Assembly: GCA_035570235.1 (NCBI GenBank)
Contig: DATMML010000005.1
Coordinates: 1-64,000 of the forward strand
Source of the DNA: Vicinamibacteria bacterium
GTDB taxonomy: Bacteria; Acidobacteriota; Vicinamibacteria; Fen-336
Length of the DNA: 64,000 nt
Direction of reading: 5' to 3'
Part shown: positions 1 through 64,000 of the stretch, piece after piece
How positions within the stretch are numbered: position 1 is the stretch's first letter
How the letters are laid out: every line of letters starts with the position of its first letter
Translations under genes and position numbers: made by a program
Notes under the pieces: model-generated
Seen by the model: only the letters and a program-made list of their open reading frames with translations
What the model was told of the DNA's origin: nothing
The model's database searches: none

Positions 1-180
1 CGGGGGTCTCGACGCTCCACGTGCCTTACTTCCGGCCCTCCTGGCCGTAGCGCCCGTCATGTGGGCGAGTCAGGATGCCACGGTACCACTAACCGACGCC
101 GAGGCAGGTCCGATAGCCTTGGGCAGCCTCTGCTGGTCGCAACCGGCTGCCGAGCGTCGCGTTCGGTCAAGCGCTCCGAG
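1..180 (+). repeat. Inverted dispersed repeat, copy A
   Basis: The first 180 bases match the reverse complement of 38626-38805 with about five substitutions (about 97%). The match stops at base 180/181, where the two loci diverge. Its other end cannot be seen because the window begins here, so this copy may be longer. One reading frame is open in both copies, but four of the five differences would change amino acids, so selection on a protein is not evident. No transposase motif is visible. Confidence 0.85.
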
Positions 181-309
181 GAGACGCTCGACGGCTACGA
201 GATCGACGTGAGTTTCTTTGATCTGCGACATCGCGCGTGGGTCGTGCCGCTTCCAGCAGGGGTTCACCGGACACCAGGGACTTGACGTCGTTGAATCAGG
301 GCTGTATAG

Positions 310-321
310 TTCATGTATGAA
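310..321. promoter_or_regulatory. Probable MarR operator over the marR start codon
   Basis: The 12 bases TTCATGTATGAA form a perfect inverted repeat (TTCAT-GT-ATGAA) that overlaps the proposed marR start codon at 317. A near copy sits at 766-777 in front of the efflux genes. A shared palindrome before a MarR gene and before the adjacent pump fits autorepression plus control of the pump; binding itself is inferred. Confidence 0.55.
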
Positions 322-745
322 TGACTTGGCGCCCGGGGTTCGGGCCGGGAAGCTCATATATTTCCTGCACACCGTTGAGGAGCGGCTGGAAGCCGCGCTC
401 GAGCCCTTGGGGCTCTCGGTCGCCAAGTTCGGCGTGCTCGCCAAGCTCGTGGCGGCGGGCGAGCCCCTCCCCCTCGGAACGTTGGCCGAGCGGATGGCCT
501 GCGTCCGCTCGAACATGACCCAACTCATCGACCGCCTGGAAGCCGACCAGCTCGTGAGACGTGTTGCCGATCCCGGTGACCGCCGCTCGGTTCGCGCCGA
601 GCTCACGAAGGAGGGCCGGGAGCACTATGCCGCTGCGCTCAAGATCGTCGAGCAGGCGGAGTGTGAGCTCTTCTCCGGGCTCCCCAAGAATCAGCAGGAC
701 GTCCTCCTCAAGCTTCTGGGCTCCCTAAAGTGCGGTGAGCATTGA
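317..745 (+). CDS. MarR-family transcriptional regulator of efflux genes
   Basis: A winged-helix repressor of about 142 residues, the usual MarR length. The middle carries the typical segment: a recognition helix region (LAERMACVRSNMTQLIDRLE), then the wing with VADPGDRRSVRAELTKEG, where the D-x-R-R-S/x pattern is the family hallmark. The ATG at 317 gives a normal MarR N-terminus; an upstream start at 218 would add 33 residues with no family resemblance. The gene lies 135 bp upstream of an RND adaptor gene on the same strand. MarR proteins usually repress themselves and a neighbouring transporter until a phenolic or hydrophobic ligand binds. The paired palindromes at 310-321 and 766-777 support that here. 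The ligand is unknown. Confidence 0.9.
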   Translation: MNDLAPGVRAGKLIYFLHTVEERLEAALEPLGLSVAKFGVLAKLVAAGEPLPLGTLAERMACVRSNMTQLIDRLEADQLVRRVADPGDRRSVRAELTKEGREHYAAALKIVEQAECELFSGLPKNQQDVLLKLLGSLKCGEH

Positions 746-765
746 GTTTTCTTTAGGGAACATAG

Positions 766-777
766 TTCATAGATGCA
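766..777. promoter_or_regulatory. Second MarR-type operator before the RND genes
   Basis: TTCATAGATGCA matches the palindrome at 310-321 (TTCAT-NN-ATGAA) at 9 of the 10 arm positions. It lies 20 bp after the marR stop and about 100 bp before the adaptor start, where an operator for the pump would be expected. The repeated context (tagttcat at both places) makes chance similarity less likely. Confidence 0.5.
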
Positions 778-880
778 CCGTCTATACGTGTAGTTTTTGG
801 GCCTTTCGTGCCCGACCGGAGAGTGTCCGCCGCCGGGCCGCTCATACGTCGAACACTCGAAGGCAAAGGAGCTTCCCCCG

Positions 881-2008
881 ATGACTAAGCGGATGTTGTT
901 GATGCTCAGCGCGATGGCCCTCTTCATCGCGGCTGTGGGCTCCGTCAAGTTCTTCCAGATCAAAGCCGCCATCGCCCAGGCGTCGTCCTTCCAGCCCCCG
1001 CCCGAGGCCGTCACCACGGTTGTGGCCCGGCAGGAGCAGTGGCCCGCCACACTGGACGTCATCGGGACCGTCGTTGCCGTTCACGGCGTCACCGTGAGCG
1101 CCGACCTGCCCGGCATCGTCGACCGGATCTTCATCGAGTCCGGCCGCGCGGTGCAGGCGGGGGACATCCTGGTCGAGCTCGACACCCGCCAGGAGCAGGC
1201 CCAACTCGCCGCCGCCGTTGCCGCCGCCGACCTCACTCGCGTCAGCCTCGAGCGCACGCGCGGTCTCGCGCAAGAGGGGATCCTCTCCCAGGCCGACAAC
1301 GACCGGGCAGCGGCCGAGCACAAGCAAGCCGAAGCTCGCGTGGGCGAGATCCAGGCCACGATCGCGAGGAAGCACATTCGCGCGCCCTTCTCCGGAGTGG
1401 TCGGGATCCGTCAGGTCAACCTCGGTCAGTACCTCAGCGCCGGCACCCCCGTGATCCCGATGCAGTCGCTCGATCCGATTTACGTCAACTTCAACGTTCC
1501 ACAGCAGGAGCTCGGCCGCCTGCACATCGGCGGTGACGTGCGGGTGCACGCGGAGGCGGTGGACCCCGCCGGCTTCGCGGGCAAGATGACCGCCGTCGAC
1601 TCGGTGGTCGACGAGGGCACCCGAAACCTACGAATCCAGGCCACCCTTGCCAACCCTGAGGGCAAGCTGCGCCCGGGAATGTTCGTGGACACCCAGATCC
1701 TCATCGGCGCCAGCCACGACATCATCGCCCTCCCGGCCTCCGCCGTGAACTACGCGCCTTACGGCGACACCGTGTTCGTGGTCGAGGAGCTCAAGGGGCC
1801 GAAAGGCGAGGCTTACCGGGGCGTCCGCCAGCAGGTAGTGAAGCTGGGCGTCGCCCGCGGCGATCAGGTGGCCGTCCTCTCCGGCCTCCGCGCGGGCGAG
1901 GAAGTGGCGAGCTCCGGCGTGTTCAAGCTGCGCAACGGGGCCGCCGTCCACGTGAATAACCAGGTGCGGCCCGCCAACGACCCTGCACCCAAGCCCGAGG
2001 ACAACTGA
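881..2008 (+). CDS. RND efflux periplasmic adaptor (membrane fusion protein)
   Basis: An adaptor of about 375 residues, normal for the HlyD/AcrA-type family, linking an inner-membrane RND pump to an outer-membrane channel. The ATG at 881 follows AAGGAG by 8 bases, and an N-terminal hydrophobic anchor follows it. Upstream starts from 797 would add 28 unlikely residues. After the anchor come a lipoyl-like half (GTVVAVHGVTVSADLPGIV), a helical hairpin rich in Ala/Glu/Arg, the second lipoyl half (IRAPFSGVVGIRQVNLGQYL) and the beta-barrel and membrane-proximal domains. It is followed after one base by the pump gene. No outer-membrane factor gene lies in the cluster, so a TolC-like protein encoded elsewhere is presumably shared. 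Confidence 0.93.
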   Translation: MTKRMLLMLSAMALFIAAVGSVKFFQIKAAIAQASSFQPPPEAVTTVVARQEQWPATLDVIGTVVAVHGVTVSADLPGIVDRIFIESGRAVQAGDILVELDTRQEQAQLAAAVAAADLTRVSLERTRGLAQEGILSQADNDRAAAEHKQAEARVGEIQATIARKHIRAPFSGVVGIRQVNLGQYLSAGTPVIPMQSLDPIYVNFNVPQQELGRLHIGGDVRVHAEAVDPAGFAGKMTAVDSVVDEGTRNLRIQATLANPEGKLRPGMFVDTQILIGASHDIIALPASAVNYAPYGDTVFVVEELKGPKGEAYRGVRQQVVKLGVARGDQVAVLSGLRAGEEVASSGVFKLRNGAAVHVNNQVRPANDPAPKPEDN

Positions 2009-2009
2009 C

Positions 2010-5000
2010 GTGAAGTTCACCGACCTCTTCGTCAAGCGACCCGTCCTGGCCATCGTCGTCAACCTGGTCATCCTCATCGCCGGCCTGCAGTCCATCCGCT
2101 CGCTGAGCGTGCGTCAGTATCCGCGGAGCGACATTGCGGTCGTCCGGGTGACGACAACCTATGTGGGTGCTAGCGCCGACCTCGTGCGCGGCTTCATCAC
2201 CACCCCGCTCGAGCGCGTGATCGCCAGCGCGGACGGCATCGACTTCATGGAGTCCTCCAGCGCCCAGGCCCTGAGCTCGATCATCGTCCACTTGAAGCTC
2301 AACTACGACACCAACGCCGCCCTCACCCAGGTCCAGGCAAAGGTGGCGCAGGTGCGGAACGACCTCCCCCCCGAGGCCCAGGCGCCGGTCATCGAGCTGG
2401 AGACCGCCGACAACCAGTTTGCCGCCATGTATTTGGGCTTTTCCGCCGACAACCTGGACGAGAACCAGATCACCGACTACCTCACCCGCGTCGTCCAGCC
2501 CAAGCTCTCCGCCGTGAGCGGCGTCCAGCGCGCCGACATCCTTGGCAATCGAACGTTCGCGATGCGCATTTGGCTCAAGCCCGACAAGATGGCCGCGCTG
2601 GGCATCTCTCCCTCCCAGCTGCGCGACGCGCTGGCCAAGAACAACTATCTCTCCGCCCTGGGCAAGACCAAGGGCTCGATGGTGTCGGTGAACCTCGTGG
2701 CCAACACTGACCTCCGCACCCCGGAGGAGTTCCGGCAGCTGGTGGTGAAGAGCAAGGACGGGGTGGTGGTGCGGCTCGGCGAGATAGCGGACGTCTCGCT
2801 GGGGTCGGAGAACTACGAGGAGGACGTCCGGTTCAACGGTCAGGTCGCCACCTTCATGGGCGTGTGGGTGCTCCCCACCGCCAACTCCCTCGAGGTCGTC
2901 AAGAAGGTTCGGGAGACCCTTCCCGAGATCGCGGCGCAGCTGCCGGCGGGCATGAAGCTGGGCGTCCCCTATGACTCCACGGCCTACATCCAGGACGCCA
3001 TCAACGAGGTCATCAAGACCCTCAGCGAGACGCTCCTCATCGTGGTGATCGTGATCTTCCTGTTCCTGGGCTCCCTGCGGTCGGTGTTGATTCCCGTCGT
3101 GGCCATCCCCATCTCGCTGGTGGGGGCGGTGTTCCTCATGCTGGCGGCGGGCTTCACCATCAACCTGCTGACGCTCCTGGCCATCGTGCTCTCCGTCGGC
3201 TTGGTCGTAGACGACGCCATCGTCATGGTCGAGAACGTGGAGCGGCACCTCCACCTAGGCAAATCGCCCTTCCAGGCGGCGATCGATGCCGCGCGCGAGC
3301 TGGTGGGCCCGATCATCGCCATGACCATCACCCTGGCCGCCGTTTATGCCCCGGTCGCCCTCCAGGGCGGCCTCACGGGGGCGCTCTTCCGCGAGTTCGC
3401 CCTCACCCTGGCCGGCGCGGTGATCGTCTCCGGCGTGGTCGCGCTCACCCTCTCCCCCATGATGGGCTCCCGGCTGTTGCGGGCGGGCGACACGGACAGG
3501 GGTTTGGCGGGAGTGATCAACCGGCGGTTCGAGGCCGTGCGTCGCCTCTACACGAAGGCCCTCTCCTGGACGCTGCGCGATCGGCCCGCCGTCTTCGCCC
3601 TCTGGGCGATCGTCATCCTGCTGGCGGTGCCGCTCTACTTGTTCTCGCAGAAGGAGTTGGCGCCCATCGAGGACCAGGGCGTGGTCTTTGGATACATCCA
3701 GGCGGCCGCCAACTCCACTCTTGACCAGACCAAGCTGTTCACGGCCGAGGTCTACGAGGTCTACAAGTCGTTCCCCGAGTCGGACAGCATCTTCCAGATC
3801 ATCTCCCCCACGGGGGGCTTCGGGGGCATGGTCACCAAGCCCTGGAGCCAGCGGACCAAGACCGCCGAGCAGCTCATGATGGAGTCGGCCGGGAAGCTGT
3901 CGAACATCCCGGGAATCCGCGCCATTCCCCGGACGCCGGCCCCGCTGCCCGGCGGCGGCGACTTCCCGGTGGACCTGGTGATCGCCTCCACCGCGGAGCC
4001 GAAGCAACTGAACGAAGTGGCCAACAAGCTCGTGATGAAGGCGTTCGGCAGCGGGCTGTACATCTTCGCCGACGCCGACCTCAAATTCGACCAGCCGCAG
4101 ACGGAGGTGGTCTTCAATCGCGACAAGGTCCGATCCCAGGGCGTCGACTTGAGCCAGGCCGGGCGCGACCTCTCGACGCTGATGGGGGGCGACTACGTCA
4201 ACCGCTTCAGCATTCAGGGGCGCAGCTACAAGGTGATTCCGCAGGTGAAGCGCACGGAGCGGCTCACCGCCGATCAGCTCCAGCAGATGTACGTGAGCGG
4301 GCCCGGCGACAAGCTCGTGCCGCTTTCCACCTTCGCCAGCTTGAAGACCAGTACCGAGCCGCGGGAGCTGAAGCGCTTCCAGCAGCTCAACGCCGTCCGC
4401 ATCCAAGGCGTCATTCCCCCCGGGGTTCCCCTCGACCGCGCGCTCACCGCCCTCGAGGATGAGGCTCGCCGCATCCTTCCCCCCGGCTTCACCATCGACT
4501 ACGCGGGCGAGTCGCGGCAGCTCCGCACCGAGGGCAGCAAGTTCATGGCCACCTTCCTGCTCTCGGCCATTCTCATTTATCTGGTCCTGGCCGCGCAGTT
4601 CGAGAGCTTCCGGGATCCCTTCATCATCCTGGCCGGCTCGGTTCCGCTGGCCATCTCGGGAGCTCTCCTTTTTTCCTTCCTCGGGTTCACGACCCTCAAC
4701 ATCTACAGCCAGGTGGGGCTCATCACGCTGGTGGGTCTGGTCTCGAAGAACGGGATCCTCATCGTGGAGTTCGCAAACCACCTACAGGAGACGGGCCTGG
4801 ACAAGCTCGGCGCCGTGGTCGACGCCGCGGCCACGCGACTCCGCCCGATCCTGATGACCACGGCCGCCACCGTGCTCGGCCATTTCCCGCTCGTGCTCGC
4901 GAGCGGGCCCGGGGCCGGCGCGCGCAACAGCATCGGCATCATGCTCGTGAGCGGTATGATCATCGGCACCTTCTTCACGCTGTTCGTGGTGCCGGCGATC

Positions 5001-5075
5001 TATCTGCTCGTCGCGCGGTCGCGGGTGCCCGCGCTAGCGGAGGCCCCGATGCCGGAGCTGGCAGAGGCGGTCTGA
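2010..5075 (+). CDS. RND multidrug efflux transporter (HAE1/AcrB type)
   Basis: An inner-membrane proton-driven drug exporter of 1021 residues, the normal length for AcrB/MexB-like pumps. The GTG start lies one base after the adaptor stop, so the two are translationally coupled. The N-terminal FVKRPVLAIVVNLVILIAG is the usual first transmembrane helix. The transmembrane stretch GLVVDDAIVMVENVERH contains the paired Asp residues used for proton relay. Two large periplasmic loops and two six-helix halves are evident, the second half beginning near residue 530. Sequence style (VRQYPRSDIAVVRVTTTY, ETADNQFAAMYLGFS) resembles MexK/MdtC-like members. Substrates cannot be inferred; regulation is probably by the upstream MarR protein. 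Confidence 0.95.
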   Translation: MKFTDLFVKRPVLAIVVNLVILIAGLQSIRSLSVRQYPRSDIAVVRVTTTYVGASADLVRGFITTPLERVIASADGIDFMESSSAQALSSIIVHLKLNYDTNAALTQVQAKVAQVRNDLPPEAQAPVIELETADNQFAAMYLGFSADNLDENQITDYLTRVVQPKLSAVSGVQRADILGNRTFAMRIWLKPDKMAALGISPSQLRDALAKNNYLSALGKTKGSMVSVNLVANTDLRTPEEFRQLVVKSKDGVVVRLGEIADVSLGSENYEEDVRFNGQVATFMGVWVLPTANSLEVVKKVRETLPEIAAQLPAGMKLGVPYDSTAYIQDAINEVIKTLSETLLIVVIVIFLFLGSLRSVLIPVVAIPISLVGAVFLMLAAGFTINLLTLLAIVLSVGLVVDDAIVMVENVERHLHLGKSPFQAAIDAARELVGPIIAMTITLAAVYAPVALQGGLTGALFREFALTLAGAVIVSGVVALTLSPMMGSRLLRAGDTDRGLAGVINRRFEAVRRLYTKALSWTLRDRPAVFALWAIVILLAVPLYLFSQKELAPIEDQGVVFGYIQAAANSTLDQTKLFTAEVYEVYKSFPESDSIFQIISPTGGFGGMVTKPWSQRTKTAEQLMMESAGKLSNIPGIRAIPRTPAPLPGGGDFPVDLVIASTAEPKQLNEVANKLVMKAFGSGLYIFADADLKFDQPQTEVVFNRDKVRSQGVDLSQAGRDLSTLMGGDYVNRFSIQGRSYKVIPQVKRTERLTADQLQQMYVSGPGDKLVPLSTFASLKTSTEPRELKRFQQLNAVRIQGVIPPGVPLDRALTALEDEARRILPPGFTIDYAGESRQLRTEGSKFMATFLLSAILIYLVLAAQFESFRDPFIILAGSVPLAISGALLFSFLGFTTLNIYSQVGLITLVGLVSKNGILIVEFANHLQETGLDKLGAVVDAAATRLRPILMTTAATVLGHFPLVLASGPGAGARNSIGIMLVSGMIIGTFFTLFVVPAIYLLVARSRVPALAEAPMPELAEAV

Positions 5076-5168
5076 GGAGAACCGGCACGGCCCACGATCC
5101 TTCGGGGAGGGCCACAAGGTTCAGACACTCGAGTCGCAAATAAGGCGGGCTGCCGGTCTGAGGCGTCA

Positions 5169-5240
5169 GCTGCCAGTTCCGGGTGCCGGTCGACTCCGAA
5201 GGGATTGATCAAATGCAAGGCCCCCGGAACTGGCGGCAGC
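5169..5240. terminator. Long-arm inverted repeat between convergent genes
   Basis: Arms 5169-5183 (GCTGCCAGTTCCGGG) and 5223-5240 are complementary except for three extra bases in the right arm. They lie between the convergent RND gene (ends 5075) and the minus-strand gene ending at 5245. A bidirectional terminator is plausible, but there is no T-run and the loop is about 40 bases, so it may simply be an inverted repeat. Confidence 0.35.
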
Positions 5241-5244
5241 GTGG

Positions 5245-6150
5245 TCAGGGCCTTGTGCTGGCCTTGTCAATCCCCTCAATAGGCGGAAGCGACTGAGGGG
5301 GAACAAGAACCCTCTCCGGCGCCGGCCTGTCAGTCTTCAAGGCCTGATCGATAAGATCGACCGCCGGACCCGTGCAGGGGGCTACCTCAATGGTGGCTGC
5401 GAGTTCCTTCGTGGTCACGAGACGTCGTCCCCTCTCAGGCAGCCCGTCACATCCCGTAAACGGCACACGCGCCCATTCGGGCCGGTGCGCCTGGAGGGCC
5501 CTGCGAGCGCCCAGAGCCAAGGCGTCGTTTTGGCAGCCGACCAGATCAGGCTTGAAAAGCTCAGAGGTCTTGAGCCGAAGCCACGCCGCGACCGCCATTT
5601 CACCGCTGGCTTCTGTCCACTCGGCGGGTAGGACCTTGATAATGATGCCGGTGTCCACGATCCCCTCGTTCATCCCCTCCAGCCGGGCTTGCGCAGCCGC
5701 CGTCCCTGGCGGGCCCTGGACATAGAGAACGGATCCGCCGCTCGGCAAAATGGCGCGAAACTGGCGTGCTTGGATCCGGCCAATCTCGTGGTTGTCTGCT
5801 GCGACGGCAGAGATGGTCACCCGCGGGTATTCCCGCCGCAAGGCTTCGACATAGGGGGCGCTGCGATTCAGGAGGATCCAGCCAATCCCAGCGGCCGCTG
5901 CGTTCCGGGCCACGCGCTCGAGGCCGTCCGGCACGCGCGTGTGGACCAGGAAGGCGAGCGGCCGCTCGTCCAACGGGGCGTGGATCCTCTGGAAGAGTTG
6001 ATGGATTTGAAGGACGGCGTTTTCTTCGGCATCGAGGACCTCGACCCCGAACCCGCTTCGCTTCGCCGCGGAGAGGAGATCCGCCCGCTGCAGCGCATGG
6101 TAGTCCTCGTTGAGCGTGAAAAATGAACCGACAAGTTTCCGGCTCGCCAA
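5245..6150 (-). CDS. Periplasmic-binding-protein-like protein (Peripla_BP_4 type)
   Basis: About 301 residues with a type-I periplasmic binding fold, as in sugar-binding proteins and LacI effector domains: an N-terminal lobe beginning KLVGSFFTLNEDYHALQ, the hinge region GSVLYVQGPPGTAAAQARLEGM, and PDLVGCQNDALALGARRAL, which matches the usual 'ND.MA.GA..A' motif. The TTG start is chosen because AGGAGGT lies 7 bases upstream (6158-6164 on the other strand). No signal peptide or lipobox is present, so the product appears cytoplasmic, unlike classic binding proteins, and no DNA-binding domain or ABC transporter gene adjoins it. It might be a cytoplasmic ligand sensor. The ligand is unknown. Confidence 0.75.
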   Translation of the reverse strand: MASRKLVGSFFTLNEDYHALQRADLLSAAKRSGFGVEVLDAEENAVLQIHQLFQRIHAPLDERPLAFLVHTRVPDGLERVARNAAAAGIGWILLNRSAPYVEALRREYPRVTISAVAADNHEIGRIQARQFRAILPSGGSVLYVQGPPGTAAAQARLEGMNEGIVDTGIIIKVLPAEWTEASGEMAVAAWLRLKTSELFKPDLVGCQNDALALGARRALQAHRPEWARVPFTGCDGLPERGRRLVTTKELAATIEVAPCTGPAVDLIDQALKTDRPAPERVLVPPQSLPPIEGIDKASTRP

Positions 6151-6513
6151 ATTCTGGACCTCCTATGCCATTGGTGTCTCGAGTGCTATCAATAAGGTTA
6201 CTACCCTTCTTGACCATCTGATTTCCAAACGCGATCTCGCGGGTTGCGACTCCTCCCCTAAGCCCATGAGCAGAGTCAAGTTGCAGCGGCCACACTCTCA
6301 GGGGGAGGCGGCTCGCTAGGTGGAAGTGCAGGAGTTTTGGGACAACACTGACTCGACACGTGTGTCCGACAGTGGGAAGCGCGGAGACGAGCGACTCCCC
6401 TTAACAGTGCCGGTTCATAACGAAGCGAGCCTGGAGGGGGTCCAGGCCGCACCCTGCCACACCGACGAAGCTCGGCGAGGCAAGGCACACGGCAGCTAGT
6501 CCTGCGCCTCGCG
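6151..6513. other. Intergenic region, no gene seen
   Basis: This 363-bp stretch has no reading frame with a ribosome site or recognisable product. It contains the binding-protein Shine-Dalgarno (6158-6164), an imperfect palindrome around ACACGTGT near 6353-6369, and the hairpin at 6430-6446. Confidence 0.5.
6430..6446 (-). terminator. Small hairpin downstream of the cupin gene
   Basis: CCTGGA-GGGGG-TCCAGG gives a 6-bp stem and 5-base loop, about 70 bp past the cupin stop on the minus strand. There is no T-run, so an intrinsic terminator is possible but weakly supported. Confidence 0.3.
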
Positions 6514-6930
6514 TCACTGGGCCGGAGAAGTCAGCGGTTTGCCCTTCTCGACCACGAACGTGGCCAGCACCTTGACTGGCGTTTCGCCCGCATTTTCTGC
6601 CCAATGAACTTTTCCAGCCGGCACAAAAAAGACCTCGCCTGATTTCACCGTGGCGGTCGGTCTGCCCTCGATGCTAACGGTGAGAGTGCCCTCGTGAACA
6701 TACCCGAAGACGTCGCCGGGATGCGTGTGTTTCGGTTCTCGTGCCCCCGGTGTAAATTCCACTTGGGCTACCACTCCCTCGTGGGCTGGAAAATTGCTTA
6801 GGTCTTGCTTCGTCAGAATCGTGCGTTTGGCACCTGCCTGCTGAGCATCCAGAGCAGGAGTCCAGGATAACGTTAAGAAGGTAGCGAACACGACTATTAC
6901 GGTAACTGCCGTCAAGCTCGACCGGTTCAT
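6514..6930 (-). CDS. Secreted cupin-domain protein
   Basis: A protein of about 138 residues starting at the ATG at 6930, chosen because AAGGAGG lies 6 bases before it; the longer frame to 7083 has no such site. Residues 1-28 form a Sec signal peptide ending at ALDAQQ. The rest is a single small cupin barrel: HTHPGDVFGYVHEGTLTV carries motif 1 histidines and the Glu, and FFVPAGKVHWAENAG carries the motif 2 Pro-Gly-His pattern. Small exported cupins of this type bind a divalent metal and often act as ligand-binding or quercetinase-like proteins, but the substrate cannot be read from the sequence. Neighbours give no pathway clue. Confidence 0.85.
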   Translation of the reverse strand: MNRSSLTAVTVIVVFATFLTLSWTPALDAQQAGAKRTILTKQDLSNFPAHEGVVAQVEFTPGAREPKHTHPGDVFGYVHEGTLTVSIEGRPTATVKSGEVFFVPAGKVHWAENAGETPVKVLATFVVEKGKPLTSPAQ

Positions 6931-7536
6931 AAGCACCTCCTTGCAGTGTGAATGTTTGTCGGGCCCGCCAGGCTTCGGAGTGCCTTCGACCTCTCGCCCT
7001 GGACCCAAAGCGGTCCCCGTCTGCTTTTTCGACCAAGTATTGCGTGAGCTGGTCGGGAGAGCATTGCGCTCCGGCGACAACACGCTCGCCGCAACTACTG
7101 CGCACGCGAGGACTCAGGCTTCACGTCGCAGCAGTCGCGTGAGCTCGTTGACGTGCGACCCTCGGCCCAGCGCCAGACCGTCTCTAGTAACACGCCCTTC
7201 TCGGTAGGCTCATAGATTGGCACGACCCACTTCTCTGTTCATTTCAACCACAGTCTCGGCCTGAAATCCTTGCGATGCAACCACGACCGGGAACGGTCGT
7301 CTCGCCTTCGGGTCTGAAAGGCGGCATAGGGGTCGGATCATGGCGGAAGCCCAGCGAACGTCCGTCCCGCCTGGCTACAGGAGCAAGCGCCGCCCAGTTG
7401 GAACGTTCCACGACCTTCGGCTGCACAAACGAGGAGGGAAGAAACAGATACTCAGGGGAGTATAATTCCGAGATTGGACCTGTCCTGACTGGCCAAGCTG
7501 AGCCGCGTGCATCCCGTGGCGAGGAAGGAGGGCTGC
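6931..7536. other. Intergenic region between divergent genes
   Basis: About 600 bp without a supported gene. It must hold the promoters of the divergent cupin and lipoprotein genes. A TATAAT hexamer at 7461-7466 lies about 70 bp before the lipoprotein start, but no good -35 box precedes it. A 122-codon frame across 7275-7643 lacks a ribosome site and overlaps the lipoprotein, so it was not called. Confidence 0.4.
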
Positions 7537-7950
7537 ATGAGATTAGGCATTGTTCTTGTCTTTCTTTCCGCATTGGCGGCGGCCCTCTCAGCTTGCTCAA
7601 CACCAGCCGCACCGACGCCCGCTCTTGGCCCCCCGCCGGTTGAGATTTCGGGCGTCTCGCCCGCAATGGGGACCTCGTTGTCGACGAACACTGCCGTCGA
7701 CCTAAGCCTGACCGTGGTTTCCCTTGTGGACTCTCCCTGCCGCACGACCCTCTCTCTGCAAGACGAGGCAGGTGTTCCCCTCCTCGCGTCCGCACCAGCG
7801 GTCGATATCGCGCCGCGAGGCAAGGCCAGCCTTGGCGCCTCGTTTGTCGTTCCCCCAGGGGCGTTCTCGATCGAAGCGTTAATCGTCTCCCGCTTTGCCG
7901 ATCAGAATCAGCCCTCCGAGGTATTCGTCGCGCGGTATTCCGTTCGGTAA
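7537..7950 (+). CDS. Small lipoprotein of unknown function
   Basis: A protein of about 137 residues. The ATG at 7537 follows AAGGAGGG at good spacing, so it is preferred to the in-frame start at 7507. The N-terminus MRLGIVLVFLSALAAALSAC is a lipoprotein signal with lipobox L-S-A-C, predicting cleavage before Cys20 and lipid anchoring. A Pro/Ala-rich linker follows, then a domain of about 100 residues with alternating hydrophobic residues (VDLSLTVVSLVDSPCRTTL, FVVPPGAFSIEALIV) that looks like a beta-sandwich. I do not recognise a family. It lies 30 bp upstream of an ABC transporter set on the same strand, but a functional link is not shown. Confidence 0.7.
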   Translation: MRLGIVLVFLSALAAALSACSTPAAPTPALGPPPVEISGVSPAMGTSLSTNTAVDLSLTVVSLVDSPCRTTLSLQDEAGVPLLASAPAVDIAPRGKASLGASFVVPPGAFSIEALIVSRFADQNQPSEVFVARYSVR

Positions 7951-7980
7951 GTCAGCGGTCGGGGGTATGTCTTGGCTTCG

Positions 7981-8902
<922 letters not shown>

Positions 8903-8910
<8 letters not shown>

Positions 8911-9604
8911 GATGTTCCGCAGCACTCTGCGCGCGCGAGGGCTCCGCCCGGCTCCGCTGGCGCTGGCCGCTTTCTTGGTGGCCACCGCTACCTTCCTGGG
9001 CTGGGTGGACGGCGGCATCGACCCCCTAACCGCAATCGTAATCGCCAGCATCAGCACCATTGTGACCAGCGCGGGCCTGATCGGCAGCGACGTGGCGGAC
9101 GGCACGGTGCAGCTGGTGCTGGCGCGGCCCCTGACCCGGAACCAGTACTTGGCGGGGCGCTTCCTGGGCGCCGCCACTCTGGCCGTGCTCGCCGGTGTGC
9201 TCATCCTCTGCGGGGGCACCGCCGGAGTGTGGCTGAGAAGCGGGCGGCTGGACCGGGAAGAGCTGACCCTCCTGGCTATAACGACTCTCGCCCACCTGCT
9301 CTGGCAGACCACCCTTTGCTTCGCCCTCTCCACATTCGCTCCCGGGCATGGTGACGTGGTCGCCTACCTGGTGCTGCTGGTGGCCAGCCGGCTTCTGGCC
9401 TGGCAGGCGTCGGACGTGTCCTGGCCCTGGCTGGCGGCGGCGTTCCACTGGTGGGCGGACCAGGTCGAAAACGAACTCACCTACTCCGGCTTTTCGCTCA
9501 CGTTCTTGCAGGACCTCGTGCGCTGGCTCAGCAACGGGGCAGTGACGCTGCTGCTGGGCGCATTGGTGTTTCGCCACCGGCAGTTCTCGTATGGAGCCGG
9601 CTAG
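8903..9604 (+). CDS. ABC-2 type transporter permease
   Basis: An integral membrane protein of 233 residues with about six hydrophobic segments (such as LALAAFLVATATFLG, ATLAVLAGVLILCGGTAGVW, VVAYLVLLVASRLLA). The stretch LIGSDVADGTVQLVLARPLTRNQYLAGRF is characteristic of ABC-2 permeases related to NosY/GldF-like exporters. Its start lies inside the end of the ATPase gene, and its own end overlaps the thioredoxin-like gene by 14 bases, showing a tightly coupled three-gene unit. Together with the ATPase it would form a homodimeric exporter in the inner membrane. Confidence 0.85.
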
Positions 9605-10115
9605 CCCTCCGCGCGGTGGCTCCCAGCGGCGCTGGCCGCGCGCGCTGCTCGCGGCAGTACCCGTCCTGCTGGGACTGCGGCTGGTGCTTCCTGAGCCCCG
9701 GGACCAGGTGGCCTGGGTGCCGCTGGCGGAAGCAGCGCGGGTCTCCGCGGAGCGCGGCCGGCCCATCCTCTACGACTTCACCGCGGCCTGGTGTGGGCCA
9801 TGCGCCCGCCTGGAGCGCGAGGTCTTCTCCGACCCCCGCCAGGCGGCGTTCGTCAACGAACGCTTCGTACCGGTAAAGGTGGTTGACCGCGCCAAGGAGG
9901 ACGGCGAGAACCCGCCTCCGGTGGCCTCGCTGGAGGCGCGCCTCCAAGTCCGGGGCTTTCCCACCCTGGTGGTCGCTGGCCCCGACGGTCCCGCGCTCAA
10001 CCAACTTACGGGCTACCGCTCGCACAGATGGGTAGTGCGCTTCCTGGAGTACGCCGCCAGCGGCAAGGCGCGGGCGGCAAGGCCCGGTGACGGGCGCCGC
10101 AGCGTTACCGAGTGA
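9591..10115 (+). CDS. Membrane-anchored thioredoxin-like protein
   Basis: A protein of 174 residues with an N-terminal hydrophobic segment (residues about 17-34) and then a thioredoxin fold. FTAAWCGPCARLE carries the redox motif C68-G-P-C71, and VRGFPTLVV supplies the cis-proline loop. The spacing and the EREVFSDP motif after the active site resemble the C-terminal domain of DsbD and related YyaL/thiol:disulfide proteins. The anchor predicts a periplasmic disulfide reductase. The overlap with the ABC permease suggests shared work, for example reducing or maturing something exported, as in metal-cofactor or cytochrome assembly; that is inference. The last 15 residues are charged and disordered. 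Confidence 0.85.
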   Translation: MEPASPPRGGSQRRWPRALLAAVPVLLGLRLVLPEPRDQVAWVPLAEAARVSAERGRPILYDFTAAWCGPCARLEREVFSDPRQAAFVNERFVPVKVVDRAKEDGENPPPVASLEARLQVRGFPTLVVAGPDGPALNQLTGYRSHRWVVRFLEYAASGKARAARPGDGRRSVTE

Positions 10116-10714
10116 CGCGCGGCCGGGCGCAACCGGCGACCGCGGGCCAGGAAGCCAGGTCCGCAGCGGGTTTGAGTGCTGTTGTCGCCCTGCACCCAAG
10201 TGGTAGAACGCCGCCTCTGGGGAGTCGCGGGCCCTGCCAAAGACGCCCCAGTCAAGGTGAGAGGTCGGGATCCTGACTGGACTACAGCCTAATCTGGAGG
10301 ATGGCATGGCCCTTGAAATTCGGAAACGATTCGTTTCGGACGATGGCGTGATTGCGGAGGCGGCCGCGATTCCCTAGGGGAGCTTCACGCCCTCCGACTA
10401 TCCAGGGAGCACCATTCGCAGGGGGCAACAGGTGCTTATCTTCTTTCAATCTTCAGTACGAAGACAAAAGCCGCTTGCTGGCGTAAAGAAGCTTAGCCTG
10501 AACCTGCTGGTGGTCGTTGGCGTACAGAATGTCGGCCTGATAGATCTGCAGGTAGTGGACGGGAGCCGTGCCGTCCCGTGACCCCATAGAAGCGTCCGTA
10601 ATCGCAGGCCGAATCGCAGGCTTGACCCGCGTCCCGTATGGTCATAGTTTGGTTCCAGGGCGACTGCTATCCCACAACAGGGGACACCAGCCCTCGTGCT
10701 GTCGGTGCCAAGAA
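10116..10714. other. Intergenic region with a possible gene remnant
   Basis: About 600 bp with no complete gene. A tiny frame at 10306-10377 (23 codons, MALEIRKRF start) follows GGAGG by five bases but is too short to assign. A protein-like minus-strand tail at 10453-10587 is listed separately. No promoter for the downstream kinase could be fixed. Confidence 0.4.
10453..10587 (-). pseudogene. Short ORF, possible 3' remnant of a decayed gene
   Basis: A 44-codon minus-strand frame reads MGSRDGTAPVHYLQ, then IYQADILYANDHQ and QAKLLYASKRLLSSY. Its mix of aromatic, charged and aliphatic residues looks like the end of a real protein, unlike other frames here. Upstream the same frame stays open for only about 20 more codons (VKPAIRPAITDAS) before a stop. 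No family was recognised and no ribosome site is clear, so it is either a small gene or the tail of a broken one. Confidence 0.25.
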
Positions 10715-11050
10715 ATGACCGAGAGTCGTAACAAGGGTGCCGCGACCGTGGCGGCGCAGGCATCCCGGGATCAGTTGCTCGCCAGGCTGGCCGAGACCGA
10801 GGCGTGGCTGCAGCTATTCACGGAGCACGTCCCGGTGCGGGCGTGCGCCACGGATGGCGATCTGCGCGTCGTCCGCGACATCGGGCTGGGTTTCGCTGAC
10901 AGCCCCGGACCCATTGGCAAGACGGTTGACGAGCTCTTCGCCACCTCCCCGGATCGCGATCGCGTTCTCGACGGCTGCCGCAGTGCACTGCAGGGGGAGA
11001 TAGCGAGCTGCACATCGATGACGGTGAGCACAGCGCCCATCTTCGCCTGA
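10715..11050 (+). CDS. N-terminal PAS fragment of a histidine kinase (frameshifted)
   Basis: About 111 residues beginning MTESRNKG: a coiled coil (ASRDQLLARLAETEAWLQL) and then the first part of a PAS domain (FTEHVPVRACATDGDLRVVRDIGLGF, then VDELFATSPDRDRVLDGCRSALQGE). The expected end of this PAS domain (ELHIDDGEHSAHLRL, then TPRFDAQGRVVGVIGLAFDVTE) is encoded in the next frame and runs into the gene called at 11077. One extra G in the five-G run at 10993-10997 would join the two frames exactly. This is therefore most likely the true start of the kinase, split by a real mutation or an assembly indel. Confidence 0.75.
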   Translation: MTESRNKGAATVAAQASRDQLLARLAETEAWLQLFTEHVPVRACATDGDLRVVRDIGLGFADSPGPIGKTVDELFATSPDRDRVLDGCRSALQGEIASCTSMTVSTAPIFA

Positions 11051-11076
11051 CGCCCCGCTTCGACGCCCAAGGCAGA

Positions 11077-13521
11077 GTGGTCGGTGTGATCGGCCTCGCA
11101 TTCGACGTCACCGAACGGACTCGTGCGGAAAGCGGGCTCCGCGAAGCGCAGCGTCTCCTTCGCGAAGCGCAGCGCATCGGGCGCGTGCGGTCGTGGGAGG
11201 AGGATCTGCGTACCGGCGTCATCAAGGAGGACCTAGCCGAACTGGTCGAGCCGCCTCTACCGCTGCCGCGGGAGGAAGCCTGGAAGGCGGTTCCAACTGA
11301 AGAGCGGGCTCGTCTAGTCGAGCTGCGTCGACGCACGATCGAAGAGGGTGTGCCCTTTGAGATCGAGCACCCACTGGTGACCCCCGACGGCTCAACGCGT
11401 ACCGTCGTGACGCGTGGCGAACTGCTGCGCGACACCTCCGGCCGGCCGGAGCGCATCCTTGGCTCGACCCTCGACATCACCGACCGGGCTCGTGTCGAGG
11501 AGGAGGTCCGCGTGGGCCAGCGGCTCCTGCAACGTGTGCTGGAGACGATCCCCGTCGGTGTGGTGGTCGTCGATCCTGATGCCAACGTCGTCCTCAGCAA
11601 TCCCGCGTCAGCCCGTATCTGGGGCGGCGTCATTGCCGCTGCGGACGAGCGTTACCGCAGCTGCAAGGGCCATTGGCACGCGACGGGCCAACCGTTGGCT
11701 CCTGAGGACTGGGGCTCGATGCGAGCCCTGCGCAAGGGCGAGACCTCGCTCAACGAGTTGATCGACATCGAGACATTCGACGGACGGCGCCGCATCATTC
11801 AGAACTCGGCCGCGCCAATATCCGGGCCCAACGGCGCCATCGTCGGCGCCGTGGTCGTCAACCAGGACGTCACGGAGCGCGTCCGCGCCGAGGAGGCCCT
11901 GCGGAGGACCCAGCGCCTCCTGGTGGAAGCGGAGAAACTCGGGGCGACCGGTAGCTGGGAGCACGACCTTGTCACGGGCGAGATCGTCGACAGCGAAGGG
12001 AACCGGCGGCTCTTCTTCGGTGGCGCCAGAGGTACGCACGTATTCGACGACTACTCCCAGGTGATCCATCCCGACGACCGCGCCCGCGTGCTCTCCCGTC
12101 GGGCAGAGCTGCTGGCGGGCGAGGGTCCGCCGGACATCGAGTACCGCGTGATCTGGCCGGACGCCAGCGTGCACCACATCCTCGGGCTCGCCACAGTCGT
12201 GCGCGATTTCGCGGGCCGAGCGGTGCGTGTCTATGGGACCAACGCGGACATCACCCGCCGTAAGCTCGCGGAGGAGGAGCGCGCACGCCTCCTGGACAGC
12301 GAGCGCCGCGCCAGAGCGGAGACGGAGCGGACGCTCGAGCGGCTTCGCGCCATTCAGAGCATCACCGATTTGGCTCTGGCACGCCTCGCCGTCGACGAAC
12401 TGGTGGCCGAGCTGCTGGCGCGTTTACGAAAGGCTCTGGAAGGCGACTACGCTTTCATTGAACTCATCGATGAAAAGCACGATAGACTCTTCACCCGAGC
12501 CGCCGACGGAGTGGCTCTGGACCTGGTCAAGACCGTACGGGTGCCGATCGGCCAGGCGGTCTCAGGCCGCATCGCCGCCGACGGGAAGCCGCAGATCATC
12601 TACGACCTGTCAACCGCCGATATTTCCAAGGTCGAAGGGCTGACCCCCGAGTTTCGTACCCTCCTTAGGGGCTCGATGCTCGGGACTCCCCTGCAGGTCG
12701 AGGGCCGAGTGATAGGCGTGCTGAGCGTCGTTACTGCCCAGCCGCGCCGATTCACGGAAGAGGACTTGCGCCTGCTCCAGGTTGTTGCCGACCGCGTTGC
12801 ACCCACGATCGAGCGGAGCCGCCTCGACGAGGGGATGCGGGCGGGCCGTAAGCAGTTGCAAGCCCTGTCCCGGCGCCTCCTTAGTGCACAGGAGGAGGAG
12901 CGCCGGCGGCTGGCTGTCGAGCTGCACGACGAGCTCGGCCAGGTCCTCACGGTCGTGAAGATCAATCTCGCGTCCCTCGAGCGGCAGAGGAAAGCCGGAA
13001 TGGGCTTAGCCCGCCTCAAGGAAGCGATCGCTTCCGTCGACCAGGCCATGGAGAGGGTGCGCGACCTGGCATTGGACCTGAGGCCTTCGGTGCTCGACGA
13101 CCTCGGGCTAGCTGCGGCCGTCCGCTGGTATGCCGACCGATTCGCGAGGACGACGCACGTCCGCGCACACGTTGCAATGGATGTGGTGCCGCAAGTGCCG
13201 GCGGAGCTGGAAACCGCCTGCTTCCGGGTGACCCAGGAGGCGCTCACGAACATTGCTCGCCACGCGCGGGCTCGAAACGTCTGGATAGATCTCCACGTCG
13301 TCGGCGCTGAGATCGACCTCAGGATTCGGGATGACGGGGTCGGCTTCGACGCCGCCCTGGCGCGGGAGCGCGCGATCGGAGGAGCTTCGATGGGCCTCCT
13401 CGGGATGCAGGAGCGCGTGTCCCTGGCGGGCGGAGTTTACGAACTAACCACCCGCCCAGGAGGTGGGACTGAGGTGAGGGCTCGCCTGCCCCTTAGGACG
13501 AATACTTCCAGTGCGCCGTGA
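11077..13521 (+). CDS. PAS/GAF sensor histidine kinase (NarL-type, HisKA_3)
   Basis: The 814 residues counted from 11077 carry the end of PAS 1 (DVTERTRAE), PAS 2 ending LDITDRARVEE, PAS 3 (VLETIPVGVVVVDPDANVV to NQDVTERVRAEE), PAS 4 (GSWEHDLVTGE to NADITRRKLAEE), a GAF domain around residues 430-590, then HisKA_3 with the phosphoacceptor in AVELHDELGQ (His617) and a C-terminal HATPase with IRDDGVGFDAA. No transmembrane segment is visible, so it senses inside the cell. HisKA_3 kinases normally partner a NarL/FixJ-type response regulator; none adjoins it, so it is an orphan here. The true N-terminus lies at 10715 in another frame; the GTG at 11077 is only the first start codon after the frameshift. 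Confidence 0.92.
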   Translation: MVGVIGLAFDVTERTRAESGLREAQRLLREAQRIGRVRSWEEDLRTGVIKEDLAELVEPPLPLPREEAWKAVPTEERARLVELRRRTIEEGVPFEIEHPLVTPDGSTRTVVTRGELLRDTSGRPERILGSTLDITDRARVEEEVRVGQRLLQRVLETIPVGVVVVDPDANVVLSNPASARIWGGVIAAADERYRSCKGHWHATGQPLAPEDWGSMRALRKGETSLNELIDIETFDGRRRIIQNSAAPISGPNGAIVGAVVVNQDVTERVRAEEALRRTQRLLVEAEKLGATGSWEHDLVTGEIVDSEGNRRLFFGGARGTHVFDDYSQVIHPDDRARVLSRRAELLAGEGPPDIEYRVIWPDASVHHILGLATVVRDFAGRAVRVYGTNADITRRKLAEEERARLLDSERRARAETERTLERLRAIQSITDLALARLAVDELVAELLARLRKALEGDYAFIELIDEKHDRLFTRAADGVALDLVKTVRVPIGQAVSGRIAADGKPQIIYDLSTADISKVEGLTPEFRTLLRGSMLGTPLQVEGRVIGVLSVVTAQPRRFTEEDLRLLQVVADRVAPTIERSRLDEGMRAGRKQLQALSRRLLSAQEEERRRLAVELHDELGQVLTVVKINLASLERQRKAGMGLARLKEAIASVDQAMERVRDLALDLRPSVLDDLGLAAAVRWYADRFARTTHVRAHVAMDVVPQVPAELETACFRVTQEALTNIARHARARNVWIDLHVVGAEIDLRIRDDGVGFDAALARERAIGGASMGLLGMQERVSLAGGVYELTTRPGGGTEVRARLPLRTNTSSAP

Positions 13522-13548
13522 CGCCTGTCGACCTGCTGTTTTGATCGG

Positions 13549-13572
13549 TTTGTCCGCACTTTCGGTGGCAAA
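13549..13572 (+). repeat. IS-end-like motif, diverged copy
   Basis: The sequence beginning GGTTTGTCCGCACTTTCGG resembles the left end of the MITE-like element at 13598 in about 19 of 24 positions and lies 49 bp upstream in the same orientation. It may be the end of an older insertion. Confidence 0.35.
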
Positions 13573-13597
13573 AGAGCCGGGCGATGGCACCTATCTG

Positions 13598-13791
13598 GGT
13601 TCTTCCCCACTCTCGGTGCAAACCGGCGGCCTTTCTGGCGGCGAACCACCTTTGAGCCAGGGGGTTACGAGCGAACGAGTCGGCGCGACTGCCTGAATGA
13701 ACAAACGCGCTGATGTCATCCGAGTTACCCCTGCCATTCCGGTTAGTTGCGGGCTCGGCCAGCTCCTTTCGTGCACTAGTGGGGAAGAACC
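13598..13791. mobile_element. MITE-like remnant with terminal inverted repeats
   Basis: GGTTCTTCCCCACT at 13598-13611 is repeated perfectly in inverted orientation at 13778-13791, enclosing 194 bp with no coding capacity. The similarity continues a few bases inwards (GTGCA in both arms). The size, the short perfect ends and the position in a non-coding gap fit a miniature inverted-repeat element or a deleted insertion sequence. The end pattern is reminiscent of ISL3-like ends, but no family can be fixed. Flanking bases show no clear target duplication. Related single ends occur at 13549 and 24366. Confidence 0.5.
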
Positions 13792-13887
13792 GTTTTTCGT
13801 GTCGCTGCGACATGCGCCTTGCAGGTCCAATAGACCCGCCCTCCTTTACGGCCTTAAGATAAGGCGCGTCAGACAAGGAGGACACTC

Positions 13888-15933
13888 ATGCCGTCTCGGC
13901 TGGTAGCCACTTCCGTGGGATTGCTTCTCTTCACTCTAGCGGCCTGGACCGCTGGAGGGGCCAAAACCCCTATCGTCCGGCTCGAGACCGGCCGCCCGGG
14001 GCTGGGAATGATGGACGAGACGTTCATGGTGGCGCTCCCCATCGACAACGCGGGGGCCCAGCGCGTGGACGACCTGCAGGTGACGGGCGTGTCCCTGGGG
14101 TCAGCACCGCTCCTGAGCCCAACGTCCTTCCCGGTCATACTGGGACCGATTCCACCCGGCGGTCACGTGATCTTCCAGGCCGACTTCGAGGCCGGCAATC
14201 TCGAGGCGGATTTCTCCTACACCCTGACGGTCACGGGCACGTACACCCACGGGCCCAACGGCCGCCCGATCCCCTTCACGCTGACGCGGGAGGTGAGCAC
14301 GCTCCCGGCAAGCCCCGGCTCGGCCACAGCGAAGAGTGGTTCGGCAAGACCCGAGTCTCCCTCGGGCCCCCCCTTCCCGCCCTTTCCCCACGGGTTCAGC
14401 CCCGAGGTCAACACGGTGAGGCTGCCCACACCGGTGGGCCCCTTCGTCCCCGGCAACTTGACCCAGCCGAGCACCTCCGTCGAGGCGCCCCCGAACGGTC
14501 ACACGGCCTCCGCGCTCCTGACGAAGCCACTAACGGACCCGCCGGTCGCCATCACGACGAACCGGGGCGTTGGCGTCCCCCAGTCCGATATCTGGCCGAT
14601 TACGGAGCCGAGCGGTGCAAGCGGGGGAGGGGTGGTCTTCGTCACCTTCAACCCGTACTACACCACGGGCGCGGCCTACTCCCTGGACGGGGGAAGCACC
14701 TACAGGACGATCGACCTCCAGAAGGCCTTCCCCCACGACGGCATCGGGATCTGCTGCGACCAGGTAGTCCAGTACGTCCCGAAGATCGATCGTTTTATCT
14801 GGATCATGCAGGGCCCGACCCACAGCCAATCGGGCCAGGGCGACTACCGGCTGGCGGCGGCGAGCCCCGCCGAGATCAAGAAGCACCACGGCCTGGTCTG
14901 GACCACCTGGAAACTGGACGCCCACAGCATCGGCCAGCCGGACCCTACAGACTTCGACTACCCCAGCATGTCCGTGGGCAACAACTCCCTCTATGTTAGC
15001 TGGGACGTGGGATGGCAGGCCTGCGGAACCAAGAAGCACCCTTGCACGTGGGGGCGCGAGGTCCTGCGGATCCCCCTCTCGGACATCCAAGCCGGCGGCG
15101 CCATCCACTTCCGCTACACGCACCCGTCCAACTCCTACGTGGCCTGGGCGTCGGCCGTGACCCAGGACACGAAGGACGAGGTCTTCTGGGCCGGCCACAA
15201 CGGCACCAGCCAGCTCAGGGTGTTTTCCTGGGCGGAAGGTTCGAACATCTACCACTGGGAGGATGTGAAGATCGCGACCTACGTGAGGAACCCCCCGGGG
15301 ACCACGAACAACGCCGGCAAGATCATCAAGGTCGCTGGCCACGAGCCCTCCTATGCTCCCTACCCCCTAGCGAAGCTCCTCGTCCCCCACACCCGGGACT
15401 GGCTCTGGAGGTTCTCGGACGACATCATCATGGGGGCCACACGGTCGGGGAAGCAGGTCTGGTTCGCGTGGGATGCCGCCCCGAAGGACGACATTCCCCA
15501 ACCCTACATCGAGATGGTCACCCTGGATCGGAGCGCCGACTTTACCGTGGTCCAGCAGGAGCAGATCTGGAACTCCGCCTTCGCCTTCGGGTTCCCTTCC
15601 CTCGCCACCAATGCCTGCACCGGGGAGATCGGGCTCTCCCTGGCCCGCGGTGGCGGGAACACGGACTATGAGAACCACGCGGTGGGATTCTGGGGGGACT
15701 TCAAGGTCTACGACACGACGGATGCGAACGCGACGACGGGTCTGTTCGGCGACTACCTCACTATTCGGCAGAACCCCACGGCCGACCTGCACGGGGCCTT
15801 TTTCGATGCCTTCGGCTTCGCCTTGAACAAGGCCAGCACGGCCGGGCCCGGTCATGTGCTTCCCGAGTCCGAGATCAACGTGGACATCCGCTACGCGGTC
15901 TTCGGACGCAGCGGGGCCTGCCCGCGGCCTTAG
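13888..15933 (+). CDS. Large secreted protein of unknown function, possible propeller
   Basis: A protein of 681 residues with a clear ribosome site (AAGGAGG, 7-8 bases before ATG) and a Sec signal peptide (residues 1-25). Residues about 30-140 look like an Ig-like sandwich. A Pro/Gly/Ser-rich linker follows, and then a region of about 450 residues with many Trp, Tyr and Asp residues. The segment AAYSLDGGSTYRTID resembles a sialidase Asp-box (S-x-D-x-G-x-T/W), and repeated aromatic strands suggest a beta-propeller. ICCDQ holds two adjacent cysteines. Catalytic residues of sialidases were not identified, so an enzymatic role is not claimed. The gene stands alone and is followed by a hairpin at 16012-16033. 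Confidence 0.75.
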   Translation: MPSRLVATSVGLLLFTLAAWTAGGAKTPIVRLETGRPGLGMMDETFMVALPIDNAGAQRVDDLQVTGVSLGSAPLLSPTSFPVILGPIPPGGHVIFQADFEAGNLEADFSYTLTVTGTYTHGPNGRPIPFTLTREVSTLPASPGSATAKSGSARPESPSGPPFPPFPHGFSPEVNTVRLPTPVGPFVPGNLTQPSTSVEAPPNGHTASALLTKPLTDPPVAITTNRGVGVPQSDIWPITEPSGASGGGVVFVTFNPYYTTGAAYSLDGGSTYRTIDLQKAFPHDGIGICCDQVVQYVPKIDRFIWIMQGPTHSQSGQGDYRLAAASPAEIKKHHGLVWTTWKLDAHSIGQPDPTDFDYPSMSVGNNSLYVSWDVGWQACGTKKHPCTWGREVLRIPLSDIQAGGAIHFRYTHPSNSYVAWASAVTQDTKDEVFWAGHNGTSQLRVFSWAEGSNIYHWEDVKIATYVRNPPGTTNNAGKIIKVAGHEPSYAPYPLAKLLVPHTRDWLWRFSDDIIMGATRSGKQVWFAWDAAPKDDIPQPYIEMVTLDRSADFTVVQQEQIWNSAFAFGFPSLATNACTGEIGLSLARGGGNTDYENHAVGFWGDFKVYDTTDANATTGLFGDYLTIRQNPTADLHGAFFDAFGFALNKASTAGPGHVLPESEINVDIRYAVFGRSGACPRP

Positions 15934-16011
15934 GAAAGGGGAGCGAGTTTCGCCTCGATGACGCAGGTATTCCGTTGGGAATAGCGAAATAGTGCTCGAG
16001 ACTGTGTGGAT

Positions 16012-16033
16012 CCCCACCTCATCGAGGTAGGGG
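16012..16033 (+). terminator. Hairpin downstream of the 681-aa secreted protein gene
   Basis: CCCCACCTC-ATC-GAGGTAGGGG forms a strong stem with a three-base loop, 78 bp after the stop at 15933. There is no T-run after it, which is common in high-GC genomes; termination is likely but not certain. Confidence 0.45.
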
Positions 16034-16218
16034 CCCCGAAGAACTCTCCCTGCGCGCGGCGAGCCGTCGCGAGGCTCCGGGCCCCCTGCGTTGAAGAGAG
16101 GGTGATCCTCGCTCTCCGTTAGATCAAGCTCGGGAGGCCCAAGTCAGCACCGTGCTGACACTCTGAGGCCCGGTCGAACGGATGAGCACATACATTCGAT
16201 TCGCAACTCTAGAGACAG

Positions 16219-16665
16219 TCAGTAGAGTGCGCGCAGATCTTTCCGCAGCCGGTCCGGGCCGCCATCGGAAAGAAGGCTCTCGATCGCAGCGTGGGTTCTC
16301 TTCCAGACGGGAACGGCGCGGACAAGCAATTTCCGCCCAGTGGGCGTCAGCGTCATCAGACGGCGCCGCCGGTCGGTCGGGTCCGTCACGATCGTGACCA
16401 GGCCCCTGCTCTGCAACGGTTTGAGGGCCGCCGTCAAGGTGGTCCGATCCATCGCCAGTAGCGACGACACTTCCGCCATATCGGGTGGTTTCGGGCGGTT
16501 CAGGGACATCATGAGCGAGAACTGCCCGTTGGTCAGGCTTAGCGGGCGTAACGCATCGTCAAAGCGTCGCGCCAGCGCCCTCGCTGCTCGCTGCACATGA
16601 AGACAGAGGCAAGAGTCACGGACCAGGAGTGTCGTCTCGTAAGCAGGGTTCGTAAGTCTTGACAT
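16219..16665 (-). CDS. MarR-family transcriptional regulator
   Basis: 148 residues. A helical N-terminus (CLCLHVQRAARALARRFDDAL) leads into LSLTNGQFSLMMSLNR, the HTH (DMAEVSSLLAMDRTTLTAAL) and the wing (VTDPTDRRRRLMTLTPTGR), all typical for MarR. The divergent gene at 16773 shares its control region, where a perfect palindrome (16678-16687) and a TTGACA box lie. Regulators with N-terminal Cys residues such as C20 and C22 can sense oxidants, but that is speculative. It probably represses itself and the divergent secreted protein. Confidence 0.9.
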   Translation of the reverse strand: MSRLTNPAYETTLLVRDSCLCLHVQRAARALARRFDDALRPLSLTNGQFSLMMSLNRPKPPDMAEVSSLLAMDRTTLTAALKPLQSRGLVTIVTDPTDRRRRLMTLTPTGRKLLVRAVPVWKRTHAAIESLLSDGGPDRLRKDLRALY

Positions 16666-16687
16666 AGTTGAATTATATTGATATCAA
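16659..16687 (+). promoter_or_regulatory. Promoter with overlapping palindromic operator
   Basis: TTGACA at 16659-16664 is a consensus -35 box. Seventeen bases later is TATCAA (16682-16687), a fair -10 box. The perfect palindrome TTGATATCAA covers 16678-16687, so a MarR dimer bound there would block RNA polymerase. The -35 box overlaps the divergent marR start codon, which suits mutual regulation. Confidence 0.5.
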
Positions 16688-16772
16688 CGTATCGCGCAAA
16701 CGGCGCGGAGAGGGAAAGGCAGCCACGCTGCCCTTGTATCACGAGAGGGATCCTCTGTCCCAGGAGAAATCA

Positions 16773-17489
16773 ATGAAGCTAGAGATGACCCGGACCGTCT
16801 CATTTCCAAGCCTCGTGCTGGCCGCCGCCTTGAGCCCCGGGTGGCCGCAGCAGGCGCAAGAGGCCAAAGCACCGTATCCGAGCATGGCGCCGCTTGAGCA
16901 ATACTTGATCACCGATCGGAATGCCGAGGTAGCGCTGGCCCGGAGCGCGGCGCCGGAATCCATCTCACGCGATGCCGAGGTCATGGTGCTTGGACGGCAG
17001 GGCTACGAGACCGCCGTTAAAGGCAAGAACGGCTTCATGTGTATCGTGGAGAGATCGTGGACCGCCCCGATCGACGATCCCGACTTTTGGAATCCCAAGC
17101 TGCGGGGTCCGATTTGCTTCAACCCGCCCGCAGTACGTTCCTACCTCCCCCTTACTATCAAGAAGACCGAGTTGGTGCTAGCTGGACAGTCCAAAACTCA
17201 AATGTCCGAAGGTATAAGGGCCGGCCTCGACAAGAAGGAGTTGCCGACACCGGAATCTGGTGCGATGTGCTACATGCTGTCAAAGGATGGGTACCTGAGC
17301 GATCGTGACGGGCACTGGCACCCCCACCTGATGTTTTTCGTTCCGCAAACGGCGGCTCTGACTTGGTGTGCAAATCTGCCAGGCTCCCCCATTTTGGCGT
17401 CTCAAGACCCCGCTTCCCGATTGACGGTATTCCTGATCCCGGTCGCAAAATGGTCGGACGGAACGGCTGACGCACCGAACCCTATGTGA
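16773..17489 (+). CDS. Secreted protein of unknown function, MarR-linked
   Basis: About 238 residues from the ATG at 16773 (GGAGAA six to eleven bases upstream); the frame is open from 16668 but those codons lie over the operator. A signal-peptide-like N-terminus ends near QAQEAKA. The body holds several cysteines (GFMCIVERSW, GPICFN, AMCYMLS, TWCANLPG) and the pattern DGHWHPHLMFFVP, but no family signature that I can assign. Homologous-looking genes next to MarR or TetR regulators are common in soil bacteria. The divergent MarR gene and shared palindrome suggest an inducible protein whose ligand also binds the regulator. Confidence 0.7.
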   Translation: MKLEMTRTVSFPSLVLAAALSPGWPQQAQEAKAPYPSMAPLEQYLITDRNAEVALARSAAPESISRDAEVMVLGRQGYETAVKGKNGFMCIVERSWTAPIDDPDFWNPKLRGPICFNPPAVRSYLPLTIKKTELVLAGQSKTQMSEGIRAGLDKKELPTPESGAMCYMLSKDGYLSDRDGHWHPHLMFFVPQTAALTWCANLPGSPILASQDPASRLTVFLIPVAKWSDGTADAPNPM

Positions 17490-17522
17490 GGGATCAGGCT
17501 CCTCTCCGCCCGGCGCTACGCA

Positions 17523-18410
17523 TCAGCCGCGCAGGTACTTGCTGAACCAGTCCAGCGTCCGCTGCCAGGCCAGCTTCGCGGCGGCTTCGTCGTAGCGGGG
17601 TGTCGTGTCGTTGTGAAAGCCGTGGTTGGCCTTGGGATATACGTAGCCTTCGTGCGGTACGCCGATGGCGGTCAGGGCCTTGTCGTAATCGGGCCACGTC
17701 GCCGCCAGCCGCGTGTCGAGCTCGGCGTGGTGCACCAGGACCGCCGCCTTGATCTTCGCGACTTCTGCCGGCTCAGGCACCCCGCCGTAGAAGGAAACGG
17801 CCGCCGCAAGGTCCGGAAGGCGGGTGGCGATCATGCTGGCGGTGCCGCCGCCGAAGCAGAACCCGACCACCCCGAGCTTGCCCGTGCTGTCGGGACGAGC
17901 CTTCAGCCAGTTGGCGGCCGCGACGAAGTCCTCCGCGAGCTTTGGTCTGTCCAACTTCTTGAACAGCTCGAGTCCCTTTTCGTCGTCGCCCGGATACCCG
18001 CCGAGCGATGTCAGGCCGTCCGGCGCAAGGGCCATGAAATCCGCCGTGCCGAGCCGCCGCGCGACATCTTCAACATAGGGATTGAGGCCGCGGTTCTCAT
18101 GGACGACGAGGACCGCGGGCCATTTCGAGCCGCTCGCCGGCCGGACGAGATAGCCCTTGATCGAGCCGTTGCCCATGGGCGATAGTACCGTCGCGCTGTC
18201 GGTCCGGATGCGCTTGTCCTGCGGCGGCACCTGCTCCGCCCAAGCGTAGTTGGCCTGGAGCGACTCGAGGAGCGCCGCCGCCGTGAGGCCACCAACGGCG
18301 AACTTGCCGGCACGGTCCAGGAATGCCCGACGACTGATGTCACCGTGAACGTAGAGGTGAAACAGGTCCAGCACTTCCTGCGAGAAGTCGGACGCGTTCT
18401 TTCGTTCCAT
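17523..18410 (-). CDS. Tat-exported dienelactone hydrolase family protein
   Basis: 295 residues. The N-terminus holds a twin-arginine motif SRRAFL (Arg27-Arg28) before a hydrophobic stretch, so export by Tat is likely. The alpha/beta-hydrolase domain shows the dienelactone hydrolase pattern: HENRGL with Glu105, the nucleophile in GFCFGGG (Cys185), Asp232 in AELDTR and His263 in ANHGFH. The Cys nucleophile separates this family from ordinary Ser esterases. Family members hydrolyse dienelactone in chlorocatechol breakdown, but many exported relatives act on unknown esters. No aromatic-degradation genes adjoin it. Length is normal for the extended, exported subfamily. Confidence 0.9.
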   Translation of the reverse strand: MERKNASDFSQEVLDLFHLYVHGDISRRAFLDRAGKFAVGGLTAAALLESLQANYAWAEQVPPQDKRIRTDSATVLSPMGNGSIKGYLVRPASGSKWPAVLVVHENRGLNPYVEDVARRLGTADFMALAPDGLTSLGGYPGDDEKGLELFKKLDRPKLAEDFVAAANWLKARPDSTGKLGVVGFCFGGGTASMIATRLPDLAAAVSFYGGVPEPAEVAKIKAAVLVHHAELDTRLAATWPDYDKALTAIGVPHEGYVYPKANHGFHNDTTPRYDEAAAKLAWQRTLDWFSKYLRG

Positions 18411-18699
18411 GGCGATGCTTCCTTCTTGGTCCTTGATTCACGCGGGTCGCTACCGCCGCCCTCGGCGGTTGGGGGCAAGACTAGCACACGTTCGTTTGCC
18501 GTTCCGAGGGGTAGAGAGCACGGTTGCGTTAGACCCTTCGATAGGAAAGGGTCACAGTTGTACCTCCCCACCTCGTCGTCACTATTTCCAGATGGTAGCG
18601 TGTCTCATGTACGTTGACACGGAAATACGGCTTCAGCACCGTCGCCGCTGCGGCCATGTGTTGAGGGATTGAAGCTAACCGCCCTCGAGGAGCACGGTC
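18411..18699. other. Divergent intergenic region
   Basis: 289 bp between the hydrolase and the divergent secreted protein. It contains a short hairpin, GACCCTT at 18532-18538 with AAGGGTC at 18547-18553, of unknown role. No gene is supported. Confidence 0.4.
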
Positions 18700-19725
18700 A
18701 TGCTGAGACGTTGCTTCAATTGCAGCGCAGTAACGGTATTGGCGGCAAGTTGCCTGTTTGCGCAGACATCGGGGCCCGTCCAAACGTTTCCTCTTCGCGA
18801 TACGACGGGCTTGATAGCGCCGAAAGTGAAGACGGAAGCAGTGAAGTACCTCGGACGCGAATGCGTCCGGGTCACCATCGAAGGGGAAGACCACGCGGGG
18901 ATCGCGCTGCTGCCGGGAACCGACTTCCAAGATGGAGTGATCGAGGCGGATATCGCGCTGAAGACCACAACCCCCCCGGGGGTCAGGTATCCAGGCTTTG
19001 TCGGCATTGCCTTCCGCGTCAGGCCCGATGCTTCGCACTACGAGTTGTTCTACCTGAGGCCGGGAAACTCGGCGGCCGCGGATCAAGCGATGCGGAACCA
19101 TTCAGTTCAGTACGTCTCGGAGCCAGGCTTCGGATGGTATCGACTGCGCCGGGAATGGCCGTGGGTTTATGAGTCTCATGCGGATCTTGCCATGGAGACT
19201 TGGACCAGAATTCGGGTCGAGGTGACCGGCCGCGCCGCGACACTCTATCTGAACGGATCGACCAAGCCGAGTCTGGTCGTGGACGGGTTGAAGGGCGAGG
19301 ACTTGCACGGCGCCGTCGGGCTTTGGGGCTTCACCGACGAGGAGGCCTATTTTTCCAATGTGCGGATTACGCGCGCGGTGCCGCAGAACCTGAAAAACGG
19401 ATCGGACGTCGCCGGTTCGTGGGAGATGCGGTATTCAAGCGACGCAGGTGGAATGGGCGCGTCCATGGAATTGCACCGCGACGGAAACAGAGTCAAGGGA
19501 ACGTGGTCCGGCCCACTTGGAGAGGGGCGCGAGATAACCGGCACCTGGCGCGACGGTTACGTCGAGCTCTCGTTTGGGGGTGACTGGCCGAAGGAGAGCC
19601 GGCAAGGAGCCCCGGGTCCGGTCACTGCGTTCCTGACCGGTTGGATTGACGGCGATTCCGGCAAGGGGCGGATGCGCGTGGAAGGACGTTCCGATGGCGC
19701 ATGGGCGGCGAAGCGGAAGGAGTAA
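18700..19725 (+). CDS. Secreted LamG/concanavalin-like domain protein
   Basis: 341 residues; GAGGAG lies 8 bases before the ATG. Signal peptide residues 1-21 end at CLFAQ. The middle (about residues 40-225) has the look of a concanavalin-type jelly roll, with GIALLPGTDFQDGVIEADI, FVGIAFRVRPDASHYELFYLRP, TRIRVEVTGRAATLYLNG and AVGLWGFTDEEAYFSNVRIT, the last being typical of DUF1080/LamG-like sandwiches. The C-terminal 100 residues form a second beta-rich domain (SMELHRDGNRVKGTWSGPLGE). No catalytic residues were recognised; carbohydrate binding is the usual role of such folds. Converges on the sulfate operon with 27 bp between stops. Confidence 0.75.
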   Translation: MLRRCFNCSAVTVLAASCLFAQTSGPVQTFPLRDTTGLIAPKVKTEAVKYLGRECVRVTIEGEDHAGIALLPGTDFQDGVIEADIALKTTTPPGVRYPGFVGIAFRVRPDASHYELFYLRPGNSAAADQAMRNHSVQYVSEPGFGWYRLRREWPWVYESHADLAMETWTRIRVEVTGRAATLYLNGSTKPSLVVDGLKGEDLHGAVGLWGFTDEEAYFSNVRITRAVPQNLKNGSDVAGSWEMRYSSDAGGMGASMELHRDGNRVKGTWSGPLGEGREITGTWRDGYVELSFGGDWPKESRQGAPGPVTAFLTGWIDGDSGKGRMRVEGRSDGAWAAKRKE

Positions 19726-19752
19726 GGCTGCTCCGCAATCCTGTACCCGAGG

Positions 19753-20852
<1,100 letters not shown>

Positions 20853-20856
<4 letters not shown>

Positions 20857-21737
20857 TGCCCGGGCTCCGCAAGCGAGTCCGTCCGCCGGCTCGACCGCCA
20901 CTCGACCAGGCTCTTGGCCACAAGGGTGAGGACGGCGACGAAAGTGAGCAGGGAGGCCACGGCAAAAGCGGCCTGGAAGTTGTATTCGTTGTAGAGGATC
21001 TCCACGTGCAGGGGCAGGGTGTTGGTCTTGCCCCGGATGTGCCCCGACACGACCGAGACGGCGCCGAACTCGCCCAGGGCGCGAGCGTTGCAGAGGATCA
21101 CGCCGAACAGGAGCCCCCACTTCACGCTGGGGAGCGTCACGCGGTAGAAGGTGGTCCAGCCGCCGGCCCCCAGCACCCGCGCCGCTTCCTCCTCTTCGGG
21201 TCCCGCCGCCTGCATCACCGGGATCAGCTCCCGGGCGACGAAGGGAAAGGTGACGAAGATGGTGGCCAGGGCGAGCCCGGGAAGCGCGAACACGATCTTG
21301 AAGTCGTGGGCCTGTAGCCAGGGTCCCAGATATCCCTGGCGGCCGAAAAGGAGGATGAAGACCATTCCCGAGATCACCGGGGAGACCGCAAAGGGAAGGT
21401 CGATGAGCGTGATGAGGGCGTTCTTGCCCGGAAGCTCGAACTTGGCGATCGTCCATGCCGCGGCGACGCCGAAGACGAGGTTCAAGGGCACGGCAACCGC
21501 GGCCGTGAGCAAAGTGAGCCACAGCGCGGAGAGGGCCATCGGCTCCCTCACCGCGTTGACGTAGGCGGCCCAGCCCTTTTGCAGAGCCTCCGCGAAGACG
21601 GCGCCGAGGGGGACGACGAGAAAGACCGAGAGATAGGCCAGAGCCACCAGGGTGAGGACGACGCGAACGGCGACCGGTTCGGTGAGATTCCGCGGTCCAT
21701 CCGCCCCACGATTCTGGACGCCGACGACGCTGGCCAT
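20853..21737 (-). CDS. cysW: Sulfate ABC transporter permease CysW
   Basis: 294 residues from the ATG at 21737, which has GAGGAGG about 8 bases upstream; the longer frame to 21779 overlaps CysT. About six transmembrane helices are seen. The ABC-contact EAA loop reads [29 protein letters not shown], and [31 protein letters not shown] is the hallmark of CysW. With CysT it forms the membrane channel of the sulfate importer. It lies 14 bp after CysT and overlaps CysA by 4 bases, so the operon is tightly coupled. Confidence 0.95.
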
Positions 21738-21751
21738 GAGGTCGTTCCTCC

Positions 21752-22597
21752 TCAGTCCGATGCGAAGCGCATGCTCCACGACTGGAGGCGGTTGATGGCG
21801 AGGAGCAGCACGAAGGAGGCCACGAGCATCACCACCGCGATGGCCGTGGCGCCTGCGTAGTCGTACTGCTCCAGCTTGGTGATGATCAGGAGAGCGGAAA
21901 TCTCCGTTCGCATCGGCATGTTCCCCGCGATGAAGACGACGGACCCGTACTCCCCGAGGGCTCGTGCGAAGGCGAGCGCGAAGCCAGTGATCCAGGCGGG
22001 GAGGATGGCGGGAAGGATCACCCGCCGGAAGATCTGCAGCCGGCTCGCCCCCAGACTTGCCGCCGCCTCCTCGAATTCGGGCTCAAGGCTGTCGATCACC
22101 GGCTGCAGCGTGCGGACCACGAACGGGAGTCCGATGAAAGTGAGGGCCACGGCCACGCCGAGAGGCGTGAAGGCGACCTTGATTCCCGCCTTCGCCAGCG
22201 GCCTGCCCAGCCAACCCGTTTCCGCATAGAGCGTCGTCAGCACAATTCCGGCGACGGCCGTGGGGAGGGCAAAGGGAAGGTCCACGAGCGCGTCCACCAA
22301 CCGATGGCCCGGGAAACGATACCGCACGAGGACCCAGGCCACGATCAAGCCAAAGACGGCGTTGATGACAGCCCCCGCCAGCGAGGCGCCGAGAGTGAGC
22401 TTGTACGACGCCAGCACGCGCGGCGCGGTGACGGCAGCCCAGAAGCCGCTCGCCCCGAGGGTCGCGCTCCTCAGAAATAGTGTCGAGAGCGGGATCAGGA
22501 CGATCACGCTCAGGTACAAGAGCGTGTATCCGAGGGTCAGCCCGAAACCCGGCAGAACGCGCGGGCGCGTCCAGGGAATCCTCAACACGGCACCCAT
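21752..22597 (-). CDS. cysT: Sulfate ABC transporter permease CysT/CysU
   Basis: 281 residues from ATG 22597 (GGAGGA immediately upstream, so the GTG three codons later is an alternative). Six hydrophobic helices, the EAA loop [25 protein letters not shown] and the motif [23 protein letters not shown] are typical of CysT. The frame remains open far upstream to 23389 through the binding-protein gene, but that extension reads as a shadow rich in Arg, Ser and Pro. It is 64 bp downstream of the binding-protein gene in the same operon. Confidence 0.94.
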
Positions 22598-22661
22598 TCC
22601 TCCGCTCCGGCGCGCTTCTTCTGCCTCCGAACGCCCGCCAGGTTGCGCCGGCTGGTTTCCC

Positions 22662-23666
22662 TCATTTCGGCTGGTAGATCTCGTCGAAGATGCCGCCGTC
22701 CGCGAAATGCCTCTTCTGTGCCTTCTGCCAGCCCCCGGCGATCTCATCGACCGTGGCGAGACTGACCCTGGGGAACGTCGACGCGTACTTCTTGGCCACG
22801 GCCTCGAGCCGCGGCCGGTAGTAGTTCTTGGCGGCGATCTCCTGCCCCTCAAACGTGTACAGGTATTCCAGGTAGGCCTGGGCGACAGCCCGAGTCCCTC
22901 TCTTGTCAACCACGCGGTCGACCAGGGCGACGGGGGGCTCAGCGAGGATGCTCTGGGACGGCACCACGATCTCCACCTTGTCCGGACCCAGCTCCTTGAT
23001 GGCCAGGAACGCCTCGTTCTCCCAGGCCAGGAGGACGTCCCCGATCCCCCGCTGGACGAAAGTGGTGGCGGACCCGCGGGCGCCGGAGTCCAGCACGGGC
23101 ACGTTCCTGTAGAGCCGGGTGACGAAGTCCCGCGCCTTCGCCTCGCTCCCCCCGGGCTGCCTGAGCGCATAGGCCCAGGCGGCCAAGTAGTTCCAGCGAG
23201 CGCCACCCGAGGTCTTGGGGTTAGGGGTGATGACTTGGATCCCGGGCCTGACGAGGCCGCTCCAGTCGTTGATCCCTTTCGGGTTCCCCTTGCGCACGAG
23301 AAATACGATGGTCGACGTGAAGGGAGAGCTGTTCTGCGGAAGCCGTTGCTGCCAGCCCTTGGCCAGGAGCCCACTCTCGGCCACGGCATCGATGTCGTAG
23401 GCCAGGGCCAGCGTCAGGACGTCGGCCTCGAGGCCATCGATGACGGCCCGCGACTGCTTGCTGGAGCCGCCGTGGGATTGCTGCACCTCGACCGTCTTCC
23501 CGCTCTTCTGGCGCCAGTACTTCGCGAATGCGGTGTTGAAGTCCTGGTAGAGCTCTCGGGTGGGGTCGTAGGACACGTTCAGGAGGGTCTGGTCGGCGGC
23601 CGATGCCAAGGTCGCAAGGGCGCCCAGAACGAGCGTGGCGAGGGCGTGCCGGGCGCGAGCATTCAT
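22662..23666 (-). CDS. sbp: Sulfate-binding periplasmic protein
   Basis: 334 residues with a Sec signal peptide ending TLASAADQ. Family motifs are [15 protein letters not shown], the sulfate-pocket segment [43 protein letters not shown] and [22 protein letters not shown]. These fit Sbp/CysP, which bind sulfate or thiosulfate in the periplasm and deliver it to CysT-CysW. Which of the two anions is preferred cannot be read from the sequence. The gene leads the transporter operon; an Rrf2 regulator gene lies 182 bp upstream on the same strand, and palindrome GTGAC-TC-GTCAC lies between them. Confidence 0.95.
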
Positions 23667-23818
23667 GGCACGATCTGAACAACTCGGCCGTAGAGGGCCA
23701 CGACCTCCACGGACCTGTACCGGATCGCCCGCACGGCGTCGACTACCTGCCGCTCCCAGCCACTAGTTTCGCTGATCGTGCTGTTATCTTGTATGTCCAC
23801 GTTAGTACTAGACATTAC

Positions 23819-23830
23819 GTGACTCGTCAC
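23819..23830. promoter_or_regulatory. Palindrome upstream of the sulfate operon
   Basis: GTGAC-TC-GTCAC is a perfect 5-bp inverted repeat about 150 bp before the binding-protein start and just after the Rrf2 stop. An 8-bp palindrome TAGTACTA lies next to it at 23803-23810. Either could be an operator, but neither matches the palindrome in front of the Rrf2 gene. Confidence 0.3.
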
Positions 23831-23848
23831 TCTCTCGGGACTCGCTTC

Positions 23849-24298
23849 TTAGACGGCATTTCTCTGCGGACGACCTTCGAGGATCCGGCTATTGCGCTCG
23901 ACAAGGTCGGCGAGGCTCGTATGGTCCAGGATCGCGGCGGCGGCGTTGCGCACGTCCAGAAATAGGTCGAAAAGGCCGGGGTGGCGGGGCTCGGTCTTGA
24001 CCCGATGGGCCAGCTCTACGGCATCCCCAAGCGGGGCGAGCGGCCCGTCCACGACACGGATCACATCGCCCACCATGATTTCTCCGGGGGGTCGGCGAAG
24101 GCGATATCCTCCCTCGCGTCCACGCTCGCTCGCGACGATACGGGCGTTCTTGAGAGTCACCAGGATCCCCTCTAGGAATTTCTCTGGTATCGACTCAAGC
24201 TCTGCGATGCGATGAATCTTGACCAATCCCCCACCGTAAGCCTCGGCCAGGTGGGTGAGAGCCTTCATGGCGTACAGCCCACGGTGGGAGATCCTCAT
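23849..24298 (-). CDS. Rrf2-family regulator, likely of sulfur uptake
   Basis: 149 residues. MRISHRGLYAMKALTHLAEAYG, the HTH with IAELESIPEKFLEGILVTLKNARIV and the wing SERGREGGYRLRRPP are diagnostic of Rrf2. The three cysteines that bind an iron-sulfur cluster in IscR/NsrR are absent, so it resembles CymR, the cysteine-metabolism repressor, rather than the cluster-binding branch. Its position directly upstream of, and co-oriented with, sbp-cysT-cysW-cysA supports control of sulfate uptake. CymR works with a cysteine synthase partner in Firmicutes; no such gene is present here. Its own promoter overlaps a 14-bp palindrome (24319-24332), suggesting autorepression. Confidence 0.9.
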   Translation of the reverse strand: MRISHRGLYAMKALTHLAEAYGGGLVKIHRIAELESIPEKFLEGILVTLKNARIVASERGREGGYRLRRPPGEIMVGDVIRVVDGPLAPLGDAVELAHRVKTEPRHPGLFDLFLDVRNAAAAILDHTSLADLVERNSRILEGRPQRNAV

Positions 24299-24318
24299 TG
24301 CATTCCTATCGAGTCAAT

Positions 24319-24347
24319 AGGCTATATAGCCTCGACCGAATTGTCAA
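24319..24347 (-). promoter_or_regulatory. Rrf2 promoter with 14-bp palindromic operator
   Basis: On the minus strand TTGACA (24342-24347) is a perfect -35 box. Downstream, the perfect palindrome AGGCTATATAGCCT (24319-24332) includes TATA-rich -10 candidates 13 to 17 bases away. The Rrf2 start codon lies about 20 bp beyond. The arrangement is that of an autorepressed promoter. The arms TTGTCA (24341-24346) and TGACAA (24356-24361) form a second inverted repeat next to it. Confidence 0.55.
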
Positions 24348-24365
24348 GGCTGTCCTGACAATCCG

Positions 24366-24389
24366 GGTTTCGTCCCCACTCTCGGTGCA
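24366..24389 (+). repeat. IS-end-like motif, solo copy
   Basis: This 24-bp stretch, ending in CCCCACTCTCGGTGCA, matches the left end of the element at 13598-13620 almost base for base over its last 16 positions. No partner inverted copy was found nearby, so it would be a solo end left after deletion or a short mobile footprint. Confidence 0.35.
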
Positions 24390-24487
24390 GGGCGAGATGG
24401 GAAACCTCGAAGCCAAAGCGCCTGTCCGCTTGCGGGAGGAGCTTGCCGAAGACTACCATCGGTTGATTTACGCCGAGGGAGTCTCCC

Positions 24488-27142
24488 ATGAGTCGAACCG
24501 CCCCGCTGACCCTCGCGCTCCTCTGCACGTCCCTAGGCGTCGTTCCGACCGTCGCACAGTCCGTGACGGAGAAACCCTCCACGACCTTTACTCTCTCCAA
24601 TGGTCTTACCGTGGTGATCAACGAGGATTCCTCGGTGGCAAACGTCGCGGTGGAATTGTGGGTGCGGGCGGGCGTGCGCTACGAAGACGCCGGTCATTGG
24701 GGCCAAGCACATTTCTTTGAACACATCTTTGGCGCCACACGTACTCCACCGGCGCCGGGCCGCGTCCTTGATGGCAATGCGCAGACACGTCGCGATTTTT
24801 GCCGATACTATTTGCTGGTTGGCAGTGAGGCCCTCGAGTACGCCTTGGCTTTACAGGCCGATCGGCTTGACTACCCACTCGCTGCCATGACGGCTGAACG
24901 TCTCAAGGCTAATCGGGACATCGTCATCAACGAATACCGTGGCAATGAATCGCGTCCGTTTGGATTCGGGTCGGCAACAGATGTCAAGATGTTGGTCAAC
25001 GGCTTCGGGTTGCAGCATCCATACGGCCGGCCGATTCAGCTCAACTCGGACGTCTCCACGCTGACAGACGCCGATATGCGGCGGTGGATCGCCGCACGTT
25101 ACACGCCCGGCGAGGCCGTCTTGCTTATTGCCGGCAAGGTGTCAGTCGAGCGTGCACGCCCGCTCATCGAGCGCTACTTTGCGCCGATTCCCGCGGTCAA
25201 AGGCCTGCCCGCCGGTCCGCAAAGCCGACTGGTCGTGGAGCCGATTCAACCGACACCCCAGCGCCGCGAGCGGATGACTGTCGCAGCGCCGACGGGACAA
25301 GTTCTGGCTGTATGGAGCACACCCCGGTACGGCACGGCTGACGCCGACTATCTGACGCTTTTTGCGGAGATCCTCGCGGCGCCGGAGGTCGGTCGTCTGT
25401 ATCTGCAGATGGTGTCGCTCGACACACTGGCCAGCACGACAGCTGCCGATGCGCAGATCGAGGAATTAGCAGGGTTGATTCGCGCGACGGTGTCGCTGCG
25501 GCCGGGGGCCAGTCCACAGAGAGCCGAATCAGTCTTCCTCAGTGTGGTCGATGAGTTGTCGCAGACCGGACCGACCGATTCGGAGCTGCGCACGGCGAAG
25601 GCGCGCCTGGCCACGCGAGAGGCGCGTCAGTGGGAGCGCCTAGGATTCCAAGGGTCGCGAATCGACTTGCTGGGCGAGGGGGCGCTCTACCTGGGCAACG
25701 CTGATGCCTATCGTGAGCGTGTCGAGCGCATTGCGAACGCGACCCGCGAGGATGTGGCGCACGCGGCTCGGATGTGGGTCCTCGGCCACGGATACGTCCT
25801 CAACGCAATTGCGCAAGCTTCTACCACCTCACCTGCCGATATTGATCGGACGCGCCCGGTATCGCTGCCGCCGGCCGTGCCGCCCAACTTGCCGCCGGTC
25901 ATGGTGAAAACGCTGCCGGACAGTCTGACCCTGGCGACGATGGAGGTGCCAGAGTCGCGCCTGGTGAACGTCACGGCCACCCTCTCTCCACAGACGGCCA
26001 GAGCAACCGAGCAAATGCGCCGCATCGTTGCGCGGGCGCTTACGGATCGCCACCCCGAAAACCGTTCGCGGCGCGCGGAGGCATGGCGGGCGTGTATCGC
26101 CGCAGGAGGCGCCGTCGATGTTGCCGTGGATGGGGCTGCGACAACCATCACTATCGAAACACTGGTTGCCGGTACATCGCTGGCCTTGGAAGCAGCCGCA
26201 ACGCTGTTCGTGTCCGAACCGTTAGACGGGGGCGCTGTAAGACGCGCCCTATCCGAAGACGAGGATCGTCGCGTGGCGCAGGACGCGACGACGCGTATTC
26301 GCGCGGCGCTTGCCGACCTTCTCGCTGGCGGCGAAGCGCGTGAGGGGCGAGACAACCGGGAGACCATCGCGGACGCGGCGATCCGGACGATGGTCTCAAC
26401 GACCGGGGCGACTCTTATTGTCGCGGGTGGTATCCAATCATCGACTGTCGATGCAACCGTGAAGAAGCTCTTTGGTGACAGGAAAACCGTCCGAGCGGCC
26501 ACCAACAATCAAGGGACACGACCGGCTCGGTCGATGGTCGGCGGCCCAGTCGCTTACGTCCTCGATGTTCCGGGTCGGCCCCAAACGCTGATCGCCGGCG
26601 GCCACAGCCTGGACCCGATCACGCCTGCGACATTCATCAAGGCACGACTCGCAACCGCGATCGTTGGCACGAGACTCAACGCGAACCTCCGCGAGCAGCG
26701 TCATTGGTCGTATGGAGCGCAAGCGATGCTAGCCGCGGCTTCGGACGGCACGCCGATGTTGTCAGTTGTGACCGAAGTGCAGGCCGACCGAACCGCGGAT
26801 GCGATCGCAGAGATCCGGCGTGAGTTCGGTGCGACCGGCGGTGACAGCGAAACAGCGCGGTTGCCGTTCTATCGACGGGATCTCACTCGGCAGATCGTTG
26901 GCAGTGCGAACATAACGGCAGGCGTGGTTGATGCGCTGGTTGAGCTCACTCGCCGAGGTCTCCCCCTGACTTCCTATCCGGAATTGCTCCGTCAGGCTGC
27001 AGCCACCGATGAGACTGCGATCCGCGAATCCCTTAGTGTCTTGCACGCCGACGCACTGGTGTTCATTGTGGCAGGCGATATGGCGAGTCTGCGACCGCAG
27101 CTAGTGGCTGTCGGCATCACACCGATGCCGTTGCCTGAGTAA
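24488..27142 (+). CDS. Fused two-half M16 zinc metallopeptidase
   Basis: 884 residues with a Sec signal peptide (residues 1-23, ending TVAQS). The N-terminal half has the inverted zinc motif HFFEH (His75, Glu78, His79) and a distal ligand, probably Glu149 in INEYRGNE. The second half (from about residue 450) repeats the M16 fold without a zinc motif, as in pitrilysin-like enzymes, and ends with the substrate-binding region ANLREQRHWSYGAQAML. M16 enzymes degrade peptides and unfolded polypeptides in a closed chamber. Compared with canonical GHAHFLEH the neighbouring residues are unusual (GHWGQAHFFEHIFGATRT), but all ligands are present. The product is probably periplasmic. Confidence 0.9.
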   Translation: MSRTAPLTLALLCTSLGVVPTVAQSVTEKPSTTFTLSNGLTVVINEDSSVANVAVELWVRAGVRYEDAGHWGQAHFFEHIFGATRTPPAPGRVLDGNAQTRRDFCRYYLLVGSEALEYALALQADRLDYPLAAMTAERLKANRDIVINEYRGNESRPFGFGSATDVKMLVNGFGLQHPYGRPIQLNSDVSTLTDADMRRWIAARYTPGEAVLLIAGKVSVERARPLIERYFAPIPAVKGLPAGPQSRLVVEPIQPTPQRRERMTVAAPTGQVLAVWSTPRYGTADADYLTLFAEILAAPEVGRLYLQMVSLDTLASTTAADAQIEELAGLIRATVSLRPGASPQRAESVFLSVVDELSQTGPTDSELRTAKARLATREARQWERLGFQGSRIDLLGEGALYLGNADAYRERVERIANATREDVAHAARMWVLGHGYVLNAIAQASTTSPADIDRTRPVSLPPAVPPNLPPVMVKTLPDSLTLATMEVPESRLVNVTATLSPQTARATEQMRRIVARALTDRHPENRSRRAEAWRACIAAGGAVDVAVDGAATTITIETLVAGTSLALEAAATLFVSEPLDGGAVRRALSEDEDRRVAQDATTRIRAALADLLAGGEAREGRDNRETIADAAIRTMVSTTGATLIVAGGIQSSTVDATVKKLFGDRKTVRAATNNQGTRPARSMVGGPVAYVLDVPGRPQTLIAGGHSLDPITPATFIKARLATAIVGTRLNANLREQRHWSYGAQAMLAAASDGTPMLSVVTEVQADRTADAIAEIRREFGATGGDSETARLPFYRRDLTRQIVGSANITAGVVDALVELTRRGLPLTSYPELLRQAAATDETAIRESLSVLHADALVFIVAGDMASLRPQLVAVGITPMPLPE

Positions 27143-27206
27143 CAAAGCGGGTAGGGAGACGGCCAGGTGCGGATAGGGCAGCGCTCCCTGCCGTAGGAGG
27201 TTGGAA

Positions 27207-28745
<1,539 letters not shown>

Positions 28746-28810
28746 GCAAAACTCCGCCAAGGGTCGGGCCTACAAGTACACGATGGGCTCTTCGCATGGG
28801 AAGAAGCCCT

Positions 28811-30160
28811 TCAGCCCAGCACGGCCTCGAGAAGGGGAAGCATCCGCGAGACCCTTCGAGCGCGGATGACCCAGTCCCAGAGGGGCTCGAACTTCTTCCA
28901 TCCCCCGGCGTAGGCCAGGTGGCGAAGCCGTCCGCCCCACGACCGCGTCGTGGACGCGCTCCGAAAGATCGAGCCCCAGCGATAGAACTCCCGGTAGGCA
29001 CGCCAGTAGCCTGATTCCAGCTCCCCGGCCCGCATGCCGCGGCCTTCGAAGACCACATGCCGCGTGTCGTAGAGGTCCCAGTCCCGGTGGAGGATGCGCC
29101 CGGCCGCTTCCATCCGCTGAAACAACGCGGTGCCCGGATAGGGAGTGAGGATGTGGAAGGTCGCGGTCTCTATCCCCTCCCCGATGGCCCAGCCCACGGT
29201 CCGGTCGAACACCGAGGCGTCGTCCTCGTCCATCCCGAACACAAAGCTGCCGTTGACCATCACTCCGAGGCTATGGAGCCGGCGCACGGTCTCGCCATAG
29301 TCGCGGTGTAGGTTCTGCACCTTGCCCTGGGCGCGCAGGCCCAGAGGGTTGAGCGTCTCGAAGCCGACGAACAGGCTGCGCAGGCCAGAGGCGACGGCCT
29401 TTTCGAGCAAAGCCGGCTTCAGCACCGACTGCACCGTGCCCGCCGCCTGCCAGACGCGCCCCATGCCCCGCATGCCTTCGAAGAGCGCGGCCGCAAAGCG
29501 CACGTCGCCGAAGAGATGGTCGTCCAGGAAGTAAAGGTGGCGGCCGGGCAGGCGTTCGATCTCCGCGAGAGCCGCGTCCACCCGCTGGGTGTAGAAGCCC
29601 CTCCCGCCCTCGAAGAACGCCTCCTTGTAGCAGAAGTCGCAGGCGTGGGGGCAGCCACGCGAGACGACGATGGAGTTGGGCACGAGGTAGAGGTGGCGCC
29701 GGATGAGGTCGCGGCGGATCGGGGGGAGACCCGCGAGGGTCCGGACGCGCGAGCGGTAGACCGGCTGGGGCCGCCCGGAGGAGAAGTCGGCCAGGAACTG
29801 GGGCCAGGTGTCCTCGCCGGGGCCGAGGAAGATGCTATCGGCGTGCGGGGCCGCCTCCTCCGGGAGCGAGGTCACGTGGAGGCCACCGAGAGCGACGTAG
29901 GCGCCTTTCCTCCGGTAGTGGTCGGCTAGGCGGTAGGCCCGTTTGGCGGAGGTGATGTAAACCTGGATGACCACCAAGTCCGGCTCGTCGTCCAGGTCGA
30001 GGCGCTCCACGTGCTCGTCCTGGAGCCGGACCTCGTCCTCCTCGCGCAGGTAGCCGGCGAGGGTAGCGAGACCCAGGGGAGGGAAGAGCGAGTACTTGAT
30101 GGGACGGAAGAACGGGCTCACCGCCTCGGTGAGGGCGGGGAGGATCATCTTCACTCTCAT
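28811..30160 (-). CDS. B12-binding radical SAM protein
   Basis: 449 residues from ATG 30160, which overlaps the YjbQ stop by 4 bases. The N-terminal 130 residues look like a cobalamin-binding Rossmann domain (DLVVIQVYITSAKRAYRLADHYRRKG, YVALGGLHVTSLPEEA), although the classic DxHxxG base-off motif is not obvious. The radical SAM core has C170-x3-C174-x2-C177 in RGCPHACDFCYKEAFF. The C-terminal part (HVVFEGRGM onwards) is specific to the BchE/elongator-like subgroup. Such enzymes do methyl transfers, cyclisations or lipid modifications; hopanoid, bacteriochlorophyll and tRNA chemistries are all known. No biosynthetic neighbours fix the substrate. Confidence 0.9.
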   Translation of the reverse strand: MRVKMILPALTEAVSPFFRPIKYSLFPPLGLATLAGYLREEDEVRLQDEHVERLDLDDEPDLVVIQVYITSAKRAYRLADHYRRKGAYVALGGLHVTSLPEEAAPHADSIFLGPGEDTWPQFLADFSSGRPQPVYRSRVRTLAGLPPIRRDLIRRHLYLVPNSIVVSRGCPHACDFCYKEAFFEGGRGFYTQRVDAALAEIERLPGRHLYFLDDHLFGDVRFAAALFEGMRGMGRVWQAAGTVQSVLKPALLEKAVASGLRSLFVGFETLNPLGLRAQGKVQNLHRDYGETVRRLHSLGVMVNGSFVFGMDEDDASVFDRTVGWAIGEGIETATFHILTPYPGTALFQRMEAAGRILHRDWDLYDTRHVVFEGRGMRAGELESGYWRAYREFYRWGSIFRSASTTRSWGGRLRHLAYAGGWKKFEPLWDWVIRARRVSRMLPLLEAVLG

Positions 30161-30663
30161 GGCCGGCCGCGATCCGCGGTCACGACGCCCAGGACCTGGA
30201 CCGACACCAAGCGCCTCCGGGGTCCGTCGAGCTCGACCAGGAAGACGCTCTGCCATTGCCCGATGTCGATCTCCCCTTCCGCGACGTTCAAAGAGACGGA
30301 GGCGCCAAGTACCAGGGCTCGGGCGTGGGCGTGTCCGTTGGGTTTCTCGTCCGAGAGCGGAGCCTCCCGCGCCGCGAGGTTGTTGTGGCGGTAGGGGACG
30401 CCTTCGGGGGCCCAGCGCTCGAGGAGGTGAGCGAAATCCTCGAGGAGAAAGGGCTCGTTCTCGTTCACGACCACGGCGGCGGTCGTGTGCCGGCTCTGCA
30501 CCATGACCATTCCTTCAGATACGCCGGACCTCCGGACCCGCTCCGCCACCAACTCCGTCAGGTCGATGAACTGCAAGGGCTTCTCCGTCCGGAGGTGGAT
30601 GAGGTCGCGGCACACGCGGAGAACGGCCGCTTCCCGCACGCTCACGAATAGGCTCGCGGCCAT
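30157..30663 (-). CDS. yjbQ: YjbQ-family (UPF0047) protein
   Basis: 168 residues, slightly longer than the usual 130-140, with GGAG 7-8 bases before the ATG. Conserved UPF0047 motifs are all present: QSRHTTAAVVVNENEP, the DFAHLLERWAP and YRHNNL stretch, NGHAHARALVLGASVSLNVAEGEIDIGQWQSVF and VELDGPRRR. The histidines of HTTA, RHN and GHAHA form the putative metal or active site. The E. coli member can replace thiamin phosphate synthase in vivo, but the cellular role is unsettled. Overlap with the radical SAM gene suggests coupled translation. Confidence 0.92.
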   Translation of the reverse strand: MAASLFVSVREAAVLRVCRDLIHLRTEKPLQFIDLTELVAERVRRSGVSEGMVMVQSRHTTAAVVVNENEPFLLEDFAHLLERWAPEGVPYRHNNLAAREAPLSDEKPNGHAHARALVLGASVSLNVAEGEIDIGQWQSVFLVELDGPRRRLVSVQVLGVVTADRGRP

Positions 30664-30762
30664 TCGCTCTCCTTCTCTCGCCTGCGACCGAGGCGTCAGG
30701 GCAGAAGCTAGGCCCGCGGGCTGAGGGAGACGTGAGGGGGATGTGAGGGTTGGGTCACGGTG

Positions 30763-32169
30763 TCAGGAAACCGAGGATCGGGGACGCCGGGTCAGACCCA
30801 AGACGAGGCCGGAGCCGAAGAGGAGACCCTCCCAGGCGCTGATCACCACACGGGTGAAGAGGCCCGGCTCGTCCTCCCCCAACAAGCGCGACAAGGGGGC
30901 GAGGCCCACCTGCGAGCCCGGAAAGGCATTGGCCATGAAGTCGAGGCTCATGGCGCCCAGGTAGCTGCCCGTCGCCGCGAGCGCCACTGCTGCGGTGGCA
31001 CAGCTAAGACCCGTGACCAGCACGGCGAGGGCACGCGCCGGGCCGCGCGGGGCGGCCATGCCACCTTCCGCCCGCGAGGTAGCGAGCGCGTAGCCAAGGC
31101 CGGTGGCCGCGCCCAGCACGAACCCCTCGAAGCCGCCCGCGACCGCCGAGAGGTCGCGGCCGAAGAGCCCCTGGATCGTCCACAGCGCAAGCAGGTGCGC
31201 TCCGGCGCCCACCGCGCCTCCACCCAGGGCTCCGAAGACGACAAGGGCGATCCCCCGGAAGGACCGGACGAGCACTTCGGCCGCGGCGAGGCCGGCCCCG
31301 ACGCCGGCGGCACCCAGCCCTCCGATGGCGAGCCCGACCAGGCCGAGGACGACGGACACACTGTCGGCGGCGCGCGAGCCCGGCCCCAGGCGAAGGGCGA
31401 GGCCTCCCAGGAACCCAGCGATGAGCCCAGTAACCGCGCCTCCCGCGACGGCGCCCGCCCAGCGGGCGCCCGCGAGCCGTAGAGTCCGCCGCAAGCGCAG
31501 CCAGGCCAAGAAGCCGATCGTCGCCGGCAGGCCCGGTTGGCCGAGGAGAGGTACGGGGCCGGCGCCCGCGACCTCCCAGCGTGTGTCGCGAAGGAGGGCC
31601 CGCGCCCGCGCGTGCCCTGGACGGCGGTCCAGGCCCGCCAGCGCCTCTTCGGTGCCGAGGGCGTGAAGCGACTCCGCCGCCTCCCGCCGCTCCTCGCCGT
31701 CGAGGGGGCCCGGAGCCAATAGCCGCTCGAGAGCCGCCCCGAGAGGATCCGGCTCCGCCGCGGGCGGGGGCGTTTCGGGCGGGCGCGCGCCGGCGCTGGC
31801 GGCAACAGGGAGCACCGATTCCTCGTCCGGCTGCTCAACAACTTCAGAAAAGACGAAACGGTACCCGTGGCGCGACAGCGTGCGAATGAAGACCGGGTCG
31901 CGGGGGTCGTCCCCGAGCGCCCTGCGGAGGGTCCGGACTGCCTGGCTGAGCGCCCCGTCCGTGACGACGACATCTCTCCAGACAGCGTCGAAAATCTCCC
32001 GCCGGTGCACGGCCTCCCCCCTCCTCTCGACCAGCATCACCAGGAGGTCGAAATAGCGCGGGATCAAGGAAACCTCGCGCGGGCCCCGGAGAAGCACGCG
32101 GCGGGAGGGCGAGAGGACGAAGTCAGCGAAAACATAGCGCCGCCTCCCGGAAACCGCGACGCTCACCAC
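30763..32169 (-). CDS. Winged-helix DNA-binding membrane protein (CadC-like layout)
   Basis: 468 residues from a GTG. Residues about 10-110 are an OmpR/CadC-type winged helix: YVFADFVLSPSRRVLLRG, LIPRYFDLLVMLVERRGEAV, the recognition helix in DGALSQAVRTLRRALGDDP and the wing FIRTLSRHGYRFV. A Pro/Glu-rich linker of about 100 residues follows; from about residue 215 to the end there are seven or so Gly/Ala-rich transmembrane segments. CadC has one helix and a periplasmic sensor, so a polytopic C-terminus is a variant seen mainly in Acidobacteria, where the winged helix is fused to diverse membrane parts. It may sense a membrane or ionic signal. Target genes are unknown. Confidence 0.85.
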   Translation of the reverse strand: MVSVAVSGRRRYVFADFVLSPSRRVLLRGPREVSLIPRYFDLLVMLVERRGEAVHRREIFDAVWRDVVVTDGALSQAVRTLRRALGDDPRDPVFIRTLSRHGYRFVFSEVVEQPDEESVLPVAASAGARPPETPPPAAEPDPLGAALERLLAPGPLDGEERREAAESLHALGTEEALAGLDRRPGHARARALLRDTRWEVAGAGPVPLLGQPGLPATIGFLAWLRLRRTLRLAGARWAGAVAGGAVTGLIAGFLGGLALRLGPGSRAADSVSVVLGLVGLAIGGLGAAGVGAGLAAAEVLVRSFRGIALVVFGALGGGAVGAGAHLLALWTIQGLFGRDLSAVAGGFEGFVLGAATGLGYALATSRAEGGMAAPRGPARALAVLVTGLSCATAAVALAATGSYLGAMSLDFMANAFPGSQVGLAPLSRLLGEDEPGLFTRVVISAWEGLLFGSGLVLGLTRRPRSSVS

Positions 32170-32322
32170 GGCTCGTGCTCCCCCGCGGCGTGCACAATCA
32201 AAGAATGTCGAGCGAGACTGCGGCCCGCCCGGCGATCCTTCAAGTAAGCCGCTCTGTTACGGGCAGCTCCGAAGACCGTTGTTTTGGGGCCGTTTGCTAT
32301 CGGAACCCCCTGATGCTCTCGT

Positions 32323-33348
32323 TCATTCAGGACCCTTTGGAGGACCGCCTACGGCCCTCCAGGTACAAACAAAAGCGTCATCCCGCGCCTCCCATACTTG
32401 CGGAGAAAGCCAAGAGTCCATTGGAACGTTGCGTGGGTTTGGGTCGACGAAACCCCAAAATCGGCCGTCCGGCATCGGAAGCCCGCGCGCGCATACAGCG
32501 TCTTGCTGTTCGAAATGTCCGTTGATTAGAAGCTTCATCGTTCGCTCGACAACCATCTGTCCACTTACCAGCCAAATCGTGACCTCGGAGGTGCCGACGC
32601 CCAAGGCGAGCCGCACCGGCTGAATGCGGTCACCGATGCGGGCCCGCAGCTCGTCCACGGCCGCGCGCTCCTCCTGTGTGAGCGGCGAACGAAATGGCAT
32701 CTCGTCGAAACTCGTGACTAACAGTTCGCCGAACGGCGATGGCGGCAACGTCCAATCGGAGCAGTTGAGCGCGTACGCCGTCGCGATCTTCTGGTTATTG
32801 AGTTCAGCTGGCCGCTCAAGTTCGGCTATCGCGTTCAGGTTTTCGGGTCGACCGCTCAATAACCATGCGCGCCGCGGCTCGCCGGCCAAAGCGGCGCAGA
32901 TGCGCAACTCCTGGGTCGTCGCTTCTATGACCTCGACTTGGCGGAAAAACGGCTGCTCGATCTTGTGCACCAGACTCTTCTCGAGGAATCCCGACAGCTC
33001 GGGTAGCTCGTGGGCGACTTCACGGCGCAATGCCTCGCAGTCCTCCGACGAGAGCACTCCTGCGAGCTTGGCACCAAGAAATGCAGCGCGGTGACAGGGC
33101 TTCATCCCACGCAGCAGAAATCGCACCTGGTAGAAGACCCAATTGGGCCCAGAGATGGAGACCTGGTCCTGGATCCCATCTTGTCCGCCGGACCTTTCCG
33201 AGGGTTGTTGGCATTCGATCTCGCGCAGAAACTCTTGCGCCGCTTGTTGGGCTTCCTTCTCGGTAGCGTGTTGGGACACGGGGTAGTCATCCCCGGCAAA
33301 CGTATCCCAGCCGACGACCTTCCAGGGCTTGTCAGTCGTAGGCTCCAT
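32323..33348 (-). CDS. Protein of unknown function, two-part
   Basis: 341 residues from ATG 33348 with GGGAGG just upstream; the frame is open to 33417 but has no ribosome site there. No signal peptide. Residues 1-45 contain WKVVGWDTFAGDDYPVSQ followed by a Glu/Ala-rich helix, a motif met as a small stand-alone domain. The remainder is rich in Glu, Arg, Leu and Pro, with a helical middle (SEDCEALRREVAHELPELSGFLE) and a beta-rich end (VRLALGVGTSEVTIWLVSGQMVVE). No family was recognised. Neighbours on both sides are unrelated. Confidence 0.6.
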   Translation of the reverse strand: MEPTTDKPWKVVGWDTFAGDDYPVSQHATEKEAQQAAQEFLREIECQQPSERSGGQDGIQDQVSISGPNWVFYQVRFLLRGMKPCHRAAFLGAKLAGVLSSEDCEALRREVAHELPELSGFLEKSLVHKIEQPFFRQVEVIEATTQELRICAALAGEPRRAWLLSGRPENLNAIAELERPAELNNQKIATAYALNCSDWTLPPSPFGELLVTSFDEMPFRSPLTQEERAAVDELRARIGDRIQPVRLALGVGTSEVTIWLVSGQMVVERTMKLLINGHFEQQDAVCARGLPMPDGRFWGFVDPNPRNVPMDSWLSPQVWEARDDAFVCTWRAVGGPPKGPE

Positions 33349-33551
33349 TTCCCTCCCCCCGCAGTCACCCAGGCCGCTGTCCAGGACGGCGGGCTTGGTT
33401 GAGGTCGCCGCTCCCACGGTGCCATTCCTGGGAAGGGCTGGCGGGCGATCAGAGCGCTGAGATCCGAGCTGTCACACGCGCGGCAAGCACCGCCGCGAAG
33501 GGCGTAGGGTGCTGCGCTCGCGGCTTCTGTTGAAAAGGCGGCGCACATGAC

Positions 33552-33980
33552 TCAGCGAGGTGTGTTCGTCAAGATTCGCCACGCGCGATGGTACTTCCTG
33601 ACCCGCTCGAGATCCCGATCGGCGAGCTCGTCGATACGCCTCACATCCATGTTGTCTTCGAGGTCTGCGAGCTTGACCCTGCGGCCGATCGGGTTGGCGG
33701 CCGCACGCGCGACGAAATCGTCGTAGCTTTCCCCCTCTCGGTGCGTGACGCTCTCGACCGCCGTCAACACCACTTCCGGGAATCCGTTCGAACGCAGCTT
33801 GTCGATACTCCAGTCGGTATCCTCGACTACGTCGTGGAGCACAGCGACCATCATTTCCGCCTCGGTGTCCATGCGCAGCATGATCCGCAGCGGGTGGAGG
33901 ATGTAGGGGGCACCCGACTTGTCCTTCTGATCGATGTGAGCCTGAGCAGCCACAGCGATGGCTCTGGCAAGGGTGGACAT
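33552..33980 (-). CDS. Small SpoT-like HD hydrolase (Mesh1/SAH type)
   Basis: 142 residues, a stand-alone HD domain. Motifs match the (p)ppGpp hydrolase site: YILHP (His29), LHDVVEDT (His49-Asp50 with Glu53-Asp54) and KLADLEDN (Asp106, Asn110). The upstream QKDKSGAPYI corresponds to the guanine-binding R/K-x-S-G-x-P-Y loop. No synthetase or regulatory TGS/ACT domain is present, so it fits the small alarmone hydrolases, which degrade (p)ppGpp or, for Mesh1-like members, also NADPH. GAGGTG lies 6 bases before the ATG. Whether it acts on alarmones has to be tested; many HD proteins of this shape are annotated only as phosphohydrolases. It is divergent from the M16 pair. Confidence 0.85.
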   Translation of the reverse strand: MSTLARAIAVAAQAHIDQKDKSGAPYILHPLRIMLRMDTEAEMMVAVLHDVVEDTDWSIDKLRSNGFPEVVLTAVESVTHREGESYDDFVARAAANPIGRRVKLADLEDNMDVRRIDELADRDLERVRKYHRAWRILTNTPR

Positions 33981-34106
33981 GAATCACCTCGCGGATATTA
34001 TGCACCCCTGGTAAGAGCCGCTGTCGCCCTGCTGCCAAACCGTAGATCCAGTGGACACCCGGCGCCCCAGGAACGTAATCTCAGTGTCAGAAACGGGAGG
34101 AACGCG

Positions 34107-35627
34107 ATGAACAGACCGGCGCTATTGGCGGGAGTCCTGATCCTTGTGGCCGGATCGGCGAGCGCCCAAGACCTCGCTTCGTTCGAGAAGCGCGTCACCG
34201 TTAAAACCCTGGACAACGGCCTGACCCTGGTAGTTTGCGAGCGGCCCGAGGTGCCCGTGTTCTCGTTCTACACCCACGTGGATGTAGGTGCCGATCGTGA
34301 GGTTCCGGGGATCACCGGGCTCGCCCACATGTTCGAACACATGGCCTTCAAGGGGACCGACGTCATAGGCACAACCAATTACGGAGCGGAGAAGGTGGCC
34401 CTCGAGAAGGTCGAGCGCGCCTATCTGTCCTTCGACTTGGAGCGCCGGCGCAGTCCGGGGCGCGACGAGACGAAGGTGGCAGAGCAGGAAAGGGCCTGGA
34501 AGAACGCGCTGGCCGAGGCGAACAAATATGTCGTGACCAACGCGTTCGGCGAGATCGTCGAACGAGAGGGCGGGGTCGGACTGAACGCCTTCACGAGCAG
34601 CCAAGAGACCGGCTACTTCTATTCTCTGCCCTCGAACCGTCTCGAGCTGTGGGCGTATCTTGAATCGGAGCGCTTCCTGAAACCAGTGATGCGCGAGTTC
34701 TACAAGGAGCGCGACGTCGTCCACGAGGAGCGGAGGATGCGCACGGACAGCCAGCCCATAGGACGACTGATCGAGGAGTTCCTGGCTGCGGCCTTCACCG
34801 CGCATCCCTACGGCCAGCCCGTTATCGGCTGGCCTTCCGACCTCGAGTCCTTCTCGGCGACGGATGCCATGGAGTTCTATCGCCGTTACTACGTGCCCGC
34901 AAACATGGTGGTGACCGTGGTGGGTGACGTCCGGCCCTCCGAAGTGGTGCCGCTGGTCGAAAGATACTTCGGCCGCCTCCCCGCGGCACCCAAGCCAGAG
35001 CCGCTCCGCACCATCGAGCCTCCTCAGCGGGCGGAGCGGCAGGTGATCCTGCGCGAGACTGCTCAGCCCTATTACATCGAGGGCTACCATCGGCCCGACT
35101 CGCGGGACCCGGACGACGCCGTCTACGCCGTGATCAGCAACCTGATGTCGGAAGGTCGGACCTCTCGCCTCTACCGCTCTTTGGTCCGCGACAAGAAGAT
35201 CGCGGCCGGAGCCTCGGGGTTCAGCGGGCTGCCCGGCAACAAGTACCCGCACTTGTTCGCCTTCTTCGCGATCTCCACACCGGGCCACACCCCCCAAGAG
35301 CTGGGTGACGCCATCGGGGCCGAGGTCGAGCGCATCAAGAGCGAGGACGTGACCGACGACGAGCTGAAGATGGTCAAGACCCGAGTCAAAGCAGACCTCA
35401 TCCGCCGACTCGGAAACAACAACGGGTTGGCCTTCCAGCTCGGCCAAGCGCAGGCGCGGTACGGCGACTGGCGGGAGTTGTTCCGCAGCGTCGATCACAT
35501 CGGTAGGGTCACGAAGGCCGACATGAGAAGGATCGCCCAGAAGGCGTTCGTTCCGGAGAACCGGACGGTCGGGATTCTCGAGTCAACGAAGCTAGCGGGC
35601 GGCCCCCCAGGGCAGGGAGGCAAGTGA
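34107..35627 (+). CDS. M16 metallopeptidase, catalytic subunit
   Basis: 506 residues from ATG 34107, with GGGAGG six bases upstream; the frame is open far upstream but those codons overlap the divergent hydrolase gene. Signal peptide residues 1-20 end SASAQ. Zinc motif HMFEH with His74, Glu77 and His78; the distal ligand is probably the first Glu of HEERRMR about 75 residues on. The chain is about 500 residues, with two M16 half-domains but only one zinc site. It is followed with a TGATG overlap by a second M16 gene that lacks the motif, so the two probably form an active/inactive heterodimer as in mitochondrial processing peptidase and other periplasmic pairs. Confidence 0.93.
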   Translation: MNRPALLAGVLILVAGSASAQDLASFEKRVTVKTLDNGLTLVVCERPEVPVFSFYTHVDVGADREVPGITGLAHMFEHMAFKGTDVIGTTNYGAEKVALEKVERAYLSFDLERRRSPGRDETKVAEQERAWKNALAEANKYVVTNAFGEIVEREGGVGLNAFTSSQETGYFYSLPSNRLELWAYLESERFLKPVMREFYKERDVVHEERRMRTDSQPIGRLIEEFLAAAFTAHPYGQPVIGWPSDLESFSATDAMEFYRRYYVPANMVVTVVGDVRPSEVVPLVERYFGRLPAAPKPEPLRTIEPPQRAERQVILRETAQPYYIEGYHRPDSRDPDDAVYAVISNLMSEGRTSRLYRSLVRDKKIAAGASGFSGLPGNKYPHLFAFFAISTPGHTPQELGDAIGAEVERIKSEDVTDDELKMVKTRVKADLIRRLGNNNGLAFQLGQAQARYGDWRELFRSVDHIGRVTKADMRRIAQKAFVPENRTVGILESTKLAGGPPGQGGK

Positions 35628-37093
35628 TGGGTCCCCGACGGACGATTCTGGCAGTGCTCTTCGCGCCGCTTCTTATTCCCTGGCCGGCTCTTGCCCAGCC
35701 GGTCTCCACCGACTGGAAGCAAATCCGCAAACCGGCGCTGCGCCCCTTCCAGCCCGTGCAACCAAAGCGGGTAATGGTCGGCAACGGCCTCGTGATGTTC
35801 CTCCAAGAAGATCGCGAGCTGCCTCTTATCCACGCCACTCTTCGCATCCGCGGTGGCTGGCGGGAAGAGGACGCCGCGAAGGTCGGGCTGGGCGGCATCT
35901 ATGGTCGGGCCTGGCGCACCGGAGGGACAAGGAATCGCACAGGCGACCACCTCGACGACTTCCTCGAAGCTCGCGCTGCCCACGTCGAAACCAATGACGG
36001 CCTCGACTCGTCGACGGTGAGCCTCGACTGCCTCAAGGAGAACTTCACCGAGGTCCTTGATGTCTTCCTGGAGCTCGTCCGGGAGCCGGAGTTCAGGCAA
36101 GAGAAGATCGAGCTGGCGCGCCAGCAGCTGAGTACGATCATCGCCCGCCGCAACGACAGCCCGCAGTCCATCCTGTTCCGGGAGTCGAATAGGCTGGGCT
36201 ACGGCGCGGCATCGCCCTACGGACGGCTGTTGGAGTACGCCACGCTGAACGCCGTAACGCGCGACGACCTCCTCGCCTGGCACAAGACTTACGTCCATCC
36301 CAACAACATGATCCTCGGCGTGGTGGGCGATTTCGACGCCCAGGCGATGGAAGGGACGCTCCGCAAGGCCTTCGGCTCGTGGCCCAAGGGACCCGCCGCG
36401 CCGAAGGCCAAGGCGAGCCCGACTCCCACCGCGGCGCCCGGCTTGTACTTCATCGCCAAGGACGACGTGAACCAGTCCAACATCCGAATGGTCCACCTGG
36501 GCACGACCATGGACAATCCCGACTACTACGCGATCACGGTAATGAACGAGGTGTTTGGCGGCAGTTTCGCGGCCCGCCTTTTCACGAACGTCCGCTCCAA
36601 GAAGGGCCTCGCCTATGCAGTGGGAGGCGCTGTCGGCGTCGCTTACGACCATCCAGGGCTGTTCTCGGTCTTCACGTCCACGAAGAGCGGGACCACTGCC
36701 ACTGCCATCGACGCCCTCTACGAGGAGATCGACAACATCAAGAAGGTACCGGTGACGGGGGAGGAGCTGCAGCGGGCCAAGGAGTCACTCCTCAACTCGC
36801 ACATCTTCCGCATCGATTCCCGGGCCAAGGTCCTGTTTGAGAAGATGACCTACGAGTTTTACGGCTACCCCCTCGACTTCCTCGAGCGCTACCCCGCTGG
36901 GGTCGAGAAGGTCACCGCCGCGGATGTCGCACGGGTCGCGCAGCACTACATCGACAAAAACAAGTTGGCTGTCCTCGTGGTCGGGAAGCAGACGGATTTC
37001 GACCGGCCCCTCTCGTCCTTCGGCCCGGTCACAACCATCGACATCACCATCCCGCCGCCGGCCCACAACAAGAAGGCAGGTACATCCCGATAG
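35627..37093 (+). CDS. M16 peptidase-like, non-catalytic partner
   Basis: 488 residues from ATG 35627 (TGATG overlap with the first subunit; a GTG one codon earlier is also possible). Signal peptide ends PALAQP. In place of HxxEH it reads GLGGIYGRAWRTGG, so it cannot bind zinc in the usual way. The second half has the conserved substrate-binding R/Y segment NVRSKKGLAYAVGGAV. This combination, no zinc site but intact R/Y pair, is what is expected of the alpha/regulatory subunit in M16 heterodimers. Translational coupling keeps the two in equal amounts. Confidence 0.92.
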   Translation: MGPRRTILAVLFAPLLIPWPALAQPVSTDWKQIRKPALRPFQPVQPKRVMVGNGLVMFLQEDRELPLIHATLRIRGGWREEDAAKVGLGGIYGRAWRTGGTRNRTGDHLDDFLEARAAHVETNDGLDSSTVSLDCLKENFTEVLDVFLELVREPEFRQEKIELARQQLSTIIARRNDSPQSILFRESNRLGYGAASPYGRLLEYATLNAVTRDDLLAWHKTYVHPNNMILGVVGDFDAQAMEGTLRKAFGSWPKGPAAPKAKASPTPTAAPGLYFIAKDDVNQSNIRMVHLGTTMDNPDYYAITVMNEVFGGSFAARLFTNVRSKKGLAYAVGGAVGVAYDHPGLFSVFTSTKSGTTATAIDALYEEIDNIKKVPVTGEELQRAKESLLNSHIFRIDSRAKVLFEKMTYEFYGYPLDFLERYPAGVEKVTAADVARVAQHYIDKNKLAVLVVGKQTDFDRPLSSFGPVTTIDITIPPPAHNKKAGTSR

Positions 37094-37287
37094 GGATCCG
37101 GTCGGACTACGGGCAGTTCGCGTTGACGGTTTGTTATGGGTGCCAGGAAACGGCCCGCGGTGGCCACGTCCGGGATTTAGGTCGCGGGCGGCCCTTAGCG
37201 ATCGCTTCTCAGGGCCGAGGTTGCCGCACAGTTCGGCACTGGTTCAAGCTCGCCGCGGCCTATGCCCGATCCCGTCCCCGGGAAACC

Positions 37288-37312
37288 CCTCCCGGCCTCC
37301 GCGCCGGGGAGG
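37288..37312. terminator. Hairpin between convergent genes
   Basis: CCTCCCGGC (37288-37296) pairs with GCCGGGGAGG (37303-37312) with a single bulge, giving a strong GC stem between the M16 pair (ends 37093) and the minus-strand VOC gene (ends 37338). It could stop transcription from both sides. No T-run follows. Confidence 0.4.
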
Positions 37313-37337
37313 ACGAGTCGACCGATCGACCGTCCCG

Positions 37338-37727
37338 CTACCCGACCTTTTGCCCGATCGCCCAGGCGTAACCATCAGGATCTTCGAAAGAGACCTCCTT
37401 CATTCCATAGGGCTGGGTCACCGGTCCTTCATACGTGACCCCAGCCGCCTTGAGGCGGCGCTCCTCGACCGCCAAGTCGTCGACGGAGAGGTACAGAAGA
37501 ATCGTGGCCCGAGGCTTTGTGCCCTGGCGCCGCTGCAACTCCTGTGTTCCTGGGCTCTTGGGCGACTCGACCATGATACGGAAGCCATCGCGACTCATCA
37601 TCGAGAAGAAGGGCCCGTCGGGCCCCGCCGCCCGATCCACTTCTTCGACGCCCAGGGCCTTCTTGTAGAAGGCCACACTCCTCTCCAGGTCGCTCACGAA
37701 GAGGTCCGGGCTCAAGTTGGCGGTCAT
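37338..37727 (-). CDS. VOC-family (glyoxalase-like) protein
   Basis: 129 residues from ATG 37727, preceded by AAGGAGG at good spacing. One vicinal-oxygen-chelate module: PDLFVSDLERSVAFYKKALG starts the first beta-alpha-beta unit, and YGMKEVSFEDPDGYAWAIGQ ends the second with the usual metal-ligand Glu and the DPDG turn. Metal ligands typical of glyoxalase I are only partly present, so it may bind antibiotics or carry out another reaction. The gene is 69 bp downstream of a WYL regulator gene on the same strand, which likely controls it. Confidence 0.88.
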   Translation of the reverse strand: MTANLSPDLFVSDLERSVAFYKKALGVEEVDRAAGPDGPFFSMMSRDGFRIMVESPKSPGTQELQRRQGTKPRATILLYLSVDDLAVEERRLKAAGVTYEGPVTQPYGMKEVSFEDPDGYAWAIGQKVG

Positions 37728-37796
37728 GCACACCCTCCTTTTCGCGGGCACCAGCCCGCAATCACGAGGATGCAGACAAGCAGTGACAGCCTGTTG

Positions 37797-38498
37797 TCAG
37801 GAGGATCGCGGGATGGGCTCGCTTTCCTTGAGCCGGACGAAGTCCTCCAGGGAGACTCCGGGCCGTAGGGTGAAGTACTTACCGGTGGCCTCGGCCTTGA
37901 GCATGCGGTCCACACGAAAGACCCGCAGGTCCTCCCGCAAGCGACAATAGGCGGGCACGAGCCAGACGTCGCCCAGACGGACGACCCCGAGGGGTTCGAT
38001 GGCGCGCTCGGTGGCCATGCCCCGCGCGACGCCGTGATACCGAATCGTGACGACCTCGCGCCGCTTGACTGCTTCCATGAAGAGAGTGAGCGGGCCAGGG
38101 TCTCTCGGGCCCAGGGAGGGCATCAGCACGGTGCTTTCGTGATCACGAACACCGCGTACCGCCTCCGGGCCGAGCGCCGCCTCGAGCTTCAGAGTGGCGG
38201 AACGCAGTCGCGCCTTGAGGGCGTTGTCGGCCACCGTGTTGAGGAGCCGAGCGCCCATGACCAGGGCCTCGGCTTCGGCCGGCGCGAGGGCTAGGGGGCG
38301 GAGCTGGCTACCGGGCGGGAGGAGGTAACCGTCCCCTGCCGCCCCCGCAACCGGGAAGCCACCCTCGTGTAAAGCCCGTACGTCGCGGTAGACCGTTCGG
38401 AGGCTGACGCCGAAACGTCGGGCTAGTTCCTCCGCCTTGAGCCGCCGCCGCGCCGAGAGGAGGAGGGCGATGCCCAAAAGCCGGTCCAGGCGCTTCAC
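37797..38498 (-). CDS. YafY-type WYL-domain transcriptional regulator
   Basis: 233 residues. N-terminal winged HTH of the HTH_11 type (RLLGIALLLSARRRLKAEEL, RRFGVSLRTVYRDVRALHEGG) followed by a WYL sensor domain from about residue 135. The signature reads VWLVPAYCRLREDLRVFRVDRM, so the Trp-Tyr-Leu triad is V-W-L here, a tolerated variant, and the later Arg residues are present. WYL domains bind small ligands or nucleic acids and often control detoxification or defence genes. It precedes the VOC gene in a likely two-gene unit. Confidence 0.92.
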   Translation of the reverse strand: MKRLDRLLGIALLLSARRRLKAEELARRFGVSLRTVYRDVRALHEGGFPVAGAAGDGYLLPPGSQLRPLALAPAEAEALVMGARLLNTVADNALKARLRSATLKLEAALGPEAVRGVRDHESTVLMPSLGPRDPGPLTLFMEAVKRREVVTIRYHGVARGMATERAIEPLGVVRLGDVWLVPAYCRLREDLRVFRVDRMLKAEATGKYFTLRPGVSLEDFVRLKESEPIPRSS

Positions 38499-39085
38499 AC
38501 CTGCTACGCTACCCCAGGTCGGCCTTGGCTGGGCTTAGAAATCAGCCACGCCTCAGGACCTTGCGCATCGCCGGTCCCCCCGGGGCCACGCGACCGGCAC
38601 ACGTCGCCTCCCCGGAGGCGGCCCCCTCGGAGCGCTTGGCCGAACGCGACCCCCGGCAGCCGGTTGCGACCAGCAGAGGCTGCCCAAGGCTATCGGACCT
38701 GCCTCGGCGTCGGTTCGTGGTACCGTGGCGTCCTGACTCGCCCACATGACGGGCGCTACGGCCAGGAGGGCCGGAAGTAAGGCACGTGGAGCGTCGAGAC
38801 CCCCGCCGACGTTTGGCGGACGCCGCGGGAAGCGTGAACGGCACATTCAGGACGCCGACTCCGATCTGCGTCTTGGTCCGTGTAGCCCGCGGCTGCCGAT
38901 TCGATTCCAGGGAGCGTTCCGAGGCGCCGGTGCCGAATGGCCTGCCCTCCCCGGGGGACACTGCCTGCCGAGTCAGGCCGTAACTCATTGATTACAAAGG
39001 ACACGGCGCGTCGGAGCTCTCGGCACACTGCTTGCTCAATGGAGATGTGGGCGCCGGTGCTGAGCGTGCCCGGACGGAGTCGATC
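38499..39085. other. Intergenic region carrying the second dispersed repeat
   Basis: 587 bp between divergent genes. Nearly a third is repeat copy B (38626-38805). The remainder holds no recognisable gene; a 97-codon minus-strand frame across the repeat is not conserved as protein between the two copies. Confidence 0.5.
38626..38805 (-). repeat. Inverted dispersed repeat, copy B
   Basis: The reverse complement of these 180 bases matches window bases 1-180 with about five differences. Homology ends sharply at 38626. Beyond 38805 nothing can be compared because the other copy runs off the window. The two copies bracket 38.4 kb in opposite orientation and could support inversion by recombination. 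Confidence 0.85.
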
Positions 39086-40921
39086 ATGAATAAGCCAGTG
39101 CTAGTCCTAATGATGGCGGCGTTGGCGGTACCCGCGATGGCCGACGAGGGGTACGACTCGCACTCCTACGCTCCCACCGCCCGAATCCGTTACGTCGAGC
39201 CGTCGGTGACGCTGCAGAGGTACTCTTCTGACGACGGCTCGCAAGCCTCCTCGGAAGAGGCTCAAGCCAATGTCCCGTTTCTCCCGGGCGACCGCATGTG
39301 GACCGACAACGCCGGGCGTGCCGAGCTGCAGTTGGCAACGGATGTCTTCATCCGCATGGACACCCAGAGCTCCCTGGAGTACGTCTCCGAGGGAGCCCGG
39401 CCAGCCTTCCGGGTTGACTCGGGAGGGTTGTACGTTCATGCGCGCCAAGGCGGCGACCTGACCATAGAGACGCCCGGAGGGCTCGTGACGCTCCAGCGAA
39501 GCGGCGTCTACCGCATCGATGCGGACTCAGGTGAGACGCGTCTCACCGTGCTGCAAGGAAGCGCGTCGCTTGACTCGGGAAATCGCCAGGTCGATGTTCC
39601 AGGCGGGGAACGAACGTACGCCCAAAAGGGGGAGCCCCCGGAAGATCCTCAGCGCTTCGACCGCGCGGACAGTGATAACTTCGCCTCTTGGGACCGCACC
39701 CGCGAGAGCAGCGTCGCTGCCTACGCGGGCGAGAGTCGGCGCTACCTTCCGGCAGAGGTCGCATCCTACGCCGACGATCTGGACGCCAACGGCAGTTGGG
39801 CTGACGACGCCGAGGTCGGCCGCGTTTGGCGGCCAAACGTCGACGCGGATTGGTCTCCCTACTCCGACGGGCGCTGGACCTGGACCGTCTACGGCTGGAC
39901 TTGGTGCCCCTATGAGACCTGGGGCTGGGCTCCCTTCCACTACGGCCGCTGGGGTTTCGGCGCGCGGCTCGGCTGGTACTGGATCCCCGGTTCGGTCTGG
40001 GGGCCGGCCTGGGTCTCTTGGGCCCACGGCGGAGACTACGTGGGCTGGTGCCCCCTGGGCTTCCATGACCGGCCCGTCATCGGCATAGGCGTCAGTGGGG
40101 GGCGGTTCGGCGGGCGGGCCTGGTTCTATTCTCGCCGTGCCGACATCCTGGCGCCGCAAATCGCGCGGCACCGAATCTCAGCCAGTCCGGCGGTGGTCGG
40201 CGCAGTTAGGGTCTTGTCGTCTTCTCCCGTTGCCCAGCCGTCACGGGACTTCCGCACCGTCCACACCGTCCACGCGATGCCCGTGCCCACGGCACGGCTA
40301 CGCAGCCAGAGCGCGCCTCTCCCCTCGCGGTCCGCGATTCGCGGCGCGACGACTCCAAGAGACGGCGCCCGCGTCAGGATCCCGGAACGGTCGCCAAACG
40401 CGCGTCCGCAGGCTGGAATCGGCCGCACGACGGATCGGAATGGCCGGAGCACGTCCACCGCTCCCCGGCAGTTGCAGAACGAGCGTCCCGTTCCTCGGAG
40501 TCAGGACGGCCGCACCACAGACAGCGGAGGGTTCAACAGCGGCACGTCGGCTCGCCGCCGTGTCGACGCTCCGCCTCCGTCGGCTTCGCAAGTGCGGCAG
40601 AGTGAACCCCGTGGGCAAACAAGCGGTTGGAACCGGCCTTCAGTCCGTCAATCTGCGCCCCGCCCGGTAGAGAGGGTCACGCCTCCTGCGGCCCGGCCGG
40701 CCCCGAGTCGATCCCGCGATTACGGATCTGGGTTTGGAAATCGGTCCTTCCAGCCGCCTCGTCAGCAGCCGATGACCCATGCCCAGGTGTCCAGGCCACC
40801 CCGCGCGGACAGTGGGCCACGGTTCAGCCAACCGCACTCTGCACCTCCGCACGCCGAGTCGCGGCCAGCTCCACGTCCGGCCCAGGCGAGCGGACGTGAC
40901 CGGAACCCCCACGGCCGCTGA
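39086..40921 (+). CDS. FecR/DUF6600-like secreted protein
   Basis: 611 residues from ATG 39086. Signal peptide residues 1-19 (ending PAMADE). A FecR-like beta domain follows (about 60-200): VPFLPGDRMWTDNAGRAELQ, FRVDSGGLYVHARQGGDLTI, VDVPGGERTYAQKGEP. Next, about residues 245-340, is a Trp/Tyr-rich DUF6600-like region with repeats such as DWSPYSDGRWTWTVYGWTW and APFHYGRWGFGARLGWYWIP. The last 220 residues are low-complexity, rich in Arg, Pro, Ser and Gln, and probably disordered. Unlike true FecR it has no sigma-factor partner or membrane helix, so an envelope structural or surface role is more likely than signalling. Confidence 0.85.
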   Translation: MNKPVLVLMMAALAVPAMADEGYDSHSYAPTARIRYVEPSVTLQRYSSDDGSQASSEEAQANVPFLPGDRMWTDNAGRAELQLATDVFIRMDTQSSLEYVSEGARPAFRVDSGGLYVHARQGGDLTIETPGGLVTLQRSGVYRIDADSGETRLTVLQGSASLDSGNRQVDVPGGERTYAQKGEPPEDPQRFDRADSDNFASWDRTRESSVAAYAGESRRYLPAEVASYADDLDANGSWADDAEVGRVWRPNVDADWSPYSDGRWTWTVYGWTWCPYETWGWAPFHYGRWGFGARLGWYWIPGSVWGPAWVSWAHGGDYVGWCPLGFHDRPVIGIGVSGGRFGGRAWFYSRRADILAPQIARHRISASPAVVGAVRVLSSSPVAQPSRDFRTVHTVHAMPVPTARLRSQSAPLPSRSAIRGATTPRDGARVRIPERSPNARPQAGIGRTTDRNGRSTSTAPRQLQNERPVPRSQDGRTTDSGGFNSGTSARRRVDAPPPSASQVRQSEPRGQTSGWNRPSVRQSAPRPVERVTPPAARPAPSRSRDYGSGFGNRSFQPPRQQPMTHAQVSRPPRADSGPRFSQPHSAPPHAESRPAPRPAQASGRDRNPHGR

Positions 40922-41093
40922 GCGGGCCGGAAAAGGAGCCATGCTTTCGCGGCGTCGCCGGAGCTTTCCAGAGCAACCGTCAGCCATCCCCGGGGCCGGT
41001 CACTATCCGCGCGCTCGATGACCCCCGGCCCCGACCGCTATTTCCCGTGCTTCCCGTCGAACTCGGCGCTATGCTCGCGCCGAGGAGGTGTCT

Positions 41094-41636
41094 ATGCACG
41101 GGATTATCTTCTCGGAACTGAGGAAGTACGTGGACAGCAAGCTGGGCGGGGACGCCTGGGCCGGCCTGCTCCAAGCCGCGGGCCTTCCCGGGAAGCTCTA
41201 CATGCCCATCCACACCTACCCGGATCAGGAAGCGGTGGCCCTGGTCTCGGCCGCGGCGAAGATCACCGGGCAGCCGGTCGACGGCGTGCTCCAGCACTTC
41301 GGTGAGTTCATCGCTCCCGACCTCCTGCGGATGTATCGAGCGCTGCTGAAGAAGGAATGGAAGACCCTGGATATTCTCGAGCATACGGAGGAAACGATTC
41401 ATCGAGTAGTGCGCTCCCAGAACCCCGGCGCGGAGCCGCCTCGACTGCAGTGCACGCGCCTGAGCGCCACGACGCTCGTGATTGCCTACACTTCGAACCG
41501 AAAGATGTGCGGGGTAGCAAAGGGCATCGTCCGCGGCATCGCGGCCGAGTTCGGCGAGAAGGTGGTAATTTCCGAGTCGACGTGTATGCTCAAAGGGGGA
41601 ACCAAGTGCGAGATCTCCGTTCGTCTGGAGTCGTGA
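41094..41636 (+). CDS. Stand-alone H-NOX (heme NO-binding) protein
   Basis: 180 residues from ATG 41094, six bases after GAGGAGG; the GTG at 41088 is too close. The start MHGIIFSELRKYV is the H-NOX N-terminus. Key residues align with the family: the proximal heme ligand His103 in ETIHRVV, NPGAEPP with the conserved Pro115, and the propionate-binding Y132-x-S134-x-R136 in YTSNRK. Thus it should bind heme and sense NO (or O2). Bacterial H-NOX genes usually adjoin a histidine kinase or a cyclic-di-GMP enzyme; here neither does, so the output partner is unknown. Cys residues near the C-terminus (MCG, TCML, KCE) recall the zinc-bound cysteines found in some NO-sensing relatives. Confidence 0.88.
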   Translation: MHGIIFSELRKYVDSKLGGDAWAGLLQAAGLPGKLYMPIHTYPDQEAVALVSAAAKITGQPVDGVLQHFGEFIAPDLLRMYRALLKKEWKTLDILEHTEETIHRVVRSQNPGAEPPRLQCTRLSATTLVIAYTSNRKMCGVAKGIVRGIAAEFGEKVVISESTCMLKGGTKCEISVRLES

Positions 41637-42034
41637 AGAAGCTGCGGTCCCGGTGAACCCGCGTCCGGGTGGCCGCGCGTTGGGCAGGCTGGAGAATTCG
41701 CCAGAACGATGCCCCGGCCGCGAAGATCGGTGGATCTCACCCCGCGTCCGGTCGTAGTACGATGATGTGAGTGCGGGGAGTGTGCGAAACGCCTCGCAGC
41801 TTGACGGACTCAGGAGGGGCGTCAACGACGTGGGCGCCGACTCCGCCAGAGGTCATCGCATGAGGCACAGGAAAGCAACCAAGAAGAGGGTCGGGAAGCG
41901 GGCCGATCTGAAGATGGCTGGGCCGAGGCAGAGCCGTCGGGCGACCAAGGCTCGTACCTCCGCTGCGGGGGAGCGGGACGAGGGAGTCATCGACCTTTTC
42001 GTGAACACCTATCGTTCGCTCGGCTAGGCAGCTC
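41637..42034. other. Intergenic region with one possible small gene
   Basis: About 400 bp. A small hairpin ACCCG-CGTC-CGGGT lies at 41657-41670, just after the H-NOX stop. The only coding candidate is the small basic frame at 41860-42027. Confidence 0.4.
41860..42027 (+). CDS. Possible small basic protein
   Basis: A 55-codon frame starting MRHRKATKKRVGKRADLK, very rich in Lys and Arg and ending DEGVIDLFVNTYRSLG. It ends 7 bp before the next gene. No ribosome site is obvious and an in-frame GTG at 41767 would lengthen it to 86. The basic first part and acidic-hydrophobic tail are protein-like, but I do not recognise it and it could be spurious. Confidence 0.3.
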   Translation: MRHRKATKKRVGKRADLKMAGPRQSRRATKARTSAAGERDEGVIDLFVNTYRSLG

Positions 42035-42739
42035 GTGGCGCTCCGAAGTCGGACCAGATTTGTGGCCGGCTTCCTCGGCGAGTTCCTCGAGACCCAGTTT
42101 GTCGGCGGTCAGCTCACGGCTGACGAGTACCACTCGCGCAAACGCAGACTGGAGACCGACGCACGGAAGTTGAGCAGCCACCTTTTCGCGAAGACTTCCA
42201 GTGTCGACGACCCGGATCTTGGATCCTTGACGCTGCGGATGCTGCGGGAGCCCGATCTGCGGGAGTTCCCCTTTATCCAGGTAGTGCCACGCACGACAAA
42301 TCGCCGGCGGATCAGGTGCTTCGTCGGGCACCGCTTCACGGCGAACATCGAACGAAGCCTCCGCTACAATCTGCGGCATCTCCTCGAGCCGTACCGGATC
42401 GACCTCGAGTGGTCGGGCTACGACATCAGCGCCCACGACGTCTTCGAGGACATCATCCGCCGCATCCGCACGGCAGAGATGTGTCTTTTCGACAACCTCG
42501 GGACGCTCAACCGTCCGAACGTCTACGTGGAGGTGGGGATCGCCTATGCCCTCGAGCGGCCCCTCATCGTGTGCGAATACGTCGGGAAGCGCCGACCCCA
42601 CGCGGTGCCGGACACGGCGAGCGTGCCCTCCGACCTGGCGGGGATCCTCACGGTTCGGTATCGCACGTACGAGGAGCTTTGCCGGCAACTCTACTTCAAG
42701 CTACCGCTGTTCCTTAGCCGACATCAGCTCGTAGGCTAG
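42035..42739 (+). CDS. Nucleoside deoxyribosyltransferase/TIR-like domain protein
   Basis: 234 residues from a GTG. Residues 1-75 are basic and helical. Residues 93-200 form a Rossmann-like domain: IRCFVGHRFTANIERSLRYNL, YRIDLEWSGYDISAHDVFEDIIRRIRTAEMCLFDNLG, then RPNVYVEVGIAYALERPLIV. The P-N-V-Y-x-E-x-G-x-A-x-A-L pattern with a buried Glu166 is that of nucleoside 2-deoxyribosyltransferase-like and TIR-like nucleotide-cleaving domains used in antiphage and signalling proteins. A defence or NAD-related role is therefore possible but unproven; no partner sensor gene is evident. Confidence 0.65.
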   Translation: MALRSRTRFVAGFLGEFLETQFVGGQLTADEYHSRKRRLETDARKLSSHLFAKTSSVDDPDLGSLTLRMLREPDLREFPFIQVVPRTTNRRRIRCFVGHRFTANIERSLRYNLRHLLEPYRIDLEWSGYDISAHDVFEDIIRRIRTAEMCLFDNLGTLNRPNVYVEVGIAYALERPLIVCEYVGKRRPHAVPDTASVPSDLAGILTVRYRTYEELCRQLYFKLPLFLSRHQLVG

Positions 42740-43132
42740 CTCCGAGCGGCGGAGGGTCGCGATTGACTCCGAATCAACCGAGTTGCCTGTGACTGGGTAC
42801 CCCGACTTCCCGTGTGGCGGCCCACGCTCCCGGAACCCACGGTAGGGGCGCAAGGCCCTAGCTTCCTCACCACCCGGTTCGGGCTCTCCTTAATTAAAGA
42901 TCAGAGGGGGGGCGTCTCGACCTTGCCCAGCCCGTAAAAGTCCCTACCCGCCCAGGCGATTGTCCCGCTGCCCGCCTCGCTTCTGAGGGTTGCGCCACTG
43001 CGTCCCGCGCGAACACGCAAGGAAGACTGTGTTCTAGCTCACTGGACCTGCCGGGCGATTACTGTATACTCTCAACTCCTCCAAGGAAACGGGTTGGGCC
43101 TCTGCGTCCTCGGACACAGGGGTGTCAAATCC
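42740..43132. other. Intergenic region before the giant genes
   Basis: 393 bp without a gene, the leader and promoter region of the giant-protein pair. It contains TTAATTAA near 42890, a small hairpin (CTCCG/CGGAG, 42740-42754) and the promoter candidate at 43044-43070. No riboswitch could be confirmed. Confidence 0.4.
43044..43070 (+). promoter_or_regulatory. Candidate promoter of the giant-protein operon
   Basis: TATACT at 43065-43070 matches 5 of 6 of the -10 consensus. TGGACC at 43044-43049 is a partial -35 box with a 15-base spacer. Transcription would begin near 43077, about 55 bases before the GTG at 43133, which is the likely true start of the first giant gene. Confidence 0.35.
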
Positions 43133-43215
43133 GTGATTGCTCTCGAAAAGAGCTGGGAGTTCGTGCCCTGCAGAACGTCAGACCGAGTCTCCGCGTTGGC
43201 CTCAGTCTTGGTCTC

Positions 43216-46200
43216 TTGGCTTGGGCCATTCCGGCTTGGGCCCAAGCTCCACTGCGCAAGATCGGCGAAGCCGATCTTTCCATCCTTGGCGTCTCCGCGA
43301 CCGTCGACCCCCTGAACCCCTCGGTACCCAAGAATGTCGCCTCCGCGGTCAGGTTGGTCGTGACCGCGGGGGGGACGCCGCTCACCTCCGCGGACGTGCC
43401 GCGGTTCCTGGGAGCGGGATTTCAAGTCGCAGCGGAGCTTTCTGGTCCGGGGCTGCCGGGGACGATCACGATTCCCCAGGCGGGGTCGCCGCCTCTGGGA
43501 GACCCCCTTCTCCTGCCCCTCCCTCCTCTTGCCATCGGTGGCGACTACCTGCTCTCGAACCCCCGCATCGTCGTGGGCGGCCGATCCGTTCTCGACGCGG
43601 TCCCGCAGCAGATTACGGTTCATGTCATCGACCAGATCCTCGTCACCTCGGTCCAGACTCGCCCCCTGACCCTCGACGAGATCAAGGCCAGGGGCATCGT
43701 CCTCGACAGCAGCGCCTTCCTGGGCTTCGAGTTCACGTTGGGCTTGATGCTTGAGTCCACGCCCGTGAACTTCACCTTCCCTGTCGTCTTCAATAATCAG
43801 GGCGTCTCCGTGCCCCTGCCCATCACGCCTCCGCCCGACCCAACGCGGCAAGGCGTGTCCCTGTCCCTGCCTCCGCTTCCCACCATCGTTCCCGTGCTCC
43901 TCACGGGCAAGGACTCAAGCGGCCAGGACATCCCCCTCACCCTGCCCGGCGGCGCCCCCGTCCAGATCCCCGGCGTCCTCGTCATCCCCGGGAACGTCGG
44001 GTACCTCAAGCAGTTCTTCGCGGCTGATTTGTACGTGGCGAACGGCGCTCCCGCCGGTTCCGGCCTCGTCGTCCACAGCGTGACGGGAACCATCCACCTG
44101 CCCCCGGGGGCGGACGGCGTTGTTGGCACCGCGGACGATCCCCTCTCTCTCCCCGCTACGGTCAACGGCCCCCAGCCTTCCACCATGCCCGTGCGCAGTC
44201 TGGGTCCGGACGGCAAGCCCGATGTCGACACCCTGAACCCTGGAGACCAGGGGCAGGCCGAGTTCCTGATCAGAGGAGAGAAGGAAGGCTACGCGACCAT
44301 CGACTTCGGCATTGCCGCGGTGCTCGAGGGTCTCCCGGTGGGGCCGGTCAACGTGACGGGGAAGGCGAGTGGGGGCGTGCTGGTCCGGAACCCATTCTTC
44401 GACATGACTTTCACCGTGCCCTCGGTGGTGAGGCGGGGGGAGAAGTTCAAGCTCTTCACCACCATCACGAACATTGGCCAGGGCCTCGCCAACGCCCTCA
44501 CCGTCAGCCTGGACTCGGGAGCCCTGAGCGGCGTCCTGCTCCTCAGCGATCCCTCGCAGGTCATCGCCACGCTCAAGCCCGGGAACGCCCAGACCCTGGA
44601 GTTCGACTTCCAAAGCCAGAAGACCGGCCAGGTCGTGGCCAGCTACCTCCATCTCAACACCCAGGACGGGTCCACGGGGGAACTGAAGTTCACCCTCGGC
44701 ATTGGCGAGCGTGGTGTACCGCTCTCCCCGGACACCCTCGTCCTGCCGGCATCGGTTGACGCCCTGCCCACCGACGTCGTGGATGCAGCCATGCGCGTCC
44801 TGGGCCAGGCCTGGAGCGTAGCCAACGCCCCCAGCGGGACGCTGCCAAAAGGCGTCATCCGGACGAGCAAGACCGTCGTCTTCCAGAAGGGACTTGCCCT
44901 GGCCGAAGCCGGGCTCCGGGTCACCCTGGGCGAGAACCTGTCCGACGCCCTGCGCGACATTGGCGTCGATTTCTATGGCGGGCCGTCGCTCGACCCCGGC
45001 TTCGACCAGATCCTGCGGCAGACGGACGCCGGCCGAAGCCTGGCCCTTGCCCTCGGGAATGAGCTGGTGGGGGCTGTGATCCAGGCGGGTGGCCCCCTAC
45101 CCTACGAGAGAAGCTTCGCCCAGCTCCAGGCCTCGGGGCCCGATTTCATCTCGTTTGCGGTGGGTAGCGGGACGAGCGGCGCACCCGTCGACGTCGCCTT
45201 CGCCGACGGCGCGCTCCGGCAGAGCCTCAGCGGGACCACGGCCGCTGTGCCCCGCTCCGACATCCCGGGTGGCGTGATCGTTCCCCTGGGCCCCCCCGCC
45301 ACCGCGCCCCTGCTGGGCTTGCTGACCGCCCCCAGTGCCTCCCCCTACACCCTCCGGATCGCCGGACGGGGCGCGGGTCCGGTCGACATATCCGTCACCC
45401 TTCCCCGCGGTGACGGCACCCTCGTGCGGGGGTCCATCCTGGGGGTGGCCTTCACGGCTGGCCTCAGCGCCAAGCTCGCGATCGACCTCCTGCAGCCGGA
45501 TTCCCTCGTCCTCGCCGTGGACACCGCGGGAGACGGCACCTTTGCCACCGCGATGCCCCTCGTCACCGAGGTCATCTCACCCCAGGGCCCGCAGTTGCTG
45601 TCCGCAAACGTCATCGGTCCCGAGACCCTGGACGGTGCCAGTGCCTTCGGGTTGGACGTCGCCCTCCTCTTCGACCGCATCGTCGACGACACAGCGTCAT
45701 CCGCGCTCGGGACCTACCAGGTCCCCTCCAACTCGGTCGTGGCCGCCAAGCGGCAGCTGTCGGGACGGATCGTTTTCATGTCCCTGGCCGCGCCGGAGGG
45801 CCCCTACGTTCTCAGCTCGGTCAGCGAGAGCGGGATCTTGGACCCGCGGGGCACGCTCGGCCCCGCCCTCACCCAGCCCTTGCGGTCGCTCCTCCAGGAT
45901 GCGGGGGCCGTCGTCTCCGGGCGAGTATTCAACGCGGACGGGACCGCCGTCACCTCGGGGGTCGTGACCTACCTCAACCAGGCCGACATGTCCTGCATCT
46001 TCCCCTTCGAGAAGCCGCTTGCCGCCGTTTCCCTCAACGGTCAGGGTCGCTACCAGCTGCGGTACGTGCGGCAGGACAACTGCGGCTCTCCCTTCATGAT
46101 CTTGACCCAGGACCCCTCCAGCGGAGCGGTACGGCAGGTCTCGAGCTTCGTGCGGGCGGCGGGCGAGCGGATCGTGCTCGACCTGGCCCTGGAGGGGCGG

Positions 46201-49200
46201 GGCACGGTGGAGGGCACGGTCCGCGACATCCCCGGTCACCCCGTTCCCGGAGCCGTGGTCGTGGCCCTGAGCACGACCGATGCGCAGAGCGGGGGTACCG
46301 CCACCACGGATGGGCAGGGGCAATACGTCATTCCCGGAATCACCGTGGGCCCGGTGAGCGTGCGGGCCGCCAAGGGGACCTTCGTGGGCCGGGCCGCGGG
46401 GCGGGTGGACCGGGCGGGGACCGCCTCCGTCGTTGATGTGACGCTCAACACGGGATCGGTTCACGTCACGGGCACGGTGCTCCTCGTGCAGGGAACGGTC
46501 AGCTCCCCGCTTCCGGACGTCACCGTCGTCTACGGGGTCAGCGAGAACCCCTCATTGAACCCGACGCCGGTGGGGGTGACGAAGACCGCCGGGGACGGGA
46601 CCTACAGCCTCGATTCCATGCCCCCCGGATCTGTCGTGATCACCGCCTACAGCCAGTACGGAATCGTTGCCGTGGGCTTCGCGACCGTGGCCGGAGACCA
46701 GCTCACGGGGAAGAACCTCGTCTTCCAAGCCCAGGACCAGACCCTCTCCGGCACCGTCCAGGGTGTCGTACGCCTGCCCGATACGACACCCGCCCCGGGA
46801 GTCGTGGTGTCCATCGACGGCCGCGGCGTGCTGACGGACGCGACGGGGGCCTTCAGCATTCCCAACGCTCCCGTGAAGCCCAATGTGTCCCAGACCGTGT
46901 CCGCGGCCACGCAAGACGGGCTGCGTTCCGGATTTGCGACCTTCGTGCTCGGGTCGCCGAACCAGGTCGTGAGCGGGCTTGTCATCACCCTATCCGGCCT
47001 GGGCACGGCGAAGTTCACAGTCTTGGACCCCGCGGGGAAGCCCATTGCAAACCAGGAGCTCCGGACGCCCTGCGTCGACGTCTGCTGGTGCAGCGCCATG
47101 TCCACGGGCCCGGACGGGACCGTCACCTTTACGGGGGTCGGCCTCGGCGACTTCAACGTCAAGGCCATTCGTATGTCGGGCGGCGTGACGGACGTCGCCT
47201 ACGGGAAAGCCTCGATCAAGCGGGACGGCGACACCGGCTTCGGCGTCGTCCAATTCGCGGGCGCGGGGACGGTGACGGGCAAGGTCTTCAATCCTGACGG
47301 CACACCCTCCTTTGGCGCCTCCGTCGCCCTCTCTTCGCGGCACTTCTTCAACGATGGCCTGACCACCTGCGACCTGATCCAGGAGGTCTCGCATCGCTTC
47401 CAGACCGGGCCCGACGGGCTGTTCACCTTCACCGGCGTCAACGTCGGTCCGCTGGTGGCGTCCGCGAGTCAGCCCTTCTTCCCGACGGCGGTGGGGGTCA
47501 ACAGCACGCTCCTTCAGGACAGTCAGACCGTGACCTTGCCTCCCCTCCGGCTGGTCAACACCATTGCGGGGGTTCTCTCGGGAGCGGTCTTCCTACCTGA
47601 TGGCACGACCACGGCGGGAGCCGGGGTCCAGGTCACCGCCACCGGTCCCCTCCCCGACATTACGGTCACCACGGACGGGCAAGGTCAATACCACTTCGCG
47701 AAGATCCTCCCCGAGGGGCTCTACCAGGTGACGGTCAGCGACCCCGTCACGGGTGGGCTGGGTCGCGAGTCCGTCTACCTGGCCGCGGGCCAGGACACGA
47801 CCCACAACATGCGCCTCAAGGGAAGGGGCACGGTGACGGTCACGGTTGTGGATGGGGCGGGCAGTCCGGTGACTAGCGCCTTCGTTCGGGTCCGGGAGAC
47901 CGAATACCCGAATCGGGTCTACGAGGGGTCGATCGACGCCTCCAACCAGGGAGTGGCCACCTTCCCGAATGTCTTCGAGGGTCCGCTGAGCGTCGAGGCG
48001 TCGGACAGCTTCGGACGCGGCGGCCGCACGTCGGCCGTGCTGCCGCGGCCCGGCGGCACCACGATCAGCGTGCAGGTGAGCCTGACCGTCACCGGGACCG
48101 TTCAGGGCCACTTCTATATGCCCGACGGAGCAACCGTCATTCCCTTCGGGGTCGTCTCCCTCACCGCGGGCGGACGCACGATCGGCCAGGTCACGACCGC
48201 GGGGAGCGGGGACGTAGGATCCTTCTCGTTCTCCTTCGTCCCCGCGGGACCCGTGCGTCTGGACGCCCAGGATCCCCTGACCGGCCGGACCGGACTCGCG
48301 GTGGGGACGGTGGACAGCCAGGATCAGGTCGTTACCCTCAACGTCCTGGCCCAGGCTCTGGGCACGGTCACGGGGTCGGTCACGCAGAACGAGCAACCCG
48401 TCGCCTCCGTCAAGGTGGTGGTGGCGTCGGGAGCCTTCCAAGCCGTGACCTACAGCGACGGAACCGGGCAATACGTCATCAAAGGGGTGCCCGAAGGCCA
48501 CGTGGTCGTGACGGCGAGCTTCAGCGACGGCTCATTTTCCGGCACCGCCGCCGCCACCCTCACGGGCGAGGGCACCACGCTCACTGTGAACGTGGCCCTC
48601 CAGGGGTCCGGCCAGGTGACGGGGCAGGTCCTGAGCGCGGGCGGGGCGACCCCCGCCCCCACATCGCTGGTGTCGCTGCAGGTGAGCGGCAGCGCCAGCC
48701 TCACCACGACCACGGACGCCACCGGCAACTATCGCTTTGATCAGGTGCCCACGGGCCGGGCCAGCCTGACCGCGACCGTGCTGGGAAGCATCGACGAGGG
48801 GATGGCCACGGCCACCGTGCCCGCGGGGGGGGCGGTTCAGGTGCCGATCACCCTCAACGGGGTGGGGGTGTTGAGCGGGGTGGGGGTCGACTCGGCCGGC
48901 AACCCCGTGGACGGGACGTTGAAGATCACGGGCACGGGCTCCTTCCCTTACTTCTTCTACCTCATACTCTCCAAGGGAAGCGGGGGCACCTTCCAACTGC
49001 CCCAGGTCCTGGCTGGACCCTTCACAGCCGCGCTCACCTCCGTCTCCGCGGGGGGCGCCAACCTCTACGGCACCGCCTCGGAACGTGTGAGCCCGGGGCA
49101 GACGACTCAGCTGACGGTGGCTCTGCAGCCGACGGGGACCATCACGGGCAGCGTCCTCCGCCCCGACGGCAAGACCCCCGCATACGGAGCCTCCGTCACG

Positions 49201-52200
49201 GTTGATCTCGACCAGGGGCGCGGCTCCCTGACCACCCAGGCCCAGAGCGATGGCACCTTCGCCCTGAACGGCGTGCCCCTGGGGGCTTTCACCCTCCGCA
49301 TCAACGACCCCCTGACGAGCGGCCTCGGCCTGGTCCAGGGCCGCAGCCTGGACACGAACCTGCAGATCCTCAGCCTCGGCACCATCGTCCTGGACGACAC
49401 CCCCATCGCGGTCGTTTCCGTCTCTCCGTCCGATGGGGCGGCCCAGGTGGCGGTGGACCAGCCGGTGGTCATCGTCTTCTCGGAGCGCGTGCAGTCCTTC
49501 GCCGGCGTGACCGTGAGCAACGGGCCCGCTAACATCCCCTCCCAGGCCAGCCTGGCCGCGGACGGCGTGACCCTCACCCTCTCTCCCACCCCGAGCTGGC
49601 CCGACGAGAAGCAGCTCACCCTCACCATTCCCACGAGCGTGACCGACGTCCTTGGTCGGCCCCTGGCGCAGTTCGTCGTCACTCGGTTCCAGACCGTCGA
49701 CCTGACGCCCCCCTCCGTCTCCACTGTGGTTCCGGCGTCCGGGGCGATCCAGGTCGATCCCGCGGCCGTGCTTACCGTCTCCTTCAGCGAAGCGCTCTCT
49801 CCGACCCTCACGAACCTCTCCTCCCTCGTGACCCTGGGCGGGCCGGGGGGGCCGGTGGCCGGGACCACCGTCCTGGCTTCGTCAAACTCGGTGACCTTCA
49901 CCCCGGCAAGCCCCCTCGCCACGAACGTTCTCTACACCGTGACCGTGAACGGGTCCGTGGACCTGGCCGGAAATCTCCAGACCGTGCCCTTCGGCTCGAC
50001 CTTCGCCACCCTTGACACCATCCCGCCTACCCTGAGCGCCTCCTTCACGACGGCCACGGGCAGTGGGGCGCTCGTGAACGGCACTTTCCTCGGCTCGTCC
50101 CGACCCACCCTCGCCGTGACTCTTTTCGATGCCTTGAGCGGGGTGAACATGGGCACGGCCGGCCTCAGCCTGGACGGCAACGCCGTGCCCGCCGTCGTCC
50201 AGGGGAACTCCCTCGTCTTCACGCCTTCCTCCGGGCTGGCGGACGGCGTCCACACCCTGCAGGCTTCGGGAGCTGATCGGGCCGGCAACTCGGGCACGCT
50301 GAGCGTCAGTTTCGGGATCGACACCGTTCCTCCCTCTGCCGCCCAGATCACGGGTGTTGCCGAAGCCCAGGTGGTGCGGGGGACCATCACGCTGGGAGCG
50401 ACGGCGACGGACGCGGGCTCCGGGGTGGCGCGCATCGATATCTTGAGCGACGGCTTCCCCCTGCGGAGTCTCATCGCTCCATCCTTCTCGACGGCTCTGG
50501 ACACGACCACGCTCGTGGAAGGGATCCACGATCTGGCGGCGCGGGCGGTCGATGGGGCGGGTAACGTAGGTCCCCTCGGGCCCGACGTGCACATCATCGT
50601 GGACAACCAGCCCCTGACCCTGGTCATCACCTCGCCCCCCAACGGGGCACGGTTCCGCGACTCCGTGCTCGTGAAGGCGACGGTCTCGAAGTCAGTCGAC
50701 CACGTGGACTTCTCGGTCGGGTCCCAGACCCTCTCCGTGACGAGCGCGCCCTACCAGGCCAGCCTGAGCCTGGCCTCCCTCGCGGACGGGCCGGCCACCG
50801 TCACCGTCAAGGGCTTCGCCCCCGGCGGGGAAACCGCGACCGCCACCCTCACCGTGGTCGTGGTGAAGACACCGCCCCCCGCCCCCAACCCCGCCCTCAT
50901 CGACGCCGAGCCCCCGAGTGCGGGCGCGTCCCTGGTCTTCGGGCGGGCGGGTTCGGTTCAGGCCGCGATCACCGTGCAGATCACCAACACCGGCAACGGC
51001 GCCCTGGCCAGCGCGGGCGTCCAGTCCGACGGCTCCTTCAGCGCCACCATCGCCGCCGCCGCCGATGACACGCTCTCCCTCATCGCCGTCGACGATGTGG
51101 GGAACCGGAGCGCGGCCACCCTGGTGGTTGTGCGCCGGACCCCCTCCCTGCCTCCCTCCAACGGGACCACGTCGCTCACCTACCTGGGAATCCTGGTCGA
51201 TCGGGTGGGCCCGGGCCCGGCTGCGCTGACCCCGGACGGGGCGCTGGACGCCGTCTTCACCCTGAGTCTGTCCATCGGCCAGGGAGTGACCCGCCAGCTG
51301 TCCTTCATCGACCTCGCGGGACCCCTCACCCGCAGCACGCGTCCGCAGGTGGGGTCGGTTCTGGGTGTGGCTGCGGACGTGGGCGCCCCGCTGCTCAACG
51401 GCCCCGACGGCCAGGTCAGCTTCCCGGTGACGACGGGCGCCACCCTGACCCTCTTCGCTTCCGATTTCGGCTTGATCCAGCCCGGCGCCACCTACACCGT
51501 GACCGCCGGCTTCGCGGACGGCTCCAACTTCGTGGGCAGCTTCACGATCGTGGCTCCGCAAGACAAGCCCCAGATCGCGCACTCCATGACCCTCTCCGCC
51601 AGCCCCACCACCGTGGCCGTGCCCGCGGGCGCGCCGGCCACGACCACCCTGACCATCACGAACATCCGCGACATCGACGGCACGCTCCTCCTCGACGGGG
51701 CCAAGATCGCGGTGGCGGTTGCGGACATGGCCTCCACGGATCCCCGGGCCAATCCCTTCCGCTCCGCGGGGGGGGCGATCGTGGACGGAGTGCCGGCCGC
51801 CAACAACACCAACTTCCAGGTCTTCACCATCAGCGGGGGGACGGTGACCGCGACCTATTCGAGCGCTTCCGTGACCCCCGCCCCCGTCACGGGCGCCCTC
51901 GCCCTCGTCCAGATCCAGGCCGCGGACACGGCGGGCAACGTGCTGGGAACGCACGCGGTGGGCACCCTCGACCTCAACCTCCGGCCCGCGGCCGATCGGG
52001 CCATCGTCTCCCCTTCACCCTCGTCCCTCTACGCCGATCGCGTGGACCGCCGGAGCCAGGTGACAGTCAGCGTCCGGGACGCGGCGGGCAATCCCCTGCC
52101 CGACGGGACGCCCGTTGTCCTCACCGCCGCCGACTTGGGATCCTTGAACCCCGACAGCAGCTATGTCCGCTCGGCGGGGGGCGCGGTGCTGGGAGGGCAG

Positions 52201-54456
52201 CCCTCGCCCAGCGGTGGCTCCTACCAGGTGTTCACGGTTACGGGCGGGACGATACGGTGCCAGTACTCCGACGCGAGCCTCGCCTTTGGGGCGGTCAGGG
52301 TCTCCCCCGCCATCATCCAAGTGCTCCCGGCCACGAGCACGGGAGCCGTGGCCGACAACCATACGATCGGCACCGCCCAGATCACCCTGGTCGGCGCCGA
52401 CATCGCGGACGTGGAGGTCTCGAGCCCGAGCGTCGCCCTCTCCTCCCCGGCCCGCCCCGTCTCCGTCGTCATCCGTCAGCTCCGCGACGCCCGCGCAAAT
52501 CTCATCCCCGACGGAGCCACCGTCCTCATCAGCGCCAACGACTTAGCCACCATCACTTTTGACGGGAGCGCCTATGTCCGATCGCTGGGGGGGGCGATCG
52601 TGGACGGGGTGGCATCGCCCTCCGGGCAGGGCTTCAAGGTGTTCTCCCTTTCCCAGGGGCAGGCCCTCGCCACCTACAGCTCCGATGGGGCCTCGATTGG
52701 TCCCGGCCAGGTCGGCACCGTCAACCTCCAGGTCGAGATGGGGGACCCGAGCGGCACCCTCCTCGACAACCACGCGCTGGCCGTCGCTCCCCTGAGCCTG
52801 GTCGGGCCGGCCAACGCCGTGGGATCCGCCACCCCACCGTCGGTCTTGGCGGAAGGCGGAGTCCACACGGCCACGGTTGTGTTCACTCCCGTCCTCGATG
52901 CCTACGGCAACCCCCTCCCCGACGGATCGAAGGTGGCCGCGACCGTGCAGGACCTAGCCGCGGTCACCGAGAACGGTTGCTGCAATATCCGCTCCGCGGG
53001 CGGCCAGATCCTGGGGGGGGACGCCTCGCCCAGCGGGTCGGCCTACAAGGCGCTCACCATCCAGGGGGGCAAGGTCACCTTCACCTACGCCGACCAGAAC
53101 GTGACCGCCGGCCCCGGAGAGGTGAAGCAGGCCAACGCCAGCCTGCTGGAGGCGGGCAGCGACGGCAGCGTTCTCAGCACCCGCGCCGTGGGCGTGGTCC
53201 CGATCGCCTTGGCCGGCGTGACCTCGGGCACGATGGCGGCGAGCCCGGGCTATGTCCACGCCGACGACCTCGACAACCGGACCTCGGTGACCCTGTCCAA
53301 CATCCGGGACGCCAACGGTCAGCCCGTGCCCGATGGGACGCTGCTGGCTTTCACGGCCGCGGACCAGGGGTCGGTCACCCAGAACGGCTGTTGCTATATC
53401 CGCTCCGCGGGTGGCGTGATTGTGGGCGGGACGCCCGCTTCCTTCGGAGCACAGTACAAGCTCTTCCCCGTCACGAGCGGGCAGGTGGTGCTGCAGTACT
53501 CGGCCCAGGGAGTGGCGGCGGGCAGCGCGGAGCAGAAGACGGCCACTGTCCAGGCCCTCACGGTCACGCCCGCGGGGTCCTTCATCTCCAACCTGGTGGT
53601 GGCCACCGCGTCCATTGCGCTCGTGGGTCCGACGTCGGCGAACGTGGCCGCGAACCCGCCCGACGTGTTCGCGGACGGGGGGGCGCATCTCTCGCAGATC
53701 ACCCTGAGCGCCCTCGTCGACACGGGGGGAACGCCGATTCCCGACGGGGCCAAGGTCGGACTCACGGCGGCCGACATCGCCGCCGCCACCGAGGACGGCT
53801 GCTGCTATGTCCGCTCCGCGGGTGGTCAGATCCTGACCGGGGGCACCACGCCCGGGGACGGAGCCCCCGCTTCCAACGACGCGCGCTTCGGCGTGTTCAC
53901 GGTGGCGGGAGGCCGCGTGCAGGCCGCTTACTCGGACCAGGGCCTCGCGCTGGGGGTCAACGAGACTCGGGTGGCCTCGGTCGCGGTGGTGCCCGTGGCG
54001 GGCGATACGAACGGCATCGTGACGAACCGGGCCTTCGGCGTCGGGACCATTAACCTCCGCGGGACGAGCTCGACCATGGGCTCCGGTCCCCCCACGCTTC
54101 CCTTGAGCGGCGGTCAGGGCACGATCACGTTCTCCGGCATCAAGGACTCCGCGGGCAACACGGTGCCGGACGGCACCCTGGTGGTCGTCTCCGCCGCCGA
54201 TATTGCCACCGTCGATCCCACGAGCAACGGCTACAACCGCTCCACCGGGGGGACCATTCTCGGCGGCGGCGTCTCTCCCACCGGACTCCAGTACCGGGTG
54301 TTCTCGGTCCTGAACGGGAGCATCACCGTCACCTACTCTACGGCCGGAGCCTCGTCGGGTACGGCCGAGATCCAGGTGGCCCCCGCCGGCCGGGACGGCG
54401 CCATCATCGGGTTCTACAGCCTCGTCGGTGGAGTCTGGAACATCACAGTTCAGTGA
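43216..54456 (+). CDS. Giant secreted multi-repeat protein 1
   Basis: About 3746 residues from the first start codon in frame (TTG 43216), but that start cuts off the signal peptide. The same frame upstream encodes RVGLSLGLLAWAIPAWAQA, and one extra A in the run 43146-43149 would link it to GTG 43133 (MIALEKELGVRALQ). Architecture: beta-rich N-terminal region (about 1-890); about 13 carboxypeptidase-regulatory-like repeats (about 900-2060); two SbsA-type Ig domains with PSDGAAQVAVDQPV and PASGAIQVDPAAVL (about 2063-2265); further Ig-like domains; and seven tandem repeats of about 135 residues with an RSAGG core (2790-3746). No LPxTG, autotransporter or RTX motif is visible. Probably a cell-surface filament or adhesin. 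The next giant gene starts 14 bp later. Confidence 0.9.
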   Translation: MAWAIPAWAQAPLRKIGEADLSILGVSATVDPLNPSVPKNVASAVRLVVTAGGTPLTSADVPRFLGAGFQVAAELSGPGLPGTITIPQAGSPPLGDPLLLPLPPLAIGGDYLLSNPRIVVGGRSVLDAVPQQITVHVIDQILVTSVQTRPLTLDEIKARGIVLDSSAFLGFEFTLGLMLESTPVNFTFPVVFNNQGVSVPLPITPPPDPTRQGVSLSLPPLPTIVPVLLTGKDSSGQDIPLTLPGGAPVQIPGVLVIPGNVGYLKQFFAADLYVANGAPAGSGLVVHSVTGTIHLPPGADGVVGTADDPLSLPATVNGPQPSTMPVRSLGPDGKPDVDTLNPGDQGQAEFLIRGEKEGYATIDFGIAAVLEGLPVGPVNVTGKASGGVLVRNPFFDMTFTVPSVVRRGEKFKLFTTITNIGQGLANALTVSLDSGALSGVLLLSDPSQVIATLKPGNAQTLEFDFQSQKTGQVVASYLHLNTQDGSTGELKFTLGIGERGVPLSPDTLVLPASVDALPTDVVDAAMRVLGQAWSVANAPSGTLPKGVIRTSKTVVFQKGLALAEAGLRVTLGENLSDALRDIGVDFYGGPSLDPGFDQILRQTDAGRSLALALGNELVGAVIQAGGPLPYERSFAQLQASGPDFISFAVGSGTSGAPVDVAFADGALRQSLSGTTAAVPRSDIPGGVIVPLGPPATAPLLGLLTAPSASPYTLRIAGRGAGPVDISVTLPRGDGTLVRGSILGVAFTAGLSAKLAIDLLQPDSLVLAVDTAGDGTFATAMPLVTEVISPQGPQLLSANVIGPETLDGASAFGLDVALLFDRIVDDTASSALGTYQVPSNSVVAAKRQLSGRIVFMSLAAPEGPYVLSSVSESGILDPRGTLGPALTQPLRSLLQDAGAVVSGRVFNADGTAVTSGVVTYLNQADMSCIFPFEKPLAAVSLNGQGRYQLRYVRQDNCGSPFMILTQDPSSGAVRQVSSFVRAAGERIVLDLALEGRGTVEGTVRDIPGHPVPGAVVVALSTTDAQSGGTATTDGQGQYVIPGITVGPVSVRAAKGTFVGRAAGRVDRAGTASVVDVTLNTGSVHVTGTVLLVQGTVSSPLPDVTVVYGVSENPSLNPTPVGVTKTAGDGTYSLDSMPPGSVVITAYSQYGIVAVGFATVAGDQLTGKNLVFQAQDQTLSGTVQGVVRLPDTTPAPGVVVSIDGRGVLTDATGAFSIPNAPVKPNVSQTVSAATQDGLRSGFATFVLGSPNQVVSGLVITLSGLGTAKFTVLDPAGKPIANQELRTPCVDVCWCSAMSTGPDGTVTFTGVGLGDFNVKAIRMSGGVTDVAYGKASIKRDGDTGFGVVQFAGAGTVTGKVFNPDGTPSFGASVALSSRHFFNDGLTTCDLIQEVSHRFQTGPDGLFTFTGVNVGPLVASASQPFFPTAVGVNSTLLQDSQTVTLPPLRLVNTIAGVLSGAVFLPDGTTTAGAGVQVTATGPLPDITVTTDGQGQYHFAKILPEGLYQVTVSDPVTGGLGRESVYLAAGQDTTHNMRLKGRGTVTVTVVDGAGSPVTSAFVRVRETEYPNRVYEGSIDASNQGVATFPNVFEGPLSVEASDSFGRGGRTSAVLPRPGGTTISVQVSLTVTGTVQGHFYMPDGATVIPFGVVSLTAGGRTIGQVTTAGSGDVGSFSFSFVPAGPVRLDAQDPLTGRTGLAVGTVDSQDQVVTLNVLAQALGTVTGSVTQNEQPVASVKVVVASGAFQAVTYSDGTGQYVIKGVPEGHVVVTASFSDGSFSGTAAATLTGEGTTLTVNVALQGSGQVTGQVLSAGGATPAPTSLVSLQVSGSASLTTTTDATGNYRFDQVPTGRASLTATVLGSIDEGMATATVPAGGAVQVPITLNGVGVLSGVGVDSAGNPVDGTLKITGTGSFPYFFYLILSKGSGGTFQLPQVLAGPFTAALTSVSAGGANLYGTASERVSPGQTTQLTVALQPTGTITGSVLRPDGKTPAYGASVTVDLDQGRGSLTTQAQSDGTFALNGVPLGAFTLRINDPLTSGLGLVQGRSLDTNLQILSLGTIVLDDTPIAVVSVSPSDGAAQVAVDQPVVIVFSERVQSFAGVTVSNGPANIPSQASLAADGVTLTLSPTPSWPDEKQLTLTIPTSVTDVLGRPLAQFVVTRFQTVDLTPPSVSTVVPASGAIQVDPAAVLTVSFSEALSPTLTNLSSLVTLGGPGGPVAGTTVLASSNSVTFTPASPLATNVLYTVTVNGSVDLAGNLQTVPFGSTFATLDTIPPTLSASFTTATGSGALVNGTFLGSSRPTLAVTLFDALSGVNMGTAGLSLDGNAVPAVVQGNSLVFTPSSGLADGVHTLQASGADRAGNSGTLSVSFGIDTVPPSAAQITGVAEAQVVRGTITLGATATDAGSGVARIDILSDGFPLRSLIAPSFSTALDTTTLVEGIHDLAARAVDGAGNVGPLGPDVHIIVDNQPLTLVITSPPNGARFRDSVLVKATVSKSVDHVDFSVGSQTLSVTSAPYQASLSLASLADGPATVTVKGFAPGGETATATLTVVVVKTPPPAPNPALIDAEPPSAGASLVFGRAGSVQAAITVQITNTGNGALASAGVQSDGSFSATIAAAADDTLSLIAVDDVGNRSAATLVVVRRTPSLPPSNGTTSLTYLGILVDRVGPGPAALTPDGALDAVFTLSLSIGQGVTRQLSFIDLAGPLTRSTRPQVGSVLGVAADVGAPLLNGPDGQVSFPVTTGATLTLFASDFGLIQPGATYTVTAGFADGSNFVGSFTIVAPQDKPQIAHSMTLSASPTTVAVPAGAPATTTLTITNIRDIDGTLLLDGAKIAVAVADMASTDPRANPFRSAGGAIVDGVPAANNTNFQVFTISGGTVTATYSSASVTPAPVTGALALVQIQAADTAGNVLGTHAVGTLDLNLRPAADRAIVSPSPSSLYADRVDRRSQVTVSVRDAAGNPLPDGTPVVLTAADLGSLNPDSSYVRSAGGAVLGGQPSPSGGSYQVFTVTGGTIRCQYSDASLAFGAVRVSPAIIQVLPATSTGAVADNHTIGTAQITLVGADIADVEVSSPSVALSSPARPVSVVIRQLRDARANLIPDGATVLISANDLATITFDGSAYVRSLGGAIVDGVASPSGQGFKVFSLSQGQALATYSSDGASIGPGQVGTVNLQVEMGDPSGTLLDNHALAVAPLSLVGPANAVGSATPPSVLAEGGVHTATVVFTPVLDAYGNPLPDGSKVAATVQDLAAVTENGCCNIRSAGGQILGGDASPSGSAYKALTIQGGKVTFTYADQNVTAGPGEVKQANASLLEAGSDGSVLSTRAVGVVPIALAGVTSGTMAASPGYVHADDLDNRTSVTLSNIRDANGQPVPDGTLLAFTAADQGSVTQNGCCYIRSAGGVIVGGTPASFGAQYKLFPVTSGQVVLQYSAQGVAAGSAEQKTATVQALTVTPAGSFISNLVVATASIALVGPTSANVAANPPDVFADGGAHLSQITLSALVDTGGTPIPDGAKVGLTAADIAAATEDGCCYVRSAGGQILTGGTTPGDGAPASNDARFGVFTVAGGRVQAAYSDQGLALGVNETRVASVAVVPVAGDTNGIVTNRAFGVGTINLRGTSSTMGSGPPTLPLSGGQGTITFSGIKDSAGNTVPDGTLVVVSAADIATVDPTSNGYNRSTGGTILGGGVSPTGLQYRVFSVLNGSITVTYSTAGASSGTAEIQVAPAGRDGAIIGFYSLVGGVWNITVQ
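45916..49400 (+). repeat. About 13 carboxypeptidase-regulatory-like repeats
   Basis: Within giant protein 1, units of about 85-100 residues begin with a pattern such as VSGRVFNADGT, VTGKVFNPDGT, LSGAVFLPDGT or ITGSVLRPDGK, continue with TDGQGQY or TDATGNYRF and end with a G-x-V/L-x-V-x-A strand. Starts fall near 45916, 46207, 46467, 46744, 47005, 47272, 47575, 47833, 48088, 48367, 48613, 48871 and 49141. This is the CarboxypepD_reg/Cna-B-like sandwich used as a rigid spacer in surface proteins. Confidence 0.85.
51586..54456 (+). repeat. Seven tandem 135-aa RSAGG repeats
   Basis: Units begin near 51586, 51990, 52396, 52806, 53218, 53629 and 54061. Each has a strand pair (such as SVTLSNIRDANGQPVPDGT), an AADxA/G stretch, the core x-x-RSAGG-x-I/V-x-GG, a Y/F-x-V-F strand and a closing T/A-x-I-x-L-x-G segment. 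Variants of the core are FRSAGG, YVRSAGG, YVRSLGG and NRSTGG. Copies 4, 5 and 6 carry GCC before the core. The period is about 405-430 bp. Confidence 0.9.
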
Positions 54457-54470
54457 GTCTAGAGCCCGCA

Positions 54471-57400
54471 ATGAGCGAACGCAGACAAGACGGCTCGCGG
54501 CGTCACCCACCGCTTCGGCGCGCGACCGCGCTCGCTTTGTCATGGATCTTCTCTGCCGGCCCGGTCTCAGCGATACCGCCCCCCAACGTGATTCCCACGG
54601 CCCCGGGGGTCGCCTACCGCGCGCCTTCGGCTTCCCTCCCTCACGCGGTCGACTCCGGGCCGCAGGTGGCCTCCACGCCGTCGCCATTCGGCCTCCTCCG
54701 CGAGACCATCGCACCGCGGGATCCCCCCGACCGTGGGGGCCGGGGTGAGGGGCGTCCCGATATCCGGGACGTGGGGACGCGGGAGGAGGATCACCGGGAC
54801 GGGGAGGGCGACGGGACGTGCGAGCCGGCGGAGGGTGGGGACGAGGGGCGCGGTTCCCCCGGTGAAGGCGAGCACGGGGAGCCAGGAGTCGTGCCCTCGC
54901 CCTCCCCGGGAGGCTTTGGCATCTTCGGACCCCAGAAGTACCTCCGGACCCCTGGGGAGAGGAACCGCTACACCACGACCCTCAGCGTTCCCCCTTGGGT
55001 GGTGGGGCCCTACAACCTGCACGTGCAGAACGGGGAAGCCGACGGGACTCACCGCCTGACCGCGGCCTGGATCCAGGTCAACGGGGTCTGCGTGGCGACC
55101 CCCCGGGACTTCGGGAACCGGGGGGAGGATGACCACGACAAGGCAGTGGCCAGCTTCGACCGGACCGTCACCCTCACTCCGCAGACCATCCTCAAGGTCA
55201 CCCTGGCCAGCGAGCCCGGCTCGTACCTCTACCTGACTCTCTCTGGCCAGAACGCCGACCACACCCCCCCGCGCGTGACGGTCGCCCAGCCGGCCCCCGG
55301 GTCCACGATCGGAACGGCCACGCCCCGGATCGACGTCCAGTATCAGGACCTCCTGGGGGTGGGAGAGCCGGTCGCTTCGGGCGTGGACGTCTCGACGCTT
55401 CAGGTGCTCCTGGACGGGGTCGACCGCACCTCCCTCTTCACCGTTCGCTCGAGCGACGCCTCCCTCGACCTGCCTCCCGGTCTGACCCTGGCTGAGGGTA
55501 TCCACGCGGTCACGGCCTCGATCAAGGATCGCGCCGGGAACCTAGGAACCACCACGGCCTCCTTCACCGTGAGCCTGAGCTCCCCCCAGATCCAGATCCT
55601 GACCCCCGCCGCCGGCGCCTACTTGAACACTGCGACCCCCCTGGTCCAGATCCGGTACCAGGACAACTTCGCCCTGGATCTCTCCTCTTTCAAGGTGCTG
55701 GTCAACGGCACCGATGAGACGGCCGCCTTCACCAAGACGGCCGGGGGGGCCACGGGGACGCCCAGCCTTCCCACGGGCGGGAACCTGATCGTGGCCCAGA
55801 TCAAGGACTTGGCCGGGAACGCCTCCTCCGCCCAGGTCTCCTTCATCGTGGACACCCAGCCTCCCACCCTCTCCATCGTGCACCCCGCGGCAGGCTCCTA
55901 CCTCTCGATGTCCACCGTGACCGTGAGCCTTCAGTACGCGGACGACCAGGCCCTCGATCTCACGAGCCTGAAGGTCCTCCTCGACTCCTCCCCCGTCGTC
56001 ATGGGCATCCCCGGGCCCAGCGGGGCCACGGGGAGCGCGGGGCCGCTCGCGGACGGCCCGCACGCCCTCACCGCCTCCATCGCAGACCGGGCGGGCAACC
56101 GCACCACGGCGGGCGCCTCGTTCGTCGTGGACACCACCCCCCCCGCGATCGCGGTCACGCGGCCGCTGCCGGGCTCGATCCTGAACTCGACGAACACCGG
56201 GGCGTCGGTCACGTTCTCAGATGCGGATGGGGTCGTCCTGTCGAGCTTCAAGGCGACCCTGAACGGCGCCGACGTGACGTCCTCGTTCACGGCGATGCCC
56301 GGCTCCGCCAGCGGCGCTCTCTCCGGTCTTCCCCAGGGCCCGAACACGCTTCAGGCCCAGATCTCCGACGTGGCGGGGAATGTGGGTACGGCCGGCTCCA
56401 CTTTCACCGTGGACTCGGTGCCTCCCACGGGTACGTTCGTGGCTCCGCAGCCTCTGGTGAACACGGCCCTCCCCATCATCCAGGCCACCTACGCCGACCC
56501 CGCGCCCGGGACGGGCGTCAATCCCGGAAGCGTCCAGGTCTTCCTGGACGGCGTCCTGCAGGGCGCAAATTTCACGGCCTCCACGAGCGCGGTGGTGGGG
56601 ACGCCAGCCTCCCCCCTCGCGGAGGGAGCCCACACCGTCCTCGTGACCTTCGCGGACGGCGCGGGCAACCCGGGCCAGGCGGGACCGACCACCTTCACCG
56701 TGGACACCCAGCCTCCCACCGCCGCCTTCCGGTCGCCCGTAAACGATTCCTTCCTCAACAATCCCACCCCGACGATCGAGCTCGACTACTCGGACGCGAC
56801 GAGCGGGGTCGCGACCGGCTCCGTGCACGTCTACCTCCAGCCCCCGCCCACGCCTTCGGGTCCCAGCCCGGAGGTCGAGATCACGTCGTACCTGCAGGTG
56901 GGCCCCGCGAGCGCGTTGGGGAGCATTCCGGCCTCGGCTCCCCTCGCCGATGGCTCTTATCAGCTGCGGGCGGCGCTCTCCGACCTGGCCCAGAACGCCG
57001 CCCCGCCCGTGGTCATCCAGTTCGAGATCGACACCACGCCCCCCCAAATTGCGATCACCCAGCCCGTCGGCGGGAGCTACACCAACGCCCTCACCACCGC
57101 GGTGTCCGGCCCCGTGTCCGACGACACTCCGGTCACGGTGCTGGTGGAGGGCATCGCGGCTCCGGTCTCGGGAGGAGCCTTCACGGCGCCTGCCGTGCCC
57201 CTGGGCGCGGGCCCCTTGGTCACCCTCCACGCCACCGCCACCGACGCCGCCGGCAACACCCAGACCGCCACCGTGACCCTGAACGTGGACCGGACGCCTC
57301 CCACCGTCCAGATCACGAGTCCCGTTTCGGGCGCGTACGTAAGGGGCCCGGCCGTTCCCGTGACGGGAACGGTCAGCGCGGCCGCCCCCCTGGCCCAGGT

Positions 57401-60400
57401 CATCGTCAATGGAACCCCGGCCCCCATCGCGGGCGGGGCCTTCAGCGCCCTGGTCCCGTCCCCCGACGGCCCGCTCACGATCGTGGCCAACGCCCAGGAC
57501 GCGGCGGGGAACGTGGGCACGGCCCAGGTTGGGGTGATCGTCGACTCCATCCCCCCCGTGGTGACCATCGCCTCCCCGCCGGAGGGGACGATCACCAACG
57601 CGGCGAGCCTGCACGTCACGGGGACGGTCACCGACGCCTCCCCGGTGACCCTCCAATTCGCAGGTAGCCCGGTGCCCCTGGCCGGGAACGCGTTCGCCTT
57701 TGACGTAGCGCTTCCGCCGAACGACGGGGGCACGGCCCTGACCTTCACGGCCACGGACGCGGCGGGGAACATGAGCACGGCGACCCTTCACGTCACGGTC
57801 GACCGGACGCCTCCCGCCCTGACCATCGCCGCGCCCGCGGAGGGAGCCTACGTGGGGCGCTTCCCCGTACTTCTCCAGGGAACGGTCCAGGATCTGACCG
57901 CGACCACGGTCGTGGTGGATGGCATGGCCGCCACCGTGGCCCAGGGCAGCTGGCAGGCCCAAGCGGCCGCCCTTCCCGAGGGCCCCCACGCTTTCTCCGT
58001 GGTGGCCACGGACGCGGCCGGGAACCAGACGACGCAGGTCCGGAACATCACCGTCGACACCACTCCCCCCGCGATCGCGATCACGCAGCCGCTCGGGGGG
58101 ACCTTTACCAACGCCCAGACGATCACGGTGTCGGGGACGGTGTCCGACGACACGCCGGTCACGGTGCAAGTGGAGGGACTGGCCGCCTCGGTCTCGGGCG
58201 GAGCCTTCAACGCATCCTCCGTGCCCTTGGGCCCGGGTCCCCAGGTCACCCTCCACGCGACCGCCACCGACGCCGCCGGCAATACCCAGACCGCGACCGT
58301 GACCTTGAACGTGGATCGGACCCCTCCCAGCGTCCAGATCACGAGCCCCTTGGCGGGGGCCTATCTCAAGGGCCCGGTCCTCACCGTCTCGGGGATGGTG
58401 ACGGCCGGGGCCCCCGTGACCCTGGACGTGAACGGCCAGCCCGCCACCCTCAGCGGGAGTTCCTTCACGGCCCTGGTCCCGGTGACGGACGGCTCGGTGA
58501 CGCTCCTGGGCACGGCCCACGATGCGGCCGGCAACGTAGGCACGGCCCAAATCACGGTGAATGTCGACTCCGTGCCCCCCGTGATCGCGGTGAGCTCGCC
58601 CGCCGACGGCTCCTTCACCAACCGGGCCACCGCCCACCTCGTGGGGACGGTGACCGACGCCTCGCCCACGACCCTCACCATAGGGGGCATGCCGGTCGGT
58701 CTGTCCGGTACCGCCTTCGCCCAGGACGTCGGCCTTCCCCCCACGGACGGTCCGACCACGATCACCTTGATCGCGCAGGATGCGGCGGGCAACGTGGCCA
58801 CCCTCGTCCTCCACGTCACCGTCGACCGCACGCCTCCCACCCTCCAGATCGCGAGCCCGGCCGAGGGGGCCATCCTGGGCGCGGTTCCCGTGGTCGTCCA
58901 GGGGCTCGTTCAGGACGCCAGCCCCACGACCGTGACCGTCGACGGTATCCCCGCCGCCCTCACCCAGCAGGCCTGGCAGGCCTCGTTCCCTGGCCTCGGA
59001 CAAGGCCCCCACTCCTTCTCCGTGGTGGCCACGGACGCAGCCGGAAACCAGACCAGCCTCGTGCGGAACGTCTTCATCGACCTCCTTCCCGTGACCATCG
59101 CCATCACGAGCCCCGCCCCCGGCGCCCTCACCAACGCCACGAGCGTGGCCGTCACGGGAACCGTCCAGGCGGGGAGCGCGGTTTTTGTCCTCGTGAACGG
59201 GATCCCCGCGAGCGTGTCCGCGGCGGGACAGTTCTCGGCCGTGGTGCCTCTGGTCGAGGGCAACAATACCCTGCAGGCCGTGGGCACGAGCGCCTCCGGA
59301 CGGTCCGCTTCCGCGAGCGTGGTCGTGACCCGGGACACGACCCCGCCCTCCATCACGCTCTCGGCGCCGCCCACTCTCTCCTTCAACCAGACCGTCCAGG
59401 TCACGGCCAGCGTGATGGACGACACGGGGGTGGCCCAGGTCGTCCTCAAGCTCAACGGAGCCGTCCTGGCCACCTTCATCGCGCCGCCTTATGTGGCTCC
59501 CTTGGCCGTCCCCACGGGGGCCAAGGGCGGCGACCTCCTCACCTTGGAAGCGGATGCCACCGACCGCGCGGGTAATTCCGCCTCTGTCACCCAGACCGTG
59601 AAGGTGATCGGGAACGGCGTGATCGTGGGGCAGGTCCTCTCCGACGCCACGGGCCTCACCCTGCCGGGGGCCACCGTCCAGATGGTCTCCGGTGGCTCCT
59701 CCGTCCAGGCGACGACGGACGAGACGGGCCGTTACTCACTCCCCACGGGCAGCCCGGAGGCCGTCCTCGTCGCGGGCAGCAGCGGCATGACGAGCGTCGT
59801 GCGCGACATCCCGGTCCAGGCCGGAGTGGGGACGCTCCCCGTGGACGCACGCCTCACTCCCCTGGCCCCGCCGGTCACGATCGCCGCCGCGGGGGGAAGC
59901 GTTTCCGCCGGACAGGTGACCCTAGCCGTTCCCCCCGGCCCGGGGACGGTCACCCTGACGCCCCTTTCGGCCCAGGGCCTGCCCGGCCTCCTCCCCATGG
60001 GCTACAGCCCGCTGGTCGCGTTCGACCTCCGGACGGACACCGGGGCGGGGGCGCCTCTGAGCGCGACCATCACCGGCCTCACGCAGGACGTCCTGCACCT
60101 CACGGTCTACCACCCCGAGGTGCACGCTTGGTTGATGGTGAGTCCCAACCTCCAGGCGGCCACCGACGGCTCCCTCACCGTGTCCCTGCCCGAGATCAAT
60201 CCTTACGCCATCGTCGCGGCCGACCCCGATCCCGCCCTGGTGATCCCCGCCGCGACTCAGCCCCTCACCGGCCTGCCGCCCCTGGATGTTCCGCCCACCT
60301 CCGTGGCTACGACGGTCGTAACGCCCCCCACGATCCCTCCCACCGGAGGCACGGCCCAGGTGGCTCTGGCCGTCCAGTCTCCGACCCCGCTGCCCTCGGG

Positions 60401-63400
60401 AACCGTGGTCCAGGCCCAGGTGACGGAGACCTTCACCCTGGCCACGGGCGAGGCGGCCTCGGAAGAGACCCGTCTCGAGGACATCGTTCTCTTCCAGAAG
60501 CCGGCGCCGAGCGGGGCCGTCCTGGCTGCGACCCTGCCCGCCACGCCTTCCCGGACCTTCTCCGACACCGAGCTGACGGCGGGACACGTCCACCTCGACA
60601 TCGTGGCGGGACGGGAAGGGGTTCGGGGCTCAACGGGCGGTAGCCAGCCCGTCACCATCCAGGCGACGGGGGCTCAGCTCGTCGTGCCGGGGGGCGCCCT
60701 GACCCAGGACACCGCCATAGCGCTCGAGCCGCAGGCGAGTCTCTCCAGCTTCCTGCCTTCCGCCTCGGGGCTCCAGCCCTTGACGGAGGTGGTGGTGGAC
60801 ACCTCGGGGGCGACACTGATGCTCCCCGCCCAGCTGTCGGTGACCTCGCCGGGAGGCGTGGCCTCGGGGGACAACCTCCTCATCGCCCGCGTGGACCGGG
60901 TCTTGGATATCCCCAGGCTGGTGGTCGTGGGCCTGGGCCAGCTGAACGGCAGCGAGATCGTCACCCAGGCCTATCCCGGCCTGCCCGGGATCACGGTCGG
61001 GGGGCGGTACGTGTTCTACCGGGTTGGCTCTCCCCTGGGCTTTGTGGCCGGCCTGACCACCTCCAGCGGCGTCCTCGTCCCGTCGGTCGTCGTCGGGACG
61101 GATCAACTCCCCTTCATCGGGCTCTCCGGCGCTGACGGCAGCTACATCGTGGCCGCGCTCGCTGGTCCCGTCCAGCTCACGGCCACAGTGCCCCGGACCT
61201 CGCTCCTGGGCACGGCCACGGCCGCGGTCTCGGCCGGCCAGACTGCCGCCCAGAACATCGCTCTTGCGGGGACGGTCACTGCGGCCACGGTGTCCCCGGC
61301 CGACGGGTCGACGGGAGTGGACACCGGTGTCGAGGTCCAGATCACGTCTTCGGCCCCTCTGGACCTCAAAACCGTCACCCCGGCCAACATCCTGCTCCTC
61401 AAGGGCACCCAAGCCGTGAACGTGAGGCTCGTCCTCTCGGGAAGCGGCAAGACCCTCGCCGTCATCCCCGCCGCCGCCCTCGATTTCTCGGCCACCTACA
61501 CGCTCCAGGGCTCGGGGCTGGCCGACGTCTTCGGGGGCCTCGTCTCGGTACCCTCGGTCTCGTTCCGCACCAAGGACAACGTGCCTCCCGTCTACAACAC
61601 GGGTGCCCTCACCTTCTCCTTCCCCGACGCAAACGGGCTCGTGACCATCTCCGCCCCCGCGCAGACCTTCCCCCCCGGCACCACCATCCTCATCATCGAT
61701 TCCGGCAACGGGATCGTGCTCTCCCTCACCGCTGGGAACTCGGGTGAGGTCGCGGCCCACCCGATGCCCGCCTCCATCAACGACCAGATGATGGTGACGA
61801 TCACGGATCCTTTCGGGAACGTCACCACCTTCAACCGCAGCCAGTTCGTGGACCCCGCCACGGGAAAGACGGCCATCGGGGCCGGGGGAGGCGTGGTCCA
61901 GGCCGCCGACGGCAGCGGCGTCGAGCTGCGCATTCCCGAGGGAGCCCTGGACAAGGCGGTCACCCTCCGGATCACCGCCTTTGGTCCCGACCTCTTCCCC
62001 GATCGCCCCGAGCTGGGGGGTGCCAACTTCGGGAGCGGGATCAAGATCGAGTCCGCCGACCAGCCGGTCTTCAAGAAGGAAGTCAAGCTGGCCTTCCCGC
62101 TTCCCGACTTCACGACCGTGCCCCCGGACCAGCAGCCGGCCAAACCCGAGGACGCCTTCTACTACGTCTATCGCAAGATAGACCGTCCCGACGGCAAGGT
62201 GGCCTTCCAGACCCTGGATTGGGCCACCGTGGAGGGAAGCGGGCCGACGGCCAAGGTGGTGATGGCCTCGTACCCCATGAGCGGGTACGTGGACAGCATC
62301 GGCCAGTACGTGCCCTCGACGGGGGCGGCCCTGGGGGTGGGGCTCGCCTACGCCATCTGTGTTTGGACCATCAACCGCCTGCTCCCGGGCACGCCCGTGG
62401 GCGGCGTGATCACGGGAAGCGTCCTTCGCCCCTTCTTCCCCCCGGGGTCGACCGCTCCTTCTTATCAGGGTGTCCCCGGACTGGTCGTCCGCGCCACCAC
62501 CCTCAACGGCGCCTCCTTCGATCCCACCAAGTCGGAGACGGTCGCCATCACCCAGGGCGACGGCCGCTACACGATGTTCGACGACCACTTCACGGGCGGG
62601 GTGGTGGAGGTCCACACCGTCGATCCGAGCGACGGGCTCGACCACATGGGGACGGTGTTCGCGGTCCAGGAAACCGACTCCAAGATCGACACCGACCCCG
62701 GGCTCGCCCACCTGAAGCTGTTCGGTCTCTTCAAGAACCTGGCCACGGCCGACATCCTCCTGCCCGAGGCCGCGGCCAAGGCGCCCCCGCCCCCCTTCGC
62801 CATCCACGTGATGACCGAGGACGCGAGCGGCCGCCACGACGTGACCGGCCTCATCGTCGCGGGCACGCCGCTGCGCATCGGGTTCCGGAGCGTGGACGCC
62901 CAGGGCAATCTCGCCATCGTCAACAGCGCCACCATCAACGGGGCGACCAAGACGGTGGTGCCGGAGTCGGTGCCCCCGGCCGTGCTGCCCATGAACTTCC
63001 TGCTGCAGGACGGCAGCAGCAGCGACGGGACGTTCACACCCAGCCAGGCCGGAAGCTACACCGTCGCCGCCAGCGCGATATCGCCCTTTGGAGGGGTCGA
63101 GAACGCCACCTACACCTTCCGGGTCATCGCGGCGGGGGGAAAGGTCGGTAGCACGCCCGGCGTCCCCCCCGCGGTCATCGACGCCCAGACCGCGCCCGCG
63201 AACGGCGCGGCCGGCGTGCCGGTGGGGGTCTTCCCGGCCGTCTTCTTCACCGAGCCGGTCAAGAAGATCCTGGGGAACGTTAAGCTCGTCGCCCCCGATG
63301 GCACCCAGGTGCCCTGCAACATCACGGGGATCGGGCTCGACGCTTCCGGGAACCCCATCCCGGTGCTGGTGACGGGTGCGGACGTGGTGGTCACCTCCGT

Positions 63401-64000
63401 GACCTTGGAGCCTCTTGCGGGCCTCGAGTTCAACGCCACTTACACGATCCTGGTCACGGACGGAGTCATCGACCTCGCCACGGACGCCCAGGGCCAGCCC
63501 GCCCCCCTGAAGCTGTCTCCCGCCCCCTACCAAAGCACGTTTACCACCTTCGGACCGGAGGCGGTGGGAGGCTCGGGGAGCTACCAGGTAGCGGGCCTGG
63601 CCGTGGTGGGGGACCGTGCCTACGTGGCCCGCACCCTTTATCCGGGAGGGGTGGGTGTCTCCCAGTCCGGCGAGCTGCACATCTTCGACACCGCGGACCC
63701 CGTCGCCCCCCGCGAGGTTCTCGATCCCCCCACCCGGTTCAACTACCCGCCCCGCGATCTGGCCGCGGGCTCCGACGGGAACGGAACCCGCACCGTAGTC
63801 ATCGCCGCCTCGCCGCGGACCTATTTCCAGAGCAACGGCGAGATCGTGGTCTACACGGAGCTTGTCAGCACCCCCGCCAACCTCTTCGTCTACGACGTGA
63901 CCACCGACCAGCCGCAGTGGGTCGGGGCGGCCAGCCTCACCAGCAACATCCTCGACGGGTATCCAAACCGCGTCGTCCTCCGGGGGAACAGCATCTACGT
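54471..64000 (+). CDS. Giant secreted Ig-repeat protein 2 (3' end beyond window)
   Basis: Reading from ATG 54471, the frame has no stop through base 64000: at least 3176 codons, with the end outside the window. Signal peptide: RRATALALSWIFSAGPVSA. A charged linker (residues 90-140) leads to a beta domain, then about 16 Ig-like domains of 85-100 residues (263 to about 1710), each starting with a variant of VDTTPPxIxIxxPxxG and ending in DAAGN. Then come a carboxypeptidase-regulatory-like unit (about 1713), ZU5-like pieces with PEGALDKAVTLRI, two SbsA-type domains (VSPADGSTGVDTGV; QTAPANGAAGVPVG) and, from about 3037, VVGDRAYVA with LHIFDTADPVAPREV, typical of LVIVD propeller blades. It follows giant gene 1 by 14 bp. 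No strong ribosome site is visible. Confidence 0.88.
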   Translation, partial: MSERRQDGSRRHPPLRRATALALSWIFSAGPVSAIPPPNVIPTAPGVAYRAPSASLPHAVDSGPQVASTPSPFGLLRETIAPRDPPDRGGRGEGRPDIRDVGTREEDHRDGEGDGTCEPAEGGDEGRGSPGEGEHGEPGVVPSPSPGGFGIFGPQKYLRTPGERNRYTTTLSVPPWVVGPYNLHVQNGEADGTHRLTAAWIQVNGVCVATPRDFGNRGEDDHDKAVASFDRTVTLTPQTILKVTLASEPGSYLYLTLSGQNADHTPPRVTVAQPAPGSTIGTATPRIDVQYQDLLGVGEPVASGVDVSTLQVLLDGVDRTSLFTVRSSDASLDLPPGLTLAEGIHAVTASIKDRAGNLGTTTASFTVSLSSPQIQILTPAAGAYLNTATPLVQIRYQDNFALDLSSFKVLVNGTDETAAFTKTAGGATGTPSLPTGGNLIVAQIKDLAGNASSAQVSFIVDTQPPTLSIVHPAAGSYLSMSTVTVSLQYADDQALDLTSLKVLLDSSPVVMGIPGPSGATGSAGPLADGPHALTASIADRAGNRTTAGASFVVDTTPPAIAVTRPLPGSILNSTNTGASVTFSDADGVVLSSFKATLNGADVTSSFTAMPGSASGALSGLPQGPNTLQAQISDVAGNVGTAGSTFTVDSVPPTGTFVAPQPLVNTALPIIQATYADPAPGTGVNPGSVQVFLDGVLQGANFTASTSAVVGTPASPLAEGAHTVLVTFADGAGNPGQAGPTTFTVDTQPPTAAFRSPVNDSFLNNPTPTIELDYSDATSGVATGSVHVYLQPPPTPSGPSPEVEITSYLQVGPASALGSIPASAPLADGSYQLRAALSDLAQNAAPPVVIQFEIDTTPPQIAITQPVGGSYTNALTTAVSGPVSDDTPVTVLVEGIAAPVSGGAFTAPAVPLGAGPLVTLHATATDAAGNTQTATVTLNVDRTPPTVQITSPVSGAYVRGPAVPVTGTVSAAAPLAQVIVNGTPAPIAGGAFSALVPSPDGPLTIVANAQDAAGNVGTAQVGVIVDSIPPVVTIASPPEGTITNAASLHVTGTVTDASPVTLQFAGSPVPLAGNAFAFDVALPPNDGGTALTFTATDAAGNMSTATLHVTVDRTPPALTIAAPAEGAYVGRFPVLLQGTVQDLTATTVVVDGMAATVAQGSWQAQAAALPEGPHAFSVVATDAAGNQTTQVRNITVDTTPPAIAITQPLGGTFTNAQTITVSGTVSDDTPVTVQVEGLAASVSGGAFNASSVPLGPGPQVTLHATATDAAGNTQTATVTLNVDRTPPSVQITSPLAGAYLKGPVLTVSGMVTAGAPVTLDVNGQPATLSGSSFTALVPVTDGSVTLLGTAHDAAGNVGTAQITVNVDSVPPVIAVSSPADGSFTNRATAHLVGTVTDASPTTLTIGGMPVGLSGTAFAQDVGLPPTDGPTTITLIAQDAAGNVATLVLHVTVDRTPPTLQIASPAEGAILGAVPVVVQGLVQDASPTTVTVDGIPAALTQQAWQASFPGLGQGPHSFSVVATDAAGNQTSLVRNVFIDLLPVTIAITSPAPGALTNATSVAVTGTVQAGSAVFVLVNGIPASVSAAGQFSAVVPLVEGNNTLQAVGTSASGRSASASVVVTRDTTPPSITLSAPPTLSFNQTVQVTASVMDDTGVAQVVLKLNGAVLATFIAPPYVAPLAVPTGAKGGDLLTLEADATDRAGNSASVTQTVKVIGNGVIVGQVLSDATGLTLPGATVQMVSGGSSVQATTDETGRYSLPTGSPEAVLVAGSSGMTSVVRDIPVQAGVGTLPVDARLTPLAPPVTIAAAGGSVSAGQVTLAVPPGPGTVTLTPLSAQGLPGLLPMGYSPLVAFDLRTDTGAGAPLSATITGLTQDVLHLTVYHPEVHAWLMVSPNLQAATDGSLTVSLPEINPYAIVAADPDPALVIPAATQPLTGLPPLDVPPTSVATTVVTPPTIPPTGGTAQVALAVQSPTPLPSGTVVQAQVTETFTLATGEAASEETRLEDIVLFQKPAPSGAVLAATLPATPSRTFSDTELTAGHVHLDIVAGREGVRGSTGGSQPVTIQATGAQLVVPGGALTQDTAIALEPQASLSSFLPSASGLQPLTEVVVDTSGATLMLPAQLSVTSPGGVASGDNLLIARVDRVLDIPRLVVVGLGQLNGSEIVTQAYPGLPGITVGGRYVFYRVGSPLGFVAGLTTSSGVLVPSVVVGTDQLPFIGLSGADGSYIVAALAGPVQLTATVPRTSLLGTATAAVSAGQTAAQNIALAGTVTAATVSPADGSTGVDTGVEVQITSSAPLDLKTVTPANILLLKGTQAVNVRLVLSGSGKTLAVIPAAALDFSATYTLQGSGLADVFGGLVSVPSVSFRTKDNVPPVYNTGALTFSFPDANGLVTISAPAQTFPPGTTILIIDSGNGIVLSLTAGNSGEVAAHPMPASINDQMMVTITDPFGNVTTFNRSQFVDPATGKTAIGAGGGVVQAADGSGVELRIPEGALDKAVTLRITAFGPDLFPDRPELGGANFGSGIKIESADQPVFKKEVKLAFPLPDFTTVPPDQQPAKPEDAFYYVYRKIDRPDGKVAFQTLDWATVEGSGPTAKVVMASYPMSGYVDSIGQYVPSTGAALGVGLAYAICVWTINRLLPGTPVGGVITGSVLRPFFPPGSTAPSYQGVPGLVVRATTLNGASFDPTKSETVAITQGDGRYTMFDDHFTGGVVEVHTVDPSDGLDHMGTVFAVQETDSKIDTDPGLAHLKLFGLFKNLATADILLPEAAAKAPPPPFAIHVMTEDASGRHDVTGLIVAGTPLRIGFRSVDAQGNLAIVNSATINGATKTVVPESVPPAVLPMNFLLQDGSSSDGTFTPSQAGSYTVAASAISPFGGVENATYTFRVIAAGGKVGSTPGVPPAVIDAQTAPANGAAGVPVGVFPAVFFTEPVKKILGNVKLVAPDGTQVPCNITGIGLDASGNPIPVLVTGADVVVTSVTLEPLAGLEFNATYTILVTDGVIDLATDAQGQPAPLKLSPAPYQSTFTTFGPEAVGGSGSYQVAGLAVVGDRAYVARTLYPGGVGVSQSGELHIFDTADPVAPREVLDPPTRFNYPPRDLAAGSDGNGTRTVVIAASPRTYFQSNGEIVVYTELVSTPANLFVYDVTTDQPQWVGAASLTSNILDGYPNRVVLRGNSIY
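57048..59096 (+). repeat. Tandem duplication of a four-Ig-domain block
   Basis: Bases 57048-58073 (1026 bp) and 58074-59096 (1023 bp) encode the same order of four Ig domains. Both begin IAITQP and both contain VSDDTPVTV, VSGGAF and the stretch VTLHATATDAAGNTQTATV; both end with FSVVATDAAGNQT. Domain 1 of each block is nearly identical, the other three less so, which fits duplication followed by uneven divergence or local gene conversion. Confidence 0.88.

Follow-up and report, generated by a model that had tools for sequence, protein, structure and literature searches.

A proposed giant two-gene surface system of Acidobacteriota in which a polymorphic-toxin-type backbone probably carries an intact phosphohydrolase

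A reading frame that leaves the analyzed DNA without closing raises three connected questions: where it ends, whether it or the long frames on the opposite strand are coding, and what its unseen C-terminus carries. Such a frame, denoted g, lies in a 64,000-nt stretch (the window, bases 1-64000 of the 69,712-base contig DATMML010000005.1) of a 5.7-Mb Vicinamibacteria genome assembled in 138 contigs. The translated window contains no stop codon in the plus-strand frame from ATG 54471 through base 64000, as a sequence-only reading of this DNA had stated. Extension of the contig past this point, which that reading had proposed as a check, placed the stop codon at 68565-68567. Translation from ATG 54471 yields a product of 4,698 aa, with a mass of 479 kDa and a calculated pI of 4.6; a start at the overlapping GTG 54453 would give 4,704 aa. 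Given that third-codon GC in this frame is 0.88 and that the protein aligns over more than 3,000 residues with open frames of other genomes, g is certainly a genuine coding gene, in agreement with the original claim; the accompanying remark that a gene caller requiring a stop codon would miss it applies only to callers that refuse open ends. The long minus-strand frames (Table 1), expected to be reported in its place, are in exact mirror phase to g (GC by codon position 0.905/0.51/0.656), such that the high-GC third position of g is their first position. In synonymous-codon shuffles of g (n = 200), the longest antisense frame averaged 1,030 aa, and the observed maximum of 1,273 aa was reached in 16% of the shuffles. 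Because shuffles that leave the protein unchanged yield similar lengths, the antisense frames need no genic explanation; mirror phase and shuffles rule them out as genes and bear out the preference for g. The genomes used for comparison throughout are largely metagenomic assemblies, and several relatives are truncated at contig ends.

Table 1. Features of the g-u locus, gene order in related genomes, and tails found behind the conserved backbone
Feature	Position or genome	Strand	Remarks
u, giant partner	43216..54456	+	3,746 aa from TTG 43216; directly upstream of g
GTGA overlap	54453..54456	+	u stop TGA 54454-54456 with alternative g start GTG 54453
g, in-window part	54471..64000	+	runs on to contig 68567
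g, predicted Sec signal peptide	54471..54575, residues 1-35	+	read by eye; ends in ATALALSWIFSAGPVSA, followed by IPPP
g, Ig-like array	55257..59660, residues ~263-1730	+	~15 modules; profile matches and linkers
g, CarboxypepD_reg-like module	59622..59819, residues 1718-1783	+	E 4.5e-5, under gathering cut-off
g, conserved backbone core	59820..63539, residues 1784-3023	+	~1,240 residues
g, beta-propeller, first part	63540..64000, from residue 3024 to ~3440	+	model match
g, propeller remainder	to residue ~3440, contig ~64790	+	beyond window
g, tail-exchange junction	residues 3428-3440	+	C-terminal edge of propeller
g, linker	residues 3441-4120	+	680 residues; beyond window
g, phosphohydrolase domain	residues 4121-4698, contig 66831-68564	+	beyond window
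ORF with membrane segments and weak HEAT-like repeats	contig 68734-69711		E 0.006; 166 bp downstream of g; truncated at contig end
Long antisense frame	60630..63680	-	codon-usage artefact, no gene
Long antisense frame	56217..59012	-	codon-usage artefact, no gene
u then g, adjacent	source genome, G030, G011, G115, G004, G042		
g then u, adjacent	G057, G058, G024, G050, G190, G090		
u-like then g-like, outside the class	G410, G224, G255, G232		
Tail: phosphohydrolase	source genome		PF01663
Tail: GDSL lipase	G008		E 7e-11
Tail: Big_1, Laminin_G_3 and helical end	G030		truncated at contig end
Tail: RHS with DUF6531	G014, Angelobacter MAG		RHS E 1e-91 and 3e-23
Tail: no known family	Terriglobia MAG		

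The N-terminal and central parts of g were found to be organized much as the sequence-only reading had described them. The signal peptide was recognized again, the Ig-like array was borne out, with about 15 modules against the 16 or so proposed, and the propeller indeed begins near the edge of the window. The Ig-like modules are joined by D-x-x-PP linkers and match the Pfam families Glucodextran_B, Big_13, Big_3_3, and Big_7 and the NCBIfam family Ca_tandemer. The core includes two Big_5 modules and ZU5-like segments (E 0.012, under the cut-off), and none of the eight cysteines read in the protein sequence lies within a CxH motif. Structural modelling of the propeller gave a mean pLDDT of 68, with the best values in the blades, and a pTM of 0.71; many solved propellers match this model (best E 1e-8), with TM scores of 0.6-0.7 for WD40 targets. 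The C-terminus differs from what had been suggested: neither RHS/YD repeats nor an RHS core was found in g with Pfam and NCBIfam profiles, and neither a membrane anchor nor a sorting signal was found at its end; a PF01663 domain is present instead. In relatives of g, RHS/YD repeats are indeed present at the corresponding junction.

The gene directly upstream, denoted u, encodes a second giant protein with seven CarboxypepD_reg domains, Big_5, Big_7, and adhesin-like repeats. No ATG, GTG, or TTG start in positions 43120-43240 gives u a full signal peptide, and translation probably starts at CTG 43168, preceded by GGGAG, which would yield a signal peptide ending in LSLGLLAWAIPAWA, followed by QAP. 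With ATG 54471 of g located 14 bp past the u stop, the two genes form a unit of about 25 kb (43168 or 43216 to 68567). The earlier description as a two-gene operon of more than 20 kb thus stands as far as the unit and its size are concerned, and adjacency, overlap, and conservation are the grounds for the term operon. Among 193 genomes of the class, 24 encode g-like cores, 26 encode u-like proteins, and 16 encode both (Fisher p 2.7e-11, or 5e-13 for a stricter set, both indicative only because the genomes are related). The two genes are adjacent, in either order, in more than 10 Acidobacteriota genomes (Table 1), and in G008 they are on separate contigs. The C-terminal parts of u-like proteins vary too (loci L116, L119, and L115), with an RCC1 propeller and LamG, CarboxypepD_reg arrays, or chitobiase-type modules and without enzymes. 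Elsewhere in the window, two adjacent M16 peptidase genes (33588-37093) and a gene for a FecR/DUF6600 protein (39032-40921) were identified.

Six members of the g family, from the source genome, G030, G008, G014, a Terriglobia MAG, and an Angelobacter MAG, were compared with each other. The approximately 1,500 residues up to the propeller end align in all 15 pairs (E below 1e-100, 29-47% identity). Past the motif GG(V/I)RTAxL, the tails are dissimilar in 14 of the 15 pairs (E above 0.1), the sole exception being the two RHS tails of G014 and Angelobacter. A conserved backbone with sharp tail exchange at a single junction is therefore well supported by the sequence comparisons. The exchange is not universal, given that the nine best-sampled members of a more distant group keep one common tail of about 2,550 aa; two other distant members end in a subtilase (Peptidase_S8, 2.5e-24) and a cysteine protease (Peptidase_C70, 4e-27), respectively. 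Many backbones across the phylum end in RHS, with Rhs_assc_core detected in G240, G255, G220, G534, and G197. G240 additionally has a PT-HINT (pretoxin, 1e-18) domain with Tox-GHH (4e-9) behind it. The proteins from G255 and G220, two genomes of the same genus, share 94% identity over 5,230 aa and are unrelated over the last 255 aa or so. Behind each of these backbones lie a small ORF (of 150 and 251 aa) and an RHS-tip fragment. Such variable ends, small ORFs, and tip fragments are marks of polymorphic toxins (PMC3482391; Zhang et al. 2012). The Angelobacter tip behind the RHS core (L060:15914-16294) is His-rich (EHSMRDG, IHPLMDSTSFLH), has no Pfam match, and is possibly a metal-dependent hydrolase. 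In G476 (L143), the backbone apparently stops right past the propeller and lacks a tail.

The tail of g matches PF01663 with 54.9 bits (cut-off 23; E 1.4e-14). A profile built from this domain and two relatives retrieved PafA (3e-11), PhoK (8e-11), and nucleotide pyrophosphatase (NPP; 6e-9) among solved structures; a single-sequence phmmer search of the g domain against the same structures yielded no match. The two relatives, stand-alone or other-context proteins that are the closest free relatives of the g domain, are 26-28% identical to it. Eight residues, D4144, T4199, N4220, D4352, H4356, D4404, H4405, and H4629, are invariant in all three, and we take these to be the Thr nucleophile, the Asn that follows it by 21 residues, and the six ligands that bind metal in the PafA/PhoK/NPP branch. 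The assignment of the g tail as a complete phosphohydrolase of the type I phosphodiesterase/PafA/PhoK branch with an intact active site is thus well supported at the sequence level; the AlphaFold model of the domain (mean pLDDT 33.6) is too poor for fold comparison.

The origin of this domain can be approached through its distribution and base composition. Sequence search of the genome contigs returned no relatives of the enzyme domain, and none was present in 40 relatives. A survey of 396 genomes from the phylum gave only weak partial matches, and two of these turned out to be true relatives. Enzyme relatives elsewhere in the phylum are a 468-aa exported protein and part of a 1,165-aa protein, and the stand-alone ones sit in other classes, without the backbone. 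Across the 40 relatives and the 396 phylum genomes, a phosphohydrolase tail on the g backbone occurs in one genome only. Third-codon GC drops from 0.90-0.91 (stalk and core) through 0.86 (linker) to 0.79 (enzyme); past the junction it stays at 0.925 for the first 160 or so residues and then falls gradually. The decrease from core to enzyme is as expected if the enzyme arrived later, and the simplest reading of this single case is that the backbone gained a free enzyme. The source genome contains 44 PF01663 matches, most of them in ordinary proteins of 500-900 aa, that is, many enzymes of the sulfatase/phosphodiesterase type.

Like the Sec-dependent polymorphic toxin systems with RHS and beta-propeller regions (PMC3482391), g combines a signal peptide, a long repeat backbone, a propeller, and a hypervariable C-terminus, and several of its relatives bear the RHS core, HINT and Tox-GHH domains, tip exchange, small ORFs, and RHS-tip fragments. 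The combination of a conserved backbone with sharply different C-termini is present both between g and the five other members compared and between G255 and G220. Unlike these systems, g lacks RHS and a small toxin tip, is accompanied by an immunity gene candidate only, ends in a whole enzyme of more than 550 aa, and has a backbone made of a pair of giants. No toxin domain was recognized at the C-terminus of g with Pfam. We therefore suggest that g works like a polymorphic-toxin backbone and do not claim it as a member, because a toxin domain and a proven immunity gene are both missing.

Another parallel is found in the remark of PMC3482391 on large ZU5 surface proteins that combine adhesion modules with lipases or phosphodiesterases, for which degradation or remodelling of extracellular polymers is suggested there. 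The g protein resembles these in its size, adhesion modules, phosphodiesterase or lipase domain, and ZU5-like core segments, but its ZU5 match is under the cut-off and it lacks the CxH motif of autoprocessing; the remark itself describes neither a common backbone nor tail exchange. Bacterial teneurin-like proteins, with Acidobacteriota among their hosts (PMC13018210), share adhesion domains and a propeller with g and, in its relatives, a YD shell with a variable toxin end, whereas g itself has the propeller but no YD shell. The terminal domain has the Thr nucleophile, the Asn at position +21 from it, and the DxxxH, DH, and H ligands of type I phosphodiesterases/NPP and PafA/PhoK in the alkaline phosphatase superfamily, from which it differs in being fused to an adhesin backbone of 4,100 aa. 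Very long exported repeat proteins are likewise encoded by giant bacterial genes (PMC11573180; for Planctomycetes, PMC5177795); for g, in contrast, a conserved backbone and its defined junction account for the size.

We consider it probable that g is a backbone of the polymorphic-toxin type that carries an intact phosphohydrolase where relatives carry RHS and a toxin, within a two-giant surface system. Under this model, g would be the larger of two giant proteins that together form a surface system in Acidobacteriota, both giants would be exported by Sec, and u may associate with g, either as another fibre or as an anchor. The g backbone, consisting of the signal peptide, Ig-like stalk, core, and propeller, could serve as a display or delivery chassis at the cell surface, the stalk keeping the propeller and tail at a distance from the cell. 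The exchangeable module would sit directly behind the propeller, an RHS/YD shell with a polymorphic toxin in many relatives and a phosphohydrolase here, and the latter might cleave phosphate esters outside the cell, either in the envelopes of neighbours or in the surroundings. Neither an anchor nor a secretion apparatus was identified in this analysis.

The purpose of such an enzyme could be nutritional. If the tail is a stalk-displayed exoenzyme for nutrient scavenging or matrix remodelling, without antagonism, tail exchange would mirror ecology rather than conflict. Each of the GDSL, subtilase, C70, and phosphohydrolase tails is an enzyme of digestive type, and the closest solved relatives of the g domain are PafA and PhoK, both phosphate-scavenging phosphatases. 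The same direction is indicated by the remark cited above, in which ZU5 surface proteins bearing lipases and phosphodiesterases are portrayed as polymer degraders. The RHS, HINT, and Tox-GHH tails and the tips that are hypervariable within a genus nevertheless indicate conflict for part of the family at least, and we hold the explanation without antagonism to be a serious possibility that falls somewhat short of an even chance. Conversely, the phosphohydrolase could be a true antibacterial toxin delivered into neighbours, with the ORF behind g as a candidate immunity protein. Relatives bear RHS and a toxin at the same junction, and the downstream genes change with the tail, encoding the membrane/HEAT-like protein behind g, an exported HEAT protein behind the GDSL member, and a multi-membrane protein behind the Terriglobia member; immunity proteins with HEAT repeats have precedent (PMC3482391). 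However, the HEAT match of the ORF behind g is weak, the ORF is separated from g by a gap, and it runs into the contig end. No conserved immunity gene was found, the genes behind four g members being mutually dissimilar, and this variation would fit immunity genes but also unrelated neighbours. Beside g, no displaced cassette occurs before the contig ends. Moreover, the enzyme domain far exceeds the usual size of a toxin tip, and the existence of its relatives as exported stand-alone proteins suits scavenging too, making delivery as a toxin rather unlikely in our estimation.

Two further explanations would deprive the tail of a role or of its place. Ig-like adhesin domains make up most of the mass of g, as expected of an adhesin with a structural role whose enzyme-like end is inactive, but the retention of the nucleophile and of all metal ligands makes this very unlikely. 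Joining of backbone and tail by a metagenome assembly error, to which the lower third-codon GC of the tail (0.79 vs 0.91) and the single occurrence of the combination would correspond, appears still more improbable: the frame is uninterrupted across the junction and the 680-residue linker, GC remains high past the junction before its gradual fall, and other genomes bear other tails at the same place. A bolder version of our preferred reading, a backbone of polymorphic-toxin type with an exchanged enzyme tail, would hold that the paired-giant system is undescribed and phylum-wide, that its backbone, ending in a propeller, is a general socket for entire enzymes and RHS toxins alike, so that whole hydrolases (phosphohydrolase, lipase, proteases) are swapped between bacteria on a single display platform, and that it acts here as a contact weapon against phosphate esters in neighbours' envelopes; we regard this as unlikely.

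Neither the enzyme family nor RHS toxins nor C-terminal exchange is new. The literature searched yielded no report linking type I phosphodiesterases with polymorphic toxins or describing the g/u backbone, an absence that proves little; nor was a paired giant backbone of Acidobacteriota that uses a single junction for RHS toxins as well as whole enzymes found described there. Studies of polymorphic toxins usually deal with backbones that bear small toxin tips. Because one Acidobacteriota-wide paired backbone appears to accept RHS toxin shells or digestive enzymes at the same junction, the boundary between a weapon and a displayed exoenzyme becomes open to examination within one family. Acidobacteriota are abundant in soil, and their dealings with neighbours are little known. 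The junction also provides a simple annotation rule for giant genes that run off contigs.
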